From: Vulcanisaeta thermophila
Lineage (GTDB): Archaea; Thermoproteota; Thermoprotei; Thermoproteales; Thermocladiaceae
Length of the DNA stretch: 64,000 nucleotides
Direction: 5' to 3'
NCBI RefSeq assembly: GCF_001748385.1
Contig: NZ_BCLI01000001.1
Span: forward strand, 661,177 to 725,176
In this document: piece by piece, positions 1 through 64,000 of the stretch
Position numbering within the stretch: the stretch's first letter is position 1
How the letters are laid out: every line of letters starts with the position of its first letter
Made by a program: the position numbers and the translations under genes
The notes under the pieces: model-generated
Database searches by the model: none
The model's input: the letters and a program-made list of their open reading frames with translations, nothing else
What the model was told of the DNA's origin: nothing

Positions 1-1
1 T

Positions 2-859
2 GAGTCCCTAGTAAGCCTGGGGCTTTATGGTACATTGGCTGGGATTGGCACCCTCTATGGCATTGTTAAGTACGTAAGTGGCGTAACGCCTGAGGATAGG
101 CGTGAGGGGCTTGACATACTAATGGATACTGCAGTGGGTACATTGATGTACGTGGTTATGTGGGTAGTTATCATGAAGAGCAGCTTATTACCGAACCTCA
201 CCTACAGCATTGGCTCAGCCTTTAACCTAACCAACTACGCACCACTAAACCAAACCCAGTACCTAAGCAGTGGTGACACCTTACTTAGTGGCACAGCAAT
301 TGCGAGTAAGGAGTACTTCAATGTGGTGACCCAGGTTTATGGTAATTTCTGGGGTATCATACTTGCCCTGAACATGGTCCCCATCACATCACCACTGGCT
401 TGGTACCTGCAAAATGCGACGTGGTATTGGCAAACTACGATTCAGTGGACCATCATAAATATAGGATTCATATACGCACTAAGCATCATAGCGGGCTTAG
501 CCTGGGCATTAATCCCTGCGGCCTCGGGACTCCTAATACTGAGGCAGACCAGGATTGTGGGCACCGTAATACTAAGCCTCATCATAGTCTCGGTAATCAC
601 GGCACCATTACTGGCAAGCCTAGCTGGACAGGCATTAACCACATCGGGTATTGCCAGCATCTCTAGCGTGAACCCAGCACAAGCCGCCGAGAACCCAGGC
701 ATATTCGTGAATTCAATACTCAACGGGGCAATGCAAAGCGGACTTAAACTCCAGAGCTTCGACGTCACCGTTGACGTTGTCCTAGCGTTTGCGGTTGCCG
801 TGGCCATGGGCATTAATAGAGCCCTTAGTGAGGTGGAGCACGTAATATTCCCATACTGA
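2..859 (+). CDS. Polytopic membrane protein, 5'-truncated by window edge (candidate CedA/TedA-like channel)
   Basis: The frame is open from the first bases of the window, so the gene begins upstream; the first internal start is TTG at 35. The visible 286 residues contain about six hydrophobic segments, separated by a short charged loop near the start (VTPEDRRE) and a polar, Asn/Thr-rich loop, and end after a last helix with a cytoplasmic-looking tail. No enzymatic motif is seen. The arrangement (amphipathic helix, charged loop, many membrane spans) resembles VirB6/CedA-type channel proteins of crenarchaeal DNA-import machines. The VirB2-like protein, RadA-like recombinase and ParA-like ATPase downstream support that reading. 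The role is inferred; it could be an unrelated transporter. Confidence 0.6.
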   Translation, partial: ESLVSLGLYGTLAGIGTLYGIVKYVSGVTPEDRREGLDILMDTAVGTLMYVVMWVVIMKSSLLPNLTYSIGSAFNLTNYAPLNQTQYLSSGDTLLSGTAIASKEYFNVVTQVYGNFWGIILALNMVPITSPLAWYLQNATWYWQTTIQWTIINIGFIYALSIIAGLAWALIPAASGLLILRQTRIVGTVILSLIIVSVITAPLLASLAGQALTTSGIASISSVNPAQAAENPGIFVNSILNGAMQSGLKLQSFDVTVDVVLAFAVAVAMGINRALSEVEHVIFPY

Positions 860-950
860 AGCACTCAATCCCGTCTAATAATGACAAAGCCCTTACCACA
901 ACCATGCCAAATAACCTCAACTTAAAAGCACTAAATCCCATTATATTGTA

Positions 951-1562
951 ATGGAAAACATAAACCCCAAAATACTACGGCTCGCCCTTGACTCATTGAG
1001 GAGAGATTTCCCAAATAAGTCCCGTTCATGGATCAGGAGAGCCCTTAGGCGTTTGCCCAGGGTGAGGCCCCACCCCAGGCTGCCTAATGTCTGGATTGTG
1101 GAGGGCGACCCGTCCCTGGGCGATAGGTACCCCACGTACGTGGTTAGGCTTAGGCCTGATGGGAGGTATGCATGTAGTTGTTTCGAGACTCCCTGGGGAA
1201 TGAGGAGGAAGAGCGAGATTTGTACTCACATAGCCGCAGTAATGCTTTGGCGTAGGTACCACGCACTCCTCAACGAGGTTGTTTACGCGGACACAATCAC
1301 CATAAAATGCAGTGATTACAATCTACTGATTGATAAGTCAGTTAGGGACAAGGTGAGAATGGAGAAGAGGGTCAGGGTCCTCAACAACGACCTAATCAAC
1401 CCACTTTACGAAATCACCTACGTCATCTGGTCCAAAGAACCAATGAGAGTCAGGGCCAAGGTTGTGTGCAACGAAGACATAGAGGAAATAAAGATGGATT
1501 TAAAGCCCACACCCAGGTACATGATTGAAGTCGTTAGTGAAGCCCGTCATTCTCAATGGTGA
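951..1562 (+). CDS. SWIM zinc-finger protein
   Basis: A 203-residue soluble protein with a clear SWIM zinc-finger signature: Cys75-x-Cys77-x13-Cys91-x-His93, followed by a hydrophobic helix (IAAVMLW). SWIM domains bind DNA or proteins and occur in recombination mediators and transposase-associated proteins. The N-terminal 40 residues are very basic (RR and RRLPR clusters), consistent with nucleic-acid binding. A TATA-like CTTAAAAG lies about 27 bp before the ATG, fitting a leaderless start. Its 3' end overlaps the convergent RadA-like gene by 29 bp. The pairing with a RadA-like protein recalls eukaryotic SWIM proteins that work with Rad51, but a functional link here is inference. Confidence 0.8.
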   Translation: MENINPKILRLALDSLRRDFPNKSRSWIRRALRRLPRVRPHPRLPNVWIVEGDPSLGDRYPTYVVRLRPDGRYACSCFETPWGMRRKSEICTHIAAVMLWRRYHALLNEVVYADTITIKCSDYNLLIDKSVRDKVRMEKRVRVLNNDLINPLYEITYVIWSKEPMRVRAKVVCNEDIEEIKMDLKPTPRYMIEVVSEARHSQW

Positions 1563-2508
1563 ACTTAGCCTCGGCGCCACTGGGCACCCCAGGCACGTCT
1601 AGTGCCTTGATTACGCCCTCGTTTTTTGATTTCGGTTTCTGCATGAGCCACCTCTGATTTACCGTGTGAGCTAGGACGTTGCCTCCAACGGGCATTTTAA
1701 GCTCTATGTACCCCGTGGGCATGGTCATTACTTGATTTGTGTAAATCACCAACACCCCCTCCCTTATGGTGAGCCTCCTGAGCCAGTCTAGGACGTAGTG
1801 GAGCCTTTGCTGCCTCTCCGCAAGCCTCTCACGACCCCTGAACTGGGCCCTGTAGAGGGCTGTGACTGAGTCAACAATGATTACCCTGGCGGAGCCACCA
1901 GTCACCAGTCCCGAGACCCTCACCCTGATGAACTCCTCGAGCTCATCAACAGTGGCAGGGTTGTAGGTGAGTAGGTGCTTGTCAAGGAACTCATCGTAAT
2001 TAACACCGAACCTGGTGCACATGTTCTTAAGCAACTCACTACCTAGGTATGAGTCTAGGGTCTTCTCCGTGTCGATGTACACCACGCCCACGCCGTGCTG
2101 GGCCACAGAGGCCACTGAGACCTGCAAAGCCATTATGGTCTTACCACTCCCGAACTCGCCCGCAAACTCGTAACTAGCACCGAACCTCAGGCCACCAATG
2201 AGGTTGTCGAACTCCTTAATGTCGGTCTTCACGACTGGTACACTGCCCACCCTCTCAAGCCTCTCCCTCGCTGTGAGTGGTTGGGTGTCCATGCCCAGTG
2301 CCCTCCTGGCGACTGCGATTACCTTCTCCGCCACCGCCACGTCCTGGTAACCAAGGATCTCAGCAAGCTCCTCGGGGTTGTACAGGACCAACTGCCTGAG
2401 GCTTGTTAACCCAACCGCCCTGATCCTCTCAACCACGGCCCTAGGCAACCCAGCATCGATTAGGGGCGCGAACTCGCCATCCTCGGTTGTGCTTGATTTC
2501 TTAGGCAT
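1534..2508 (-). CDS. Divergent RadA-like recombinase
   Basis: A RecA/Rad51-family ATPase of 324 residues, the usual RadA length. An N-terminal helix-hairpin-helix-like domain spans residues 15-70. Walker A (GEFGSGKT) is at 117-124, Walker B (VIIVD) at 209-213, followed by the family's FRGRERLAERQQ stretch, a TNQVM segment and a VGGNVLAHT segment. It departs from canonical RadA: the region before the core reads GLRFG instead of a glycine-rich GGGIE, and the expected FxxA polymerisation motif is PLTA (77-80), lacking Phe. It is probably a RadA paralogue. Its place in a putative DNA-import locus suggests recombination of incoming DNA, though it could be the genome's main RadA. Confidence 0.8.
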   Translation of the reverse strand: MPKKSSTTEDGEFAPLIDAGLPRAVVERIRAVGLTSLRQLVLYNPEELAEILGYQDVAVAEKVIAVARRALGMDTQPLTARERLERVGSVPVVKTDIKEFDNLIGGLRFGASYEFAGEFGSGKTIMALQVSVASVAQHGVGVVYIDTEKTLDSYLGSELLKNMCTRFGVNYDEFLDKHLLTYNPATVDELEEFIRVRVSGLVTGGSARVIIVDSVTALYRAQFRGRERLAERQQRLHYVLDWLRRLTIREGVLVIYTNQVMTMPTGYIELKMPVGGNVLAHTVNQRWLMQKPKSKNEGVIKALDVPGVPSGAEAKFTIENDGLH

Positions 2509-2559
2509 TGAAATATAGGGTGGAGGCTTTTTAAGTGGGGTGTATTAAGTCGTTTATGG

Positions 2560-2970
2560 TTATGGTTTAATTCCCGTTACTTGACCTAACACCGTCGCCA
2601 CCTCCTTCAGCATCTCCATTAATAACTGGCCAGCAATACTCGCCGCAGTGCCCACGTCGATAGTACCCGTGTTTGCATAGGTGATGAAAAGCCCTATTAC
2701 GAACATCGCCAACCAAAGACCCAAGGCCCCGCCCAGTACCAACCTCTCTACATGCTCCGTAACACCACTCAACGCTGCTGATCTACCCCACGAGCTGGGG
2801 TGGGCTATGTACTTAACCACGTTGTACACTATCATTATGAGTAGTATTATGAAGCTTACACCGCCTATGAAGAGTATTGCCTGCCAGAGACCGGAGGCTA
2901 TTGGCGTTATGGCCTGCTGCACAGCATTTGCTATCTCACTCCCACCGGTTTGAAGCAAAACCCCAACCAT
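2560..2970 (-). CDS. Small two-helix membrane protein, VirB2/TedC-like candidate pilin
   Basis: About 136 residues with two long hydrophobic helices (roughly residues 28-58 and 84-106) joined by a polar, positively charged loop (SSWGRS...EHVER), then an amphipathic C-terminal helix. This is the layout of VirB2/TraA conjugative pilins and of the small CedA1/TedC pilins of crenarchaeal DNA-import systems. The ATG at 2970 was chosen because the palindromic TTTAAA at 2990-2996 lies 23 bp upstream; a GTG at 2985 would sit too close to it. It is divergently arranged with the ParA-like gene. No recognisable sequence motif proves pilin identity; a generic small membrane protein is the alternative. 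Confidence 0.6.
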   Translation of the reverse strand: MVGVLLQTGGSEIANAVQQAITPIASGLWQAILFIGGVSFIILLIMIVYNVVKYIAHPSSWGRSAALSGVTEHVERLVLGGALGLWLAMFVIGLFITYANTGTIDVGTAASIAGQLLMEMLKEVATVLGQVTGIKP

Positions 2971-2988
2971 CAACCCATTAAGCACCTC

Positions 2989-2998
2989 CTTTAAAAGG
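2989..2998. promoter_or_regulatory. Shared palindromic TATA box between divergent genes
   Basis: The sequence CTTTAAAAGG contains a self-complementary TTTAAA. It lies 23-24 bp from the ATG at 3017 (plus strand) and 23 bp from the ATG at 2970 (minus strand). One symmetrical TATA element could therefore drive both leaderless genes. The spacing is seen directly; promoter function is inferred. Confidence 0.5.
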
Positions 2999-3016
2999 GA
3001 GGGACTGCTGAGTTTG

Positions 3017-3817
3017 ATGCTGGTACCAAGGAAGGTCGTAATCTCGTTCTACAGTGGATCCAGGGGAGGGACTGGGAAGACCACGCTAGCCGTTAACACA
3101 GCAATAGCCCTGCTAATGGCCCTAAGGGTGCCCGTGGCCTATGTGGACTTCGGCGTTGATGGCACCCACATGGGCTCCTTAATGCTCTCGGCAAAGACAG
3201 ACACGGTGGGCGTCACGGACTACCTAATGGGTTTTGTTGACAACGACGAGGTTATACAGAGATCGGGCTTAATCGATGGGCTCTACGTGGTGCCCCCGGG
3301 CACCGTGGACTCCATAAGGATGATCCACAGCATGCCCAGGGGGTTAAGACCAGTAATTGAGAGGCTCGGCTCCCTAGTCACGAGGCTGGCCGAGCATAGG
3401 GCTTATGTGGTAATCATGGACTTACCCTCGGGCTTGGCGCAACCATACACAATAGCCTCCCTAGTGAATTCAGACATCGTTAATGTTGTCCTGGACCACA
3501 GCCCAGGGGCCCTGGAGGCACTAACCAGCATAGGGACTGTACTAAACGTTGTGAGGCCTAGGGTTGTGAATGCGGTGCTTAACAAGTACATACCCAACGC
3601 ACAACCAAGCCTCAGGGAGAAGGTTGAGGGCTTCGTGAGTAACGGCGGCGTGTTCACACTAAGCATGAGCGTAGTCTTACACTACCTAACATCACAATTA
3701 AAGCCCTTCATAAAATACAAACCAGTGGGGGACCTCAGGGAGTTCATGAAGGATTTCACGAGGTTTATGGGTGCCTTAAAAACCCAGGTCAAGCAAGTAC
3801 TTGGTGGTGTACTATGA
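3017..3817 (+). CDS. ParA/MinD-like ATPase with atypical Walker A
   Basis: A 267-residue SIMIBI-class P-loop ATPase. The deviant Walker A region reads SRGGTGKTT at residues 15-23: the signature lysine of ParA/MinD (KGGxGKT) is Arg16, while the P-loop Lys21 and Thr22 are kept. A switch-like VDFGVDG follows at about residue 40, and a hydrophobic strand ending in MDLPSG carries the Walker B aspartate. ParA proteins partition plasmids or position membrane machines, and VirC1-type ParA proteins assist conjugation. The ATG is 24 bp from the shared TATA; a TTG one codon earlier is also possible. It overlaps the next gene by 4 bp (ATGA), indicating an operon. Confidence 0.75.
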   Translation: MLVPRKVVISFYSGSRGGTGKTTLAVNTAIALLMALRVPVAYVDFGVDGTHMGSLMLSAKTDTVGVTDYLMGFVDNDEVIQRSGLIDGLYVVPPGTVDSIRMIHSMPRGLRPVIERLGSLVTRLAEHRAYVVIMDLPSGLAQPYTIASLVNSDIVNVVLDHSPGALEALTSIGTVLNVVRPRVVNAVLNKYIPNAQPSLREKVEGFVSNGGVFTLSMSVVLHYLTSQLKPFIKYKPVGDLREFMKDFTRFMGALKTQVKQVLGGVL

Positions 3818-4173
3818 ACATACTCGGACTCAGGAAGAGTAACACTAAGGAGCAGGATAGTGGCGAGTTGCTCAGGAACCTAATCAACGAGGGCGGACAC
3901 GCGGAGGCGCAGCAACAACCCTCGTTTAGGGAGGAGGTTGAGGTCGAGGAGTTAGTCAACAAACTAGCTAGCATGAACCCCGTGCACAGGGCCATTGTGG
4001 CTAGGGCACTGGGCAACCGCGACATACTCAGGGGGTTAAAGCCAAGGGACTGGGCAGACTACTTTGCATCAAGGGGGATTAGTAAGGGCGTGGTTGAGGC
4101 ATTCCTAGAATGGTTAAGCGAGACCTGCGGTGGTGCCGGTGGAGGAGGAGAGAGCAGCAAGGGCAGTGGCTAA
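3814..4173 (+). CDS. Small charged protein of unknown function, partner of ParA-like gene
   Basis: 119 residues, translationally coupled to the ParA-like ATPase by an ATGA overlap. The N-terminal half is acidic and low in complexity (Gln and Glu runs). Residues 45-105 look like a compact helical domain, followed by a Gly/Ser tail. The position right after a ParA-type gene is where a ParB-like or adaptor partner would lie, but no HTH or RHH fold is obvious. Function is not recognised. Confidence 0.6.
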   Translation: MNILGLRKSNTKEQDSGELLRNLINEGGHAEAQQQPSFREEVEVEELVNKLASMNPVHRAIVARALGNRDILRGLKPRDWADYFASRGISKGVVEAFLEWLSETCGGAGGGGESSKGSG

Positions 4174-4603
4174 GTACGAATTAACAGAGAAGGTACTCAG
4201 GAAACTCAGGGAGAGGAGGATTAAGGTAAGGCTCATAAACATTGACGAGGAGGCCGTGAAGTTCTCGAGGAAGCTAGCGGGGAATTGCATATTTAGGGAA
4301 TTCTGCCAGAGGGCGCTCATGAGGTTATTCACCAGGTACACAACCAAGTCAATAAGGGAGGTCATAAACGAGGCACTGGATAGAGGAATACCACCGGACA
4401 TACCCATCGCATACGCCATAAAAGCACCGGAAAGACTAAGCGAACTAATAAGCACAGGCTCGGTAGACTGGGAACTAGTGACTGAGGCAGTAAATGAGGT
4501 AATGAACACGAGACTCGGGGTGCTGGAAATCAAAAACGCACTGGAGGTCCGGGGAAAGGCAAAACACCCACACATACCCAAAATCCTCAAAACCAACCCC
4601 TAG
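4130..4603 (+). CDS. Unrecognised soluble helical protein
   Basis: 157 residues, basic N-terminus (ELTEKVLRKLRERRIKVRL), predicted mostly helical. It overlaps the previous gene by 44 bp from GTG 4130; later GTGs at 4133 and 4139 would only slightly reduce the overlap. It ends inside the 3' end of the convergent RHH gene (17 bp overlap). The continuous frame, codon use and tight packing argue that it is real and part of the ParA operon. No family recognised. Confidence 0.55.
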   Translation: MVPVEEERAARAVAKYELTEKVLRKLRERRIKVRLINIDEEAVKFSRKLAGNCIFREFCQRALMRLFTRYTTKSIREVINEALDRGIPPDIPIAYAIKAPERLSELISTGSVDWELVTEAVNEVMNTRLGVLEIKNALEVRGKAKHPHIPKILKTNP

Positions 4604-4949
4604 ACCTAATAATGCTGACCCAAGGGTTATCCTCAAAACCCGTTGTTTGCTCCTGGGGTTGCCCCTCCCTCCGTGACTGCTGGGGCTGGGACTGGGCGCA
4701 CTGACTCAACCCATTGAGTACAGCCCTCAACTCGTTGAGTGTGGTTCTCAACTCATTGGTTAGGCCACCCAACTCACTAACCAGCGACCTCAACTCAGTG
4801 ACTAAACTCACTAACTCACCGCACTGCCCCTGCCCAGCACGCCTCAGTAACTCCTCAACCACATCACCAATGGTTACACCCCTACCAGCAGCCATCCTAA
4901 CAAGCTCCCTATACACACCCTCACTAACCCTCACCGTCCTCCCAACCAC
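4587..4949 (-). CDS. Ribbon-helix-helix regulator with coiled coil and FEDNPWVSIIR tail
   Basis: About 120 residues. The N-terminus has the ribbon-helix-helix pattern of CopG/VapB-type DNA-binding proteins (RTVRVSEGVYRELVRMAA, then a DVVEELLRRA helix). A heptad-like Leu/Val repeat follows (ELVSL..ELRSL..ELGGL..ELRTTL..ELRAVL), likely a coiled coil. A Gln-rich linker leads to the tail FEDNPWVSIIR. GTG 4949 was chosen because TATA-like CTTAAAAG (4972-4979) is 26 bp upstream; TTG 4964 is the longest option. The operator array at 4984-5101 lies directly behind this promoter, so autoregulation is likely. It could be an antitoxin without an adjacent toxin or an island regulator. Confidence 0.7.
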   Translation of the reverse strand: MVGRTVRVSEGVYRELVRMAAGRGVTIGDVVEELLRRAGQGQCGELVSLVTELRSLVSELGGLTNELRTTLNELRAVLNGLSQCAQSQPQQSRREGQPQEQTTGFEDNPWVSIIRSRGWF

Positions 4950-4983
4950 GCCTAAAGCTAACAAAGGCTTAAAAGGGCCCTGG

Positions 4984-5101
4984 TTACCATGGTGACCACG
5001 GAAAGCCCATAATCACCACAGTGACCACGGAAAAACATGCCTCTCACGCCAAAGTGACCATAGTGATTACAGAAAAACCGCAGTCACCAATGTGACCACG
5101 G
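4984..5101. repeat. Four-copy 18-bp palindromic iteron array (operator candidate)
   Basis: Four units start at 4984, 5013, 5055 and 5084, spaced 29, 42 and 29 bp apart. Each is built as TCAC-N4-GTGA followed by CCACGG. Units 2 and 4 match fully; unit 1 has TTAC and unit 3 has TGAC with TTACAG. The array sits immediately upstream of the TATA box of the RHH gene and downstream of the EVE gene's 3' end. RHH proteins commonly bind such spaced dyads, so this is probably its operator or a partition-type site. Confidence 0.75.
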
Positions 5102-5127
5102 TGGGTACGTGATGCTTATGTTTGCTC

Positions 5128-6024
5128 TTAAGGTTTTTTAAGTTCGTTAATTAGTTTCCTTATGTTTTCATTGCGTAGTGTATCGTGTAATTGTGCGAGT
5201 TCACCGTGCCTTATTATGATTACTTGCTCCTTAATTTCATCAAATGTTTCTTTCAATAAGTTATGTACTTTATCCATGTCCTTATTGGTAATGACGTAGA
5301 TGGGCCTTGATCTGTACTTCTTATAGGCATGCATTAACGCAGTAAGATCCTTATCTATTTCACCCCTTACGTGAACCTCAACCACAGCATGGGGCGCAGG
5401 CTTTGGCTCCTTGAAAAATGCTACGTCTACCCTGAAGTTATCAATTTCGTGGTTAATCTCGGCTTTAAAACCAAGCCACACACCAATATCCCTAACCATC
5501 TCAACCAACTTATTATGGCTATATCCAGTATGGCTACGCTCTGGCTTATAAGACACTGCTCCCTGGGACGCCCTTAACCTCTCCTCGATCAATCTCCCAA
5601 GCTCATCTGGAAGTGGTTTCTTACGGATATACAGCATCCTGAGCCCTTTCAGATCTAGGTCTTTTTCTCTAAGGATTTCTTTTTCTTTAAGAATCCTTGA
5701 CAACTCATCCTTAACCTCATCAAACTTCACAACCCCCTCAGCAATGAATCTCACATCCACTACACGTGGATAAAGAACTTTCCCCTCCCTTTCCTCGTCA
5801 GGGAATTGAGGCTTGCTGGACTCCCTCCACTCCCCAACTACCTCGACAACCGCCGTGAATGAGCCACAGAGCTCCTCGCAATTTTCCTGCATGACATAAA
5901 CCACAAGCCTATCGCCCGGCTTTATTTTCTCTGCAAAATTCTTTGATTTCTCAGGTAAACCATAGATGAGGTGGCCCCTCATGTACCTATAATTCTCCTC
6001 AGTCATCATTACTAACCAATACAT
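5128..6024 (-). CDS. EVE-domain protein with nuclease-like C-terminal domain
   Basis: 298 residues. Residues 1-125 match an EVE (PUA-like) domain: the YWLVMMTEENYRYM opening, GDRLVVYV, and a later VDVRF strand. EVE domains read modified bases such as 5-methylcytosine. Residues 165-298 resemble a PD-(D/E)xK fold: helix with Glu175, strand with Asp200 (RVDVAFF), and strand Glu216-Val-His218, where the usual Lys is His, followed by an amphipathic helix and a YVIT strand. The plan suggests a modification-dependent restriction enzyme. It lies beside a large nuclease-methylase, supporting a defence role. Base composition is more AT-rich than flanking housekeeping genes. Catalytic competence is uncertain because of the K-to-H change. 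Confidence 0.7.
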   Translation of the reverse strand: MYWLVMMTEENYRYMRGHLIYGLPEKSKNFAEKIKPGDRLVVYVMQENCEELCGSFTAVVEVVGEWRESSKPQFPDEEREGKVLYPRVVDVRFIAEGVVKFDEVKDELSRILKEKEILREKDLDLKGLRMLYIRKKPLPDELGRLIEERLRASQGAVSYKPERSHTGYSHNKLVEMVRDIGVWLGFKAEINHEIDNFRVDVAFFKEPKPAPHAVVEVHVRGEIDKDLTALMHAYKKYRSRPIYVITNKDMDKVHNLLKETFDEIKEQVIIIRHGELAQLHDTLRNENIRKLINELKKP

Positions 6025-6108
6025 CAGTAATAAATCATTAGTTGATTATTAAAAATTTTCCCCTTATCTTTCTATAAGCATTGCGGGAATATCTTGTTAA
6101 GTTGCTGA

Positions 6109-6240
6109 TTAGTCCCACGAAACCTGTTGAACTCGCACATCCCTCAGATGAAGCTTCCCAATCCACTCCATTAGTATTAGGTATGCTGGTATGGTCAGTA
6201 ATCCAGCTATGGCTAGATTAATGTAATAAAACCCCACCAC
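6109..6240 (-). pseudogene. Single-helix membrane peptide or gene remnant
   Basis: From GTG 6240, 43 residues are encoded: one hydrophobic helix (IAGLLTIPAYLIL) followed by a charged tail (KLHLRDVRVQQ). Too short to assign; it may be the tail of a lost transporter or a small real protein. Confidence 0.25.
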
Positions 6241-6264
6241 AAGCTCTACTGCACCATAACTACA

Positions 6265-6360
6265 TTACTCACAGTCAAGCCCCTCGCTGGCTAGCCTGGT
6301 TAGCTCCTCATAAACGTTCTCCCCGACCCTAATAGTCCTATGCCTCGCACCACCCACCAC
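6265..6360 (-). pseudogene. Truncated VapB-like antitoxin
   Basis: 31 residues from GTG 6360 encode only the beta strand and first helix of a ribbon-helix-helix antitoxin (HRTIRVGENVYEELTRLA), then stop. An AT-rich TATA-like stretch (TAAATTTA, about 6380) precedes it. It matches the N-terminus of the RHH protein at 4587-4949 but lacks the second helix and toxin-binding tail. No VapC toxin is adjacent. Probably a decayed toxin-antitoxin locus. Confidence 0.45.
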
Positions 6361-6629
6361 TACATATCTAGGGCGCACATTAAATTTAGAAAATTTCGCT
6401 TGGAAGATTGAGGGATAATTGGTGCCGTGCTTAAACCGCCATGTTAAGAGGGTTTCATGGAGGTTGCGGCGGTGGCTTAGGTGAGTGCTTGTGGTGTATT
6501 CCATGGAGGGTGCCTTGGGGCGTGCACACATTAGTTGTTGTGGGTGTCTGTGCAGTGAATACATTAATCATAACTACTGGGGTAATGTGGAGGTTAAGTT
6601 TAAGTTTCCCTGGGTATTAATTTCTAGAA

Positions 6630-9600
6630 ATGGCTGTGTCTGGTTCTCAGATTGATGTTGATGGTGTTTTGAATTGCTTCTTACAAGGCATTAAGAGGGC
6701 TGGTAATGAGGAGGAGCTGAGGATTAACGTATCCAAGTGCATAGAGGACATGATCCTCAAACCACTGGGTATAACGCAGTACGGTCGCTACGAGTACACC
6801 CTAGTCTCTGGGGCTAGGGTGGATGCCCTCTACGGGCACGTAATCATAGAGTACAAAGCCCCAGGCAAACTCTCAACAAACACCGACATAACCAGGGCCA
6901 AGGAGCAGGTAATAAACTACATTAAAACGGAGGCTGCCTCGAAGGCTGAGTGGGATAGGTACCTGGGTATTATAATCAGTGATAGGATAGCCTTCGTGAG
7001 GTACTACAAACCACAAGATACTTGGGTCCTAAGGGGCCCGTACAACATCACCAGGGAGAGCATCATAAAGGTTATTGAGGCCCTGAGAGGGCTAAGGAGG
7101 AAGGCGCTCAGTGTGGATAACCTCCTGAGGGACTTCGGCCCCCAGTCGGAACTTGCTGGGAGGGTTATTAGGGCGTTGTATAGGAGGCTCGTTGAGAGTA
7201 GGAGCCCGAGGACTAGGGTGTTGTTTGAGGATTGGATGAGGCTCTTCAGACAGGCAACGGGTTACAGCCCCGATAGGCTGGAGGAACTACCGCAGCTAGC
7301 CCGTGAGTATGGGTTAACGGGTAACGTCAGCTATGACGCCCTCATATTCGCGATACAGACGTACTACGCCTTCATACTGAAGCTCCTCGCCGCGGAGGTT
7401 GTTTACCTATACGGCGGTGGTAGGTTTTACAAGTCCTACATAGCCGAGCTAGATGATGCATACACAAGGGGCGGTGTCGACGCCCTAAGGGATGAGCTTA
7501 GGGAGTTGGAAAGCGGCGGCGTTTTTAGGCACTTTGGCTATGAGAATTTCCTGGAGGGTGATTACTTCTCCTGGTACCTGGAGGAGCTTGATAAGGAACT
7601 TGCTGATGCACTAGCCGAAGTCGTCAGGAGGCTCTCGGACTACGAACCAGCAACGCCTCAGTTGGAGCCCGAGTACGCCAGGGACCTCCTAAAGAGACTG
7701 TACCAGCAGTTAGTACCCGGGGACATTAGGCATAACCTTGGTGAGTACTACACGCCCGACTGGCTCGCTGACTTCCTACTCGATGAGGTGGGGCTCAGCC
7801 TAGAGAACCTCATGAAGATGGGCGAGGAGGACCCACTGAAACCGCTGCAATTGAGGGTTCTGGACCCAGCATGTGGCTCGGGCACCTTCCTTGTGAGGTA
7901 CATAGCGAGGCTTAGGGCTTATGCCAGGGAGCACTTCCTGGAGGATGTACTGGTCGATTACCTACTACAGAACGTGGTTGGTTACGACCTAAACCCACTG
8001 GCTGTACTCACCGCCAGGACAAACTACCTACTCATGATTGCGGACCTGCCGAAGAGGGGGACAATAGAGATACCGATTTACATGGCCGACTCACTGATGG
8101 TTGAGAGGAGATCCACAATACTGGGTGATGTTTACGTGCTGAAGACAACGGCTGGGGAGTTCAGGATACCAGCAAGCATTGTCGAGAAGAACCTACTGCC
8201 AGGTATACTCCACGAGGTGACTGACGCACTGAGGAATAGGTACAAGCCGGAGGATTTCAAAGCAAGACTAAAGTACAGGTTCAGGGAGTTAGAGGAAAAC
8301 GAGCTCAACGTCCTGGTGGATTTCTACAGCACGCTACTAAAGCTGGAGGAGGAGGGTAAGGACGATGTGTGGGTATCCATAATAAGGAACGCCTTCGCAC
8401 CAATACTGAGGGGCAGGTTCGACTATGTTGTGGGTAACCCACCATGGGTTAATTGGGAAAACCTGCCTGAGGACTTCAGGGAGTTGTCCAATGACTTGTG
8501 GCAGCACTATGGATTAGTAGGGAGGGGTGCAGGTTTTAAGAGGGACTTGGCGATGCTCTTCATGGCCAGGTGCTTCGACCTCTACCTAAAACCAGGCGGT
8601 AAGCACGCATTCCTAATGCCGTTCACGGTATTCAAGTCACAGGCTGGTACTGGCTTTAGGAGGTTCCTAGCCACCAAAACCAAGGTGCATGTTGTGCACG
8701 ACATGGTATCTTTAAGGCCGTTCGAAGAGGCTACGAATGAAACCTCGGCAATAGTTGCTGAGAAAGTATGCGAGGTTAATAAGACATGCCCTGAAATGAG
8801 CAAGGTGATTACAGAGAATATGAAGGGGGTTAGGCACGTAATATGGGTTAACAGGACAGGGAAGCCCATACCCACTGATATGCATTTGGAGGACGTCCTC
8901 AAGGTTACGGAGAGGTTTGAGGCCATAATGACGCCCGTAGTGGAGGGAGACCCCTCAAGCTCTTGGATGCAGGTAACAAGGAAAGCGCTGCCTTACATTA
9001 GGAAGGTAACCTCTGGGCCCTCATCATACGAGGCGCATGCGGGAGTATATACGGCTCTAAACCAGGTATACTTCATACAGATTAAGCAGAGGCTCCCGGA
9101 TGGTAAGTTGCTAATCACTAACCCACCGGAGCCTGGGCAGAAGAAGAGGGTTAAGCAGGTCGAGGTGACTGTAGAGCCTGACCTTGTCTACCCACTCATT
9201 AGGGGCAGGGACGTTAAGAAGTGGTACGTGGATTTCAGTAACAGATACATCATAATACCTCACTATGAGAATGGAGAACCAATACCTTTAGAGGAACTCA
9301 AAATCAAGTACCCGCTTACGTACGGTTATCTTTATCAGTTTAAGGAAGAGCTCAAAGATAGGGGCATCAAGCCATTTATCTCGCTAAGGAAAATGATTAG
9401 AAGTGCTGAGTCAAAAACTGAGAAAAACTCCGCACTGGGGAAGCTAGAGAGCAACTTCCACATAGTAGATAACATAGGCCCCTACACCTTCGCCCCCTAC
9501 AGGGTAGTGTGGAAGGAGGTCTCAGCCCGAAAGCAGGTAGGGGGTTTTCATGTGGCGGTTTTAGAGCCGGTTGATGACAGATACTTAGGAAGGAAAGTTC

Positions 9601-10004
9601 CTATACCGGAGCATACGGTAATATTAATCCCGTTTAATGATGCTATGGAAGCATATTACGTGGCTGGTATTTTAAACTCAACCGTAGCTGCTATGTACGG
9701 CACATACATGGTCAGTAGTTCATTAAGTCAAATGCTTATACCGAAGTATAATGCTGATAATCCCCTTCATAATGAGATAGCTAGACTTTCTAGGAAAGCC
9801 CATGAGCTTGCTAAATGCATTTACTCTAAGATCAAGCCCGATTACTGCAGGGAGGTTAGGGACCCAGGGAGTGAGCTTAGGAGGGTTGAGGATGAGCTTG
9901 ATAAAGCCGTGGCCCAGCTCTACGGCATACCCGAGGACGCCCTGGAGGAGTTCAGGAAGTTACTGGGTGTATTGGCTGGTGAGGGTGTTCCTGAAGAGGG
10001 GTGA
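6630..10004 (+). CDS. Single-chain nuclease / N6-adenine DNA methylase (type IIG- or PglX-like)
   Basis: 1124 residues. The N-terminal domain has a PD-(D/E)xK signature (Asp65 ... Glu74-Tyr-Lys76), typical of the nuclease module of fused restriction-modification enzymes. A helical region precedes the LGEYYTP entry to the methylase core; SAM motif I (DPACGSGTF) is near residue 412 and catalytic motif IV (NPPW) near 603. The remaining 500 residues should hold the target-recognition domain. Eco57I-type type IIG enzymes and the BREX methylase PglX share this core. The downstream BrxL remnants make a BREX-like system possible, with this protein supplying host methylation and possibly cleavage. The ATG lies about 30 bp after an AT-rich TATA-like stretch. 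Confidence 0.85.
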   Translation: MAVSGSQIDVDGVLNCFLQGIKRAGNEEELRINVSKCIEDMILKPLGITQYGRYEYTLVSGARVDALYGHVIIEYKAPGKLSTNTDITRAKEQVINYIKTEAASKAEWDRYLGIIISDRIAFVRYYKPQDTWVLRGPYNITRESIIKVIEALRGLRRKALSVDNLLRDFGPQSELAGRVIRALYRRLVESRSPRTRVLFEDWMRLFRQATGYSPDRLEELPQLAREYGLTGNVSYDALIFAIQTYYAFILKLLAAEVVYLYGGGRFYKSYIAELDDAYTRGGVDALRDELRELESGGVFRHFGYENFLEGDYFSWYLEELDKELADALAEVVRRLSDYEPATPQLEPEYARDLLKRLYQQLVPGDIRHNLGEYYTPDWLADFLLDEVGLSLENLMKMGEEDPLKPLQLRVLDPACGSGTFLVRYIARLRAYAREHFLEDVLVDYLLQNVVGYDLNPLAVLTARTNYLLMIADLPKRGTIEIPIYMADSLMVERRSTILGDVYVLKTTAGEFRIPASIVEKNLLPGILHEVTDALRNRYKPEDFKARLKYRFRELEENELNVLVDFYSTLLKLEEEGKDDVWVSIIRNAFAPILRGRFDYVVGNPPWVNWENLPEDFRELSNDLWQHYGLVGRGAGFKRDLAMLFMARCFDLYLKPGGKHAFLMPFTVFKSQAGTGFRRFLATKTKVHVVHDMVSLRPFEEATNETSAIVAEKVCEVNKTCPEMSKVITENMKGVRHVIWVNRTGKPIPTDMHLEDVLKVTERFEAIMTPVVEGDPSSSWMQVTRKALPYIRKVTSGPSSYEAHAGVYTALNQVYFIQIKQRLPDGKLLITNPPEPGQKKRVKQVEVTVEPDLVYPLIRGRDVKKWYVDFSNRYIIIPHYENGEPIPLEELKIKYPLTYGYLYQFKEELKDRGIKPFISLRKMIRSAESKTEKNSALGKLESNFHIVDNIGPYTFAPYRVVWKEVSARKQVGGFHVAVLEPVDDRYLGRKVPIPEHTVILIPFNDAMEAYYVAGILNSTVAAMYGTYMVSSSLSQMLIPKYNADNPLHNEIARLSRKAHELAKCIYSKIKPDYCREVRDPGSELRRVEDELDKAVAQLYGIPEDALEEFRKLLGVLAGEGVPEEG

Positions 10005-10330
10005 GGGCGTCACGGGGGTTGTTAGGCCCTCGGTGAAGTTTCTCAAGGTCGATGTTGTTGCTGGGCAGACTGATTACCTGGAGGTTAATATTGTGACTGC
10101 GGAGCTTTGTGATAAGGCTGTGCTCGTTCTTAGGTGGCCCTGGGGGCACGCAGACGCTGAACCTTGGTGATGGTAGGCATAGGATTGAGGTTAAGGTCCC
10201 TGAGGGGGTTTATGAGGTTGCGTATAGTTTTAAGTGCTCTGACTATGAGCATGATGGTAGTGTTAAGGTAACGGCATCCTCCAGGGTGTCGGAGGGGCCT
10301 AGGAGGCCCAGGACTCTTAGACTTGGGTGA
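9985..10330 (+). pseudogene. Frameshifted beta-sandwich-like protein between methylase and brxL fragment
   Basis: Two overlapping frames carry one continuous-looking protein. The first, from GTG 9985 overlapping the methylase end, reads RPSVKFLKVDVVAGQTDYL...AVLVLRW. The second continues GTQTLNLGDGRHRIEV...VAYSF to 10330. The break is at a run of five G at about 10142-10146; removing one G joins the frames in register. Alternating hydrophobic strands suggest an Ig-like beta sandwich, and the family is unknown. Its 3' end overlaps the start of the brxL fragment, so it was the middle gene of an operon. Either a genuine frameshift mutation or a homopolymer sequencing error. Confidence 0.55.
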
Positions 10331-10596
10331 TGGTTGTGGGTGATCTTTATGCTAAGATTAGGAGGGCTTTTGGGGACTATGATGTGGATAAGAGCCTACT
10401 TCATGAGACGGAGATATCTAGGTTGCCGGGTTTTATTGCTGAGTACCTCATAACGGAGTATGCGATGGAGTATCCCAATGATTGGCAGACGAGGCTTAGG
10501 GAGTTCATTAAACGGCATTATTTTGAGGCTATAGTAATTGATTTTGAGGACAACCCCTGGGTCAGCATCATTAGGCTTAAGGCCGGAAGATCCTGA
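10330..10596 (+). pseudogene. N-terminal fragment of BrxL/Lon-like protein with foreign tail
   Basis: 88 residues from ATG 10330. Residues 5-65 resemble the N-terminal domain of BrxL (Lon-like AAA+ protein of BREX systems): KIRRAFGDYDVDKSLL, then SRLPGFIAEYLITEYA and FIKRHYF. The full family is several times longer (about 600-700 residues). After residue 65 the sequence departs from what the family should show and ends with FEDNPWVSIIR plus eight residues, the same tail as the RHH protein at 4587-4949. The matching C-terminal piece lies at 15928-16251. The gene is therefore interrupted and presumably inactive. Confidence 0.6.
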
Positions 10597-11096
10597 GAAC
10601 CTCCTCGGCCACTGTGCATGGGACTATGCATGCCCTCTTCATGAAACTCCAAGCTTGTTTGGGCCTTTACCGGGCCTTGGCTTCCTGCCAGGCACTAGCC
10701 TAACCACGGCGACGGTATATGCACAGTAGTAGTAATAGGGCTAGAGTCAAGGGCCAAGCCTAAACCCGTCTGGAGACACATAAGGGGGACGTGTGGTGCC
10801 CTTGTATGGTGTCTGGGTTAGGTACTAAGGCTTGTCTAAAGCAAAAATTAGGGGGAATTTTGAGTTTCGTGATTGAAGAAACTTTGGCACTTTTGCGGGA
10901 TTCTAACTTAGGGTTCTTCAGGCTTTTAATATTTCGTTGTAACTATAATGCACGATTAGACACTCGTACAATACATCATCTCATTCTCATAATTAACATT
11001 ACTGTTTTACACTTATATAACAAACCTCTTGGTTTGGTTATCTATTGAGTCAGATTTATAGTCGACCGTAAAAATACGTCACTACGCTCTAACGTA
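10597..11096. other. 500-bp junction region, no gene recognised
   Basis: No convincing gene. On the minus strand a short stretch reads RACIVPCTVAEEVLRIFRP and ends at 10581, and another reads VVRLVPGRKPRPGKGPNK; both look like scraps of lost genes. Base composition shifts from the mixed composition of the methylase operon to the strongly AT-rich cassette at about 10840. The region probably contains the left junction of the inserted metabolic cassette. Confidence 0.4.
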
Positions 11097-11100
11097 ATGC

Positions 11101-11108
11101 TTATAAAG
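11101..11108 (+). promoter_or_regulatory. TATA box of SDR gene
   Basis: TTATAAAG lies 25-29 bp before ATG 11130. This decides the start: the upstream ATG at 11097 would put the TATA box inside the coding region. Confidence 0.55.
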
Positions 11109-11129
11109 GGGTTTTTCCTCATAACGTCA

Positions 11130-11858
11130 ATGTCAGAGGAGGTTGCAATAGTAGCTGGTGGTGCGGGGGATATTGGTTTTGCGGTGGTTAAACGACTTCT
11201 TAAAATGAATTACAAGGTAGCTATATGGGATGTAAAACCTGAAAATGAGATAACTGCATTAATAAAATCATTGAAGGAAGAAGGTAGTAATGTGTTAGGT
11301 ATATCGGTTGATGCAACGGATTATAATGGTGTGGAACGTGCATATAACATAACTAAAAGAACATTTAATAATTACAAGGTTACAGTTCTAGTTAACTCAA
11401 TAGGTATTGAAACTTTAAAGCATTTTCATGAGATGTCGTGGGAGGAATGGAGTAGAGAATTACTTGTAAATTTATTGGCCCCAGCTAATACTATACGTGT
11501 GGTTCTACCTGAGATGATAGCTAATAAGAAGGGTACTGTAATAAATATAACAAGCATATGGTCCACAAGGATTGGGCCTTTAAGATCAGCTTACATTACA
11601 GCAAAGTGGGGCTTACTAGCATTAACTAAATCTCTCCAAGAGGAATATAGAGAATATGGTATAAGATTCGTCGCGGTAAGTCCTGGTCCTGTATATACTG
11701 GGATGACAAAGAGGCTCCTTAAGGGACCTAAACCACCTGAATGGATGAATCCCGATGATATAGCTGATGTAATAGAGTTCGTATTATCAGAAAAAGGCAA
11801 AAATATAGTGGGAGGCGAGATACAAGTATATGGCTGGGGAAAACCTATAGGTTTTTAA
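11130..11858 (+). CDS. Short-chain dehydrogenase/reductase (SDR)
   Basis: 242 residues from ATG 11130. Classical SDR features: nucleotide-binding GGAGDIG at 10-16, a strand-4 VNS..G motif at about 88, and catalytic Ser142, Tyr155 and Lys159 (Y-x3-K). It reduces or oxidises an alcohol/ketone with NAD(P). Codon use is AT-rich (AGA, ATA, TTA), unlike the GC-richer methylase operon, marking it as part of an acquired cassette with the flavoprotein, carrier and isochorismatase-like genes. The substrate cannot be told from sequence. Confidence 0.85.
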   Translation: MSEEVAIVAGGAGDIGFAVVKRLLKMNYKVAIWDVKPENEITALIKSLKEEGSNVLGISVDATDYNGVERAYNITKRTFNNYKVTVLVNSIGIETLKHFHEMSWEEWSRELLVNLLAPANTIRVVLPEMIANKKGTVINITSIWSTRIGPLRSAYITAKWGLLALTKSLQEEYREYGIRFVAVSPGPVYTGMTKRLLKGPKPPEWMNPDDIADVIEFVLSEKGKNIVGGEIQVYGWGKPIGF

Positions 11859-11865
11859 TTCAATC

Positions 11866-13293
11866 TTAATTTCTTAACTTAAGTACATACTTAACGGCGT
11901 CCTCTCCTGCGATTTTTCCGAACGTAAGTCCTCTTAGGAATGAAGTACCGCCCAGATGGCCCTTAAAGTATATACCTCCCATTAATTCCCCTACAGCCCA
12001 AAGTCCTTTTATCCAATTACCACTTGTATCTAAAACTCTGCCGTTAAGGTCTGTTTTTAAGCCTATGTATGGATATGTGATTCTAGCTTCAATAGGGTAT
12101 GCATAAAATGGTGGTGTATCTATGGTTATGGCCCAGTTAGATTTCTCTGGGTTAAGCCCTCTAGTGGATTTACCGTCTATATTAAACGGATCAAACTTAC
12201 CTGGTTGGACAGCCTTATTATATTCATTGATTGTTTCAAGGAATTTTGACGGATCCTTTAATCCATAATCTATAAGCTTCCTAGCTAATCCTTCTAAGCT
12301 GTCAGATTCTATAGGAGGTAATCCTGAAAGAATAGCTCTTTCATGACCAGGTATTTCTAATACTTTTTTATCGAAAATTAAGAAGGCCTTATTTAGAGGT
12401 TGTTGGAATATCACCTTAGCAACATAGTCATAATATTCCTCCACGGTACCCATGCCCTCATCTACGAACCTATGCCCATATATATTAATTAAAATGCCAT
12501 ATGGATATATTAATACCACAGGCTCGACTTCTTTACTTCGAGCATCAACAGGTTCCGCATGAAATCCACCCCATTCACCATCTAATGCAGCGCCAACCTC
12601 AAGAGCCATCCTGATTCCCTCACCCATATGATAAATCTCTTCTTTTCCCAGTATACTATCTAAATAAATAGCATTAGGACCTATATATTCAACTAACATA
12701 TTTATATTTTTCTGAAATCCTCCTGTAGCTAAAATTATAGCTTTAGCATTAACTCTTACTGAATCACCATCTCTTTGCCTTACGTATACACCATTTATAT
12801 TACCATTATCATCAAGGGATAATTTCCACGCGGTACTTTCATAAGCTACCTGGAGTCCTTTAGATCGTGCATATGATAATAAAGTCTCTATTACTGCCAG
12901 TCCATTACCAACTGGCGCGCACCTTGGTCTCTTAGCGGTTAAAAACATGGGCATAGGCACCTTTTCTATCTTAACCCCATGATCCTTAATCCATTTTATA
13001 GCTTTGGTACCTTCTATCTGTAATTTCTTCCAATACTCAATATTAGTCTTTTCTGTTAAATACTTGACTGCATCTTCGACAAGATACTCAGATACCTTTT
13101 CACAATTATCGTCAAGTCTTAAATAGGCGGTTGTATGTCTTGAACTACCACCAAATAGTTCAGGCCTAACCCGTTCTAGCATCAATACGTTTAACCTTAC
13201 CCCCATTTCTTCTGCAGTTTCTAAAGCTGCAAGAGCTGCGGAAACTCCAGAAATTCCAGCCCCCACCACTATAATATCAAATTCGTCTCCCAT
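11866..13293 (-). CDS. FAD-dependent fumarate reductase / tricarballylate dehydrogenase-like flavoprotein
   Basis: 475 residues. The N-terminus has the dinucleotide fold VVGAGISG at about residues 10-17 and a following acidic-end strand (MLER). A GGSSRHTTAYLR segment follows, as in the fumarate-reductase/tricarballylate dehydrogenase flavoprotein family, then a GGF box and a C-terminal GLWAVGELMGG...LGGTSF...FGKIAGE that completes the FAD site. Likely a soluble dehydrogenase of a dicarboxylate, tricarboxylate or ketosteroid-like substrate. It ends 7 bp from the convergent SDR and follows the MFS carrier gene on the same strand (49 bp gap), so uptake and oxidation are probably coupled. AT-rich. 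Confidence 0.8.
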   Translation of the reverse strand: MGDEFDIIVVGAGISGVSAALAALETAEEMGVRLNVLMLERVRPELFGGSSRHTTAYLRLDDNCEKVSEYLVEDAVKYLTEKTNIEYWKKLQIEGTKAIKWIKDHGVKIEKVPMPMFLTAKRPRCAPVGNGLAVIETLLSYARSKGLQVAYESTAWKLSLDDNGNINGVYVRQRDGDSVRVNAKAIILATGGFQKNINMLVEYIGPNAIYLDSILGKEEIYHMGEGIRMALEVGAALDGEWGGFHAEPVDARSKEVEPVVLIYPYGILINIYGHRFVDEGMGTVEEYYDYVAKVIFQQPLNKAFLIFDKKVLEIPGHERAILSGLPPIESDSLEGLARKLIDYGLKDPSKFLETINEYNKAVQPGKFDPFNIDGKSTRGLNPEKSNWAITIDTPPFYAYPIEARITYPYIGLKTDLNGRVLDTSGNWIKGLWAVGELMGGIYFKGHLGGTSFLRGLTFGKIAGEDAVKYVLKLRN

Positions 13294-13342
13294 TAAGAAC
13301 CAATAAATATTTAATTTTAAAGCATTACCCCTATAATATTCA

Positions 13343-14641
13343 TCATACTGTTCTACTTAAATCCACGCCCTTAGTTTCAGGAAGCCAAATCCATGCTACG
13401 ATTGCACCTATTAAAGTTGATATAGCTACGTATAATACAGATAAGGCAGCAGAGTGAGTTACATATAAAAAGTATAAACTTATATAAGGTATAAATCCAC
13501 CATATATCCCAGTGGATATTTGATAAGCAAGATTAAAGCCCGTGGTCCTTACATTTGCAGGTACTAATTCTGGATATGCAGCTCCTAATGCAGCATTACC
13601 TAGTGCTGCATATAATATTAATTCTAAAGTAACAAGGCTTAATATTATCACATTATTTGTAATAGTAAATACATAGAATGATGGTATTACGGTAATAGTA
13701 GCCAATGTATATGCTAATCTAAAAATCGCCCTTCTACCATATCTATCACTCAATATACCTCCTGCTATATAGAAAAATATTGTTATTATGTATATAAGTA
13801 CAAATGAAAATAATGTCGTTACATACGGCACCTTTGAAACCTGAAGCCAAAATGTGTAGGTAGTTAGAAATGAAGAGTAGAAAATAGCCGTTTCAGCAAT
13901 CTGAAGCAAAAGAACAATTATAAAAGGTTTCCAAGCTTTCCTAAAAGCATCAACTAATGGGATCTTACTGATTTTACCTGCACTAGCATAGGCATGAAAG
14001 ACAGGCGTTTCCTCTAATTTAAATCTCATTATTATACCAACGATTATAATTATCGCACCTAACCAAAATGGTATTCGCCAACCCCATGCATATAATCCCT
14101 CACTACCAATAATTGTGGAGACTAAATAAACTGTCGATACGCTAAATGCAAAACCGAGAGGCCACATAGCTTGAATAATACTTGCATACAGTGCCCGTCT
14201 ATTGAAGGGAGCATGTTCAATTATATACGTTGTAGCTGATCCAAATTCACCACCGAGACCCAATCCCTGAAGTAACCTAAATAACACTAATAATACAGTC
14301 GCCCAAACTCCTATTACTGCATATGTTGGTAAGAAACCTATACCCAGAGAAGCCAATCCCATAAGTAATAATGTAAGGATGAATGCGGTCTTCCTACCCA
14401 CCTTATCTGCAATATGTCCGAATATTATCGCACCGATGGGTCTCATAACGTAACCAACACCAAAAACTAATAATGCATTAAGCATGGCGACTATAGGGGT
14501 CTTAGTTGGTGGAAATAGAACTTTCCCTAAAATAGGGGCTACATATGCATATACAACAAAATCATAAATCTCAATGAACATTCCTATACCTGAAGCAGCA
14601 GTAATGTAAGCTAGACTTGATCTAGTGGGTTTTATACTCAC
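13343..14641 (-). CDS. MFS metabolite:H+ symporter
   Basis: 432 residues, twelve predicted membrane helices. It shows hallmarks of the metabolite:H+ symporter family (ProP, KgtP, ShiA, citrate/tricarballylate carriers): an IEIYDFVVYAYVAP first helix, the MRPIGAIIFGHIADKVGRKTAF signature loop between helices 2 and 3, and RLLQGLGLGGEFG in helix 4. Probably imports an organic acid for the neighbouring flavoprotein. GTG start; an AT-rich TATA-like TTTAAAAAT sits about 25 bp upstream. AT-rich like its neighbours. Confidence 0.85.
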   Translation of the reverse strand: MSIKPTRSSLAYITAASGIGMFIEIYDFVVYAYVAPILGKVLFPPTKTPIVAMLNALLVFGVGYVMRPIGAIIFGHIADKVGRKTAFILTLLLMGLASLGIGFLPTYAVIGVWATVLLVLFRLLQGLGLGGEFGSATTYIIEHAPFNRRALYASIIQAMWPLGFAFSVSTVYLVSTIIGSEGLYAWGWRIPFWLGAIIIIVGIIMRFKLEETPVFHAYASAGKISKIPLVDAFRKAWKPFIIVLLLQIAETAIFYSSFLTTYTFWLQVSKVPYVTTLFSFVLIYIITIFFYIAGGILSDRYGRRAIFRLAYTLATITVIPSFYVFTITNNVIILSLVTLELILYAALGNAALGAAYPELVPANVRTTGFNLAYQISTGIYGGFIPYISLYFLYVTHSAALSVLYVAISTLIGAIVAWIWLPETKGVDLSRTV

Positions 14642-15069
14642 AATTCTTCGTTCATATTATGATTTTTAAATTTTTCCCTATTTAGTTCTTACTAAATTCC
14701 GTGACATCATACTAATGATGTATGCGATGTATATAACCAGGCAAAGCGATGGTTCCACCACCAAGCCCACAGCAGTACCCCCAACACCAGGTATATAACC
14801 CACGGAGGAATCTTCAACAACACCCCACACTAACTTAAAAATCAACTACTTCTTCTAGATAGGGGCAGCCCTGAGGTAAGGGAGCAAAACGAGACTCGCA
14901 AATCCTAACGTGGAGATGCCTTAAAAAGTTCTCCCTTAAATTAATAATGATGCAGCGAGGCCCCGAGGACAGTCCAGACCTCTCCTAGTCTAAATATACT
15001 AAGCGGCAAGCCACCCATAAATGCTTATTGATAAGGATAAAATTTAAATACCCAATAAGTAGTTTTTAA
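14642..15069. other. 428-bp intergenic region with promoters
   Basis: It separates the divergent MFS and isochorismatase-like genes. Both promoters are visible (TTTAAAAAT near 14668 on the minus strand, AATTTAAATA at 15041-15050 on the plus strand). The middle, about 14740-15000, is more GC-rich than either flank and contains no reading frame I can support. It may be a scrap of older sequence caught inside the cassette. Confidence 0.4.
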
Positions 15070-15633
15070 ATGATGGTTCAGAAAGATCTTCTTAGAGATA
15101 TCCTTAGGCCTGAGGGTTCTATTCTTATCGTGTTCGATGTACACAGATCGCTCTATGAGCAGATATTCAATAGAGAGGAATTTCTTTACGCGTTAAATGC
15201 TGTGATTAATTCGGCTAGGAGGGCTAAAGTGCCCATTATATTCACTAGAATAACGCCATATCCGCAGGGATTTCAACCACCAAATTTAAAGTTACCTTGG
15301 CGTGGTCGTTTTAGGCCTGAGGGAGCGGAACTTATCGTATCCCCTAAGCCTGAAGATATAATAATAGATAAAAACACATGGTCATTGTTTGTGGGAACTA
15401 ATGTAGAAAGATTACTAATTAATTCCCACAGATATACTGTAGTCTTCACTGGCATAGCCACGGAAGTAGGAATAGAAACTAGTGCTAGACATGCTTATAC
15501 ACTAGGCTTCATACCAGTAATTATTAGTGATGCAGTATCATCTTATGATAAAGAGGCTCATGAAAGATCATTAGCTAATATGAAGATATTCTTTCCAGTA
15601 ATAACGTCTAAAGAATTAGAAAACTATTGGTAG
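15070..15633 (+). CDS. Isochorismatase-fold hydrolase lacking the nucleophilic cysteine
   Basis: 187 residues of the isochorismatase-like hydrolase fold: Asp23 (IVFDVHRSL), Lys101 (IIIDKNTWSLF) and the GIATEVGIETSARHA segment. In amidohydrolases of this fold (nicotinamidase, carbamoylases) this last segment carries the catalytic Cys; here the position is Gly134. True isochorismatases such as EntB and PhzD also lack the Cys, so a vinyl-ether or other non-amidase reaction is more likely than amide hydrolysis. TATA-like AATTTAAATA is about 25 bp upstream of the ATG. AT-rich, the last gene of the cassette. Confidence 0.8.
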   Translation: MMVQKDLLRDILRPEGSILIVFDVHRSLYEQIFNREEFLYALNAVINSARRAKVPIIFTRITPYPQGFQPPNLKLPWRGRFRPEGAELIVSPKPEDIIIDKNTWSLFVGTNVERLLINSHRYTVVFTGIATEVGIETSARHAYTLGFIPVIISDAVSSYDKEAHERSLANMKIFFPVITSKELENYW

Positions 15634-15927
15634 TCAATAATGTTAGTACCAGTTAATTCGGTTAAATTCAGCGGCTCGAAGGGTAATTTACTACTCATCA
15701 TGCTCTGAACCTGTAGTCTAGCGGTAGGATGCCCAGGGAGTTAACCCCGCAGAAGCCTGAAGCACCGAAGGGTTAGGGTCCGCAGGAAGTCAGCTGGCCA
15801 ATGAGGGGCACCCCAATGGGTAGCATTATTGAGCCTTAGGTCTATCAACACTTTCAATGTTCTGAGGAAAGGGCAATTCAGTATATCCAGGCTAACTACC
15901 TAACCCAACAAGATCTTCCTGCAATGC
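15634..15927. other. Right junction region of the metabolic cassette
   Basis: 294 bp between the isochorismatase-like gene and the brxL C-terminal remnant. It contains the GC-rich conserved-looking block at 15715-15840 and then degraded sequence leading into the brxL remnant. No complete gene. Confidence 0.4.
15715..15840 (+). other. Degraded tnpB-tail / structured-RNA-like block
   Basis: A GC-rich block abruptly follows AT-rich sequence. One frame reads GRMPRELTPQKPEAPKG, stop, then GPQEVSWPMRGTPMGSIIEP, the Pro-rich style of the C-terminal tails of archaeal IS605-type TnpB proteins. The DNA also begins with a tRNA-like D-arm (TAGTCTAGCGGTAGGATGC) but has no T-arm or matching acceptor strand. 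I favour an insertion-sequence remnant at the cassette boundary; a broken tRNA gene is the alternative. Confidence 0.3.
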
Positions 15928-16251
15928 TTGCAAGAAGGCCCAGGGATTTGGGTTGCCCTGGACTACTTCTCCGAAGCGCTGCATACCATGAGGAGGGAGA
16001 CTCTGGTGGGTGAGGTGGATAAGTACGTGGAGTTGATTGGGAATACGACTATCAGGGATGAAAGGGCCATTAAGAAGATAATTAGCGCCTTCATGAAGCT
16101 CCTCTTCCCAAACCTACAATTCGATAACAGCGAGCTTAGGGTGGTGGTTGAGTATGCCGTGGAGATGAGGCAGATGATAAGGGACTGGTTACATAAATTA
16201 TCCCCAGGGGAATTCCCAAAGGAAAAACTAACATACACCATAAAATCATAA
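15928..16251 (+). pseudogene. C-terminal fragment of BrxL/Lon-like protein
   Basis: 107 residues that look like the end of the same protein whose N-terminus is at 10330-10596. It reads VALDYFSEALHTMRRE, then RDERAIKKIISAFMKLLFPN, then ELRVVVEYAVEMRQMIRDWLH and SPGEFP. The BrxL family ends in a comparable helical block (protease-domain end, RD..A..K..S..LKLL.P, ALE.R.R). The AAA+ and most of the protease domain are absent from the window. Between the two pieces lies the AT-rich cassette, so insertion was accompanied by loss of roughly 500 codons. Confidence 0.6.
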
Positions 16252-16284
16252 CCAATACGAAGCACACCCAAGGACCGTGCTAAG

Positions 16285-16470
16285 TTGATATACGCAGTCG
16301 CCAGTGATGAGGAGCAGGCCCTAAACCGAATCAATGAGTGGGTTAAAGGCATGTTTAAAGAATTATTAGCACTGATGGGCATGCCCCAAATTTATTGTAA
16401 TCAACCTGCGTTTAACAAATCCTCAAAATCTAAAGGACGCCCCTGTCATTGCCGTAGTTTGTTTCAGTAA
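16285..16470 (+). pseudogene. Short helical fragment, unknown
   Basis: The first 38 residues from TTG 16285 look protein-like (IYAVASDEEQALNRINEWVKGMF, then KELLALMGMP); the remainder is Ser/Lys-rich and overlaps the next gene's 3' end. Probably a remnant at the end of the defence island. No family recognised. Confidence 0.3.
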
Positions 16471-17216
16471 CCAACCACGTTACAAAGCCTGTTGAGGATT
16501 TGTCGTATACAGGCCCAGATGCTACGTTTACACCCGGGTATTGGGATTACCATGCCCTCATTCCTACCGCTTCCGACGCACCCGCTAATGAGGTTTCTGG
16601 TGGTGGTTTCGAGTTCATGCCCAAGCACGTTCCTCGCCACTACGCGGACAATAACCGTCTCATCCCCGCTTAGATTTCCTCTTATAAAGGCGGGAGGGCT
16701 TGGTACTGGGTTGTTGAGTGTGATGTTTAGGAGTTCACTTCTGAATCCATTGATGTCAAAGCAAACAAAGTATTGAGGCTGCCGCATTTGCAGATTTCGT
16801 ACGCACGCGTAGTAATTATTGCCTTGATCCCTAACGATGTGGAGCAACACCACACTCTCCTCGCCACTGACGTCCACGGACTCCCTATACTCATAGGCCC
16901 AGGGCGCGGGAGCACCATGAAGCCCCTGACCATCCCTGTAAATCCCGAACCACGCATGCGCATTCTCAGCCAAGCCAATACTACGCCTCAATTTAACCCT
17001 GTACCTAACGGCACACTCAAGCACATCAGCATTAACAACCTGACCCTGAACCTGAATTAGTACATTACGAAGCACAACACCAGTGACCCCTCGGCACTTG
17101 AATTTCGACCTAACACTAGGCAATATTATGGCATATGTAATTAGTGAAGCAACCGCACCACCAGCCGCACCACTAGCTGCCCCAATTAGTATTTGGTATA
17201 AGATGCTTAAATCCAT
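16464..17216 (-). CDS. Membrane-anchored protein of unknown function
   Basis: 250 residues. A single N-terminal membrane segment rich in small residues (LIGAASGAAGGAVASLITYAIIL) is followed by a beta-rich domain with several Cys residues (CRGV, YACV, CFDI, SGCVG, CIRQ), possibly exported and disulphide-bonded. TATA TTTTTAAATA (minus strand, 17238-17247) lies about 26 bp before the ATG. No family recognised; neighbours give no clue. Confidence 0.65.
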   Translation of the reverse strand: MDLSILYQILIGAASGAAGGAVASLITYAIILPSVRSKFKCRGVTGVVLRNVLIQVQGQVVNADVLECAVRYRVKLRRSIGLAENAHAWFGIYRDGQGLHGAPAPWAYEYRESVDVSGEESVVLLHIVRDQGNNYYACVRNLQMRQPQYFVCFDINGFRSELLNITLNNPVPSPPAFIRGNLSGDETVIVRVVARNVLGHELETTTRNLISGCVGSGRNEGMVIPIPGCKRSIWACIRQILNRLCNVVGY

Positions 17217-17451
17217 TGGTTTTGCGCTATCCCTGGTTTTTAAATACTCTTTTCGCGGTGTGTGGGGTTTAGAGATCCTCGTGATCTATGGTTGATTTGG
17301 TGTTTCTGGGTTTCTGAGTGCTTGACTCCGTAGGCGGTGTTGATGTGTGGTTAAAAATTGAATTAGCTTGTGGAAGTATCTCAATGGATTAGTGTGCCGT
17401 GGGCTTCCGGTGAGGGGCTGGTTGGGTGTTGTTTTGTGTTTTCTTTGTGGG
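17217..17451. other. Intergenic region
   Basis: 235 bp with the promoter of the minus-strand gene at 16464-17216 at its left end. The rest shows no gene or strong structure. Confidence 0.4.
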
Positions 17452-18018
17452 TTATTCGTATGTGAGTTCTGCCTTTGTTAGGTCTATTTGTGTTCTTGTC
17501 ATGTTGCTTACTAGGTTTGTGTATAGGATTATTTGGTCTGTGGTTGTGTTTGTGTTTTCTAGGCATTCTGTGGGTGTTGTTATGTTTACGGTGTCCCTTA
17601 TTAATTCCTCCCTGAGTATTGCTGTGGGTTTTGGGAATTCCACGTTTTTTGGTGTTTCGTAGAGGTCTAGGGGTGGTGTTAGTGGTGTGATTATGCATCC
17701 GTTTATTGGTTTTGAGCCTGTTAGTGCTGTTCCCACTACCTGCCCTTCACTTGTTAGGAATCCTATTATTACTGTGTACCATGGTTTTGTTGTGTAGTTT
17801 ATTATTTTGACGTTTTTTAGTGTTAGGGTTTTTCCCTGGTTTGTTATGGGGTATTTCCTGCCTAGGCTTATTGTGGTGAACCAGGGGGTTGTTTCGAGGG
17901 GTAGTACGTATGTTGTGCCTGTGCTTTTTGCCCTGAACCTCCTTACTAGGTCTGTTGTTGATGCCTTGAATAATGCCTCTAACCCGTTTATTGAGCCTAT
18001 GGTCACAATCCTATTCAT
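17452..18018 (-). CDS. Conserved-looking soluble protein, unknown
   Basis: 188 residues from ATG 18018, chosen because AATAATAAC (18041-18049) is about 27 bp upstream. A longer frame to 18108 would run its start codon into that of aIF1. The protein alternates beta strands with Pro/Thr-rich turns (TTYVLPLETTPWFTTISLG; SKPINGCIITPLTPPLDLYE) and ends in a helical, Thr-rich tail. No signal peptide or membrane helix. Divergent from the aIF1 gene. Function unknown. Confidence 0.55.
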   Translation of the reverse strand: MNRIVTIGSINGLEALFKASTTDLVRRFRAKSTGTTYVLPLETTPWFTTISLGRKYPITNQGKTLTLKNVKIINYTTKPWYTVIIGFLTSEGQVVGTALTGSKPINGCIITPLTPPLDLYETPKNVEFPKPTAILREELIRDTVNITTPTECLENTNTTTDQIILYTNLVSNMTRTQIDLTKAELTYE

Positions 18019-18106
18019 CACGCCTTCAAGCCTTCCCCGTGTTATTATTTCTTTCCTCCCTGAGGATAAGGTTTTTAAGGGGTTTTGCCTGTTTTTGTTT
18101 GGATCC

Positions 18107-18460
18107 ATGTCTGAAGGGAGTAATAGGGATGTGGTTGATGAGTTGCTGTCGTCAGTACTTGGTGATAGTGTGGGTGTTGAGGAGAGCCTTGCTAAGGAGC
18201 AGGCTCTGGTTAGGATTAGGGTTGAGAGGAGGAAGAGGCACCTGGTCACTGTGGTTGAGGTGGATAGTTCCGATGTTAAGAGTATCAATATTGAGGGTAT
18301 TGCTAAGGAGTTGAAGCGTAAGTTGGCGGCTGGTGGTACCGTCAGGGGTAATGTTATTGAGATTCAGGGTGATCAGAGGTATAGGGTTAAGAGGTTGCTC
18401 GTGGACATGGGGTTTAGGGAGGATAACATACTGGTTGATGAGGAGATTGTGGAGGCGTAG
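18107..18460 (+). CDS. Translation initiation factor aIF1 (SUI1)
   Basis: 117 residues from ATG 18107, with TATA-like TTTTTAAGG 27-35 bp upstream. The SUI1 core spans residues 30-110: RKRHLVTVVEVD, KELKRKLAAGGTV, a short acidic stretch, IEIQGDQRY, and LLVDMGF. It promotes start-codon fidelity on the small ribosomal subunit. It is followed by an unknown gene 8 bp on and then rpo7, a translation/transcription cluster. Confidence 0.9.
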   Translation: MSEGSNRDVVDELLSSVLGDSVGVEESLAKEQALVRIRVERRKRHLVTVVEVDSSDVKSINIEGIAKELKRKLAAGGTVRGNVIEIQGDQRYRVKRLLVDMGFREDNILVDEEIVEA

Positions 18461-18468
18461 CGGTCCCA

Positions 18469-18888
18469 ATGATTAGGGGTGACCCTGAGTTAATTGGTTA
18501 CCTGAGGGATGAGGTGCCCAGGAGGATTAATGAGTTGGTGGGGTTGGGTGATCCCCGTGAGGTTTTGCTTGGGCTTTCGAAACTATGCGTGGAGGTTTTG
18601 GTTAGGTCCTGCCCAGCCCTCTCGGGTGATTGTGATGGTGATGATTTGGTTAGGGCCTGGCGCTCCCTGTCCTCCTTTGTTAAGTTAACTGGGGAGTTTG
18701 TGGTATTTAGGTACTTTGCCATTGCCCTGGGTTCCAGGGAGTTGGTGGGCCTTGGTGGTGATTCCCTGGTTTTTGATATGCTGTCCAGGGATTTGCTGAC
18801 CTGTATTGAGAAGTTTAGGGTCATGACTGTCAGGATGATTGAGGCTGGTAAGCCGTGGGTTGAGGCTGTGGGTGGTGGGATTAGATAA
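18469..18888 (+). CDS. Helical protein of unknown function in aIF1-Rpo7 cluster
   Basis: 139 residues, almost entirely predicted helix, with three Cys in the first half (KLCVEV, RSCPAL, GDCDGD). GTG/ATG context right behind aIF1 (8-bp gap) suggests co-transcription. Not recognised; possibly a lineage-specific small domain of crenarchaea. Confidence 0.6.
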   Translation: MIRGDPELIGYLRDEVPRRINELVGLGDPREVLLGLSKLCVEVLVRSCPALSGDCDGDDLVRAWRSLSSFVKLTGEFVVFRYFAIALGSRELVGLGGDSLVFDMLSRDLLTCIEKFRVMTVRMIEAGKPWVEAVGGGIR

Positions 18889-18920
18889 GTTTTTTAAACC
18901 CTCCTGTTCGTTTTCGCTGG

Positions 18921-19511
18921 ATGTTTCGTATCCTCACCATAGAGGATTACATTAGGATTCCACCCACTAGGTTTGGTGAGCCCCTGGATAAGGTGGCCCT
19001 TGAGGAGTTGTGGAGTTACTACGTGGGTCGTGTTGAGAGGGATGTGGGTGTTTACGTGGCCATCTTCGATGTTGAGGTTAGTAAGCGTGGTATTGTGGTT
19101 TTTGGTGATGGGGCTACGTATAATAAGGTTCGCTTTAAGGCCTTGGTCTACGTCCCCCTAATGAATGAGGTGGTTGAGGGTGAGGTGGTTAGGACCGAGG
19201 ACTTTGGGGCCTTTGTTAGGGTGGGTCCCGTGGAGGCTTTGGTTCATAGGACCCAGATGATGGAGGATAACGTGGTCCTTTATGACAAGCAGAGCGGTGC
19301 CTTCGTGGGTGAGCGTAGTAGGCGTAGGCTTGGTCGTGGGGATGTGGTTAGGGCTAGGATAATCGGCGTGAGTTACACGGGTGCTGGTGGTAGGGATGTG
19401 GTTAGGGTTAGCCTAACCCTTAGGCAGCCCCTGTTGGGTAGGCTTGATTGGATTGAGGAGCAATTGAGCAGTGCCAAGAAGAAAGCCCAGGCTAAGGCTC
19501 AGCAGAAGTGA
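18921..19511 (+). CDS. rpo7: DNA-directed RNA polymerase subunit Rpo7 (RpoE')
   Basis: 196 residues, the archaeal Rpb7 homologue. N-terminal RNP-like domain (residues 1-80) with the typical EDYIRIPP opening, then an S1/OB domain (VVEGEVVRTEDFGAFVRVGPVEALVH, split by short turns) that binds emerging RNA. The Lys/Ala-rich end is a disordered tail. TATA TTTTTTAAA is 25-32 bp upstream of the ATG. The 3' end overlaps the convergent Rdx-like gene by 20 bp. Confidence 0.93.
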   Translation: MFRILTIEDYIRIPPTRFGEPLDKVALEELWSYYVGRVERDVGVYVAIFDVEVSKRGIVVFGDGATYNKVRFKALVYVPLMNEVVEGEVVRTEDFGAFVRVGPVEALVHRTQMMEDNVVLYDKQSGAFVGERSRRRLGRGDVVRARIIGVSYTGAGGRDVVRVSLTLRQPLLGRLDWIEEQLSSAKKKAQAKAQQK

Positions 19512-19746
19512 TTAACCCCTTAATGATCCTTACTAACTCACTGGACTCTGGGAACCTACCCTCCCTGTGCCTTGAGAATATTAATTCATTGTTCACATAA
19601 ACATCGAATACACCACCACTCCCTGGCTCCAGGGTGACGGTGATGCCCATGGAGCCCAACTCCCTTAGTAAATCATCGGCCAATTTAATGGCCCTCCCCT
19701 GGAACCCGCAGGGCCTGCAGTAGGTTATTTTTATGTTCGTGGTCAT
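19492..19746 (-). CDS. Rdx/SelW-family thioredoxin-like protein
   Basis: 84 residues: a beta strand leading into a redox motif Cys10-Arg-Pro-Cys13, helix, GSGGVFDVYVN, and LIFSRHREGRFPE, which are the hallmarks of the Rdx (SelT/SelW/SelH-like) fold. Small redox protein of uncertain partner. It overlaps the 3' end of rpo7 on the opposite strand. Confidence 0.8.
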   Translation of the reverse strand: MTTNIKITYCRPCGFQGRAIKLADDLLRELGSMGITVTLEPGSGGVFDVYVNNELIFSRHREGRFPESSELVRIIKGLITSAEP

Positions 19747-19845
19747 GGGTTTTGTGGTGTGTTTTGCCTTTAATAAGGGGTTGTTTTGTGCTTATTAATT
19801 ATTGGTTGTCTTCTGGTTATTCTTAATTTATGAATTTCGCATCCC

Positions 19846-21234
19846 TCACGATTGCGCATTTGATTTGCTTATCCTGGAGTATTGGAAAAGGGCGCTTAGG
19901 GCCTTGGCCGCTGTTTCTAGTCTGTCGTAGGTTGGTACCCCGCCCTCCTCGAGTTTTGCCTTGAAGGTTCTTGCGTCGTCGTTTATGCTCACCCCGTAGA
20001 CCACCATGGGTTTTCCGTACCTCCTGGCCTCTATTATGTACTCTGCCAGTCCTGGGGTCATTCCTGGTAGTTGCATTTGTGCTATTATTAATGCCATGTC
20101 CACCATGTCCGTGGGTAGTACCGTGTTTATCACGTGCCTGTACATCTCGTCAGTGGCGCTGCCCGTTAGGTCTATGGGGTTTGACTTGGCGGCGAATGGT
20201 GGCAATACCTTACTTAGTAATTCCTGTGTTTCCTGCGGTAACTCAGGGACTGAGAGCCCCACTGCCTCTAGGTTATCCACGGCCTGTACACCGGCTCCCC
20301 CTGAGTCTGTTATTACCAGTACCCTGTTACCCCTTGGTAATGGTTGTGTTGCCAGCGCCTTCGCCATGTCAAAGGCATCAGTTAAATTATTAGCCTCTAT
20401 CGCGCCTGCCTGTCTGAACATGGCCCTGTACATCTCGTAACTACCGGCCAGGGCTGCCGTGTGAGACTTAACGGCTCTTCCTGAGGATTTTGTTATCCCT
20501 GCCTTATAAACCACGATGGGCTTTACCTTGGTTATTCTCTTCATGGTCTCCATGAGTTTCCTACCCTCTCCTGGGTACTTCAGACCCTCCATGTACATGA
20601 CAATGACCCTAACCCTGGGATCCCTGGCAAAGTACTCAAGCAACTCCGCCTCGTTTATGTCGATTTTGTTTCCGTAATTCACTGCCAAGCCTATTCCAAT
20701 GCCCCTCCTGGCTGCCCAGTCGAGGATTGCTGCGGCCACTGCGCCGCTTTGGCTTATGAGTGCTATTGGGCCTGGTTTTGGTCTTTCCATTCTTTGTGGG
20801 TTTATGAAGAAGGTGTCGAGCCCATTATACGCGTTGTAAACCCCTATGCAGTTTGGGCCCAGTATCCTCAGCCTACCCTGGGCTCTCCTCAGTACCTCCC
20901 TCTCCAGCCTCGCGCCCTCCTCACCAACCTCGCTGAATCCGCCGCTTATTATGATCGCCGCCTTAACACCCTTGTTTACGCATTGGCTTATTATTTCCGG
21001 TACTGTGTGTGCTGGTGTGACTATTATTGATAGGTCTACCCCATGGGGCACCTCCTCAATACTTCTGTAGACTTTCAGCCCCATTATTTCGCCCTTGCTG
21101 GGGTTTACTAGGTAAATGTTGCCTTTGAATTTAGTCACTAAATTTCTGGTTATTTCGAAGCCCACGCTTCCCTCCCTGTCTGTGGCGCCGATTATTGCCA
21201 CGCTTCTCGGGTTTATTAATTCATCAAGGGACAT
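19846..21234 (-). CDS. Acyl/acetate-CoA ligase (ADP-forming) alpha subunit
   Basis: 462 residues. N-terminal CoA-binding Rossmann domain (SVAIIGATDREGSVGFEI), two succinyl-CoA-synthetase-like ligase domains (GPNCIGVYN; LISQSGAVAAAILDW), and the SHTAAL segment with the phosphohistidine at about residue 266. It converts acyl-CoA, ADP and phosphate to acid, CoA and ATP, a main energy-conserving step of archaeal peptide and sugar fermentation. The beta (ATP-grasp) subunit is not in the window, so it is encoded elsewhere. Confidence 0.88.
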   Translation of the reverse strand: MSLDELINPRSVAIIGATDREGSVGFEITRNLVTKFKGNIYLVNPSKGEIMGLKVYRSIEEVPHGVDLSIIVTPAHTVPEIISQCVNKGVKAAIIISGGFSEVGEEGARLEREVLRRAQGRLRILGPNCIGVYNAYNGLDTFFINPQRMERPKPGPIALISQSGAVAAAILDWAARRGIGIGLAVNYGNKIDINEAELLEYFARDPRVRVIVMYMEGLKYPGEGRKLMETMKRITKVKPIVVYKAGITKSSGRAVKSHTAALAGSYEMYRAMFRQAGAIEANNLTDAFDMAKALATQPLPRGNRVLVITDSGGAGVQAVDNLEAVGLSVPELPQETQELLSKVLPPFAAKSNPIDLTGSATDEMYRHVINTVLPTDMVDMALIIAQMQLPGMTPGLAEYIIEARRYGKPMVVYGVSINDDARTFKAKLEEGGVPTYDRLETAAKALSALFQYSRISKSNAQS

Positions 21235-21262
21235 GTGCGGTGTTCCTGGTGCCTTAAATTAA

Positions 21263-22132
21263 TTAATTATCCTGGGCTGCTTGCATGGGTATTATTTGAA
21301 GTGGGTATTGGCTTACCCTGGTTATTTGTATGGGTCCGTAGGTGTATGTGTAGTTTATGTAAAAGTTCATGTACAGCATTGAAGGGGTGAATATGGGCGT
21401 TGAATTGCATCGGTACCGAATCCCCGTGGGGTTTAGGGTCCCGTTTACTGAGCTCATGTTTAGGGTTAGGGTTGTGGGTGTTGTGGTTATGGGTAATGGG
21501 CTTGTTAGGTTGCACTTCACCATGTATATTCCCTGTGATGTTCCCTCCATGAAGCCGAAGCCATTTATCACGGTTTCCCCGAAGGGTATTGCCTGGATTG
21601 TGGTTATTGTTAGTATGGGCCTTGAGGTGTTGGTTATGTATGGTATTGTGAGTACTATTCCACTATGTGCTGTGGTTAGGTAGAGTGTGTAGCTCCTCTT
21701 TACGTTCTCCACGTAGGCCGTGGCGTTCATGGCGTATTGGTACTGACTTATCATGAGCTTTGATAGGTTGCCCACGTTACCCATCACCTGAAGCCCTGGG
21801 GCGTATACTTCCGTGGTTCCGTTGTAGTACTGAATTACTATTGCTAGGAAGCCCAGGGTGCTGGGTATGTTGCCCGTTAGTGTTATGTTGGTTCCGCTCC
21901 TGGGTATTACAATGTTGACCGCCTTTAATGGTGCATTGAATTCATTACCCCCTATTATCACTAGTACGTTCTCCCCAAGCCCCATGTATAGCGTGGCGTT
22001 TGCGCTTAGGTAGCCTGTTATGGTTAGGAAGGGTGATGGTATCGAGAGTATCACGATTAGGGATGCTATGAAGCCCATGAAGATGAGTAATCCACCTAGT
22101 GCGTATGCTGGTATTACCACTGCCCTGGCCAC
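21263..22132 (-). CDS. Secreted or membrane-anchored protein, unknown
   Basis: 289 residues with one N-terminal membrane segment (ALGGLLIFMGFIASLIVILSI) and an extracellular beta-rich domain carrying many N-glycosylation sequons (NAT, NIT, NGT, NLS, NTS, NMS). Probably exposed at the cell surface. It sits between rad50 and the CoA ligase without functional connection. Not recognised. Confidence 0.6.
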   Translation of the reverse strand: MARAVVIPAYALGGLLIFMGFIASLIVILSIPSPFLTITGYLSANATLYMGLGENVLVIIGGNEFNAPLKAVNIVIPRSGTNITLTGNIPSTLGFLAIVIQYYNGTTEVYAPGLQVMGNVGNLSKLMISQYQYAMNATAYVENVKRSYTLYLTTAHSGIVLTIPYITNTSRPILTITTIQAIPFGETVINGFGFMEGTSQGIYMVKCNLTSPLPITTTPTTLTLNMSSVNGTLNPTGIRYRCNSTPIFTPSMLYMNFYINYTYTYGPIQITRVSQYPLQIIPMQAAQDN

Positions 22133-22164
22133 TGCGTTAACTACGGTTAAGCCCGTATTAAACC

Positions 22165-24576
22165 TTACGCATTATAGAAGGCTGACTCACCCCTGTTGTT
22201 TATGAAGCCTATCCTGATTATGTTGTCGGCTATTGTCTCCAGGGAGTCCACGTGTGACGTTATTATGACGGACCTAACACCATTACTCAGGCTCCTAATC
22301 CACATGGCTATCCTACGCCTATGCTCCTCATCGAGGTGCTCAGTGGGTTCGTCGAGGATTAGTATGGGTATGGAGCCCATGATTGCCCTGGCAATGGCGT
22401 ACCTTAGGAACAGGGATACCAGGTTTCTCTCGCCTATGGATAGGGAGTCCACGGGTAGTACCACACCGTCACTCCTCCTAACCATCACCTCATAATCCTC
22501 ATTAATCTCCACGGATGAGTAAGACCCCTTATGCATTATTTCCCTGGCCATCTCCGTGAGCTCCCCATTCACAGCGTCTAGGAAGAGTTTCCTCACCATG
22601 GGTTTTACCGAGTCCAGGGTGTCCTGAATCCTTGTGAGTAGCTCCGCCGCGTTGTTGTACTTATTCACTTCACTCCTTAGTTTGTTGAGTTCGTTGTTTT
22701 TACTTTCTATCTCCCCATTCAACTCAGCAATCCTACTGCCCAGGGTTTGGGCCCTTCCCCTTAATTCATTGATCATACTAATCAACCTCTCCCTCTCATT
22801 AACCTCCGCACTTAGTTTTTCCCTAATCGCCGTGAGGTTCTTCAGTTTTCCCTCTAGCTCCCCCATCCTCCTGCCTAGTTCACTTTTCCTATTCGTTAAC
22901 TCCCTTATCCTTGCCTCTAGGTTCCTCATGTTCTCCTCAATTTCCCTTAACCCCCTTAATCTTCCCCTTATTTCGGCAATCTCTATCCTCTTATTCTCAA
23001 GCTCCCTAATGCTATTATTCACCTTGCTTATTTCCTCCTCTATTGATTGTAATTCCCTCCTTAATTCGGCGTCCTTTAATGATGATAATTCACTTAATTC
23101 GCTTGTTATTGATGCCCTCCTATTCATTAGGTCCTGTAATTCCCGTTTTATTACGTCCTCCCTGCTTAATTCACTCTCTATCTCCCTTAATTCCTCCTCA
23201 TACCTCCTGATTTGGTTTAGTGCGGTGGTTAGGTTTGTTAGTTGGTTGTTTAGTTCGTTCAATCTCTTAATTAGTGCATTAAGCCTTGCCGTCCTCTGCG
23301 CCCTTAATTCACTCGCCATTTCCCTGCTTAGGGGTCTCCCGCATACTGGGCATTTATCTCCGGTTTCATTTAGTAGTTTTATTTCTAGGTCTATGTGCTC
23401 AATCTCCGCCTTTAATCGTGCAGTTTCCTCCCTGGCGGTTTCAATTTCGGTTTCGACACGGTCCCTTATCATTACTTTATCTTTCAATTCCCTCCACCTA
23501 TTCCTAAGCTCACCTAGCCTCTCTAGTTCATTGCTTAATTCCGTTATTCTTGTGTTTATTTCTTTCAATTCCTTATTCAGTGACTCGGCCCTTGACTTCC
23601 TCTCCTCCATTGAGGATAGTAAATCCCTTACTTCATCCCTCCTCCTTTCCATTTCCCTAAGCCTCTCCTTCAATTTCTCCTCCTCCTTAATAATCCCCTC
23701 CTCATCCTCCAACCTACTCATTAGTTTACTGAGCTCCTCGTAATTCCTCCTCGTGGATTCCAGGGCCTCGGTGAGTTCATTCAATTGCTTATTTATTAAC
23801 TCAAGCTCCTGCTTAACCGCCAGGTACTCCCGCTCAGCACTGCTTAATTCCTCCTCCTGGCTTTTTAGGGTTTCTATTTCCCTATTTACCCTGCTCAATT
23901 CATCCTCGAGCTTGCTCAACTCATTATTTATCCTGTTCAGTTCATTGAGTAGTTTATCCCTCTCGTTGATTCTCAGTTGTAATTCATTACTTATTACTGA
24001 GATTTTACCCCTCAATCCCTCGATGGTAATCTCCACCCTCTTTAAACCCTCCCTCACCACATCCTGCCTAGCCCTCTCTATTGAGTCCAGCCTCAGCAAT
24101 GTGTCGAACCTGAACTCACCCTTCTTACCACTCCTTAGTATGTCCCTTATCTCCCCCTGCCTAACGTATAATAACTCGCTGAAGGTTTCCATGTTTATCC
24201 CGGTTATGTTGGTTACGAACTGCGTGACCTCCCTATCCCTGGCGGCGACCCTCCTACCCTCCTCGTTGATTACGTATGTTTGGAATTCGATGGATTTCTC
24301 GGTTGTGAATGCCCTTTGAATTAGGTATTTCCTACCATCAAGCCCCACAAGCTCTATCCTAATCAACGCGGTACTAGCCCCCTTCCTGACCAAATCGCTT
24401 AGTTTGTACCTGCCCCTAACCCAATCACTGCCGTAGAGCCCCATTGCAATGGCCTCCAGGAGGCTTGTTTTCCCCGAGCCGTTTGGCCCGTGGATGAAGT
24501 TTATGCCCTCCGTGATCACCGCCTTACCCCTAACAATGGACCTGAAGTTCTCAACCTCAACCCTACTTATTAGCAA
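22165..24576 (-). CDS. rad50: DNA double-strand break repair ATPase Rad50
   Basis: 803 residues. N-terminal ABC half with Walker A GPNGSGKT (30-37), a long antiparallel coiled coil interrupted at about residue 410 by the zinc-hook motif CPVC, then the C-terminal ABC half with signature SIGERNL and Walker B ILILDEPTEHLD. It works with Mre11 to hold and process DNA ends. TTG start, 6 bp after the mre11 stop; third gene of the herA-mre11-rad50 operon. Confidence 0.95.
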   Translation of the reverse strand: MLISRVEVENFRSIVRGKAVITEGINFIHGPNGSGKTSLLEAIAMGLYGSDWVRGRYKLSDLVRKGASTALIRIELVGLDGRKYLIQRAFTTEKSIEFQTYVINEEGRRVAARDREVTQFVTNITGINMETFSELLYVRQGEIRDILRSGKKGEFRFDTLLRLDSIERARQDVVREGLKRVEITIEGLRGKISVISNELQLRINERDKLLNELNRINNELSKLEDELSRVNREIETLKSQEEELSSAEREYLAVKQELELINKQLNELTEALESTRRNYEELSKLMSRLEDEEGIIKEEEKLKERLREMERRRDEVRDLLSSMEERKSRAESLNKELKEINTRITELSNELERLGELRNRWRELKDKVMIRDRVETEIETAREETARLKAEIEHIDLEIKLLNETGDKCPVCGRPLSREMASELRAQRTARLNALIKRLNELNNQLTNLTTALNQIRRYEEELREIESELSREDVIKRELQDLMNRRASITSELSELSSLKDAELRRELQSIEEEISKVNNSIRELENKRIEIAEIRGRLRGLREIEENMRNLEARIRELTNRKSELGRRMGELEGKLKNLTAIREKLSAEVNERERLISMINELRGRAQTLGSRIAELNGEIESKNNELNKLRSEVNKYNNAAELLTRIQDTLDSVKPMVRKLFLDAVNGELTEMAREIMHKGSYSSVEINEDYEVMVRRSDGVVLPVDSLSIGERNLVSLFLRYAIARAIMGSIPILILDEPTEHLDEEHRRRIAMWIRSLSNGVRSVIITSHVDSLETIADNIIRIGFINNRGESAFYNA

Positions 24577-24582
24577 GGCTCA

Positions 24583-25827
24583 TCACCCAAGCCAATCCCT
24601 AATGGACCTACTCCCCCTCAATGGAACCCCCACAATATCCTCAAGGGTTTTGAATGCCCCATCCTCATTCCCCACCCTGACCTTCTCGATGATGTCCATT
24701 AACGAACTCACTAAATTCTCGTCATTGAGTTTGGACCTTAGGGCGGTCCTTATTATGTCGTTAATCCCACTGAACGTGCGTACCTCCTCAACAACCCTCT
24801 GGGGCCTCTCTAGGTTAAGCCTCACGTCGACCCAGGACTTGGTGAAGAACCTGCGTAATTCCTGAACCTGGAAGTCCCTGCTTGAGTACCCCCTGGCCAC
24901 CTTACCCTCTATCTCGAGGATTATGTACGCATCCCTTAGGTCCATGTTATTGGCTATGTATGATACGTCACCCCTAACCCTGTCCGGCTTCGCCTCGTCA
25001 TAAACCATCCTAATCCTCACCAACCTCCTCTGGGGCTTCAGGGCTATGCTTCTAACCCTGACGCCGTTACTGCCCACGTCTAGGATTAGGAAGCCCTTGG
25101 GATCCATACCCTTAATCCTGCTTAACCTACTGTCCCTGTACTCGAAGGTTTCGAACTCCCTGGCATCCCATATTTCCAGGGAGCCTGGGTACGTGGCGTT
25201 TAGCCTTGGGTGTTTTAGCCCATGCTCGTGTATGTGCCCCACGGCTATGTAATCAAGGTTTAACTGCAATAGTGGTTTCTCGTTTACCATGAAGACGTCA
25301 ACATTGGGCATGGGGTATACGTAGGGTGCCCCCTCAATGTACTGGTGAATAATGGCTATGTTAAGCCTGCCCTGGGCCATGTGGTTCCTAATGGTTGTGA
25401 AGAGCTTGTTTTGCATGTCCGTGTACACGGTGCCCACACCAATCAACCTAACGTTGTCAATGTCCACATGCCCATCATCCATGTAATTAATCAGGCCCAT
25501 CTGGTGCAGGACAACCAGCGGGTTTTCCGTGGGGTTTATGATTGAGGCGTCATGATTGCCCCTGACGGCGTAGATCCTCATTCCAGCCTCCCTGAGCCTC
25601 ATGAAGCCCCTGATGGCTGTTATGTAGATGCTTGGTGGTGGTCTTTGGGTATCGAATAAGTCGCCACTTATTATCACATGTTCCAAACCCTCCTCCTCAT
25701 GGAGCCTAAGCAATTCATCAACTGCCCTGAGGAATGCCTTGTTATAATCCTCAAGCCTTTCCTCGAGCCCGTACTGCCTATGCCCCAGGTGTATGTCGGA
25801 TAAGTGAGCCAATAGCATGAGCCTCAC
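24583..25827 (-). CDS. mre11: DNA double-strand break repair nuclease Mre11
   Basis: 414 residues. Metallophosphoesterase motifs in order: DIHLGH near residue 11, SGDLFD near 57, RGNHDA near 93, then HQY and GHIHEHG. These build the two-manganese nuclease site. The C-terminal region should hold the capping and Rad50-binding helices. The GTG start overlaps the herA stop (GTGA), giving translational coupling; an ATG three codons in is also possible. Confidence 0.93.
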   Translation of the reverse strand: MRLMLLAHLSDIHLGHRQYGLEERLEDYNKAFLRAVDELLRLHEEEGLEHVIISGDLFDTQRPPPSIYITAIRGFMRLREAGMRIYAVRGNHDASIINPTENPLVVLHQMGLINYMDDGHVDIDNVRLIGVGTVYTDMQNKLFTTIRNHMAQGRLNIAIIHQYIEGAPYVYPMPNVDVFMVNEKPLLQLNLDYIAVGHIHEHGLKHPRLNATYPGSLEIWDAREFETFEYRDSRLSRIKGMDPKGFLILDVGSNGVRVRSIALKPQRRLVRIRMVYDEAKPDRVRGDVSYIANNMDLRDAYIILEIEGKVARGYSSRDFQVQELRRFFTKSWVDVRLNLERPQRVVEEVRTFSGINDIIRTALRSKLNDENLVSSLMDIIEKVRVGNEDGAFKTLEDIVGVPLRGSRSIRDWLG

Positions 25828-27743
25828 TTAATGCTGATGATGTTTTCCTTTATTGCTTTTGCCAGTAGTGCGATTACGTGGGGGCACGGTCTCTCCCTGG
25901 CACCGCATGCCTCACAGTACCAACTCCTCTCCTTAACCCTCACCTCAACATTAACATTGGCAACTCTACCCCTAAGCACCCCGAAACCATACTCCAGCGA
26001 GTCCGTGGAGCCCATCATCGCAATGCCCTCAAGGGCCTCCTGGACCGTAACGTTCGCATTTAATACGTTATTCACGGCATTCCTAACCTCATTTATTGGC
26101 ATGCCATCGACCCTCCAAGCGGTTACTAGGTCTATGTCTGACCCGCCGTAATCCAGGACTCTATTCCTTAATTTAATGACCATGGGCAGTGGTGTTATTG
26201 GCCCCGTGACCACGCCCTCCCCAGTGTCGAGTACCGGTATTAATTGGCTCAGCTCCTGGCTTAGGGCCTCGCTGGCGCTTAGGGTTGCCTGTATGTCCCT
26301 TTGGTTAATGAGCCTTAGGATTAGTTGGCTGTTGCATTGGCTCAGTATGTCTGGGTCCACCCTGGATGGTCTCTGGGTGATCACGACTAGGTAAACCCCG
26401 AATTTCCTACCCTCGGCCGCTATCCTCGAGATTATGCTGAGGCTTAGGGTTTTCCTGGTGGATCTTGGGGGTGCGAATCTATGGGCCTCCTCGAGGATAA
26501 CCACCACTGGGAATGGGTACCTGGGCCCTGGGAGGTTCCTAACGAAATTAACCCTCGCCCTGAACACCCTGGTTAGTATGTGGTATACCACGTGGTCCTG
26601 TATCTCATCACTCACGCCTGCCAGGTTTACGATGGTTACTGAGGATTGCCTAAGGATTTTGTTGAGGGGTAGTGATTTGTATGTGTATAGGTTTAGTCGT
26701 GCCAGCCTCCTTAGGTGTGTCCTCACATTTATCAGTACTGACATCTTGGATTTGGTGTCTATGATCTCCCCAAGCTCCTCCATAACCCCAGTTACCTTAG
26801 CCCTGGCCTCCTCATCCAGTGTTGCGCCATATTTTTTGAGGAGCCTGTCTATTTTTACGTTTCCGCCGTTGTTTAGGAATTCGTTTATTACCCAGATCAT
26901 GTTTCTAATGGTTCCCAACTCTCTCTTCCCCGTGTGTTTCACCAGTAGTTTGATTAGTTTGTGGAGCAGGTAAAGTGCGTACCTTATTTTGTATGCCTTC
27001 TGGGGTATTCCCATGATGTCGGCGAGCACCTCGGGGTTAACCTTGGTTAGGTTGATCCTGTACTTGTAATCACCCACGTTGTAATCCGCCACCCTTATGA
27101 TAGTCACCCTCCCCACGTACTCAGGGCCCAGCTTGTGTATGCTGTCCTTTATGTGTGTGTATTCGCCGTGTGGGTCGAACACGAGTACCGTGGCGCCCTT
27201 CTTCAATAGCTCCTCAATCAAAACCACCGAGGACCAGGTTTTACCGCTTCCCGTGGCCGCTATTATTGCCATGTGCCTCCTCAACCCATTCATGTCTATG
27301 CAAAATGGCACACCCGACCTGGTGGCTAGGCTGCCAATGCATAGGGCCCTCTCCTCGGGCACCTTTATGAATTCCCTAACCATGGACTCATCCGCCAGAT
27401 AGACCGGCGTGCCTATTGGTGGGGCTGTCCTGGGCATGATTATTTTATCACCGAGTTTATAACCGAGCACCAAGACCCTCCCCTGGACCACCTCGACAAG
27501 GCTTTCGCTGGGTATTCCCTCAAGTACCTCGGGTACGTAACCGTCAGTGCCCACTCTGTATGGTTCCCTTCGGATCCATAGTATTTGCCCAAGGACTTTG
27601 GTGTTTATTTCCTTGCCGTCCACGTAGTCCCTTATTGGTACGTAGACGTAGTCGTACCTCGTTACCCTGGCCTCCCTCTTTATGGATATCGCGTAAACCA
27701 ATGGGCTCTCCACATTAACCAGGTAGCCAATCTCATTGGCCAT
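25824..27743 (-). CDS. herA: HerA DNA-translocase with C-terminal SWIM-like zinc finger
   Basis: 639 residues. An N-terminal HAS-barrel (1-110) precedes the FtsK/HerA ATPase core: Walker A ATGSGKTWS near residue 165, Walker B VVVILEEAHRFAPP near residue 430, and the family's ITQRPSRV segment. HerA forms a hexameric translocase that, with NurA, resects DNA ends for Mre11-Rad50. Unusually, about 110 extra residues follow the core and end in Cys610-x2-Cys613-x6-Cys620-x-His622 with a VIALL helix, a SWIM-like finger. Sulfolobus HerA is about 500 residues. First gene of the operon; no nurA gene is recognised in this window. Confidence 0.9.
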   Translation of the reverse strand: MANEIGYLVNVESPLVYAISIKREARVTRYDYVYVPIRDYVDGKEINTKVLGQILWIRREPYRVGTDGYVPEVLEGIPSESLVEVVQGRVLVLGYKLGDKIIMPRTAPPIGTPVYLADESMVREFIKVPEERALCIGSLATRSGVPFCIDMNGLRRHMAIIAATGSGKTWSSVVLIEELLKKGATVLVFDPHGEYTHIKDSIHKLGPEYVGRVTIIRVADYNVGDYKYRINLTKVNPEVLADIMGIPQKAYKIRYALYLLHKLIKLLVKHTGKRELGTIRNMIWVINEFLNNGGNVKIDRLLKKYGATLDEEARAKVTGVMEELGEIIDTKSKMSVLINVRTHLRRLARLNLYTYKSLPLNKILRQSSVTIVNLAGVSDEIQDHVVYHILTRVFRARVNFVRNLPGPRYPFPVVVILEEAHRFAPPRSTRKTLSLSIISRIAAEGRKFGVYLVVITQRPSRVDPDILSQCNSQLILRLINQRDIQATLSASEALSQELSQLIPVLDTGEGVVTGPITPLPMVIKLRNRVLDYGGSDIDLVTAWRVDGMPINEVRNAVNNVLNANVTVQEALEGIAMMGSTDSLEYGFGVLRGRVANVNVEVRVKERSWYCEACGARERPCPHVIALLAKAIKENIISIK

Positions 27744-27854
27744 GCCTCATTACCGTTATGTGTTTGGGTGTATTTAAGGTGGTGTTTACAGGGTTTCAGC
27801 GGGCTTTGGTGAAAGTTTTGCTTTAGGTTTTTTACCCTATGCGTTGCAAGCACC

Positions 27855-28976
27855 ATGGTGCCCTTCTGCCCCAGGTGTGGCTATGAGGGCCCAGGGAATA
27901 GGTGCCCCAGGTGTGGATTCCCGATGCTACTTAAGCCCAGGGGGCCGCTTAGGATTAGGGATGACGTGCCCAATATCTGGAGGTACTCCTCAGCCCTGAA
28001 TTTTGGTGGGCGCTTTGTGACCCTTAACGAGGGGTTGACCCCACTGAGGAGGGTTGGTGGTGTTTTGGTTAAGGATGAGTCCAGGAACCCCAGTGGCTCT
28101 TTCATGGATAGGGGCTCCGTGGTCTTCATGAGTAATTACGGCGGTGGTGGGTTAGTTATGAATTTCCAGGAGGACTTCACGCTATCCATGGCCATGTACG
28201 CGGACGCCCTGGGTATTAATGTCGAGGTTTACCTGGGGATTGACGAGCCCGTGGAGTACACGGAGCTCCTTAGGTTGCTTACCCTGGGTAATGTGAGGGT
28301 TCGCTTTGGTGTTGGTGATGGTGTTGTTTCTTACGGTGACCCCCTGATACTCGATGGTATTAAGTCCATCGCCTACGAACTCTACGAACAACTGGGTAAC
28401 TTTGAGGGTGTTGTTCTACCCATGGAGAGAGGTTTCCTGTCCCTGGCCATTTACGAGGGCTTTAGGGAGTTGAGGGAGTGGGGTTATATCGATGGGGTTC
28501 CTAGGTTTGTGCTTGCAACTCACGGCTCGGTGGTTAATAATGAGGTTATTAATTGGTTGGTGAGTAGGGGTGCCAGGGTGGTGGGTGTTGATGATCGTGA
28601 GATCACCAAGTCAGTGGTGGAGCTCTCGAGGTATGGAATATACGCGAAGCCCATATCGGCGACAGCCTACGCTGTGGGTAAGTCGTTGGCTAGGGACTAC
28701 GTGGTTTTGATAACGGGTTCTGGGCTTAGGGAGTTTAGGCGTAATTGGAGGTTTGGTGGGTTAACGGCGCTGCAGAGGAGGATTTTGTCGGTCATGCCCA
28801 GTGGGGCTCGGTTAACTGCCTATGAGGTTTGGCAGAGGCTTGGTGGTTCCCACAGTGTTCAGGGTGTTTATAAGGCGTTGGACTCCCTGGTTAGGAGGGG
28901 GTTGGTTCGTGTGGATTATGAGGTTAGGGGTGGTAGGAAGGTTAGGGTTTATTTGTTAAGCAATAATTATAAATAA
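27855..28976 (+). CDS. Threonine-synthase-like pseudoenzyme with C-terminal winged helix
   Basis: 373 residues. An N-terminal zinc ribbon (Cys5, Cys8, Cys17, Cys20) and a fold-type II PLP scaffold (NEGLTPL; KDESRNPSGSF) resemble archaeal threonine synthase. The PLP-binding Lys expected in SFKDRG is Met84. The substrate-loop SxGN motif and the phosphate-binding glycine loop are also missing (VMNFQEDFT; PMERGFL). Catalysis is therefore very unlikely. Residues 305-373 form a winged-helix domain (LTAYEVWQRLGGSHSVQGVY, then a RRGLVRV wing), suggesting a DNA-binding sensor of an amino acid or related ligand. Divergent from herA. Confidence 0.75.
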   Translation: MVPFCPRCGYEGPGNRCPRCGFPMLLKPRGPLRIRDDVPNIWRYSSALNFGGRFVTLNEGLTPLRRVGGVLVKDESRNPSGSFMDRGSVVFMSNYGGGGLVMNFQEDFTLSMAMYADALGINVEVYLGIDEPVEYTELLRLLTLGNVRVRFGVGDGVVSYGDPLILDGIKSIAYELYEQLGNFEGVVLPMERGFLSLAIYEGFRELREWGYIDGVPRFVLATHGSVVNNEVINWLVSRGARVVGVDDREITKSVVELSRYGIYAKPISATAYAVGKSLARDYVVLITGSGLREFRRNWRFGGLTALQRRILSVMPSGARLTAYEVWQRLGGSHSVQGVYKALDSLVRRGLVRVDYEVRGGRKVRVYLLSNNYK

Positions 28977-29053
28977 TTATAAATAATCGAAGAAAGATTA
29001 TGAGCATTTTTCGAGCAATAAAAATTATAAATACTACAGTTAATTATGGGGTG

Positions 29054-29941
29054 ATGGAGCGTTTACCCGCCACATACACGGCGGTGCTGAATGCCCTGGT
29101 GGACATTTACGTGAGCACTAAGAAGGCCGTTAAGTCTAAGGACATTGCCGATAGGCTTGGTATTAATGAGGGGACCGTGAGGAATGTAATGGTTGCCCTA
29201 AAGGCCATGGGTTACATAGAGTCTAAGACGGGCCCGTATGGTGGTTACATACCCACTCAGAAGGCCCTGGAGTACATTAAGATGCCTGGTACGTCCATGT
29301 TCGCCTTCGATGTGGCCCCGGTCTTCATTAATAAGCTTCAGTCCAACATATACGTTACGGGTATTGAGCTCCTGGACATTATTAACCCATTCACCAACAG
29401 GGCATTGGTCCGTGTCCTCGGGGATCTTAGGAATGTTAAGATTGGGGATAGTATTAGGATTGGGCCCACTGTGAATAGTAGGGTTATTATTGAGGGTGTG
29501 ATTACTGAGAAGAATGAGGGGCTTAAGGAGTTGGTCGTGGTCATTAACAAGTTGATTGCAATACCCAAGGTTAAGGTTGAGGAGGTTATGAGCAGGAACA
29601 TCATAACCATAGAGCAGGACGCCCCATTAACCGAGGCAGCCAGGATATTTAGTAGTAAGAAGATTAGGGCGTTGCCCGTGGTTGATGGTGAGGGTAGGAT
29701 TGTGGGCTTAATAACAACTAGCGAGGTTGCCAAGGCGTTTTATGAGGGTGATTTAAAGGCGAGGGTTTCTGAATACATGAGGAGAGATGTGCCTATGATT
29801 GACAAGGATAGTGATATTTACGATGCCATGAGGTCCATGCTCATTAATAAGATTGGCAGGTTAATAGTAACCAGTGGTGGGAAGCCCGTGGGCATAATAA
29901 CAAGGACAGACATACTGCACTACCTGGCGTCGGTGGATTGA
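29054..29941 (+). CDS. HTH-CBS transcriptional regulator
   Basis: 295 residues from ATG 29054, chosen because AAATTATAAATA (29022-29033) lies about 26 bp upstream; an earlier ATG at 29000 lies before that TATA box. N-terminal winged helix (KSKDIADRLGINEGTVRN, then GYIESK), a central domain, and two CBS motifs (VEEVMSRNIITI...ALPVV..GRIVGLIT; VSEYMRRDVPMI...GRLIV..GKPVGIITRTDIL). CBS pairs bind adenine nucleotides or SAM. Its stop overlaps the next start (TGATG), indicating an operon with the zinc-finger gene. Confidence 0.85.
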   Translation: MERLPATYTAVLNALVDIYVSTKKAVKSKDIADRLGINEGTVRNVMVALKAMGYIESKTGPYGGYIPTQKALEYIKMPGTSMFAFDVAPVFINKLQSNIYVTGIELLDIINPFTNRALVRVLGDLRNVKIGDSIRIGPTVNSRVIIEGVITEKNEGLKELVVVINKLIAIPKVKVEEVMSRNIITIEQDAPLTEAARIFSSKKIRALPVVDGEGRIVGLITTSEVAKAFYEGDLKARVSEYMRRDVPMIDKDSDIYDAMRSMLINKIGRLIVTSGGKPVGIITRTDILHYLASVD

Positions 29942-30204
29942 TGAGGTGCCAGGTCTGCGATGAGCTTGAGGCCCATCATAAGTGCAGGGTCTGTGGAAGG
30001 GTTGTTTGTGACCTAGACTTCAATAAGGAGCTGAACGTTTGTAGGGTGTGTGAAGCAACGCTTTGCCAGGTTTGCCGTAGCAGGCTAGCCGTGGGCCACT
30101 GCGTCAACTGCGCTAGGACCGTTTGTCGAGTTGATAGTGTTAGGTTTGGGCTTGGTAGGCTTTGTATCGAATGCGCGGCTGCGTTCGGGGTTTTGAGGAG
30201 GTAA
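29941..30204 (+). CDS. Small Cys-rich B-box-like zinc protein
   Basis: 87 residues with six Cys pairs: CQVC, CRVC, CRVC, CQVC, CVNC and a final CIEC, interspersed with single Cys/His ligands (VVCDLD, TVCRVD). This is the pattern of tandem B-box or RING-like zinc ribbons. Likely a protein- or RNA-interaction module. Translationally coupled to the HTH-CBS gene. Confidence 0.7.
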   Translation: MRCQVCDELEAHHKCRVCGRVVCDLDFNKELNVCRVCEATLCQVCRSRLAVGHCVNCARTVCRVDSVRFGLGRLCIECAAAFGVLRR

Positions 30205-30236
30205 GTAATTAAAGTGGGGCATTAACCAGGGACTCA

Positions 30237-30620
30237 ATGGCCCAGTCGGGCACGGGTCAGGAGAAGCCTAGCGAGAGGAAGCAGGAGAGGAAGTTGTTAA
30301 TACCCAGCTTCCTAACACCCAGCGGTATTAAGGGTGAGGAGGAGAGGAAGAGGAGTGAGAGGAGGCTTAGGATTAGGCGTAGGGGTGATGTGGATGAGGG
30401 TAAAGCTAAGATGAACCCCGAGGTCATGAGGGAGTTGAGCATCACGGATAAGGTCGAGGTCGTCCTGGTGGGTGGTGGCTCCAGGGAGAGGAGGTACGTA
30501 TTCACCGTGATACCCAGCGATGATGTCCCTAGGAATGAGGTTTGGTGCAATGAGGAGGAGATGAGGAGACTTGGTGTTGCGGATAATAGTATTGCAACAG
30601 TGAGGGCGCCCAGGTTATGA
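30237..30620 (+). CDS. Small protein with Lys/Arg-rich N-terminus and barrel-like domain
   Basis: 127 residues. The first 60 are charged and disordered-looking. Residues 60-127 resemble a double-psi-barrel-like fold (MNPEVMRELSITDKVEVVLV...NEEEMRRLGVADNSIATVRAP), as in Cdc48 N-domains. It overlaps the start of the tRNA endonuclease gene by 4 bp, so it may take part in RNA processing. Unassigned family. Confidence 0.65.
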   Translation: MAQSGTGQEKPSERKQERKLLIPSFLTPSGIKGEEERKRSERRLRIRRRGDVDEGKAKMNPEVMRELSITDKVEVVLVGGGSRERRYVFTVIPSDDVPRNEVWCNEEEMRRLGVADNSIATVRAPRL

Positions 30621-31180
30621 CCATGGCGTTCAAGGGCTACCTAGTGGGTAATGCCGTGGTTATACCGTCAATTGAGGACTCCAGGAAACTATACTCCATG
30701 GGGTTTTATGGGAAGTTCCTGGGTAGGGATAAGGTTAGGATTAACGAGGTCAACAGCGTAAACACGCCCCTAATACTATCCATTGTGGAGGCCCTGTACC
30801 TAGTGGATAAGGGCTTACTGAGGGTCTTCACGACAGACGGCAAGCCCCTGGGTAGGGATGACCTGGTTATGGTTGGTAGGGAGAGTATTGCCAATTTTGA
30901 CAATGTATACGCAATATATAGGGAGTTGAGGGATGGCGGGTTCATAATAAAGAGCGGGCTTAAGTTCGGCTCCCTATTCGCGGTTTACGAGAAGGGCCCG
31001 GGTATTGACCACGCACCCGTGCTCCTCCACTTCGTGGAGCCCAGGAGGGCCGTGACCGCCCTGGACATAACCAGAGCCGCCAGGCTTAGCCACAGTGTTA
31101 ATAAGAGGTTTGTGATGGCCACTTACAATGAGGCTGATGGGAGGATTCACTACGTGGCCTTTGAGTGGTGGGTTCCCTAA
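30617..31180 (+). CDS. endA: tRNA-splicing endonuclease
   Basis: 187 residues with the catalytic triad of the EndA family: Tyr124 (FAVYEKG), His132 (GIDHAPV) and Lys163 (VNKRFVMA). It cuts bulge-helix-bulge motifs to excise introns from tRNAs, which are numerous in Thermoproteales. It is the catalytic-subunit type; a structural subunit is expected elsewhere. ATG 30617 overlaps the preceding stop. Confidence 0.9.
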   Translation: MTMAFKGYLVGNAVVIPSIEDSRKLYSMGFYGKFLGRDKVRINEVNSVNTPLILSIVEALYLVDKGLLRVFTTDGKPLGRDDLVMVGRESIANFDNVYAIYRELRDGGFIIKSGLKFGSLFAVYEKGPGIDHAPVLLHFVEPRRAVTALDITRAARLSHSVNKRFVMATYNEADGRIHYVAFEWWVP

Positions 31181-31367
31181 CCCCTCATCTATGCTTCGTC
31201 AGTGCGCAGGGCTTATCATCATTCATTCTGGTCCGTCCCCATGTCATCACACGTATTGATAAGGTCAACCCACTTAAATGCCTTTTCATTAGTAGCCTTA
31301 AACCTATGAACTCCCTAAGGAAACCATAACATGGGGAACCCAAAGGATTATTGTTGAAACCACCGGG

Positions 31368-32105
31368 CTACTTAATTGATGCCAGGGCCTTAAACACGGC
31401 CTGACCAACCCTCTCCATAACAGGTCCCAACTCCTGTGCCGTTAGGAACCTCCCACCCCTACCCTCAGTGAGGTTGTTACTAACCACGAGCACGGCACCT
31501 GTTTTAACGCCCCTGAGCATGCCCAGGATGAATAATATGGCCGTTTCCATCTCAACCCCCAGGAAGCCCCTGGAGCCCAGGACGCTCACTAGGTCCTCCT
31601 CCGCATAGAATGCATCACTACTGTAGACAGGGCCCACAAAAACCCTCAACCCAATACCCTCCAATTGCCTGAGTAATTCCATGGTCACCTCCGGGCTTGG
31701 GACCGCTGGGTAGCAAATGTGGGGCCCGAGGTACTGCGTGTATATTCCTCCGTAGTTATAGGCAGAGCCCGTGGGCACCACCACATCGCCAATGCCCACG
31801 TCCCTCCTCAGGGAACCCACAGTGCCCAGCCTAATTATTACCCTGGCGCCCATGCTTATTAACTCCTCAATGACTATGGACGCGGATGGGGCTCCAATGC
31901 CGTGGGTGGCCACCGTGATCCCAACACCATCGTACTCGCCGGTGTATGTTATGAAGCCCCTATTCTCATTAACAAGCCTCGAGCCCCTAAGCATGGAGCT
32001 CAGCAACCTGGCCCTATCTGGGTCACCAACTATAACAACCCTGTCACTAACATCGCCAGGGTTGACCCTCAGGTGTATTGGATCCGTTGGTGCGTTCCTG
32101 GGCAT
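31368..32105 (-). CDS. Nucleoside phosphorylase (uridine/purine family)
   Basis: 245 residues of the PNP/UDP phosphorylase family: VIVGDPDRA near the N-terminus (phosphate site), THGIGAPSASI, IRLGTVGSL, and the GVEMETA substrate motif. It cleaves nucleosides with phosphate to free base and ribose-1-phosphate for salvage. The 187 bp between it and the convergent endA hold no gene. Confidence 0.88.
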   Translation of the reverse strand: MPRNAPTDPIHLRVNPGDVSDRVVIVGDPDRARLLSSMLRGSRLVNENRGFITYTGEYDGVGITVATHGIGAPSASIVIEELISMGARVIIRLGTVGSLRRDVGIGDVVVPTGSAYNYGGIYTQYLGPHICYPAVPSPEVTMELLRQLEGIGLRVFVGPVYSSDAFYAEEDLVSVLGSRGFLGVEMETAILFILGMLRGVKTGAVLVVSNNLTEGRGGRFLTAQELGPVMERVGQAVFKALASIK

Positions 32106-32173
32106 TGTGTGGTTGATTAATTGATTAATTTAAGGCTTACCGTGAAGCCCGTGGATTTCGCGGGGATTGATGA

Positions 32174-33256
32174 TTATGAGTTTGGTGTTATTACGGGGGT
32201 TTTGCCAAAGTCCCCTAGGTTTGTTTCCCCCTGGTCTGGTGTGGGTATTATCCTCATGCCCATGGTCCTCCTCTTGATGGTGGTTATTACGTGTAGGTCC
32301 TCCACAATGCCCCTTATGGCGCTTATGTATTGGGTGTTTATGGGTACCATGTCGATGCCTGCCACGCAGGTTGTTGTGTATTGTATTAATTTGCCCATGG
32401 TCACCAGGCCCTCCCTGACTCTGTCCTTCAGTTTCTCATCCTCGGCCACGGGGAGCATTACCTCATTGAAGCCTGTGGACACTATGGATTTGGAGGCCTC
32501 CCAAATGGCCTTATTAATGCTGTGAATGGCACTCAGCGTTCCTGGCTCACCAAACCTAATGTGGAACCTGTCTTCAATGACCTCCACCACTGATTCCTCA
32601 CCCCATGGTGATAGTGACGTGTCTATGCCTAGGTAATCCACGTTCAATTCCTCGGCAATCTCCCTACCCAACCTCTCCGCGGTCCTAAAAACCCCCTCCA
32701 TAACCCTCACCAAATCCCCACCACCCAGTAAATCCCTCGGGTATAGGAGCGATAGGGCCACACCATGCCTATTGCCTATGTTTATGGAGTCGGGGTAGTA
32801 GGGCGTTAGTATGGGCTCGCCAATGAGGGCGGCGACCCTCCTGGACTCAGCCCATTGGTTAAGCTCCACGAGCCTCCTGAGGATGCCCACGTACAGATCA
32901 ACCATCTCATTGAATAATTCCCTGAAATCCCCAACCCAAATGCTCATGTAAGACCCACTCCCCATGAAAACCCTAACCAACCAATCAAGGCTTCGCCTAT
33001 TCATGGGCCCCACGTTTATTGATGAATGAATGAAACCCAGTTTACGAGCCACACTACCCACGCTTGTTATTAACTCCTCACTCCACGAATCCTCCAGGAA
33101 TGGCAGGGTGACCCTCAAGGTCCTAATCTCAACACCGTACTTTGCAGAGACCCTCTGGGCCACGTTCTTAAGCCTTGTTAATTCACCCCTTAACTCCTCG
33201 GGGTTTACATGACCGTCCTGCACCGGGTAGAATAGGGTTACTGCTCTCACAATCAT
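32174..33256 (-). CDS. DUF711 (UPF0210) family protein
   Basis: 360 residues from ATG 33256, with TATA-like CTTAATAAG about 27 bp upstream; GTG 33268 is too close to it. Matches the DUF711 pattern: an early RAVTLFYP segment, FIHSSINVGP, and IGEPILTPYYPDSIN, then later LGIDTSLSPWGEESVVE and an IDMVPI loop. The family has a known fold related to glycyl-radical-like barrels but no settled biochemical role. Confidence 0.8.
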   Translation of the reverse strand: MIVRAVTLFYPVQDGHVNPEELRGELTRLKNVAQRVSAKYGVEIRTLRVTLPFLEDSWSEELITSVGSVARKLGFIHSSINVGPMNRRSLDWLVRVFMGSGSYMSIWVGDFRELFNEMVDLYVGILRRLVELNQWAESRRVAALIGEPILTPYYPDSINIGNRHGVALSLLYPRDLLGGGDLVRVMEGVFRTAERLGREIAEELNVDYLGIDTSLSPWGEESVVEVIEDRFHIRFGEPGTLSAIHSINKAIWEASKSIVSTGFNEVMLPVAEDEKLKDRVREGLVTMGKLIQYTTTCVAGIDMVPINTQYISAIRGIVEDLHVITTIKRRTMGMRIIPTPDQGETNLGDFGKTPVITPNS

Positions 33257-33291
33257 TGAAGGATCCACTCTAAAGTCCTTATTAAGTATTA

Positions 33292-34224
33292 TTAGTAGTA
33301 GTACGTTATGTTGTGGGTGTGCTCATTTATGAAGGTACCCCTTGCGTGGGCCTCGCACACGTTTTTCAGGGGGCATTTATCGCAGTTGGGTTTATCCCTG
33401 AGGCAAACAGTCCTGCCCAGGCTCCATAGGAAGTCGTCCAGGGCCACTGGGTCCAGTTTACCAAGCCTTATCACGGCATCCCAGGAATCCCTAACGGTTA
33501 GCCTAAGTATTGCGTCTAACTCCCTACCCACCTCCACACCATTCCTAACCAGGTCCAGGACCCTCTGGTCCAGTGAAACCATACCCAGCCTATACGTTAT
33601 CCTGGTGAGGTGGTTGTCAATGGGTAGCCTCAACTCCCCAGGGTCTGGCTTCAGCAACCCCCTTGCGGTGAGGAACTTAATGAGTAGGTATGCCTTCTTC
33701 CTCACGGGGTCCTCATAGGCCGTTATGTTTGATAGTAGGTTAATGATTTCGTCAACGCCCATGCCCAGGATCTTCACGGAGGTACCCAGGAACCTCAGAA
33801 CCTTAATCCCAAGGTCCCTGAGGAGGTAAGCCCTGACCCCGTAATCCCAGATGGGCCCGTAATCACCCACGAGCCAATCCCTAACGATTAATGGGTCAAT
33901 CCTGGAGAGCCTCCCTGGGCTGAAGAAGCCCGGGTCCCTATTGAGCATCTCAATGCCAAGCCTCCACAGTAGGTCTGAGCCCGTGTACCTACCGTCACTG
34001 AACTCCCTAGTGAATGGTGTATCCCCGATGTTTGTCCTGTGGTCTATGGCTACCATGGCCATGTAGTAATTAACCACGGTCTCCAGGTCCATATCCCTGG
34101 GCGGGTAGAACCTCCTGTCGTATGCGTCATGCCTCCTTAGGGTTAATCCCCTCAGTGCCCTGGCCACCTCAAAAACCTTGTTAATATTCACTGAGGCTGG
34201 TATGGCCACGCTACATCCAACCAC
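33292..34224 (-). CDS. HhH-GPD-like protein with C-terminal iron-sulfur loop
   Basis: 310 residues, helical. The C-terminus holds Cys-x6-Cys-x2-Cys-x5-Cys (CLRDKPNCDKCPLKNVC), the [4Fe-4S] cluster loop of HhH-GPD DNA glycosylases and related nucleic-acid enzymes. Residues 45-70 (YYMAMVAIDHRTNIG) and 195-235 (AYLLIKFLTARGLLKPD; LRLPIDNHLTRITYRLG) recall queuosine-salvage-like and glycosylase-like proteins. A full catalytic HhH-GPD Asp/Lys pair is not clear. GTG start, 3 bp downstream of the S14 stop, so likely one operon with rps14. Confidence 0.65.
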   Translation of the reverse strand: MVGCSVAIPASVNINKVFEVARALRGLTLRRHDAYDRRFYPPRDMDLETVVNYYMAMVAIDHRTNIGDTPFTREFSDGRYTGSDLLWRLGIEMLNRDPGFFSPGRLSRIDPLIVRDWLVGDYGPIWDYGVRAYLLRDLGIKVLRFLGTSVKILGMGVDEIINLLSNITAYEDPVRKKAYLLIKFLTARGLLKPDPGELRLPIDNHLTRITYRLGMVSLDQRVLDLVRNGVEVGRELDAILRLTVRDSWDAVIRLGKLDPVALDDFLWSLGRTVCLRDKPNCDKCPLKNVCEAHARGTFINEHTHNITYYY

Positions 34225-34227
34225 TTC

Positions 34228-34392
34228 TCAGTAGTACTTCCTAAAGCCCAGTTGAGGTGCCACCTCCCTGAAGCACCTACGGCATAGGTAAAGCCCGTAC
34301 TTCCTAATCACAGCCTCATGGGTACCACATCTCTGGCATCTAATGGCTCCCTTACCGAACCTCCGCTCCTTGGGTGGCTTTATCTTAGCCAT
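34228..34392 (-). CDS. rps14: 30S ribosomal protein S14 type Z (uS14)
   Basis: 54 residues starting [15 protein letters not shown] and ending FRKYY. It has a zinc ribbon CQRC...CRRC and the RYGL-like stretch [14 protein letters not shown] of uS14. It occupies the gap between the iron-sulfur HhH gene and the dehydrogenase gene and fills it almost exactly, ending 3 bp before the next start. Confidence 0.93.
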
Positions 34393-34480
34393 TCAAGCCA
34401 TGGTTTTGAGTCGAGTTTATAAGCATTTCTTGACATGACCGGCAGAAGGCTTAATTTGGCAGCTTCCACGTAGGTATTTA

Positions 34481-35449
34481 ATGAAGACCGTACTTAGCAC
34501 CGTAAACCTACCCGAGAGAGCCAGGGAGGCGCTCAGGGGGTTAGCAAACCTCGTGGAGTGGCCAAGCTTAAACGAGAGCGAGAGGTTGGATGTTCTCAGG
34601 AGGACCCACGTACTCCTTTGCTGGTGCACCAGGGAGTTTAGGCTTGAGGAGTGGGTTAGGTACATGGAGTCCCTGGAGTTGATACAAACATTCTCCGCGG
34701 GTGTTGACCACCTACCCTTCAACGTAATACCAAGTAACGTGAGGATACACAGCAATGCCGGAGCTTACTCAGTGCCTGTGGCTGAGCATGCGTGGGCCCT
34801 GATAATGGCGCTGGCCAAGGGGCTGCATAGAATTACCCTGGACGCCAGGGAGTACCTAAATGGCGAGTTCACAAGCCCCAGGAGGATAAGCGGAGCCACA
34901 CTACTGGTCCTGGGCACCGGTGGGATTGGTGGTGAGGTGGCCAGGATTGGTAAGGTGGCCTTTAACACGTACAACATAGGCATTAATAGGTCTGGCCACC
35001 CAGCGCCCTACTTCGACGAGACGTACCCCATGGAGTCCCTGACCCAGGTAATACCCAGGGCTGACATCGTGGTCCTGGCACTCCCCCTGAATAAGTACAC
35101 GAGGGGCTTGGTAACGGAGAGGGAGCTGAGGCTCCTAAAGAGGAACGCAATCATGGTTAATGTGGGTCGTGGGGACGTGGTTAGGGAGGAGGACTTATAC
35201 AGGGTTCTTAGGGAGAGGAGAGACGTTAGGTTTGGCACGGATGTTTGGTGGGTTCATGGGGACCGTGAGGAAATACCACCAAGAATCCCATTAACCGAGC
35301 TGCCCAACTTCCTGGGGACACCCCACGTTGCCGGTGGTGCTCAGAGAGATGTGGCTGAGTACGCCATGGTGAGGGCTGTGGAGAATGTGGTTAGGTATCT
35401 CAGGGGTGAGGAGCCGCTAAATAGGGTTGATAGGAGTGACTATGTATGA
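34481..35449 (+). CDS. D-isomer-specific 2-hydroxyacid dehydrogenase
   Basis: 322 residues. The NAD-binding Rossmann core has LGTGGIGGEVARIG near residue 146. Catalytic Arg lies in NVGRGDVV near 228 and the catalytic His in GTPHVAGG near 285. Family members reduce 2-oxoacids such as glyoxylate, hydroxypyruvate or phosphohydroxypyruvate. The N-terminal half is short and lacks an ACT domain, so a glyoxylate/hydroxypyruvate-type enzyme is likelier than SerA. Confidence 0.85.
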   Translation: MKTVLSTVNLPERAREALRGLANLVEWPSLNESERLDVLRRTHVLLCWCTREFRLEEWVRYMESLELIQTFSAGVDHLPFNVIPSNVRIHSNAGAYSVPVAEHAWALIMALAKGLHRITLDAREYLNGEFTSPRRISGATLLVLGTGGIGGEVARIGKVAFNTYNIGINRSGHPAPYFDETYPMESLTQVIPRADIVVLALPLNKYTRGLVTERELRLLKRNAIMVNVGRGDVVREEDLYRVLRERRDVRFGTDVWWVHGDREEIPPRIPLTELPNFLGTPHVAGGAQRDVAEYAMVRAVENVVRYLRGEEPLNRVDRSDYV

Positions 35450-35450
35450 T

Positions 35451-35708
35451 TCACTCCTCCTCTTCCGAGTAGCCGAAGCCCACCACCACGCCTAGGTAGT
35501 CGTAGATAAAACCCCTCCTCACCGCATCCTCATAAACACGCCAAATGCGCCTTGTGGATACTAGGCCCACGTAGAACCCCTCATTCTCCAACTCCCTCCT
35601 GACCTTGTCGGGGAATTCCATGGGCTTTATTAGTGGTTCCCTGGACAGGACCCTCATTATTGCATTGAGTATATCCGTATTGTGTGGGTAGGGCTTCCTC
35701 CTAACCAT
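35451..35708 (-). CDS. Small winged-helix-like archaeal protein
   Basis: 85 residues, basic, with a helical pattern (NTDILNAIMRVLSREPLIKP; PDKVRRELENEGFYVG; TRRIWRVYEDAVRRG) that suits a winged helix, and an acidic end (EEEE). It is convergent with the 2-hydroxyacid dehydrogenase, 1 bp from its stop. Likely a conserved crenarchaeal protein of unknown role. Confidence 0.6.
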   Translation of the reverse strand: MVRRKPYPHNTDILNAIMRVLSREPLIKPMEFPDKVRRELENEGFYVGLVSTRRIWRVYEDAVRRGFIYDYLGVVVGFGYSEEEE

Positions 35709-35746
35709 GTGAGCACCCTAGTGTATTATTCCAGTAAGTATTATAA

Positions 35747-36997
35747 TTATATTTTGTCCTGTTCATACTCCCTGGTTAGGAATGCCCTGGCAAGCTCCTT
35801 TCCCAGGTACATTGCGTGGGATTGCAGTGTGAAGTAATTGCTATTCTTCAACTCGTTATAAGCCTCCTCCAGTGAGTGGAATACGAACCTACTGTGTAGT
35901 TCGTGGGTGGTGGGGAGTCTGTGCTCAACAACCACGGAGTCTCCCTCCCTGGTTATTACGAAGTTGCCCCTTGGATCCTCAACGAACTCCCTAAACACTA
36001 ATGCGTTCCTCCTAACGAAGTCCTCAGCCCTGGCCAAGTCCTTCATGGCTATTCTCGCGGTCAGGGGTACTATGGTTAGGAAGCCCATGGAGTACCAGGC
36101 ATTGAATTCCCTGTTTAGTGAATCCACCACGTACTTCCCCAGGAACCACCACCTCTGTGCCTCCCTACACCACTCATTGAGGACGTCGAGGCTCCTAAGG
36201 TAAACAAATTGATTGTAGTAATCACCGCTTATGATTCCCTGAACCAGGTAATCACTGTTGTGGATGAACGCAGATAGTGACCTGGGGTTGACCCTAAGCT
36301 CCCCAAGCAGTAAGTCACCTAGTCCCTTAACCCTACTAAACCATGTGCTTTCAGCCTCCTTACTCAATTTCCTGAAGGGGTGCTCCCTACCCCTGGAGTC
36401 TATTGTGATCACTGGGCTTAGGAACTCCCTAAAGCCGTCATTATTACCATCAAAGCCGAAGTTCAGCACTAAATCCACGAGCTTAACCCAGGCCCTGTGG
36501 GCGTCGTTCTCATAAATAAACGCGCCCATTAAGGGCGTATTAAATTTATTGGGTGTCTCCTCCACATTGACCACTACGGATTTCCTAACGGGCTTACGAA
36601 CTGAGCCGTAGCTCCTTATCACAGCGTTTATGAGGGACTGGTAATCACCAGCCCTGAACGCACCCCTTAGGTCAATGACCCTAACCGTTGACCTAACAAC
36701 CTCAGCCACATCCCTGGGTATCAAGAGCCTCTCCACCTCACCATCCCTAAAGAACCTAATGAGGAGCTCACCCACATTGTTAATGTCCGCGCCGAAGATT
36801 ATCAACGTGTCAATCCTGTTGTACCTGGCCAGGGTGGCCAGGAGGTGGTTTATGCCCACGGGCGTGTATAGATTACCAATGATACACACCTTACTCACCA
36901 AGTCCCCAAGCGCCCTGATTACCTGGTCCGTGGGGGTCCATAGCGTGGCTATGGCTATGTTGGACTCCTCATTGAAAACCCTGTAATTAAACCTCAC
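35747..36997 (-). CDS. MtrA-like / thymidylate-synthase-like fusion protein
   Basis: 416 residues. Residues 10-80 (IAIATLWTP, then IIGNLYTPVGINHLLATLAR and LIIFGADINNVGELL) resemble the DUF4346/MtrA-like domain found ahead of archaeal thymidylate-synthase-related proteins. The C-terminal half contains VNPRSLSAFIHNSDY, RWWFLGKYV and LTIVPLTARIAMKDLARAEDF, which recall the methanogen-type thymidylate synthase end. I do not see an unambiguous catalytic Cys-Pro pair. It may be a folate/pterin-linked C1 enzyme. Confidence concerns the domain resemblance, not the activity. Confidence 0.5.
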   Translation of the reverse strand: MRFNYRVFNEESNIAIATLWTPTDQVIRALGDLVSKVCIIGNLYTPVGINHLLATLARYNRIDTLIIFGADINNVGELLIRFFRDGEVERLLIPRDVAEVVRSTVRVIDLRGAFRAGDYQSLINAVIRSYGSVRKPVRKSVVVNVEETPNKFNTPLMGAFIYENDAHRAWVKLVDLVLNFGFDGNNDGFREFLSPVITIDSRGREHPFRKLSKEAESTWFSRVKGLGDLLLGELRVNPRSLSAFIHNSDYLVQGIISGDYYNQFVYLRSLDVLNEWCREAQRWWFLGKYVVDSLNREFNAWYSMGFLTIVPLTARIAMKDLARAEDFVRRNALVFREFVEDPRGNFVITREGDSVVVEHRLPTTHELHSRFVFHSLEEAYNELKNSNYFTLQSHAMYLGKELARAFLTREYEQDKI

Positions 36998-37062
36998 GCG
37001 TAACCCTAGGCATGCCCCTTAATATTTACAAATGCGTGGAAAACTCGCCCTTAAGGGGTTGG

Positions 37063-37692
37063 TTATAATACGACACCGAGTAATATGCCCACGATGAATA
37101 TGACGACTGCTATTGCAAAGGCCGCGGCCCAAACCTTAACGTTGTTTCTGAAGATTCTGAATCCATCTACGTAAATACCGGGTAATGCGATGGGTAGTAG
37201 GTTGAATAGCCCGAGCCATGCGTTGACCCCGTAGATCAGGAATAGGTATGTGGATATGAATCCATGTATTAGCAGGGCTGGTATTAGGAATAGCACTGCG
37301 AATACTATGTTTGTGGCGGGCCCCGCAAGGGCTATCTTCAACTCATCATCCCTGGTCCCATAGCCCCAAACCTTGGGCCCGATCACCGTAGCCCCAGGCA
37401 ACGCTATAATGAAGCCTATGAATGAGGTCACCAGGGCCAGTAAAAGCCCTATGTACCAGGCCCTGAAGTAGGCTATGTAACCAAGCCTCCTGGCCACCTG
37501 CCTATGCATCAATTCATGCCCAAGGAAGCCCGTGACCACGGCCACGAACATGACCAATAAACCCAGGGGGTTCATCAATACCCTGTATAGCTCTGCGAAG
37601 GCTATGGTCATTACAATGAGTGATAAGATGATGTCCCTAACCTCATGGGTGTAGGGCCTGAGGTACGGCCTATAACCCCAGTAACTACCCAT
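37063..37692 (-). CDS. Site-2-protease-like M50 membrane metallopeptidase
   Basis: 209 residues, about six membrane helices. Zinc site HELMH in the helix FLGHELMHRQVARRLG; second motif GPATNIVFA; and a C-terminal NLLPIALPGIYVDGF that supplies the third ligand Asp. This is a minimal intramembrane protease without PDZ domain. It overlaps pyrD by 8 bp as the last gene of the pyrE-pyrD run, probably by chance rather than shared function. Confidence 0.85.
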   Translation of the reverse strand: MGSYWGYRPYLRPYTHEVRDIILSLIVMTIAFAELYRVLMNPLGLLVMFVAVVTGFLGHELMHRQVARRLGYIAYFRAWYIGLLLALVTSFIGFIIALPGATVIGPKVWGYGTRDDELKIALAGPATNIVFAVLFLIPALLIHGFISTYLFLIYGVNAWLGLFNLLPIALPGIYVDGFRIFRNNVKVWAAAFAIAVVIFIVGILLGVVL

Positions 37693-38668
37693 TAGGTCCA
37701 GGGGCGATGTGGTCCCTTTTTAACTTAACTAACACCCTTAACCCACGTAGCAGCCTGAGTATGGCCCAGGGACCGTTGTAGGCAAACGCCGTAACCACAC
37801 CCACTAAGTTAGCCCCAACCCGTACCAGATCAAGGACTTGCCACGCATCGAAAACGCCACCAACCCCAATAATGGGCCCCCTGAAGCCCCAGGACCTAAC
37901 TTTCCTAATTAACGCCCTAACCAGTGGGTAGATGGGTGCGCCGCTTAGTCCGCCGTAGCCCACGGATATCCTCGGCTCCTTAACAATCAATGTATTGCAT
38001 AGGGTCAGCCCAAAGCCCCTCCTGGAGGCCTCATTGACAAACCACCTGTAATCATCAACATCAAGGCCCAGGGGGACCTTTATGAAGAACAACGCATCGA
38101 AACCCTCAACCTCCCTAAACAGGGCACTTAATTGATCCCTGTCCTTAACCCAGGAACCCTTATACGTGGGGCTGCTCACGTTAATCTCAATTATCCCTAG
38201 ACCCATGCCCACGGCCCTGGGGATCATGAGCATGAACTCCTCAATGGAAAAACCAGCTAAACTCAGTACCAGGTTAACCCCATGCTCCCGGGCCCTGGGC
38301 ATTAACTCCCTAACCCTACCCATCACGTCCATGAAGCCCCTTGAGGGTAACCCCATGGCGTTTACCATGGCCCTAAGCCCCGGGTACTTAACAACCCTCG
38401 GCCTTGGGTTCCCCTGCCTTGGTCGTAGGGTTACGGAGCCTATGGTTATGAAGCCCATGCCCAGGTTAAGTAGGTTCCCTGTTAGGAACGCATCCTTGTC
38501 AATACCGGCACCGAGGCCCAGGGGGTTCGTGAACACGTGCCCATTAAGTACCACTGGGAGGCTCACCTGAACCCTGGGTAGTTTAATCACGCCACTCCTG
38601 ATTATGATGTGAGCCATGTCGTGCGTTAGGTCCGGCGGTAGGTAATTAAGTGGATTCATTGACGCCAC
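37685..38668 (-). CDS. pyrD: Dihydroorotate dehydrogenase
   Basis: 327 residues. FMN-binding TIM barrel with NPLGLGAGIDKD near the N-terminus, GSVTLRPRQGNPRPR, NAMGLPSRG, a VNVSSP-like NVSSPTYKGSW, and GVGGVFDAWQVLDL for phosphate binding. Oxidises dihydroorotate in UMP synthesis. The GSVT..P..GNP.PR motif is class-2-like, the type normally membrane-associated and quinone-linked. It overlaps pyrE by 23 bp. Confidence 0.9.
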   Translation of the reverse strand: MASMNPLNYLPPDLTHDMAHIIIRSGVIKLPRVQVSLPVVLNGHVFTNPLGLGAGIDKDAFLTGNLLNLGMGFITIGSVTLRPRQGNPRPRVVKYPGLRAMVNAMGLPSRGFMDVMGRVRELMPRAREHGVNLVLSLAGFSIEEFMLMIPRAVGMGLGIIEINVSSPTYKGSWVKDRDQLSALFREVEGFDALFFIKVPLGLDVDDYRWFVNEASRRGFGLTLCNTLIVKEPRISVGYGGLSGAPIYPLVRALIRKVRSWGFRGPIIGVGGVFDAWQVLDLVRVGANLVGVVTAFAYNGPWAILRLLRGLRVLVKLKRDHIAPGPNG

Positions 38669-39248
38669 CGCTAATGTACCTCATGACCTCCTCATACGTA
38701 TCCCTACTAATTAACCCAAGCTCAAGCAGTGAGTTGAATAACTCGGTGACCCTAAACACGGCCCTAAACCTAACCCCAAGTTTCTCAATGGCCTTGGCAC
38801 CACCCTGCTCCCTATCTATGAATGCCAGGGCTAGCACCACATTGGCGCCCTGGCCCCTCAGAACATTTATTGCATTCGCAATTGAGCTTCCTGTGGTGAC
38901 CACATCATCCACAACCACAACCCTATCACCAACCCTCAAATCACCCTCAACGAGCCTAGATGCCCCGTGACCCTTCTGGGACTTCCTAACGTAGACCAGG
39001 CCCTTACCCATGGCGTAGGCTATCATGGAGGCCCAGGGTATACCCGCGGTCTCAATACCAGCAACCTTATCGAAATCCAAACCACGAAGAAGGTCAACAA
39101 ACCTACTAACAACCTCCCTGTATATGTCTGGGTATGAAATCGTAACCCTCATGTCAATGTAAAACGGACTCTCAAGACCACTGGTTAGCTTAAACCTCCC
39201 AAACCTCACCGCACCAACCTCAAACAACCTCCTGAACAACGCATCCAT
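38646..39248 (-). CDS. pyrE: Orotate phosphoribosyltransferase
   Basis: 200 residues. Type I PRT fold with the PRPP-binding motif VVVVDDVVTTGSSI near residue 110, the flexible loop VRKSQKGHG, and the FKLTSGLESPFYIDMR start typical of PyrE. Joins orotate and PRPP to OMP. Upstream 205 bp separate it from pyrI and hold no gene. Confidence 0.93.
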   Translation of the reverse strand: MDALFRRLFEVGAVRFGRFKLTSGLESPFYIDMRVTISYPDIYREVVSRFVDLLRGLDFDKVAGIETAGIPWASMIAYAMGKGLVYVRKSQKGHGASRLVEGDLRVGDRVVVVDDVVTTGSSIANAINVLRGQGANVVLALAFIDREQGGAKAIEKLGVRFRAVFRVTELFNSLLELGLISRDTYEEVMRYISGGVNEST

Positions 39249-39453
39249 AGGTTGATTATTAATAGCCCACGCAATTAAAATGCCTTCCCATTAGTTAAAT
39301 GACGTATTAATGCCCAGTTTATGGTACATCCCTTTATCAGCCGGCACCACGCCAGCAACACCAGCCCTCAACGCAGAGGTACGCCCAGGTTAAAGGCCCA
39401 CCCTTAGTGAGACCGTGAGATTCACCGTTACATTTTAATCAACACCCAGCGAT

Positions 39454-39948
39454 TTAAGCCAGGCTTTGCTGCCCTGGGAGTAATGATAGGTCGTTGAGTT
39501 CATGGATTGTCCCACAGTAATCACAGACCAGCTTTAGGGGCTCCCTGGAAATAACCCTGAACCTGGTCCTCACGGGCTCCCTGGGCTGGTTCGTTATACA
39601 CCTGGGATTTTTGCACTTTATTAATCCCTCAATAACCCCTGGCACCTGTACCTTGAACTTACTCACTACCTCGTAATTCCTGATTATGTTTATTGTTGCC
39701 GTTGGCGCCACGAGCGCTATCATGTTTAATTCGTCCCTTGTCAATTCCCTACCCTCAATCTTAACAATGTCCTTGGTGCCCAGTTTCCTACTATCCACAT
39801 TCATCACCAGGGCCACCCTAAACCCTTCACGACCCGTTATGCCAAGGATCCTTAGAACCATTAATGCCCTACCCGCGGGTATGTGGTCTATGACCACGCC
39901 ATCCTTAATCTTGCTAATTATCAATTCCCTACCACCGGCCTTATTCAT
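39454..39948 (-). CDS. pyrI: Aspartate carbamoyltransferase regulatory subunit
   Basis: 164 residues. N-terminal allosteric domain ([19 protein letters not shown]) and C-terminal zinc domain with CKNPRC and CDYC ligands. It forms the regulatory dimers that bind nucleotides and attach to PyrB trimers. Start overlaps the pyrB stop by 4 bp. Confidence 0.95.
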
Positions 39949-40868
39949 GACTCACCACCCAGGATTAACTTAAGTAGTGCCATCCTCAGGGGTACACCAA
40001 GGGCCGCCTGCCTGAAGTACCTGGCATGTGGTGACGAGTCCACTGCGGGATCCACCTCGTCAACCCTGGGTAGTGGGTGTAGTATTATCATGCTGGGCTT
40101 AGCCCTCTCGAGTAGTTTCATGTCAACTTTATAGGCGCCCCTGACCCTCTCGTACTCCACAGGGTCTGGGAACCTCTCCTTCTGTATCCTAACCACGTAG
40201 AGCACGTCCAAGTCATCAATGACCCTGTACGGGTCATCAGTCCAGTCAAAACTCATGCCCCTACTCACCATGAAGTCCAGGAGCTCCTGCCTCGGTTTGA
40301 GGGGCTCCGGCGATATTAGGTGAACCCTAACCCTGTAGTAGGACAGTGCCTGTATCAGTGACGTGACCACCCTCGCATACCTAAGATCACCCAGGACCCC
40401 TATGGAGAGCCCATCAATGGTCTTAAACTCCCGCCAAATGGTGTATAGATCCAGCATGGCCTGGGTTGGGTGATTCCTGGAACCATCACCAGCGTTTATG
40501 ACGGGCGACTCCGCAACCTCCGCCGCGAACTTAGCGGCGCCCTCAAGGCTATGCCTAATGACTATGGCATTGGCGTAGGAGTCCAGCATCCTAATGGTGT
40601 CCGCTAGGTTCTCACCCTTAGCCATGGAGGTGGCCTCCGCACCCGAGAACCCAATGACAGAGCCCCCAAGCCTAATCATGGCTGTTTCGAAACTCAATCT
40701 GGTCCTCGTGCTGGGTTCGAAGAAGGCAACGGCGAGTACCTTACCACTTAGTATGTTGAGCCTCGACTTTGCGTACTTCTCCATCTCAAGGGCCTCTGAG
40801 AATAGGGTCTCAAGGTCCTCCCTTGTGAAGTCCAGTACTGTTATTACATCCCGATTTAACCAACCCAA
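39945..40868 (-). CDS. pyrB: Aspartate carbamoyltransferase catalytic subunit
   Basis: 307 residues. Carbamoyl-phosphate motif [12 protein letters not shown] near residue 51, then [17 protein letters not shown], and [11 protein letters not shown] near the end. First committed step of pyrimidine synthesis. TTG start; lead gene of pyrB-pyrI, followed by pyrE-pyrD on the same strand. Confidence 0.95.
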
Positions 40869-40945
40869 GGAACCCTTCCCAAAATCGCAGGGCGCCCTAA
40901 TAAGGCTTTTCCTTTTAAGTGATGTGTTTGATTTAGGTATTATGG

Positions 40946-41374
40946 TTACTGTGGCCTATACGCCTTTAACTGCTCGTGGAGGCAGGGCATCACCATCTTG
41001 AGGAGCTCTATCATCATGCCCATGGCCCTCTTGGTCTCGGAATCAAAGAGGAGCTTGGATATTGAGAACTCGGGTGGGTTATCCATGGACTGGAGCTTCT
41101 CCAGGGCCTTGCTGGTGCACTCGAAACCACCCGTCATGGCAGCGCCCATTGTGTTCACATTAACCCTCTCCATAACGTAAGGCATCGCCAACAATGGACT
41201 AGCGGCCTTGAACAGCCCTGGGTCCGTGAGTAGGTCCGGTAGTTTCTCGACTATGAGTAGTACGGGCTTTAATGTGGTTATTAACTCGTTCAGCGTCTCC
41301 CTCAACTCCCTAACCTCCCTAACCAACTCCTCCCACTCCTCCTTTGTTATGGTTGTGGTGCTCATGGCCATCAC
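40946..41374 (-). CDS. DUF1641 family protein
   Basis: 142 residues, helical, with an N-terminal coiled-coil stretch ([20 protein letters not shown]), then [20 protein letters not shown] and [14 protein letters not shown], the DUF1641 pattern. Genes of this family often accompany sulfide:quinone-reductase-like flavoproteins or formate dehydrogenases. It overlaps the flavoprotein stop by 4 bp here, so it probably serves as an accessory subunit. Confidence 0.75.
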
Positions 41375-42540
41375 CCGGGCACGTACTTAAGCAACCATGC
41401 GAAGTACTCCTTCTCAAAGAACTCCTTAAACACCCTAACGGTACTACTCGGCGGTAGGAATGTGCAGTCAGGCAGTGGTGCCTGCTTCAGGGCTAACTTG
41501 GTGAAGTCGCAGGCAGCCGCCATTCCGAAGCCACCTACGTCCAGGGCGCAGCTTGCGAATATCCTGAAGTCACTACCAATGTATGTACCCTTGATATCGG
41601 AGACTATGGAGGCAACCACGTACTTCAGGTACGAGTGAGCTATTACACCAGCCATCCCAAGACCCACTGATGGGGCCACCACATCGCCTATGGCGTACAC
41701 ATCATCATACTTAGTCCTGAAGGTTGGTGGTGTGGCCACGGCCCAGCCAGTCTGTGGGTTGGCAATGTCTGACTCGGCAACGGCCTTGGGAGGCCTATGG
41801 GGTGGTATGAGTATTAACAGGTCGTACTTAACCCTTTCACCGGTAGTTGTGACAAGCTCCTTCTTCTCTGGATCCACGTAATCCACGGCGGGGTTCCTAC
41901 CAAGGCCCATCCACTCAATCTTCCTCTCAGCCATCATACCCTCCATAAGCTTGGCAGCCAGTGGTCCGAAGTTCTCGAAGGGTCTCTTGAACGGGTGTAC
42001 CATGGTTATTGTTATGTCGCCCCTACGACCAAGACCACTGTAGAAGTAGTCAAGGAGTAATGCGGTCTCCCAGGGAGCCGGTGGGCATCGGTACGGTGTT
42101 GAGTGGACAGCAACCACGAGCCTACCCTTCCTGAAGCTTTTCACGGCCTCCCTGGTCTTTAGGGCCCAGTCCAATTCCCATGGGTGTATTATGGGCCCTC
42201 CCCTAACGAGCTCCGGGTGAGTCTCGGCGCCTAGGCTTATGATTAGGTAGTCATAGTTTAACTTACCAGCCGTGGTCTCCACAGTCCTATTGGCGGGGTC
42301 TATCTTGGTTACCTCAGCCTTCACAAACTCAATACCCCTCTTACTCAATAGGTTCAGTGGTGCACTTATTTGGTTGGGCTCTCTGTAACCAATCATTACG
42401 TATAGGTATGAGGGTCTGAAGTCTGTAGTGTCTCTTTTATCCACTACGGTTATGTCCACCTCACTACCAAGGGCCCCCTTTAGCTCATTGGCCGCGGCAA
42501 GCCCTCCGAATCCACCACCGAGTATTAGTACCCTCTTCAT
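41371..42540 (-). CDS. Sulfide:quinone oxidoreductase-like flavoprotein
   Basis: 389 residues. FAD fold LGGGFGGLAAANEL at the N-terminus, an ISLGAETHPE segment, HSTPYRCPPAPWE with the Cys found in SQR/FCSD proteins, and YAIGDVVAPSVGLGMAGVIAHSYLK near the FAD ribityl site. Likely oxidises sulfide or a quinol/NADH at the membrane surface. It lacks the full set of disulfide Cys of proven SQRs that I could confirm. TATA GCTTAAAAAG is about 26 bp upstream. Operon with DUF1641. Confidence 0.8.
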   Translation of the reverse strand: MKRVLILGGGFGGLAAANELKGALGSEVDITVVDKRDTTDFRPSYLYVMIGYREPNQISAPLNLLSKRGIEFVKAEVTKIDPANRTVETTAGKLNYDYLIISLGAETHPELVRGGPIIHPWELDWALKTREAVKSFRKGRLVVAVHSTPYRCPPAPWETALLLDYFYSGLGRRGDITITMVHPFKRPFENFGPLAAKLMEGMMAERKIEWMGLGRNPAVDYVDPEKKELVTTTGERVKYDLLILIPPHRPPKAVAESDIANPQTGWAVATPPTFRTKYDDVYAIGDVVAPSVGLGMAGVIAHSYLKYVVASIVSDIKGTYIGSDFRIFASCALDVGGFGMAAACDFTKLALKQAPLPDCTFLPPSSTVRVFKEFFEKEYFAWLLKYVPG

Positions 42541-42726
42541 TGTGGCTTGTATCTACTTAACTTTTTAAGCATTGTTTTTAATTTTTATAAAATAATCATT
42601 TATAATTAAATTTATTTAAATAATTAGATCTCTCATTATTTAAATAGAATATATACCTAATTTGGTGTTAAATTGAGTGATTAGTGTGGCTTTGGGATTT
42701 ATCCCCTCAATGACTTGCCCTGTAAT

Positions 42727-43674
42727 GTGAATTATAGGGAGCTTGGTGGGACTGGGATTAGGGTTTCGGAGGTTGGGTTTGGTGCATGGACCATTGGTAG
42801 TGGTATGTATGGTAATGTAAGTGTTGAGGAGGGAATTAAGATGATTAGGAGGGCTTTGGATCTTGGCATTAATGTTTTTGATACAGCTGACGTGTATGGT
42901 AATGGGGAGAGCGAGAGGTTGCTGGGTAGGGTTTTGAGGGGTTACGATGTCTACATATTCACGAAGGTGGGTTATGACATATACTCTGGGACCCATGGTC
43001 AGAACTTCAGGCCCGATTACATTGAGTATGCCGTTAGGAAATCCCTGGAGAGGCTTGGGCTTAGGAGGTTAACTTTACTACAGCTTCATAATCCACCCCT
43101 GAGGGTTATTAGGGATAAGGAGGTTAGGAGCGTCATGAGGAGGTTGGTTGAGGAGGGGCTTGTGGAGCATGTGGGGGTTGCCCTGGGGCCCGAGACTAAC
43201 GTGCTTAATGAGGGCTTGGCGGCCCTTGAGGAGGGGTATGAAACAATAATGTTCGTATTCAACGCCCTGGAGCAGGAGCCAGGTAGGACATTAATAAGCG
43301 AGGGGTTGAGGTTCAATGCTGGGCTCATGACAAGGGTCCCCCACGCATCCACAGCACTCAATGAGAGGTTCATGGTGGAATTCCCAAAAACAGACCATAG
43401 GAGCTTGAGGAGTAAGGAGTGGTTAATGAGGACCAGGGAGTTCGTTGAGAAGAGGTTAAGGCCAATTGCCAGGGGCCTTGGCTTGACCCTGGATGCCTTC
43501 GCCATTAAGTACGTGCTGTCATACCCCATATCCACCGTGTTCATAACAGCCACAGACACCAATGAGCTGGAGACCTACGTGAGGGCTGCGGATGGGAACT
43601 ACCTGGATCAGGAAACTCTGAGGAAGCTGGAGGAACTGTATGGGGAGTTCCAGTCACTGGTTTCGGAACCCTGA
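42727..43674 (+). CDS. Aldo/keto reductase
   Basis: 315 residues from GTG 42727; GATTTATCC about 30 bp upstream is the likely promoter, and a TTG at 42715 is the alternative. Catalytic tetrad motifs: VFDTADVYGNGESE (Asp, Tyr), IFTKVGYD (Lys), LQLHNPP (His). NADPH-dependent reduction of aldehydes or ketones, substrate unknown. Stands alone. Confidence 0.85.
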   Translation: MNYRELGGTGIRVSEVGFGAWTIGSGMYGNVSVEEGIKMIRRALDLGINVFDTADVYGNGESERLLGRVLRGYDVYIFTKVGYDIYSGTHGQNFRPDYIEYAVRKSLERLGLRRLTLLQLHNPPLRVIRDKEVRSVMRRLVEEGLVEHVGVALGPETNVLNEGLAALEEGYETIMFVFNALEQEPGRTLISEGLRFNAGLMTRVPHASTALNERFMVEFPKTDHRSLRSKEWLMRTREFVEKRLRPIARGLGLTLDAFAIKYVLSYPISTVFITATDTNELETYVRAADGNYLDQETLRKLEELYGEFQSLVSEP

Positions 43675-43870
43675 TTCCTCATCACCAGTATCAGTTATGG
43701 CGGTCCACCACACAGGTTAATTAATCTAGTAGTGAATTATTAAACCTTTGACAGGGGGTCCATGACCAAGGGGCGGGTTCAACCCCGGGTGGGTGAGGAT
43801 CATGGTTTTAGGCGTGAAATCAGGTTCCCATCAACGCTTCACTTTAAAAGGGGGCTGGTATTAACAATTT

Positions 43871-46047
<2,177 letters not shown>

Positions 46048-46051
<4 letters not shown>

Positions 46052-46239
46052 TCATTAAACCGCTGTATGGTGATTACGGGCCTAGCATCCGCACCAATAA
46101 TCCTAACCACAAACCGAACATTGCCCAGGGGGCCGAGTAGGAAATTGCAGTTTCTAAATGGGCATACGGATTGTTTATGGACGCTAATGGCCTTATTACC
46201 TGGCATGTATTTTGCATTAACCAGCATTATGCCATCCAT
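46048..46239 (-). CDS. Small Cys-containing protein, unknown
   Basis: 63 residues from ATG 46239 (a longer frame reaches 46299). Compact sequence with alternating strands (AKYMPGNKAISV; CPFRNC; LGNVRFVVRIIGADARPVI). Could be a small nucleic-acid-binding or zinc protein. It overlaps the thpR stop by 4 bp. Real-gene status uncertain. Confidence 0.4.
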
Positions 46240-46286
46240 AGTATGCGAACGTACTGGCCAGGGTAAAACTCGGCGAGATACTATAC

Positions 46287-46394
46287 ATGGGTAATTCAAA
46301 GGAGGTAAAGATAAAGGTCAGCGTAGTAATGAAGTTAAGAGATGAATTGATGCGCGTAGTCCACACCAATCACCCCAACTCACCGAGCCCCTAA
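46287..46394 (+). pseudogene. TnpB N-terminal remnant
   Basis: 35 residues from ATG 46287 (KEVKIKVSVVMKLRDELMR, then VVHTNHPNSPSP) resemble the opening of archaeal TnpB proteins. The frame stops 1 bp before the first long hairpin. The rest of the protein continues in other frames from about 46520. Confidence 0.35.
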
Positions 46395-46395
46395 A

Positions 46396-46485
46396 AACCA
46401 CCAACCACACCCGTATCGGGGTGTGGTTGGTGGTTACTGTGATGGCTCTCCAAAGCCAATGCCGCTGGCGTTGGCTTTGGAGAGC
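46396..46485. repeat. Two tandem long perfect hairpins
   Basis: Hairpin 1 pairs 46396-46412 with 46419-46435 (17 bp, no mismatch, 6-nt loop). Hairpin 2 pairs 46445-46463 with 46467-46485 (19 bp, one G-T pair, 3-nt loop). They lie 9 bp apart. Such length and perfection exceed chance. They resemble MITE-like inserts or structured RNA rather than a terminator, having no T-run after them. Confidence 0.8.
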
Positions 46486-46519
46486 TTGACTCACGTGATG
46501 AGGGACTTCTAGATGAGGG

Positions 46520-47338
46520 GTGATTGAGTGCCGAGACCTGATACCCAGCGTCTCGGCGCGGGCGGGGACGGCCCGCCCCACCAATTGTGGGGTTGAGAGG
46601 GGCGGTATGCCGTCCCCGCGTGTGGGAGGGAGGTCCGTGGGCTGTGAGGGGGTTGGGGTGGTTGGTGTGGATCTGGGTCTTACTAGGTCCGTGTTTTCCG
46701 TGGTTGGTGATGGAGCCTCTGATTTGTTTAGTATTGTGGTGGGTGGTTTGGAGGCTAGGGGTGTTCCTGTGAGGCTTATTCGCGCTAATGGTTACTTCGT
46801 ATTTGATGTTACATACCCAAGTGTTGATTATTACAGGGGGTCTGAGGTTGTGTTTAATTTGTTTGAGAGAGTTGTTTCGGTTATACGTAATGCGTTTGAA
46901 ATGGCTAGTAGGTGGTATGGTGTGGTTACTGCGTTATCCCTAGAGAATTTATTAAGTGATAAGGGGCTTGCGAGGGGTATTGCCAAGACCTGGAGGTTAT
47001 TATTAATGGCCTTATATAACAATAAGGGGGCTGTGGAGGAGGTTGCCTCGTACTTGGGCGATGCTAGGGCTTCGATTTGGTGCTATGACCAGTGGCTTAC
47101 GTACAATGGGCACGTACTTAACCTCCCAGGCTCTAACTCATACGTGGTTCTCGTAAGCCCTGAGTACAGCAGTAGTTTATGCCCATCCTGCACCAGGTAC
47201 CTGGGCCCCGTTAGAAGGGGTGTGGAGGTTGTGCGCCCAAGGTGTGGGTTTAGGGGTGATGCCGATGTTGTTGGCTCTTTGAATATAGCGGCCAGGGGTT
47301 GTTGTGTTTTGAGGAGGTACCTGGGTGGTAAATCATGA
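46520..47338 (+). pseudogene. N-terminally truncated IS605-type TnpB RuvC nuclease
   Basis: 272 residues retain the RuvC nuclease part of TnpB: Asp51 (VVGVDLGLT), Glu142 (ALSLENLL) and Asp249 (RGDADVVGSLNIA). The zinc ribbon has CPSC (221/224), but the second pair reads RPRCGF, with Arg239 replacing Cys. The N-terminal recognition and wedge domains are missing apart from the 35-residue scrap upstream. TnpB is normally an RNA-guided DNA endonuclease; this copy is probably dead. A GTG at 46520 follows a stop at 46514-46516. Confidence 0.7.
46530..46619 (+). other. Additional stem-loops at the 5' end of the tnpB frame
   Basis: Stem 46530-46537/46550-46557 (8 bp) is followed by 46562-46572/46609-46619 (11 bp perfect), enclosing 46573-46579/46599-46605 (7 bp). 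They are inside the open frame of the TnpB remnant, so may reflect its GC-rich coding sequence or a structured RNA. Confidence 0.5.
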
Positions 47339-47434
47339 CCGAGCTAAAAATCCCTAGAGGTGCCCTGGGCCCCTCATTCAATGTGTTCAGGACCCTGTCT
47401 TGTCCGCCGGGGTTATTGAGTACCCCCAAAATAC

Positions 47435-48100
47435 TCAGTGTCCCAGGTACTTGCTTAGGGCATTATTTATTGCGTCGCTGACAGCGTTTATTATGGCTTT
47501 GCCTATTGCTGTGGCGGGTCCCGCATATTTATTATCATCACCACTGGGTGCTATTACGGCTATTGCGTCTGATACGGTACCATGGATTCCCAACCTACTG
47601 CCTAGAGTTACTGCCTTGACCTCGCTGGTTATTCTTAATGCGTCGACTAGGGCTGTTTGTGTGAGTGGTTTGTTTATTATTACGGCTATGTTTATTGTCG
47701 ATGGTGCGTAGGTACTTCGTTGGTTCCTTGGGGTTTCGTTTATGTTGTATGTGTTTGTGAGGCCCATGGTTATTGAAACAGCCACTGAGTTGTCTGGGAG
47801 TGTGTAGAGTGTGTGGTTTCTGGGTAGTTCCGTTGCTGTGAGGAAGGTTATTGCGTGGTTGTGGTCAATGCCCAACTCATTGCATGCCCTCTCAACCTCA
47901 TTGATTGGGTCTTGGTTGAAGTCCGTGGGGACTTGGTGGTGGATCACGTGCCTGATGCCGTTTCTTAATCCGCCATCTACCGTACTACTCAGGGCTGTGT
48001 ACTCCCCGTCTAATTCAATGATTACATTATTGCCCGTGAACCTTGCCCTCACAGTGCGGTGGTTCCTGGCATTGTTAATTAAAGGTTTCTTTTCAATCAC
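47435..48100 (-). CDS. cbiZ: Adenosylcobinamide amidohydrolase (CbiZ family)
   Basis: 221 residues. CbiZ pattern: LSSTVDGGLRNGIRHV, a FLTATELP segment, TINIAVIINKPLTQTALVDALRI, SEVKAVTL, and the C-terminal GTVSDAIAVIAPSG...YAGPATAIGKAIINAV. Removes the aminopropanol side chain of adenosylcobinamide so that archaea can salvage corrinoids. GTG start overlaps the preceding gene by 8 bp. Confidence 0.85.
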   Translation of the reverse strand: MIEKKPLINNARNHRTVRARFTGNNVIIELDGEYTALSSTVDGGLRNGIRHVIHHQVPTDFNQDPINEVERACNELGIDHNHAITFLTATELPRNHTLYTLPDNSVAVSITMGLTNTYNINETPRNQRSTYAPSTINIAVIINKPLTQTALVDALRITSEVKAVTLGSRLGIHGTVSDAIAVIAPSGDDNKYAGPATAIGKAIINAVSDAINNALSKYLGH

Positions 48101-48455
48101 CGCCTATGCTCTCCTCGCGTCCATGCCTCACAATCCTTATCCTCGTCTTTAGGGGTATGTGCATTCCCAATCTCTCGAGTATTTGATATAGTTCGTGATC
48201 CTGTAATTCACCCAATTGCCCATTCATGTGCAACTGAACTAGTTGCTTGAATACCTCTACCGCGGTGTCTCCGTATAGTTCTAGGGCATTATTTATTATC
48301 TCATTGGCTCTTTCACCCTTGGTTATCTGCCTAATCATTGCTATTACATCGTTCCTCGTTAATTCCCTCCTCCTCTCAACACTCTTCCCCGCGGCTTTGC
48401 TCATTATTTCCATCATCATCCTCCTAAGGATTCTCTCCCTCTCCTCATCGGACAC
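48093..48455 (-). CDS. Small helical DNA-binding-like protein (PDCD5-like)
   Basis: 120 residues, helical. The C-terminal part (VFKQLVQLHMNGQLGELQDHELYQILERL, read in pieces, ending in a basic RIRIVRHGREE tail) resembles the archaeal PDCD5/TFAR19 DNA-binding family; the N-terminus (ERERILRRMMMEIM) also fits its leading helix. The middle is divergent, so the assignment is tentative. Coupled to cbiZ. Confidence 0.5.
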   Translation of the reverse strand: MSDEERERILRRMMMEIMSKAAGKSVERRRELTRNDVIAMIRQITKGERANEIINNALELYGDTAVEVFKQLVQLHMNGQLGELQDHELYQILERLGMHIPLKTRIRIVRHGREESIGGD

Positions 48456-48538
48456 GGCTAATTGATTGGTTATTGGGGCTTATAAACCTTGATCTTCACG
48501 TGGGAATGGCTTATTAATGAGTGTGTGGTGGTAATAAT

Positions 48539-49288
48539 GTGGATTTCCTAGTGAGTGTGAGGCCTGGGCGTGGTGTTGTGAGGGTGGGCGTGCCCGTGGA
48601 GTTGGATATTAGGGATTACCTGAGGGTGCATGGTGATGAGTTCTTACCGTTGCTTGCCATAGAGCTTGAGGATCTTGGTCTTGATGTGAGGCAGGTTAGG
48701 GTGGGCACCTTGGGTGGGCGTGGTGCTGTGGAGAGGTACCTTAGGCTCCTGGATTATTTGAATACGGAGGTCATGGTGGCCAGTATGGGGGTTAGTGATA
48801 ATGAGGGGGTTGTTGATGTGTTGGATGAGGCATCCATGTACGGTGTCAGGGTTATTTGGGAGTTTGGTAGGAAGTCCCTTAATAATGTGGATAGGGTTTT
48901 CGAGATATCCAGGGAGGTGGAGCCCCATAGGCTTAACATAGCGCTTCATGTGGCTAGGGAGAGGAGCCTTAGGGATTTCCTTAGGAACTTCATACTCATG
49001 AGTGGTTATGTAAAGGTTATTTATTACAGTAATAAGCGTGGTGGTAACTTCGGACTCCCGGTCTTTGATGGCATTATTGATTACCTAAAACTCACCAAGA
49101 TACTGCAAATGCTTAAGTACGACGAATCCCTAGTACTAAGCTACTCCCCTGAGTATGCCCAGAGGTATAATGAGGATCTTGAGGCCCTTAGTACATTTAT
49201 AAACTCCCCCGGCGATGTCGATAAGAGGTTGAGTAAGGCATTGGAGAATTTAATGAATAAGATAATGAGCGAACAATCACTCACTTAG
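48539..49288 (+). CDS. TIM-barrel sugar-isomerase/AP-endonuclease-2-like protein
   Basis: 249 residues from GTG 48539; CTTATTAATG about 27 bp upstream supports it over GTG 48521. Pattern of beta-alpha units (LLAIELEDLGLDVRQVRV; TEVMVASMGVSD; GVRVIWEFG; RLNIALHVA; VKVIYYSN) suggests a xylose-isomerase-like or RNase-P-p30-like barrel. No full metal-binding set recognised. Function unknown. Confidence 0.5.
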   Translation: MDFLVSVRPGRGVVRVGVPVELDIRDYLRVHGDEFLPLLAIELEDLGLDVRQVRVGTLGGRGAVERYLRLLDYLNTEVMVASMGVSDNEGVVDVLDEASMYGVRVIWEFGRKSLNNVDRVFEISREVEPHRLNIALHVARERSLRDFLRNFILMSGYVKVIYYSNKRGGNFGLPVFDGIIDYLKLTKILQMLKYDESLVLSYSPEYAQRYNEDLEALSTFINSPGDVDKRLSKALENLMNKIMSEQSLT

Positions 49289-49654
49289 CACCTTAACCAA
49301 CCTACCCCTAATCCTATCAATCTCCAGCATTATAAGTCCCAGGTTTGGTTCCTGCTTGGTTATGGCGGTTAGTACAAGGTCCTTGCTTAGGGGTACCATG
49401 AGTAATGAGTTTTTGCTGTACTGCATTATTGTGATTATGGGTTCCCCAATGGTTAACTCCGCGCCCAACCTCTCCACCGTGTTCTTGGCTATGGCTATCA
49501 TGGCACCCACAAGCTTAATATTGAACTCACCAGTCATCCTTGACGCAATGGGTAGACCGTCACGCCTAACAATTACGGAGCCAATAACATCTGGGTATAC
49601 CCTGGCCATGAACTCATCCAGTATGTTTAGTATTTCCTTCTCAACACTCGACAT
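49277..49654 (-). CDS. Roadblock/LC7 domain protein
   Basis: 125 residues, single roadblock/LC7 (MglB-like) domain: IGSVIVRRDGLPIASRM, helix LVGAMIAIAKNTVERLG, and SLLMVPLSKDLVLTAITK. These proteins regulate small GTPases and cell polarity. No GTPase gene is adjacent. Overlaps the preceding convergent gene by 12 bp. Confidence 0.8.
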   Translation of the reverse strand: MSSVEKEILNILDEFMARVYPDVIGSVIVRRDGLPIASRMTGEFNIKLVGAMIAIAKNTVERLGAELTIGEPIITIMQYSKNSLLMVPLSKDLVLTAITKQEPNLGLIMLEIDRIRGRLVKVLSE

Positions 49655-49792
49655 TGGGATTCTAATGACTTTCTGTTTTAAAAATCTTTCTATTCCAATA
49701 AACCAATTAAAACATTAATAAATGAACGATAACGCACTTGGGGGAGAAAACCTGAGGAAAGGCTTTAAATTAAGGGAATACCTTAGCACTGC

Positions 49793-50374
49793 GTGGTTAT
49801 TAAGATTAGGGAGCCCAGGGGGACCCTTGCCGAGGACATTGCACTACATGTGAGAGCGTTAATCACGGGCTTTAAGGAGGCCATTGAACCCAATAGAATG
49901 ACCATTCAATACCCATACGAGACCAGGTGGATCCCCGAGAGGTTCAGGGGGTGGATATTCCTAGACATTAAGAGGTGCATTTCATGCTTCCAGTGTGCAT
50001 GGGCCTGCCCAGTCAATGCCATTCAAATGTACAGGGCACCCAATGGTAAGTGGTACCCTGGGATTAGGTATACGCAGTGCATACTATGCCACTTCTGCGT
50101 TGATGCATGCCCCGTGAATGCCTTACAACCAACGCCAATACATGACATAGCGTACGTAGACTTCGATGAGGTTAAGTTCAGGCCTGAGGACATGTCCAAA
50201 ACCCCTGAGTATGTTTATGATGAGGTTAGGAGGGTGATTAAGTATGACATAAGGAATGGTAAGTTAATAAAGGTGGCGCTGCCCAAGGAGGAATTAACGA
50301 GGAGGTTAAGGGAACTTGATGAGTTGATTGAAAAGGGTGAGGCACCCGCTGGAGGGGGTTCCGAGGGAGGTTAG
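49793..50374 (+). CDS. nuoI: NuoI-like 2[4Fe-4S] ferredoxin subunit
   Basis: 193 residues. Two clusters, CISCFQCAWACP and CILCHFCVDACP, in the arrangement of the complex I subunit NuoI, with the family's AIQMYRAPNGKWYPGIRYTQ stretch between. GTG start with CTTTAAATTAAG about 27 bp upstream. No other complex I genes are in the window, so it is either a detached subunit gene or a stand-alone electron carrier. Confidence 0.82.
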   Translation: MVIKIREPRGTLAEDIALHVRALITGFKEAIEPNRMTIQYPYETRWIPERFRGWIFLDIKRCISCFQCAWACPVNAIQMYRAPNGKWYPGIRYTQCILCHFCVDACPVNALQPTPIHDIAYVDFDEVKFRPEDMSKTPEYVYDEVRRVIKYDIRNGKLIKVALPKEELTRRLRELDELIEKGEAPAGGGSEGG

Positions 50375-50377
50375 GGG

Positions 50378-51013
50378 GTGTTGGTTATTATAAGGGCTAA
50401 GGTTAGGATTAGGATACCGAGGATAACGGGCATCGTGGGCAGTAACATTAGGTTACTTGGTGAGGAAAACTTCAACTACGGCGTATCACCCGACAGGGCG
50501 AAGCTGCTTAAGTTAGTAGCATTCGGCATATCAAGCCCCACGACATTATCGAGGAGGGCCAACATACCCAGGTCCAGGGTTTTTAGGTACCTAAATGCCT
50601 TGGTGTCCAGGGGCTGGTTGATCAACAATGGTGGTTATTACCACCTGGCTGCTAGCATATTCCTGGTGTACAGGGTGGAGAGGATTAATGATATAGTGGC
50701 GCTTGAGGTCCTGAATGATAAGGGCGCCATAGTTGACCAAAAGGCTGGGCTTGTGATAATAAACGGTAGAGAGCCAGCCCTTGCATGCCCAAGGTGTCCC
50801 CTGCTCCAGGAGTGCACTAATAACGTGAAGAGTATCAGTAGGTCGATCGGTGTTAAGATAAAGTCCGCAACCCCAGCCGATGCGTACCTGGAATTAATAA
50901 GTGACATAATAAACGAGGGATTGCTCAAGATCCTCGGCAATAACTACATAGAGTTGCCACTTGATGGTAAACCACCCGTTATAGTACTAAGGCATGGTGT
51001 GGGTGGTAACTAA
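50378..51013 (+). CDS. Winged-helix protein with Cys cluster
   Basis: 211 residues. Residues 45-95 form a winged helix (AKLLKLVAFGISSPTTLSRR; PRSRVFRYLNALVSRGWL). A Cys cluster follows at CPRCPLLQEC, possibly binding zinc or an iron-sulfur cluster, then a helical region. Only 3 bp after the NuoI-like gene, so it may be a redox-sensing regulator of that operon. Inference. Confidence 0.6.
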   Translation: MLVIIRAKVRIRIPRITGIVGSNIRLLGEENFNYGVSPDRAKLLKLVAFGISSPTTLSRRANIPRSRVFRYLNALVSRGWLINNGGYYHLAASIFLVYRVERINDIVALEVLNDKGAIVDQKAGLVIINGREPALACPRCPLLQECTNNVKSISRSIGVKIKSATPADAYLELISDIINEGLLKILGNNYIELPLDGKPPVIVLRHGVGGN

Positions 51014-51054
51014 TTCCTTTTAATAAAATGTAACTTAGTACGTAAATTGACCCA

Positions 51055-51942
51055 TCACTTCATGAATTGCTTAATCAGCTTAACCACCTCAGTGGGTGTC
51101 CTGGCCACGGGCACGTTAACCTCCTGGAAAGCCTTGACCTTACTCTCGTAGGAGCCCATGCCCATGGAGACTATGGCGCCCGCGTGCCCCATCCTTTTGC
51201 CGGGTGGTGCTGTCCTACCCGATATGTAGGCTACTACGGGTTTTGTCACCTTACCTGAACCTATGTACTGGGCCAGCCTCTCCTCCATGGTCCCGCCAAT
51301 CTCCCCAATAACCACTATGTACCTCGTCTCTGGGTCCTCCTCGAACATCTTAACGACCTCAAGCATGTCCGTGCCTATTATTGGGTCACCACCGATACCC
51401 ACCACCGTTGATTGGCCAATACCCGCCTGGGTTAGGTGGTAGGATATTTCGTAGGTCAGGGTCCCACTCCTTGATACTATGCCCACGGGCCCCTGCTTAG
51501 TGTATATGTGGTTCGGTAGTATACCCACCTTGGATTTAAGTGGGCTAACCACGCCTGGGCAGTTGGGCCCGATTATCGTCACGCCCCTCCTCCTGGCGTA
51601 ATTCACAAACCTGAGGGCGTCATGTATTGGTATGTGCTCCGTTATTATCACTATCAACTTAATACCTGCGTCTATGGCCTCGAACACGGAGTCCGCGGCG
51701 AATTGAGCCGGTACGAAGATTATGGACGTGTTAATGTCTGGGTACTTCCTCAGGGCCTCCTCAACGGTATTGAACACGGGTACCCCATGGACAGTCTGCC
51801 CACCCTTACCAGGCGTGACGCCAGCCAGTATCTTGGTCCCGTACTGGAGCATGTACTGTGTGTGCCTTGAGCCCTCACGCCCCGTTATTCCCTGGACCAG
51901 GACCTTCGTGTTCTCGTTAACGAGTATCGCCATGCCCCTCAC
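51055..51942 (-). CDS. sucD: Succinate-CoA ligase alpha subunit
   Basis: 295 residues. CoA-binding domain ([19 protein letters not shown]), PNCPGVV, a [13 protein letters not shown] motif, and the phosphohistidine in [10 protein letters not shown] near residue 247. Catalyses succinyl-CoA to succinate with nucleotide triphosphate formation in the TCA cycle or the reverse in CO2 fixation. ATG/ATGA overlap with sucC. Confidence 0.95.
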
Positions 51943-53063
51943 CCCCTGATGGACTTTGCCAATGCCTCCATCGCCTCCTCAGCGGTTTCATAGGTCTTAA
52001 TCCCAATCTCAGCCAGTATTTTCCTGCCCTCCTCCTCATTGGTCCCCTTGAGCCTTATGAATATGGGCTTATTGACCTTGGTCTCCTCAAGGGCCTCCTT
52101 AACGCCCCTCGCCACCTCATCACAGCGCGTTATCCCGCCGAATATGTTTATGAGTATTGCCTTGACCCTGTTATCGGTTAGGAGCATTTTCAACCCCTCC
52201 CTAACCGTATCCTTACTGGCGCCGCCACCCACGTCCAGGAAGTCCGCTGGTTCATGACCAAACTCCTTGACCAGGTCCATGGTTGCCATGGTTAGGCCGG
52301 CCCCGTTGGCCATTATGCCCACGTAGCCTGTTAACTCCACGTAGTGTATCCCGTACTTCCTGGCCTCCAACTCCTCGAGTGTGTAATCACTATCCTCAAT
52401 ACTTATGTCTGGATGCCTATACAGTGAGTTATCGTCTATCATGACCTTAACGTCAAGGGCCACCAGGTGGCCGTCGGTTGTTAGGGCCAGTGGGTTTATC
52501 TCCACAAGCTCAGCATCATACTCAGTGAATACCCTATACATGGCCTTCATTACGGTAACGAAGTCCTCCGCAGCCGTTCCCTCAAGCCCCAACCCAGCAG
52601 CTAGCTTCCTAATCATGAAGTCCCTGAGCCCCTCATAATCATCAATTTGGAGCCTTATGATCTTCTCTGGACTCCTCCTGGCCACCTCCTCAATATCCAC
52701 ACCACCCTCTGAGGATGCCAGTACCAGGTAGCCCCTGTTCTCCCTGTCCAGGGTTATTGATACATAAAGCTCCTTGGCAACGCTAACGCCCTCCTCAAAC
52801 AGGACCTTCCTTATTGGGTAGTCCTGGATCACCCTGCCCAGGAACTCCCTGGCCACGGACTCAGCCTCATTAATGTTATCAACCCTCTTAACAAGGCCCA
52901 TCTTAGCCCTACCCGCAAATGGTACCTGGGCCTTGGCAAACAATGGGAACTTAAACGTGCTCAGTACCCCCACGTCCTCGGGCTTGGTTATTATTGCGCC
53001 CCTTGGTATTTTAACGCCGTACCTACTCAGTAACTCCTTACCCCTGTACTCAAGGAGTCTCAC
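51939..53063 (-). CDS. sucC: Succinate-CoA ligase beta subunit
   Basis: 374 residues. ATP-grasp domain with [13 protein letters not shown] near the N-terminus, [12 protein letters not shown] with metal-binding residues, DVGGGAS and [14 protein letters not shown], the succinate-binding loop. GTG start. Operon lead for sucD. Confidence 0.95.
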
Positions 53064-53090
53064 GTGTTATTTTTGAAAAATGAACCCATT

Positions 53091-53336
53091 TTAATGTTTA
53101 CTACCCACATACCTCATGAAACGAATAAAGTCACTACCCACCTCACCCTCACTAGGCACGGGAATTATCAAAACAACACCACCCCTAAACCCCAGGGCAT
53201 CCCTCCTGGCGTCACTAATACTCCCGTAAATCCTAACCTCACCACTCCCCACATGAACCAGAACCACCTTCCCACCGTACCTCCTCACATCGAGGAACTG
53301 GGCCAAGTACTTCATTACCCTCTCCTCCAGACTCAT
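53091..53336 (-). CDS. Small unrecognised protein
   Basis: 81 residues, starting with an amphipathic helix (LEERVMKYLAQFL), then strands KVVLVHVGSGEVRIYG and GGVVLIIPVPSEG. Upstream of sucC on the same strand (27-bp gap). Family unknown. Confidence 0.5.
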   Translation of the reverse strand: MSLEERVMKYLAQFLDVRRYGGKVVLVHVGSGEVRIYGSISDARRDALGFRGGVVLIIPVPSEGEVGSDFIRFMRYVGSKH

Positions 53337-53390
53337 CGGGAGTTATTGAATGCCCATCTTTATTAACGCATTCCTTATTAGGGGGCGTGG

Positions 53391-53867
53391 GTGAGTAATC
53401 ACGTGTCCTCACTAAACGAGTTACTGAGGGATTTAAGGGTCACTGAGGTGGTCACGGCACTACTAAACGCCTACAGGCTTGGGAATAAGGAGTACTTAAA
53501 ATCAGCCCTCGATGCAATACATGAGGAGACCACATTCGTGGTTTCGGAAAATGAGGAATTAAGTGGTGAAGCCATGAGGAGGGTCTCAATACTACACTCC
53601 CTATACAGCATGTGCCTCGGCATGATATGGAAGATGGAGGGTGTGGGGGAAGCCGCCGATTATGAGGGGTTAATAACCAACGCCCTTAGGGACAACGACC
53701 TAACCTCACTAACCCTGGCACTAACAAACCTAACAATGAGGGCCCTCGATGGGGACAGCACGTGGATTCAGAGGGTGAGGGGCTTGGTTGAGGGGTGGGG
53801 TGAGGGGCTTGTGAAGAGTGTGATTATGGAGTTCCTCAACATGGTGGTTATCATCAACCCCTCCTAA
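53391..53867 (+). CDS. Unrecognised helical protein
   Basis: 158 residues, all-helical, from GTG 53391. Leucine-rich amphipathic helices (SSLNELLRDLRVTEVVTALL; SLTLALTNLTMRALDG). It overlaps the 3' end of the convergent membrane regulator by 14 bp. No family recognised. Confidence 0.5.
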   Translation: MSNHVSSLNELLRDLRVTEVVTALLNAYRLGNKEYLKSALDAIHEETTFVVSENEELSGEAMRRVSILHSLYSMCLGMIWKMEGVGEAADYEGLITNALRDNDLTSLTLALTNLTMRALDGDSTWIQRVRGLVEGWGEGLVKSVIMEFLNMVVIINPS

Positions 53868-54636
53868 GCACCACGTAATTCCTCCCACGAACCTTCCTCA
53901 CCTCCACAACACCAGCATCCTCAAGCCTCTTAATGATCCTCCACACCGTAGTCCTTGGAATACCCAACTGCCTGGCTATATCAACCTCATAGGCGCCGCC
54001 CACGGACCTTAGGTAATTAATCACAGCAACCTCATAATCACTGAGGGGTGGTGGTCCCGAGACCCTACGCCTACCTAATCTCATGTACACTACGCCAAGG
54101 GCCGCCACCACAACCACCACAATAACCGCAATGATTATGAACCCACTTGGGTATGATGGGGTGGGTGGGGGCTTGGTTACCGTGATTGGCTTTGTGGGTG
54201 CCAGGGTATAAGTTATTAGGCCCGGCCCCGAAGCCAGTAGGGTTAATTGACCGTTGGACTCCGTGAAGTTAATGAGGGAGAGTGTTATGTTGTATATCAG
54301 CACGTAGTTATAGGGTATCTCTATCTCTAGGGTTGAGTTATTAATAATGTCCAGCGTAACAAAGCCATTGGATACCAGGGGCCTGGGTACGTAGAGCATG
54401 TAGATTGAGGCATGCCCAAAAACGGGTATTATCACGTTGGTGCCATTGAGGAGCACGGGTGTTAATGTGCCGTTTACGTAGACCAGGGGTATGGACTGGG
54501 GCTCCGTGGGTAACGCCACGGTCATGAAGGAGCCTGTGTATGTGGTGTTTAGGCTTATTATTGATGACCCATTTTGAAATATGGTGAGTACCCAAATGAT
54601 CAGGGGTATTAACGACATTGATTTAAGGAGCCACAA
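53854..54636 (-). CDS. Membrane-anchored winged-helix regulator with extracellular sensor
   Basis: 260 residues. An N-terminal signal-like helix, about 135 residues of extracytoplasmic beta-rich domain with sequons, a Pro/Thr stalk (PITVTKPPPTPSYPS), a membrane helix (GFIIIAVIVVVVVAALGVVYM), a basic stop-transfer, and a cytoplasmic winged helix (YEVAVINYLRSVGG; DIARQLGIPRTTVWRIIKRL; RKVRGRNYVVL). A one-component transmembrane transcription factor is the simplest reading. Ligand unknown. Confidence 0.75.
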   Translation of the reverse strand: MWLLKSMSLIPLIIWVLTIFQNGSSIISLNTTYTGSFMTVALPTEPQSIPLVYVNGTLTPVLLNGTNVIIPVFGHASIYMLYVPRPLVSNGFVTLDIINNSTLEIEIPYNYVLIYNITLSLINFTESNGQLTLLASGPGLITYTLAPTKPITVTKPPPTPSYPSGFIIIAVIVVVVVAALGVVYMRLGRRRVSGPPPLSDYEVAVINYLRSVGGAYEVDIARQLGIPRTTVWRIIKRLEDAGVVEVRKVRGRNYVVLRRG

Positions 54637-54651
54637 TAACTAATTTAAAGG

Positions 54652-55965
54652 TTAGGTTCCCAGCTCCCAACCACTGATGTACCTCCTCTGCTCCTCGGTT
54701 AACTGGTCAATCCTTATACCCATGGTCTCCAACTTAAGCCTGGCAACCTCCATGTCCAGTTCATCGGGGAGTTTATGAACACCAAGTGGTAACTTACCCC
54801 TATTCTTAACAATGTACTCCACAGCCAACGCCTGATTACTAAAGGACATATCCATAACCTCACTGGGGTGGCCCTCCGCAGCCACTAGGTTGACCAGCCT
54901 ACCCTCACCCAGCACGTAAACCCTCTTACCATTGGGTAGCCTGTACTCATCCACGTAACTCCTAATGGTCCTCTTCTCAGCAACCCTCTCGAGGTTGGAC
55001 ACGTCAATCTCCACATTGAAGTGCCCCGCATTGGCCAGTATGGCCCCATCCTTCATCTTGAGTATGTGCTCCAGGGTTATTACATTAATATCCCCAGTGG
55101 CCGTTATGAAGATGTCACCAACCTCCGCAGCCTCGCTCATGGGCATGACCTCGAAACCATCAAAGACAGCCTCGAGAGCCCTCACTGGGTTTACCTCGGT
55201 GACTATGACCCTACGGGCACCGAGGCCCTTGGCCCTCATTGCTATGCCACGGCCCACCCAGCCATACCCCGCAACCACCACCACCTTACCAGCCACCAGT
55301 ATGTTTGTTGCCCTGAGTATCCCATCCCAGGTGGATTGGCCCGTGCCGTACCTATTATCAAAGAGGTACTTCGTGTATGAGTCGTTCACGGCAATTATTG
55401 GGTACCTCAGGGTGCCCTCCCTAGCCATGGCCCTAAGCCTAATAACACCCGTGGTGGTTTCCTCGGTGCCCCCGTAAACTGAGGAAATGAGCTTGGCAAA
55501 ATCCCTCTCACCCGCGGTCTCCAGTGCGTAGTCCACGTCCTTATCCTTAACACCCAACGCAAGCTTATGCAGTGTGACCGTTAGGTCCGCGCCGTCGTCC
55601 ATGGTCACCATGGGCTCGTGGGACACGGCAAACCCAATGGCATTGTAATAATCCCTCTCACTCATGCCCCTCCAGGCATAGACCCTGATACCCTCCTGAG
55701 CCAGCGCAGCGGCCACCTCATCCTGTGTAGACAGTGGGTTCGAGGGTACCAGGGTGACCTCCGCACCACCAGCTGCCAGGGTCCTCACGAGGACCGCTGT
55801 CTCCTTGGTCACGTGAAGGCTCGCGGATATCCTAACACCCTCCAGGGGTCTATCCCTCCTGAACCTCTCCCTAATCTTCATCAGCACGGGCATGTGCATC
55901 TCAGCCCATTCAATCTGCAGCCTACCCTTATCGGCGAGTGTTATGTCCTTCACCTTATACTCCAT
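54652..55965 (-). CDS. ahcY: S-adenosylhomocysteine hydrolase
   Basis: 437 residues. SAH-hydrolase motifs: [10 protein letters not shown], a [12 protein letters not shown] segment, CNPLSTQD-like [14 protein letters not shown], the [18 protein letters not shown] active-site loop (read as [10 protein letters not shown] and NRYGTGQS) and NAD-binding [14 protein letters not shown]. Recycles SAH to homocysteine and adenosine. Confidence 0.95.
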
Positions 55966-56033
55966 CGTGATCCAGTAACAAGCAACCGCCCAAAATTAAA
56001 GCCTAACCGTTGAAATCCCCGGTTTTAATCTTA

Positions 56034-57146
56034 CTAACCGTAGATTAGGGCCTTGGTTGACTTATCAAAGAACTTAACCTTATCCATGTTGAAGTACACA
56101 TTGACCTGGTCACCAATACCGAAACTACTCGAGGAGACCACCTTCAACTCTATGCTACCCATCCTAACCATGACATTGAACTTACCACCCGCAAACTCCG
56201 AAATCTCCACAACACCCCTACCCACACTGACGAAACCACCGCCAGCCCGTAGCTCCTCCTTGCTCAGCATAATATCCTCGGGCCTGATACCAAGGACCAC
56301 GTTGGAGCGCCTACCCAGGGCCTCCAGCAACTTCCCACTTAGGGGTATCCTCACATCACCACCGTCGAATAGGGCCCCTGGACCACCACCCTCTACCGAG
56401 CCCTCGATGAGGTTTATATCGCCGATGAAGTTGGCGACGAAGATGTTAGACGGCCTATTGTAAACCTCGCTGGGCAACCCAACCTGCTGCACCACACCCC
56501 TCCTAAGCACGGCAATCCTATCAGCAAGGGTCAGCGCATCAGCCGGGTCGTGGGTCACCAGTATCGTTGTTATGCCCAGCCTCCTCTGTATGTCCTTCAC
56601 GAATGCCCTCGCAGTAACCCTAACCCTGGCATCTAGGTTGCTGAAGGGCTCGTCCATTAGGAGGACCTGGGGCTCCTTAACCAGGGCCCTGGCAATGGCG
56701 ACCCTCTGCTGCTGACCCCCCGATAACTGCCTTGGGTACCTGTCCAGGGTCTCCGCAATACCCAGAACCTCGGCGATCTCCTTAACCCTCCTCTCAATCT
56801 CCTGCTTGGGCATCTTCTTAATCCTCAGGGGGAAGGCTATGTTATCGAAAACCTTCATGTGCGGGTAAAGGGCCCAGTTCTGGAACACCATACCCACATT
56901 CCTATCCTTAGGCGGGACAAAAACACCCTTCCTGGCCGAGGCCACCAACTTATCACCAATCCAAACCTCACCGTCAGTGGGCTCCTCAAGCCCAGCCACA
57001 ACCCTAAGGAGCGTGGTCTTACCATGACCCGATGGGCCCATGACCACCATGAACTCACCCGACTTAACCTCAAGCTCCACGTGATCCAAAGCCACCACAG
57101 ACTTACCAAACACCTTAGTCACATCATGCAAATAAACCCTAACCAT
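56034..57146 (-). CDS. Sugar-type ABC transporter ATP-binding protein (MalK/UgpC family)
   Basis: 370 residues from ATG 57146; AATTTATTTT is about 30 bp upstream. Walker A GPSGHGKTT, Q-loop, signature LSGGQQQR, Walker B VLLMDEPFSNLD and H-loop LVTHD, then a C-terminal TOBE/OB regulatory domain (residues about 240-370). Drives import of oligosaccharides or related solutes. No permease or binding protein lies in the window, so it may be a shared ATPase. Confidence 0.9.
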   Translation of the reverse strand: MVRVYLHDVTKVFGKSVVALDHVELEVKSGEFMVVMGPSGHGKTTLLRVVAGLEEPTDGEVWIGDKLVASARKGVFVPPKDRNVGMVFQNWALYPHMKVFDNIAFPLRIKKMPKQEIERRVKEIAEVLGIAETLDRYPRQLSGGQQQRVAIARALVKEPQVLLMDEPFSNLDARVRVTARAFVKDIQRRLGITTILVTHDPADALTLADRIAVLRRGVVQQVGLPSEVYNRPSNIFVANFIGDINLIEGSVEGGGPGALFDGGDVRIPLSGKLLEALGRRSNVVLGIRPEDIMLSKEELRAGGGFVSVGRGVVEISEFAGGKFNVMVRMGSIELKVVSSSSFGIGDQVNVYFNMDKVKFFDKSTKALIYG

Positions 57147-57270
57147 CGCAAAAACACCTAGATTAACCATAAAATAAATTTTTCCACAACAACAATTACA
57201 CCCAATTATTAAGATTAAACCCTCAACCCAGGGAGGGAAAATTAATAAGGAGCGGGCTAAGGGGAAACCC

Positions 57271-57319
57271 GTGATTAGGATCTCGAGTGCTGAGCCATGA
57301 TGATGGCTCGCATAGATGA
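57271..57319 (+). ncRNA. Candidate C/D box guide RNA
   Basis: The layout is box C GTGATTA (57271-57277), 12 nt, D' CTGA (57290-57293), 3-nt spacer, C' ATGATGA (57297-57303), 12 nt, D-like ATGA (57316-57319). The 12-nt guide lengths and the perfect C'/D' pair fit archaeal C/D sRNAs that direct 2'-O-methylation. Boxes C and D each deviate by one base, so the call is tentative. It lies in an otherwise geneless region. Confidence 0.4.
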
Positions 57320-57918
57320 TTAAATAACAAAGCCCATGAACAACAGGCGCGCAGGAACCTTGAGGTGGACTAGACCAATGAGTTACTTAGTGGGAGATTA
57401 AGTAGTTCGTAGGTGATGTTTTCGGCTTCTACTTATCAATCCCTCTCTTCATCAGGATTCATTTCCCAGTTTACTCCATGGGGCCTCTTACTATATAGGG
57501 CCAGGTGTACATTAACAACCAGGTCCTCGCACCGGCCTGGCTAGGGCTTTGGGGATTACGAATGTTAGGTACGCTGACGTGACCATCTAGTTCAATGGCT
57601 CGGTAATAACCCTGGGGGAGAGTTAGGCTATTGAGGACTAAGCACACGGATAGTAGGTAATTCACGGTACCAACACGTGAGGGAAAGGCACGGCATTGAA
57701 CCACCCATGGAAGTAACAATACCAAACATAAGACCGAGCAACCACAGAGCCAAGGGAGAAAAACACCCAATGCCAGTAAATAAGTAGTAGAAAGGAGGAA
57801 AGACAATTATTAAATAGAAACCCCTTCGGTAATATGCCAGTAGAAAGAGTGAAGTAATGCCGAAAAGGAAATAGAAACACAATTGGGAAGGTATATTAAC
57901 AACACCATTCAATTACCC
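57320..57918. other. Intergenic region upstream of pilin gene
   Basis: About 600 bp. The right end holds the pilin promoter (GGTATATTAAC at 57890-57900). A minus-strand frame at 57628-57912 is hydrophobic but has an unconvincing end and overlaps this promoter. Nothing else is supported. Confidence 0.4.
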
Positions 57919-58446
57919 ATGATGCAGCCCAGAATAAATAGAAATAAGGCAGGAATAAGCAACGTGGTAGCCACAATAATACTGATAGCGGTGGCCATAG
58001 CACTAGCCGTCGCAGTGGCAGTGTGGGTCTTCGGGCTCGCTGGCTCGGCAGCAAAGACCGCCACACTACAGGTGCAGGCGATGTCACTAACCAGGGTCAG
58101 CAGTGGTAATGCCGCTAATTTAACACTCATCGTAAGCAACCCATCACAATCAGGCATAGGAATCAATGGCTTTACCCTGGGCAGTCTAAGCTGCGTCTTC
58201 CCAACACCAATCCAGATACCAGCGGGTACCCAGGGCGAACAAATAATAATAACCTTAAAAATAACTAATGGAAACTTTACTGGAGCCTCTCAATACTATG
58301 TTATAACCTCTGGAACCTCTGCTGCTCAATATACTAATGTTGTATGTAACGGCTACCAAGCTGCTCAGGTGGGTGTTCAGTACAGCGGTTACGTAACCAC
58401 CGTGAGTGGGCAGACATACCCATTCACCGTAACCGCCAGCTCATAA
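57919..58446 (+). CDS. Archaeal type IV pilin / flagellin-like protein
   Basis: 175 residues. A short basic leader (PRINRNKAG) precedes ISNVVATIILIAVAIALAVA, the class III signal and hydrophobic helix of archaeal pilins, cut by PibD/FlaK before the helix. The rest is Thr/Ser/Gly-rich beta structure with two Cys. ATG 57919 is 19-28 bp from the TATA. Probably an adhesion pilus subunit; assembly ATPase genes are not in the window. Confidence 0.85.
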   Translation: MMQPRINRNKAGISNVVATIILIAVAIALAVAVAVWVFGLAGSAAKTATLQVQAMSLTRVSSGNAANLTLIVSNPSQSGIGINGFTLGSLSCVFPTPIQIPAGTQGEQIIITLKITNGNFTGASQYYVITSGTSAAQYTNVVCNGYQAAQVGVQYSGYVTTVSGQTYPFTVTASS

Positions 58447-58505
58447 GCCCCCACCTACCTCTCCCTTTTTTTAAAAATCAAAACTAAGTTTTCCCTTCCT
58501 TATCC

Positions 58506-60539
58506 CTATACTGTGATTTGTGTGGTGAGTGTTTTGTATAGTTTTTCCAGGGTGTCCCCTGGGTTTTTTATCCCGATTAGTCGTGCCACTGCCAGGTCCA
58601 GTTCGTACCTGTATTCCTCGCCTAATTGTTTCCATAGGGGTGGGAGGTGCCTGTTGAGTATTTTATCGACTGCCTTGGTTACTTCTGCCGTGGCCTCGTT
58701 GTTTCGTGTGTCTATGTTTATCATGGGTAGTTCTAGGTAGTCGTTTTTTAGGAACCTGGTCCATGTCCTCGATATTCTCCTGCCCAATAATGCCAGGGTT
58801 GCTATGAAGATGGTGCTGTTGAACCAGCCGATTAGGAGTTTTGCCTGGGTGTTGTTTATGTTCTTTATGATGTAGAAGTTCTTGGATGCCGCTACCTCCT
58901 CGTTTGTGTAGTTTGCGAAGACGCCCCTATTCCTGAAGAGTAGGTCCACCTTGTCAGGTATGAAGACCCTACCAAAGGGCCTCTTACTCATTACCTGCCC
59001 ATGAACGTGACTGTACCAGTACCTCCCATACGCATTCATGGCGGGCCTCGCGGTGCCTGAGTTAACACCCCACTCAATGTATACCTGTAAATCCACGGGT
59101 AGCTCGCTGATCTCGGTGGGGGGTATTGAGAGCATGTACGTGTTCACGTCAGCGATTATCCTGTGGCTGTATAGGCTTGGTTTGCGTAGGGTCCTTACCA
59201 GGTAGTTCCTGCTGATGGTTAGTTCCTGGCGCCCGTTCCCTATCCTCACCGAGTCCCACCGCTCCTCTATTATTTCCCAGTGTTTGTTTGGTATGAAGAA
59301 GAATTCGGGCCCGTACATCTCAATACCCCTAATGATGCTGTCCTCACCGAGCATATCGCCCCAGTAACCCAGCGTGCCCCTTTTCAATCCCTGCTCGAGT
59401 ATGTCGATTACGATGTCTCTCAATCCATCCTCACCGAGTAGGGCTAGCCAGTTGATGTCTAGGAGCCTGGGTAGTGTGTGTAGGTTGAATGAGGCATGAT
59501 TTGTGCTGCCGCTTAGGATGGCCCTGGCAATGCCCTCGGTATCCTCGCCATTTAGCTCAATGAATGCCGTGGGTGCCTCGCCGTGCCCCTTCACAGCGAC
59601 CATGATGACCTCCCTGAAGCCACTGTCCTCTGAGAATGAGGGCCTTGACCCATTCCCTATTATTGCCTTCACCACGTACCTCTCCCTGAGTAGTTCCTTG
59701 AGTCCCCTGCCATATATTGTGTAGAATGTGGATGCGGGTAGTACCGTGATCAATAACCCACCATCCCTTAGGATGCTGTCTATGAGGAGGATGGACATCA
59801 CCTGGAGGCTGGCGTCACCCCTCGTTATGTACCTCCCATAGCCCAGTCCTTCTATTGTGGAAATCACGTAGGCCCTATAATCCCTCTCAAGGCTACCCCA
59901 CCTGGTGAATGGTGGGTTTGTTAGAACCACATGGGGCCTTGGAATGCTCACCTGTGTTGTTAGGATCCTCGGTACCTCCCTGAAGGCATCCCCGAGAATC
60001 ACATTCACTGCCTCCCTCCTACCTTTCATTGCGTGAAGTAGCGCCGCGTAGGCCACTAGGGCCGGTAGTGGCAGTGGTTCAATGCCCCAAACGGCGCCTA
60101 TCCTGTCAGGTCCCACACTCTCTATTGTTGTTGTTAGTGTTAATGCCGAACCCAGGAATGGGTCTGCGAGCACTACCCTCTCCATACCGCTCCTTATTAG
60201 GTACTCCCTTGTTATGGATGCCATGAGCCCAAGGCCCTCCTGGGTTGTGTAATACGCTGCGAACCTCTTCCTTACACTGGGTGGTATTAACTTCTGCACC
60301 CTGAACTGGCACTCCCTAATTGACACGCCACCCCATGCCTCAGACAACACCGACCTAAGCTCACTAGCGCTGAGCCTAACTATGCTGGGCAGGACCGGGG
60401 CCACCCACTCCGTCAATTCCTCCAAGTCACCTGCATAGTCCAATACCACCTTCAGGGAGGCAGCCAGTATTTGGAGACTCTCCACACTAATGGGCTCTAT
60501 GCCCAATTTCCTCAATACCTCGCTGAGCCGCATCCCCAA
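58506..60539 (-). CDS. Orphan N6-adenine DNA methylase-like protein
   Basis: 677 residues. N-terminal helical region, then the methylase core: KRFAAYYTTQEGLG, motif I ADPFLGSA (125-132, usual form DPxxGSG), and motif IV NPPF (208-211). A C-terminal region with FNSTIF and a conserved LGRRISRTWTRFLKND-like stretch should read the target. Unlike the methylase at 6630-10004, it lacks a visible PD-(D/E)xK domain and has no restriction partner. TTG 60539 or ATG 60533 start. Confidence 0.8.
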   Translation of the reverse strand: MGMRLSEVLRKLGIEPISVESLQILAASLKVVLDYAGDLEELTEWVAPVLPSIVRLSASELRSVLSEAWGGVSIRECQFRVQKLIPPSVRKRFAAYYTTQEGLGLMASITREYLIRSGMERVVLADPFLGSALTLTTTIESVGPDRIGAVWGIEPLPLPALVAYAALLHAMKGRREAVNVILGDAFREVPRILTTQVSIPRPHVVLTNPPFTRWGSLERDYRAYVISTIEGLGYGRYITRGDASLQVMSILLIDSILRDGGLLITVLPASTFYTIYGRGLKELLRERYVVKAIIGNGSRPSFSEDSGFREVIMVAVKGHGEAPTAFIELNGEDTEGIARAILSGSTNHASFNLHTLPRLLDINWLALLGEDGLRDIVIDILEQGLKRGTLGYWGDMLGEDSIIRGIEMYGPEFFFIPNKHWEIIEERWDSVRIGNGRQELTISRNYLVRTLRKPSLYSHRIIADVNTYMLSIPPTEISELPVDLQVYIEWGVNSGTARPAMNAYGRYWYSHVHGQVMSKRPFGRVFIPDKVDLLFRNRGVFANYTNEEVAASKNFYIIKNINNTQAKLLIGWFNSTIFIATLALLGRRISRTWTRFLKNDYLELPMINIDTRNNEATAEVTKAVDKILNRHLPPLWKQLGEEYRYELDLAVARLIGIKNPGDTLEKLYKTLTTQITV

Positions 60540-60876
60540 TTCTTAACACTTCACCTCATTTATTAAGCCTCCGAGGCGCTACCCGAGGTATGATTATGAG
60601 TGGTACTTCCCTAACGCGTTGATTGATTGGAAGTGTTAAGTAACACGGTTATCCCAGTATTATGTATACATTGACCGGCTCGTTGCGTATGCCCTTCAGT
60701 TTCCTCACGGGCCTCCTACTCAACACCAGGAATATCCTGCCCTTCTTTCCTAAACCCGGCCATGGTTTCTACGAACTCCCTGGTTACCCGCCTATGGGCT
60801 TCAGGACCACCGCGCACTCCTTCACATACTAATAGCCTTAAGATACTACAGCCCCGAGTAAACCATAGCAATCCCA
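60540..60876. other. 337-bp region with decayed coding scraps
   Basis: On the minus strand 60649-60765 reads GRIFLVLSRRPVRKL and NEPVNVYIILG before a stop, and on the plus strand 60580-60640 reads RYPRYDYEWYFPNALIDWK; neither has a start. These look like gene remnants. The left end holds the methylase promoter (TTAATAAATG near 60562). Confidence 0.35.
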
Positions 60877-61602
60877 TCAGCTGCCCAGGGTGCAGGTTAG
60901 GTACTGAACCGTGTCACCCTGGTTTTGGCAGTTGGCTGTGCCCATGGATGTGCTCATCGTTGCAGTTGAGTACGTGCATGCGCTGTTATCGAAAACCCCT
61001 GTGTACGTTCCCACAAGACCCACGGTGGTTGTGCCATCACCAACTAGATTTACCGGGCCGTTGTACTTCAGGTAAACGGTGTAGTCTTGGCAGTATATGT
61101 CAATGGTTACGTTATAAATGGTGATGGTGCCAGGGCCTGAGTAGGTGATCAATGCCGTGTCCGATGCCGATGCGCCATTTATTTGTGAGTAATTGGCGGT
61201 GTAGGATACTGTGATGTAGAACCGTGGGGTTGCTGGGGCTATGGTCACCATGGCCGAGCCGCTCGATGAACCATGTGATGAACCTAAGTGCACCAGGGCT
61301 AGGGCCAGGGCTAGCGCTAGGAAGATACCGAGGGCCAGCGCCACTAAGGCCCTTGAGCGTTTACGTGGCTTATTGAAGCTACGCCTTTCAATGGCTGGGC
61401 TTTGGTACGTATACACGGGGCCCTTCTCTATGGGTATTACAGACCAGCCCCAAGCCCCATTCACTGGTTTATCTAGGTTTGGGAATACCTCCCTAACCAC
61501 ATCAATAACATCATTGGAGAAACCCACCAGCCTATGTGGGTAATACACACCCTCAACATCAATACCGGCATCCCTCAATACCGACCTCAGGTAATTGACC
61601 AA
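60877..61602 (-). CDS. Membrane-anchored protein with extracellular beta domain
   Basis: 241 residues. An N-terminal 90-residue cytoplasmic domain, a basic region (KPRKRSR), one membrane helix (ALVALALGIFLALALALALV), a Ser/Gly linker and a Thr/Tyr-rich extracellular domain with four Cys. It follows a small cytoplasmic protein gene (16-bp overlap). Likely a surface or envelope component near the pilin and thermopsin genes. Family unknown. Confidence 0.6.
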   Translation of the reverse strand: MVNYLRSVLRDAGIDVEGVYYPHRLVGFSNDVIDVVREVFPNLDKPVNGAWGWSVIPIEKGPVYTYQSPAIERRSFNKPRKRSRALVALALGIFLALALALALVHLGSSHGSSSGSAMVTIAPATPRFYITVSYTANYSQINGASASDTALITYSGPGTITIYNVTIDIYCQDYTVYLKYNGPVNLVGDGTTTVGLVGTYTGVFDNSACTYSTATMSTSMGTANCQNQGDTVQYLTCTLGS

Positions 61603-61967
61603 CCCCTCTTAAATTCCCAATCAATTACGTAACCCAAACCCCTAGCCTCACCAATGAATGCATCAACAATACTCGCTACCTTGGTAACGATGGATATAGC
61701 CGTGAAGCCAAGGGGACCAACCCTACGGTACTCACTGAGGAAACCCCTCAACTCAGCATTACCCCTACTCAACTTAGTAAAATCACCAAAGTAATAACGC
61801 GACATTACATCATTAATTCCATGATTAGTGGTCATACCCGTGTGGACCCGCCTTGCGGCATCCTCACACCACTCAAAGCACCTCTTCCGTGCATAGGCAT
61901 CATCAAAGAACCTACTTTCACAAGTTCTAACACACTCCCTATAGAAATCAAAATCCCAACTCACCAT
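61587..61967 (-). CDS. Small Cys-rich cytoplasmic protein
   Basis: 126 residues. The first 35 carry four Cys in a C-x3-C...C-x3-C pattern (CVRTCESRF; RCFEWCED) typical of CHCH-like or zinc-binding helical hairpins. The rest is helical with a hydrophobic stretch (GFTAISIVTKVASIVDAFIG). Overlaps and probably works with the following membrane-anchored gene. Family unknown. Confidence 0.55.
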   Translation of the reverse strand: MVSWDFDFYRECVRTCESRFFDDAYARKRCFEWCEDAARRVHTGMTTNHGINDVMSRYYFGDFTKLSRGNAELRGFLSEYRRVGPLGFTAISIVTKVASIVDAFIGEARGLGYVIDWEFKRGWSIT

Positions 61968-62140
61968 GAGACTAATTCAGCATTATTTTTAAGGATTTGC
62001 TTAACTAAGTAAAGAATGACTCTGAGTTGATGACCAACATTTAATGCGAGGAACATACCACGAGTCGCATTCGTTAAATTAGGTGGTAAACAATAAACTA
62101 AGTAAACCCACAATACTTTTAAACTTACACAAAAACGTCA

Positions 62141-64000
62141 ATGATGGAGATGGGGATGACCAAGGGGTTAATGAGAGCGTTAGTCATAGTGGCCCTAGCC
62201 CTCACACTTTACTTAACCGCGGTGACCCATGCACAGGTAACCGTGACACCACCCAGTTGCTGGCGTTACTGGGTCATAAATGCCTCGTACTTCGTGATTT
62301 ACAACTACGGCACTCAATCCTACACAATCTACGTAATGACACCCAGTGAGTACCAGGTCTTTAGCCAAGGATACACAACCGAGGCAATCGGTGAGTGGGT
62401 CCTTAACCCGCAGTCCAGCCTTGCGGTTTTCCTACCCAGTTACGGTGAGTACTACGTGCCAGTAACAACAAGCACCCCCTCATGCTCGCAGGAACCAACA
62501 CTCTACCTGTATATGGGCAACGTTAATTCCAGCGCACCAATGGGCGTGCCCATTGGTGTTTCAAGTTTTGGTCCAGTGAGCACCAACGAGGTTCTTGGCT
62601 TCTTCAACATAACGGGCATAAGCGCCTACAACCCCGTGGGTGAGAGCAAGTACGGCGTACCCAATAGTGGCGCCTCCCTGCAGTTAAACGTGGTCATGGA
62701 GGCTGAATTAACCGATGGAACCACGCAGTACTACTGGCTCCAGGATGTTATTCAATTCATTACCGATAGTAACGAGCTTAGATTCGTTGATAATGTTTGG
62801 AATTTCACTGCCTATCCTGTGGGCTCACTCACTAACTCCACAATCAGTGGTGTCGGTGCGGTTTACATAAGCAGTGATGGCAGGCCCTACTACGCATACG
62901 CCACAAGCAACGAGCCTCACTCACTGCCCTTGGCTGGTTACCTACTCATTAAGCTTGTGAGCCTCAACCCGCTTGAGGTTCAGTTCTGCTACTCAGTAAT
63001 CCAGAGTGGTGGGCAGTACTATCCACCCAACTTTAACTGCTACGACACGGTGACTATAAACACGCCCGAGCCCGTGGTCTCAGCATCAATAGTGGCATTG
63101 CCTAATGAGGAAACACCATCGCAATACCTATTAGATGCAGAGTTGGTCTTCGTTGGTTACGCCAGTGGTGAGTACACCACGTTCAACACCCTGAATGCAT
63201 ACCTGGCTTTGCTCTACCGCCGTGGTAATGCCTGGGTTCCTTACCCGAACCTCTACGTGAATGGTTGGGACACGGCTGAGGTGGCCACGGATCTCACGAG
63301 TTATGCGGAACCCAGTGGCTTTGTCTATGTAACCACTGGTTCCCTACCCACTGGCTCCACCTTCCTGACCCAGTCACTGCCTCAGCCACAGCTCCCAATG
63401 ACCTACGTCTACTACTTCAACATCGCAACCTATGAGTCATGGGGCATGTACATCACTGCGCCAACAACAATCACGGCACCCACAGTGGTGAGTGGTGGGC
63501 AGGGTGTTGAGTACGTGTTCACTGGCTTCCTTGTGAATGGCATGCCAGTCAGTGGTAACACGGTAACCCTGGAGCCAAGCAACGACTTCACCACCTACAC
63601 CGTACAAGCCAATTACGAAACTTACTACTTGGTCACAGTGGTTAGTCCAGTGCCTGTGACCGTGGCTACGTACAACGAGTCAACAACCACAACAGCATTC
63701 AGTGAGTGGGTACCTAGTGGTTCAGTGGTTAGCATCTACGTGCATGGGACTTACACATTCAATAACTACACGAGGCTTGTTTACCTGGGGGGTAACGAGT
63801 CAATCACCGTGAACAACCCAATGACAGTAACCCTAAACGACTTTGAGAGGCAGTACTACGTGGTGATTAACAGCCCATACCCAGTCACAATAAACGGCAC
63901 GGTGACCACGCACTACAGTGAGTGGTTGACCCAGGGCACCGTGCTAACCATAGAACCAAACACCGTGTTCGTAAACGGCGTATTCCTAAGCGAACCAGGC
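62141..64000 (+). CDS. Thermopsin-family acid protease, 3'-truncated by window edge
   Basis: 620 codons, open to the end of the window; ATG 62141 (next ATGs at 62144 and 62150) with CTTTTAAAC about 24 bp upstream. A signal peptide (LVIVALALTLYLTAVTHAQ) is followed by a thermopsin-like region: APMGVPIGVSSFG, FNITGISAYNPVGES, ASLQLNVVMEAEL, YYWLQDVIQF and DNVWNFT. Thermopsins (peptidase family A5) are secreted acid proteases of thermoacidophilic archaea. The later part holds repeated beta-rich modules (YYVVINSPYPVTIN and similar YYLVTVVSPVPVTVA), probably stalk domains linking the enzyme to the surface layer. Confidence 0.8.
   Translation, partial: MMEMGMTKGLMRALVIVALALTLYLTAVTHAQVTVTPPSCWRYWVINASYFVIYNYGTQSYTIYVMTPSEYQVFSQGYTTEAIGEWVLNPQSSLAVFLPSYGEYYVPVTTSTPSCSQEPTLYLYMGNVNSSAPMGVPIGVSSFGPVSTNEVLGFFNITGISAYNPVGESKYGVPNSGASLQLNVVMEAELTDGTTQYYWLQDVIQFITDSNELRFVDNVWNFTAYPVGSLTNSTISGVGAVYISSDGRPYYAYATSNEPHSLPLAGYLLIKLVSLNPLEVQFCYSVIQSGGQYYPPNFNCYDTVTINTPEPVVSASIVALPNEETPSQYLLDAELVFVGYASGEYTTFNTLNAYLALLYRRGNAWVPYPNLYVNGWDTAEVATDLTSYAEPSGFVYVTTGSLPTGSTFLTQSLPQPQLPMTYVYYFNIATYESWGMYITAPTTITAPTVVSGGQGVEYVFTGFLVNGMPVSGNTVTLEPSNDFTTYTVQANYETYYLVTVVSPVPVTVATYNESTTTTAFSEWVPSGSVVSIYVHGTYTFNNYTRLVYLGGNESITVNNPMTVTLNDFERQYYVVINSPYPVTINGTVTTHYSEWLTQGTVLTIEPNTVFVNGVFLSEPG

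Follow-up and report, generated by a model that had tools for sequence, protein, structure and literature searches.

A Ted locus of Vulcanisaeta thermophila whose RadA paralog and SWIM protein may act as a Shu-like pair

The window analyzed here is a 64,000-nt stretch of the Vulcanisaeta thermophila genome, and sequence comparisons support that its 4.6-kb segment at positions 2–4603 is part of a Ted (Thermoproteales exchange of DNA) locus. Based on the gene content, the homology to the Pyrobaculum calidifontis type locus, the presence of TedB, the linkage of a RadA paralog gene with a SWIM gene, and the loss of the FxxA phenylalanine from the former, it is fairly likely that this is a Vulcanisaeta Ted system whose Shu-like RadA–SWIM pair helps recombine transferred DNA. 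A wider proposal is that an archaeal complex of the Shu type is a dedicated part of the Ted systems in Vulcanisaeta and the Pyrobaculum family, where it would couple conjugation-like DNA import to homologous recombination as a built-in RadA loader; this is put forward tentatively, as possible but somewhat short of probable.

Genes of the Ted Locus

The seven ORFs that a preliminary description had packed into 4.6 kb were found at or near the positions first assigned to them, and since all of them have homologues in other Vulcanisaeta (27–62% identity), they are real genes; the locus, however, is not confined to this segment but reaches leftward to about window position −13.3 kb, past the left window edge. 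The SWIM and RadA paralog genes are convergent and overlap by 29 bp, parA overlaps the next gene (small conserved gene 1) by 4 bp, and the divergent tedC and parA are spaced by 28 bp. This intergenic stretch (2986–3013, no strand assigned) carries a palindromic CCTTTAAAAGG-like stretch, read from the sequence, that could be a TATA element for both strands.

The gene at 1–859 (+ strand, 287 aa), whose ATG lies at window position −4 with 4 bases cut off by the window edge, was assigned to TedA, a VirB6/CedA-like polytopic membrane protein, from a profile match, synteny and a weak Pfam match. Its family aligned with the Pyrobaculum TedA family, including that of P. calidifontis, with a probability of 94.8% (hhalign, E = 5e-8, 254 columns), and the window TedA is 37–40% identical to the tedC-adjoining gene of other Vulcanisaeta. 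Four or more hydrophobic segments were present, in keeping with its earlier designation as a polytopic membrane protein. The Pfam T4SS_pilin model weakly matched the N-termini of both the window TedA (E = 0.0045) and the P. calidifontis TedA (E = 0.035). No significant match was found between the TedA and pilin families, leaving a pilin-derived TedA N-terminus unsupported by that comparison, and a HMMER search of the TedA family profile against PDB yielded no credible matches.

The product of 2560–2985 (− strand; a start at 2970–2973 is possible instead) has two hydrophobic helices and, on the family profile, hhalign and synteny, is classed as a TedC-like (VirB2/CedA1-type) pilin, which agrees with its initial description as a VirB2-like small membrane protein. 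The family alignment displayed a GG within helix 1 and a T/S-W-G-R loop. The sole plausible PDB match of the family profile was a weak one to 8DFT, the TedC of P. calidifontis (E = 0.005), while hhalign with the Pyrobaculum TedC family gave 74.8% and E = 2.6e-5. These matches being weak in absolute terms, the assignment is carried by synteny, as the pilin gene adjoins tedA in other Vulcanisaeta. A signal-peptidase site was not obvious by eye in the window pilin, whereas an AxA site is present in P. calidifontis TedC. The AlphaFold model was poor (pLDDT 49) and its Foldseek matches meaningless, and designed armadillo repeats, retrieved in a single-sequence PDB search, were rejected as compositionally biased matches only.

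Extension of the sequence leftward located the VirB4-like ATPase that had been predicted upstream, a 692 aa protein encoded on the opposite strand at window −13302 to −11224, 11.2 kb short of the window's left edge. This VirB4/CedB/CedD-like ATPase (TedB) matched the DUF87 (1e-15), CedD (8e-14) and CedB (1.5e-6) profiles, scoring only 27–51 bits against CedB and CedD, with cut-offs of 600–700, and it belongs to the same family as TedB of the P. calidifontis locus (E = 2e-51, 23% identity). With TedA, TedC-like pilin and VirB4-like ATPase matches all present, the original reading of a Ted-like locus holds, and of the three outcomes that the preliminary description had named as speaking against it, none occurred. 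Between TedB and the window, a HerA-like ATPase (423 aa, −5346 to −4075) and a giant membrane protein are encoded, the latter being a homologue (99.8%, E = 2e-29) of the protein encoded next to tedC in Caldivirga and Thermocladium-type genomes. A 1788 aa protein was rejected as a second TedA for its non-significant match to the TedA profile (E = 0.04), an LLIxRxTRxxG stretch being the sole part shared with the Vulcanisaeta TedA family.

The ParA-like ATPase, also named in the preliminary description, was recovered at 3014–3817 (+ strand, 267 aa, alternative ATG at 3017) as a ParA/MinD (VirC1-like) protein by Pfam AAA_31 (5e-7) and NCBIfam minD_arch (2e-9), in which an arginine stands in place of the signature Walker lysine (SRGGTGKTT). 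It is 35–39% identical to the ParA of a parA–small–small–virB4 block in other Vulcanisaeta, and 25–28% identical to the Caldivirga and Thermocladium-like counterparts. The second and third genes of this block, previously noted as two small coupled genes, are both conserved in other Vulcanisaeta: small gene 1 (3814–4173, + strand, 119 aa) with 27–37% identity at the same position in G014, G017, and G019, and small gene 2 (4130–4603, + strand, 157 aa) with 27–38% identity to genes immediately 5′ of virB4. Elsewhere virB4 comes after small gene 2, while it is displaced in this locus. A ribbon-helix-helix protein (4587–4964, − strand; weak Pfam RHH_1 match, E = 0.018), 28–32% identical to the SWIM-adjoining genes of G014, G017, and G019, is a probable regulator.

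Comparison With Published Ted and Ced Systems

The tedA, tedC, parA and tedB genes recur together with the RadA paralog and SWIM genes in Vulcanisaeta, and tedA, tedC and tedB with the same pair lie within the published Ted locus of P. calidifontis (Pcal_0765 TedC, Pcal_0766 TedA, and TedB; PMC9905601), whose TedC (genome G063) is 99% identical to 8DFT. The gene order there is TedB, an r12 homologue, the RadA paralog, a HerA-like ATPase, SWIM, TedC, TedA, and the giant membrane protein, and every one of these genes has a homologue or positional counterpart in the Vulcanisaeta locus, which thus shares homologues of TedA, the TedC-like pilin and the VirB4-like TedB as well as the HerA-like ATPase, the r12 homologue, the giant membrane protein, the RadA paralog and the SWIM gene. 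In contrast to P. calidifontis, the order is broken here, with virB4 on the opposite strand, 11–13 kb from tedA and apart from parA, and the sequences have diverged widely, TedB at 23% identity and the pilin without an obvious signal-peptidase site. The P. calidifontis stretch examined showed no homologue of parA.

The recombinase–SWIM–ParA module had been regarded as an extension added to a Ted-like locus. The RadA–SWIM pair is not special to this locus, being also found in the P. calidifontis type locus and other Ted loci, and a ParA/VirC1-like ATPase is already described in the Ted paper, where MinD/ParA and HerA-like genes are commonly linked to Ted (PMC9905601). DNA import by Ted systems is deduced from pilus structure and homology (PMC9905601), and no report demonstrating it was found. 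The paper also names a "rad50 recombinase" linked in the Pyrobaculum and Vulcanisaeta Ted loci, as an accessory and not a defining part. Around the Ted loci of P. calidifontis, G014, G017, and Pyrobaculum G064, no Rad50 zinc-hook gene was found to a distance of 200 kb, and in the present genome Rad50 lies ~20 kb from the Ted locus, in its own HerA operon. A RadA/Rad51-family paralog occupies the Ted locus in place of rad50, and the published "rad50" label probably denotes the RadA paralog gene.

Ced systems of Sulfolobales and Desulfurococcales (CedA, CedA1, CedB, CedD) are built of the same kinds of parts, a VirB6-like channel, a VirB2-like pilin and a VirB4/HerA-type ATPase, from which the present locus differs by the low CedB/CedD scores of its TedB (27–51 bits) and by the location of a CedB/CedD-like pair elsewhere in the genome. 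This separate ATPase pair (613 and 583 aa, C1:213320-217132) has a CedB/CedD-like arrangement and is conserved in other Vulcanisaeta.

The RadA Paralog and the SWIM Protein

The RadA paralog (1534–2508, − strand, 324 aa) was assigned by Pfam Rad51 (E = 1e-35), alignment and tree. It keeps the N-terminal domain, the Walker A GEFGSGKT and much of the RadA core including NQV...GGN.LAH and shares 41% identity with its counterpart in the P. calidifontis Ted locus; its score of 172 bits falls well short of the 259-bit RadA equivalog cut-off. The Ted-type RadA paralogs form their own clade apart from canonical RadA (support 100/100), and a canonical RadA and another paralog are encoded elsewhere in the same genome. 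At the FxxA motif, the canonical RadA of this genome has FITA, while the Ted paralogs have PLTA, TTA, VSA or MSA, indicating that the polymerization phenylalanine is absent from all Ted copies aligned. Because this residue is lost, the RadA paralog is probably an accessory factor, not the main recombinase. The preliminary description of a RadA-like recombinase was right as to the Rad51/RadA family, but the claim that the locus has its own recombinase was overstated.

The gene at 951–1562 (+ strand, 203 aa) encodes a SWIM zinc-finger protein with a Shu2/SWS1-type motif CxC...CxHxxA (CSCFETPWGMRRKSEICTHIAA), spaced as CxC-x13-CxHxxA. The motif cysteines and histidine are invariant in 15 homologues, and the final Ala is changed to Ser in the P. 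calidifontis-type copies. Pfam SWIM (PF04434) matched 11 of the 15 family members (best E = 5e-5), the window protein itself having no Pfam-level match; the motif and the family matches together uphold its earlier naming as a SWIM zinc-finger protein. With the SWIM gene of the P. calidifontis Ted locus it shares 40% identity. HMMER search of the family profile against PDB gave no credible matches, and the AlphaFold model was poor (pLDDT 61), with meaningless Foldseek matches.

Linkage of the Pair to Ted Loci and Alternative Explanations

Vulcanisaeta, Pyrobaculum and a second Pyrobaculum-family genus all have Ted loci that contain the RadA–SWIM pair, the P. calidifontis type locus among them. 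Among 34 RadA paralog genes of 19 near-complete genomes, 15 had a SWIM gene within 5 kb, with 0.56 expected; the proportions were 13 of 14 at Ted loci vs. 2 of 20 elsewhere, the copies being not fully independent. In Caldivirga G001, a complete genome, Ted genes occur without SWIM or the RadA paralog, and therefore the pair is not required for Ted in general. Ted loci thus split into two types, those with the pair (Vulcanisaeta, Pyrobaculum, and the second Pyrobaculum-family genus) and those without it (Caldivirga). A literature search, largely outside subscription journals, returned no published archaeal SWIM–RadA pairing.

That the two genes are a general DNA-repair pair lying near Ted genes without joint function is quite unlikely. 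They do occur outside Ted loci, as in MAGs of other families they are often 0–56 bp apart with VirB4 undetected, P. calidifontis has a second pair distant from every VirB4, and numerous SWIM genes are found away from Ted loci, scattered along with fragments in some genomes. However, the preference for Ted loci counted above, the separate clade of the Ted-type paralogs, and the persistence of the linkage despite the reshuffled gene order between Vulcanisaeta and Pyrobaculum argue against this explanation. It is very improbable that strand exchange on imported DNA is carried out by the RadA-like protein itself, as a recombinase in its own right, which is what a literal reading of the preliminary description would imply; the retained N-terminal domain, Walker A and RadA core would fit such an activity, whereas the missing FxxA phenylalanine, the score below the equivalog cut-off, and the canonical RadA and other paralog elsewhere in the genome speak against it.

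An origin of the cluster as an integrated conjugative element, intact or in remnant form, is unlikely, with the RadA paralog and SWIM protein in that case serving replication, integration or segregation of the element and not the use of imported chromosomal DNA. Its presence is patchy, the complete Vulcanisaeta genome G018 being without this Ted type, and copies are multiple, with at least 4 virB4 genes in V. distributa JCM 11216 and 3–5 Ted copies in Pyrobaculum G064 and G071; in addition, Caldivirga G002 has a Vulcanisaeta-type parA–RadA–SWIM–pilin contig plus its own Ted genes, and the right flanks of G014 and G017 are unlike. Their left chromosomal flank, in contrast, is shared at 87–92%, which fits vertical inheritance. 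No tyrosine integrase was found in G000 or G017 in a search confined to the Phage_integrase family (PF00589). The locus has a tRNA-Gln immediately to its left, of which no repeat, as an attachment site would require, was found, and a tRNA-targeted integrated element was rejected on that ground. A viral or plasmid origin was likewise rejected, as matches to IMG/VR and to bacterial plasmids (PLSDB) were limited to short ATPase motifs or domains.

Counted against the preferred reading, a Ted system with a Shu-like RadA–SWIM pair, were the absence of the pair from Caldivirga G001, the second P. calidifontis pair and the non-Ted SWIM genes, along with the weak TedC match, the poor AlphaFold models, the inconspicuous pilin signal-peptidase site and the lost ParA signature lysine.

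A Shu-Like Role of the RadA–SWIM Pair

Shu2/SWS1 proteins are defined by CXC...Xn...CXHXXA, and in Shu complexes their partner is a RAD51 paralog (PMC6316741). Both features were seen here, the SWIM motif and, in the neighbouring gene, a partner RadA paralog of a clade separate from canonical RadA, a likeness to human SWS1–SWSAP1 and to yeast Shu2 with Csm2–Psy3. The present pair differs in being archaeal, in keeping the RadA-like N-terminal domain, and in being encoded in a DNA-transfer locus; neither the PDB profile search nor Foldseek with the pLDDT 61 model, whose matches were uninformative, linked the SWIM protein to Shu2/SWS1 by sequence or fold outside the motif.

By analogy, we propose that the RadA–SWIM pair acts as a Shu-like loader on single strands that have been imported. 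TedC-like subunits would build a lipid-lined pilus, TedA and the giant membrane protein would form the membrane channel, and the VirB4-like TedB and the second, HerA-like ATPase would push DNA through it, while the ParA/VirC1-like ATPase may set the position of the machine or of its DNA. Joined in a Shu-like complex, the RadA paralog and the SWIM protein would bind the single strand at the channel as it enters (or leaves) and aid the assembly of the main RadA on it, after which the transferred DNA would be recombined into the chromosome.

The Ted paper (PMC9905601) used Rad50 and HerA–NurA to explain the handover of imported DNA to recombination. If the linked recombinase is the RadA paralog with the SWIM protein, this handover can be put to the test using two small soluble proteins, and the pair, if the proposal is true, would be an archaeal, conjugation-linked counterpart of the eukaryotic Shu complex. 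Bacterial DprA/ComM-type helpers of natural transformation are recombination helpers as well, and they resemble the pair in its proposed role of handing incoming ssDNA to the main recombinase; they belong to unrelated families, and the likeness is one of analogy only.

Organization of the Ted Locus in Vulcanisaeta thermophila

All seven genes of the preliminary description were found in the window sequence, and homologues of 7/7 proteins were present in other Vulcanisaeta genomes. The window starts at C1:661177 of the 2.02 Mb genome, and the tedA start codon lies 4 bases left of its edge. By fetching about 20 kb upstream, the Ted cluster was extended leftward, with genes found from window −13.3 to 0 kb. 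The VirB4-like gene predicted to lie upstream was indeed located there, as a minus-strand gene (−13302..−11224) whose 692 aa product is a VirB4/CedB/CedD-like ATPase with two hydrophobic segments near its N-terminus. On the same strand are encoded a 1788 aa giant membrane protein (−11227..−5861) and a 423 aa HerA-like ATPase (−5346..−4075), with a small gene between them. The genes running into tedA from the left are on the plus strand: r12, r13, a zinc-ribbon gene and one of 490 aa.

The ParA-like ATPase carries the Walker A motif SRGGTGKTT (window 3038–3085), in which the ParA/MinD signature lysine is arginine; one G019 ParA copy shares this arginine, and the other homologues have lysine. 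Because of this replacement in the window copy, its ParA activity is uncertain.

Directly adjoining the Ted locus, window 5128–10004 holds apparent defence genes, one for an EVE-domain protein and one for a methyltransferase-like protein of 1124 aa that resembles PglX/type IIG enzymes. Further, a 34-bp inverted repeat (91%; window 4605–4638 and 10542–10575) encodes a WVSIIR-type C-terminal tail common to the RHH protein and another ORF, and this tail is also present in relatives' RHH proteins.

Comparison with Other Ted Loci

The 8DFT TedC sequence was used as query across the order's genomes and matched G063 at 99%, which makes G063 either P. calidifontis itself or a very close relative. Its locus (L140) is ordered TedB, 332 aa gene, r12 homologue, 499 aa gene, RadA paralog, HerA-like, SWIM, TedC, TedA and giant membrane protein; identity to the window counterparts is 41% for its RadA paralog and 40% for its SWIM protein. 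Profile comparison tied the window TedA to Pyrobaculum TedA over its full length (94.8%, E 5e-8) and TedC more weakly to Pyrobaculum TedC (74.8%, E 2.6e-5), and the TedC family profile matched 8DFT in the PDB (E 0.005).

In the Vulcanisaeta genomes G014 and G017, the Ted parts form one cluster of about 30 kb, in the order r10, HerA-like, r12, giant membrane protein, virB4, two small genes, parA, T2SSE-type ATPase, membrane genes, tedC, tedA, 500 aa gene, RadA paralog, RHH and SWIM. These parts are reshuffled in the window genome, where parA and the two small genes are detached from virB4 and tedC is oriented away from tedA; Caldivirga and Thermocladium-like genomes also have the parA–small–small–virB4 order. 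In these two groups, a homologue of the giant membrane protein lies beside tedC (profile comparison: 99.8%, E 2e-29). Ted clusters of Vulcanisaeta and Caldivirga (L033:5442–7016, minus; L035; L037) also include a type II/IV secretion ATPase (PF00437, E 5e-22) together with a six-TM partner protein; none was seen in the cluster of the window genome.

RadA Paralog and SWIM Protein

Besides the Ted-locus paralog, the window genome encodes canonical RadA and a further paralog found class-wide. The Ted-type paralogs group in a single, fully supported clade. The polymerisation motif is FITA in canonical RadA; its phenylalanine is lost in every Ted copy, while Walker A and L2-region residues are retained. 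The SWIM genes contain the CxC...CxHxxA motif. Across 19 near-complete Thermoproteia genomes, SWIM lay within 5 kb of 15/34 RadA-paralog genes vs. 0.56 expected; by location, this applied to 13/14 paralogs at Ted loci vs. 2/20 elsewhere. These counts are not independent, since copies within one genome are related. The two genes are often 0–56 bp apart in MAGs from other families, with no virB4 detected, and the pair is missing from the Ted-bearing complete genome of Caldivirga G001. In eukaryotes, the combination of a RAD51 paralog with a SWIM protein defines the Shu complex (PMC6316741).

In some genomes class-wide (e.g., G016, G019, G056, G057), as many as 20 SWIM gene copies and fragments are scattered over the genome, many of them interrupted by stops, and G014 has an inverted SWIM fragment at the far end of its Ted cluster (C1:118116).

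PMC9905601 presents Rad50 as the protein that coats single strands for strand invasion, a role that belongs to RadA/Rad51. Its text lists VirC1/ParA-like, HerA-like and "rad50 recombinase" genes at Ted loci and names neither RadA, Rad51 nor SWIM. A Rad50 zinc hook search placed P. calidifontis Rad50 at 342 and 1524 kb vs. Ted at 712–726 kb, and Rad50 is likewise far from Ted in G014, G017 and G064; a Pfam scan of the genes at the centre of the P. calidifontis Ted locus detected the Rad51 family and no Rad50. The published "rad50" is therefore probably the RadA paralog.

A canonical HerA–Rad50 operon (window 21263–27743) lies only about 20 kb from the window Ted locus, comprising HerA (639 aa, 25824–27743), Rad50 (803 aa, 22165–24576) and 414 and 289 aa genes between and after them; among the genomes checked, this proximity was seen in the window genome only.

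A mechanism is suggested in which TedB and the HerA-like ATPase would drive the passage of DNA through TedA and the TedC pilus, the RadA–SWIM pair would act as a Shu-like mediator aiding the loading of canonical RadA on the single strand, and ParA may position the machine in VirC1 fashion.

Copy Number and Mobility

Whether the Ted locus is mobile is argued both ways, as multiple copies exist in Pyrobaculum and V. distributa and one Caldivirga carries a second Ted type, but neither a tyrosine integrase (PF00589; G000 and G017) nor a repeated tRNA att site was found, and the left flank is shared.

Pyrobaculum G064 and G071 each carry three to five copies of Ted (L130, L131, L138, L144, L147), whose TedB differ by ~40% between copies of one genome and are ~95% identical to the other species' counterpart. 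Most of these copies have similar HerA-like and RadA genes, as if these had been exchanged or converted. In V. distributa JCM 11216, virB4 occurs at least four times, each on a different short contig, and some of these genes have broken frames (L049, L050, L053, L057). Elsewhere in the window genome, G000:C1:213320–217132 (L081) encodes a HerA/VirB4-like ATPase pair (613 and 583 aa) with neighbours conserved in several Vulcanisaeta, a CedB/CedD-like arrangement, although VirB4 is said to take this place in the order.

Follow-up and report, generated by a model that had tools for sequence, protein, structure and literature searches.

In the literature consulted, BrxL has been studied within large BREX operons, and its partner there is unclear. 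According to excerpts of PMC10164562 and PMC12839542, respectively, the solved BrxL (PDB 8emc) carries a Lon-like C-terminal domain at residues ~498-679, and a short BrxL consisting of N-terminal and AAA+ domains is found in type 4 BREX. We analyzed a locus of Vulcanisaeta thermophila CBA1501T where a type IIG restriction-methylase gene is followed by remains of brxL; coordinates refer to the window, i.e., the whole 64,000-nt stretch of NZ_BCLI01000001.1 that was analyzed (Table 1). We read this locus, with a probability of roughly 0.7, as a decayed two-gene restriction system of mosaic origin, in which the middle of brxL was replaced by foreign DNA and the methylase core was kept. A literature search limited to open-licence PMC papers found no published description of a IIG-BrxL pair.

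Table 1. Features of the V. thermophila locus, in window coordinates.
Feature	Position	Strand	Basis and remarks
EVE-domain protein, long C-terminal region	5128..6024	-	PF01878 E 4e-14
Type IIG restriction-methylase, 1124 aa	6630..10004	+	full-length match to PADLOC REase_MTase_IIG, 1206.6 bits; target-recognition region ~9250-9830
Frame-shifted former methylase C-terminal tail	10005..10326	+	~94% nt identity to fused tail of L010; corresponds to the supposed beta-sandwich protein, ORF 10109-10330
BrxL N-terminal fragment, 67 codons	10327..10527	+	similar to residues 1-67 of intact 480-aa BrxL; 89.6% aa, 95% nt identity to L006/L010
FEDNPWVSIIR tail, in frame behind BrxL stub	10543..10596	+	resembles C-terminus of small ribbon-helix-helix-like genes
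SDR-family dehydrogenase	11097..11858	+	adh_short E 2.5e-43; likely true start near 11130, behind TATA-like box
FAD-dependent dehydrogenase, TcuA-like	11866..13293	-	NF006130 332.6 bits, below cut-off 369
MFS metabolite:H+ symporter, TcuC-like group	13343..14641	-	TIGR00883 342.5 bits, below cut-off 443.45
Isochorismatase-like cysteine hydrolase	15070..15633	+	PF00857 E 8.6e-34
Degenerate 5' part of intron-bearing tRNA-like sequence	15708..15765	+	blastn to own-genome and congener tRNA genes, own genome 7.5e-9
BrxL C-terminal fragment (end of AAA+ domain)	15939..16251	+	similar to residues ~380-480; 68% aa identity to L006

Intact brxL genes were collected as full-length matches to profile TIGR02688 above its cut-off of 329.3 bits. 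Twelve places in the class exceeded it (a gene in genome G077 that reads as two pieces was counted once), and at five of these (L010, L011, L012, L013, and L081) brxL lies directly behind a methylase of 1227-1279 residues; at the remaining places the gene upstream is another ORF, ~250-330 residues long. The intact relative's BrxL aligns with residues 32-471 of the 679 in PDB 8emc and therefore lacks the Lon-like domain, so the term Lon-like, which the original prediction had used, does not apply. All five methylases adjoining an intact brxL carry a fused C-terminal tail in an alignment of 12 enzymes. The tail is absent from all six stand-alone homologues of bacterial plasmids (1048-1084 residues; drawn from 12 listed of 142 records), a contrast that runs parallel to the one between archaea and bacteria; the Aeromonas sequence shows a stray match of two residues at its terminus. 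No brxL was detected by tblastn in the retrieved stretches around the six plasmid homologues, and the viral contigs scanned contained no homologues of the pair. The tail consists of an acidic linker, ~105 residues, and a basic end. Used alone as a query it gave nothing convincing among plasmids, and its best match in a PDB sequence-profile search was filamin, at a non-significant E of 0.26.

The locus had been described as a BREX-like operon. A search for PglZ covered the V. thermophila genome and the five genomes with an intact pair; the gene was absent from four of the five, and in the fifth (G002) it lies at 281.8 kb, with brxL at 1114 kb, ~833 kb away. The V. thermophila match, at 70.6 kb, was below cut-off. 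When selected neighbours were profiled, no BREX model matched except for BrxL and PglX-like methylase scores, but L011 has a 1387-aa AAA protein behind brxL (see below). By PglZ and these neighbours, the locus does not appear to be a BREX operon; its relatives are two-gene pairs of a IIG enzyme and a short BrxL.

Several other brxL surroundings were recorded. In L082 (4564-5418), L083 (4762-5628), and L027-L031, an ORF of ~280-330 residues is located directly upstream of a short brxL; in this context it often ends in RNRIERLL, and in L082 and L083, the two cases checked, it had no Pfam match. This ORF and the short brxL possibly form another two-gene unit. Between profile positions 240 and 241, the brxL of L033/L035 (G077:C1:441540-442979) is longer by ~32 residues, among them a run of masked residues. 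In L011 (genome G035), a 1387-aa AAA and TPR protein (4753-8916) with a weak match to MADS defence models is encoded directly behind brxL. A Meiothermus taiwanensis plasmid (L090) carries brxL beside vWA and tubulin-like genes and is annotated as BREX, with no PglZ listed within 9 kb.

In V. thermophila, two ORFs retain parts of brxL. ORF 10327-10596 matches TIGR02688 positions 1-61 (E 4.3e-6, 25.7 bits) and Pfam BrxL_N (E 1.1e-5, 25.9 bits, slightly below the Pfam cut-off of 28.2), and ORF 15928-16251 matches TIGR02688 positions 365-449 (E 2.4e-25, 89.1 bits) and BrxL_ATPase positions 221-311 (E 1.6e-26). Both are below the TIGR02688 cut-off, which relatives L003-L006 exceed. The fragments thus match opposite ends of one profile, on the same strand and in the correct order, and the predicted BrxL-like start and end flanking a set of metabolic genes are borne out. 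A whole-genome profile search revealed no brxL in V. thermophila beyond these two places; neither fragments of different families nor an intact copy elsewhere, the two outcomes that the original prediction had named as counting against it, were seen. No brxL match was obtained in the remaining 11 genomes of the genus, eight of which are less than 90% complete. Homology to intact L010 stops at 10527 and restarts at 15939, and both ends are sharp. The missing part amounts to ~928 bp, or ~309 codons, and not to the ~500 codons first estimated. The right-hand piece, originally given as the last 107 residues, is indeed the end of BrxL; 107 is the length of the ORF, and homology extends over ~99 in-frame residues and, past a 1-base gap, another 13 bases. 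Walker A (GPKATGKT, residue 229) and Walker B (VVFDE, 277) of the intact 480-residue homologue both fall within the missing segment, and therefore no ATPase can be made from the fragments. We conclude that brxL is destroyed in V. thermophila.

The relationship to L010 changes along the locus. Outside its variable region, the methylase gene (6630-10004) is 87% identical to that of L010 at the nucleotide level. Sliding identity is ~79-93% up to the interval ending at 9.33 kb, drops to 55-63% at ~9.2-9.9 kb, which corresponds to the target-recognition region, and is back to 92-95% from 9.93 kb through the brxL stub. The stub has diverged little (dN 0.045, dS 0.077), whereas in the C-terminal fragment dN is 0.21, dS is saturated, and 59% of third positions differ; its distance from L010 is roughly that between L010 and L005, unlike the stub's. 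The 3' part of the L010 brxL turns AT-rich at third positions. Judged from these comparisons, the segments of the locus have different histories, and the locus is a mosaic. The fragments may never have formed one gene, because their divergence from the same intact relative differs so greatly (89.6% versus 68% amino acid identity). The strongest rival reading takes this literally: the fragments would derive from two different brxL genes juxtaposed by recombination or deletion, with no single gene ever split. The gap between a dS of 0.08 and saturation is what speaks for it, but the fragments share strand and order, lie directly behind the methylase, and have no other brxL in the genome as company, and recombination inside a still intact gene, in this lineage or in that of L010, explains the same data. 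We consider an origin from two genes conceivable but doubtful. Conservation of the right flank within the genus starts only at ~18.1 kb, and in V. thermophila the gene that adjoins this conserved flank in congeners is located ~120 kb upstream of the window; there is therefore no clean empty site in congeners.

The DNA between the fragments is 5.4 kb long and contains SDR, flavoprotein, carrier, and isochorismatase-like genes, the kinds of genes that had been predicted. The four genes are indeed AT-rich (GC 0.36-0.38 and GC3 0.24-0.30, versus 0.49 for the window). The FAD protein (at E 1e-40) and the SDR (at E 1e-30) were absent from the 44 other genomes of the order, and among 398 genomes sampled from the phylum the FAD protein was found at 1e-60 in one other (G047). 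The G047 locus, with 36% GC, encodes an MFS protein 54% identical, an FAD protein 38% identical, and a same-family SDR 26% identical to those of V. thermophila, and isochorismatase-family and amidohydrolase genes are nearby; the isochorismatase had no tblastn match there at 1e-3. Against genome contigs, the FAD protein gave two distant matches. The cassette (11097-15700) had no DNA match in 72,556 plasmids, where the FAD gene has only distant protein relatives (less than 60% identity). By composition and distribution, the cassette is to be regarded as foreign. TATA-like boxes, read by eye ahead of 11130 and 15070, suggest that it has its own promoters, independent of brxL. The cassette is predicted to serve in importing and oxidising a small organic acid or a cyclic amide.

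Both junctions bear unrelated scraps. On the left, the peptide fused to the BrxL stub recurs, identical or nearly so, at the ends of ORFs at window positions 4587-4964 (minus strand) and at 1478-1804 (minus strand) of L008, whose assignment as ribbon-helix-helix proteins is weak (best RHH-type E 0.0046). This junction had no DNA match in plasmids. On the right, the tRNA-like stretch (15708-15765) was matched by blastn in 17 of the 25 genomes of the family, V. thermophila included, and gave neither an Rfam match at E 1 nor an ARAGORN gene. Such a relic at the edge of the foreign DNA would fit a cassette that came in as a single, discrete transposon or as an integrated element hitting brxL, as would the weak direct similarity of 10545-10579 to 15802-15838 and the inverted arms at 10814/15889. 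With one scoring scheme 2 of 300 shuffles equalled the direct similarity, with another 113 of 300, and it is not relied on; for the inverted similarity, 10 to 14 of 300 shuffles did as well. None of the ORFs separating the two fragments was recognised as coding for a transposase or integrase, the tRNA relic was missed by Rfam, and insertion alone does not explain the loss of 928 bp. Arrival as a single element is thus improbable, somewhat more so than an origin from two genes. The claim that brxL was gutted by the cassette holds insofar as the gene is destroyed and foreign genes lie between its ends, but the discordant dS values and the junction scraps speak against a single event in one gene.

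The methylase itself has fared differently. An N-terminal PD-(D/E)XK-like D..EYK, which we take to be the nuclease motif, and the methylase motifs DPACGSGT and NPPW are present in one chain and intact in an alignment with 11 homologues. The enzyme is 1124 residues long and stops at the acidic linker, and the tail is put out of frame, relative to L010, by a change near 10000 and by one extra base at 10142. What had been taken for a separate beta-sandwich protein is thus the methylase's own frame-shifted C-terminus. Of the 289 sites in the core that differ from L010, 177 are third codon positions, as opposed to 8 of 29 in tail and stub together (Fisher p 0.0006), where counts are small. The tail alone is significant (5 of 19, p 0.0035); the stub alone is not (3 of 10, p 0.095). 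The core and the tail are therefore under different constraint, and the tail and the BrxL stub, which show no third-position bias, now drift. The core has a dN of 0.067 and a dS of 0.42 relative to L010, indicating purifying selection, a measure that integrates the whole split from L010 and is no proof of function at present. The catalytic core is probably still active as a restriction-methylase on its own. Inactivation of the operon, as originally proposed, accordingly holds for brxL and not for the methylase core, which keeps all motifs checked and bears the mark of purifying selection.

The 89-aa stub could in principle be kept for itself as a working small DNA-binding protein: it remains in frame with its new tail, and it ends near the HTH-like/OB-fold boundary described for BrxL in excerpted text of PMC12839542. 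Its 10 differences from L010 are spread over the three codon positions (2, 5, 3) without third-position bias, and we regard this reading as very unlikely.

Least probable of all is an assembly artefact that joined unrelated pieces, a reading that draws on the draft state of the genome (2,022,594 bases in 10 contigs, including contigs of 791,731 and 634,758 bases) and on its being judged from the assembly alone, but which is opposed by an isolate culture sequenced to 688-fold paired-end Illumina coverage (PMC5069417, in excerpt) and by the placement of the window deep inside the 792-kb contig. The same coverage makes the frame changes near 10000 and at 10142 probably real.

The surroundings of the pair were also inspected. 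An EVE-domain gene adjoins it here and, by DNA similarity, is located near it in L012 (3008-3901) and L013 (17724-18611); similar DNA is also present in congeners without brxL. Window positions 35-4600 encode a Rad51-like ATPase, a ParA-like ATPase, small membrane proteins, and a protein with weak similarity to a type IV secretion pilin (E 0.03), and may be read either as an integrated conjugation-like element or as a copy of the Thermoproteales Ted DNA-exchange genes (described in excerpted text of PMC9905601). DNA similar to this region sits at other places in congeners.

Taken by itself, the disrupted brxL is nothing unusual: recombination has cost the genome a defence gene. We propose that the ancestral system comprised a type IIG restriction-methylase with its C-terminal tail and a short BrxL with an HTH-like start and an AAA+ DNA motor. 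In the intact pair, the site-specific nuclease/methylase would probably recruit or load the ring ATPase onto foreign DNA. Repeated recombination would then have turned the V. thermophila locus into a mosaic, in which 5.4 kb of scrap DNA and foreign, AT-rich metabolic genes now take the place of the ~928 bp of brxL that include both ATPase motifs. A frameshift has removed the methylase tail, leaving tail and stub to drift, and the core was probably kept as a stand-alone enzyme. The V. thermophila locus suggests which domain ties the enzyme to BrxL: BrxL and the enzyme tail were lost together, which marks the tail as a likely surface of contact. As a tentative proposal, which we consider less likely to be right than wrong, the tail may be the domain coupling the enzyme to the BrxL motor in the IIG-BrxL two-gene system, and V. 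thermophila would represent a natural uncoupling, in which brxL was destroyed, the tail was shed at the linker, and the enzyme reverted to a stand-alone type IIG form with its catalytic core kept. A two-gene system of one restriction-methylase and a short BrxL would serve as a minimal model of BrxL action.

Several described systems can be set beside this locus. Type IIG enzymes (PADLOC PDLC03630; the 'N-6 DNA methylase' homologues of bacterial plasmids) have the same single chain with nuclease and N6-methylase motifs and a target-recognition region; the archaeal relatives differ in adding the C-terminal tail and a brxL behind it, both of which are broken in V. thermophila. BREX types 1 and 4 likewise contain a BrxL with N-terminal and AAA+ domains, but the pair lacks an adjoining PglZ and its partner carries a nuclease motif; compared with the BREX BrxL of PDB 8emc, the relative's protein is without the Lon-like C-terminal part. 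Finally, in the tricarballylate TcuA/TcuC sets, the best match of the cassette's FAD dehydrogenase is TcuA and the symporter strongly matches TcuC, but both remain below curated cut-offs, and the SDR and isochorismatase partners suggest a different substrate.
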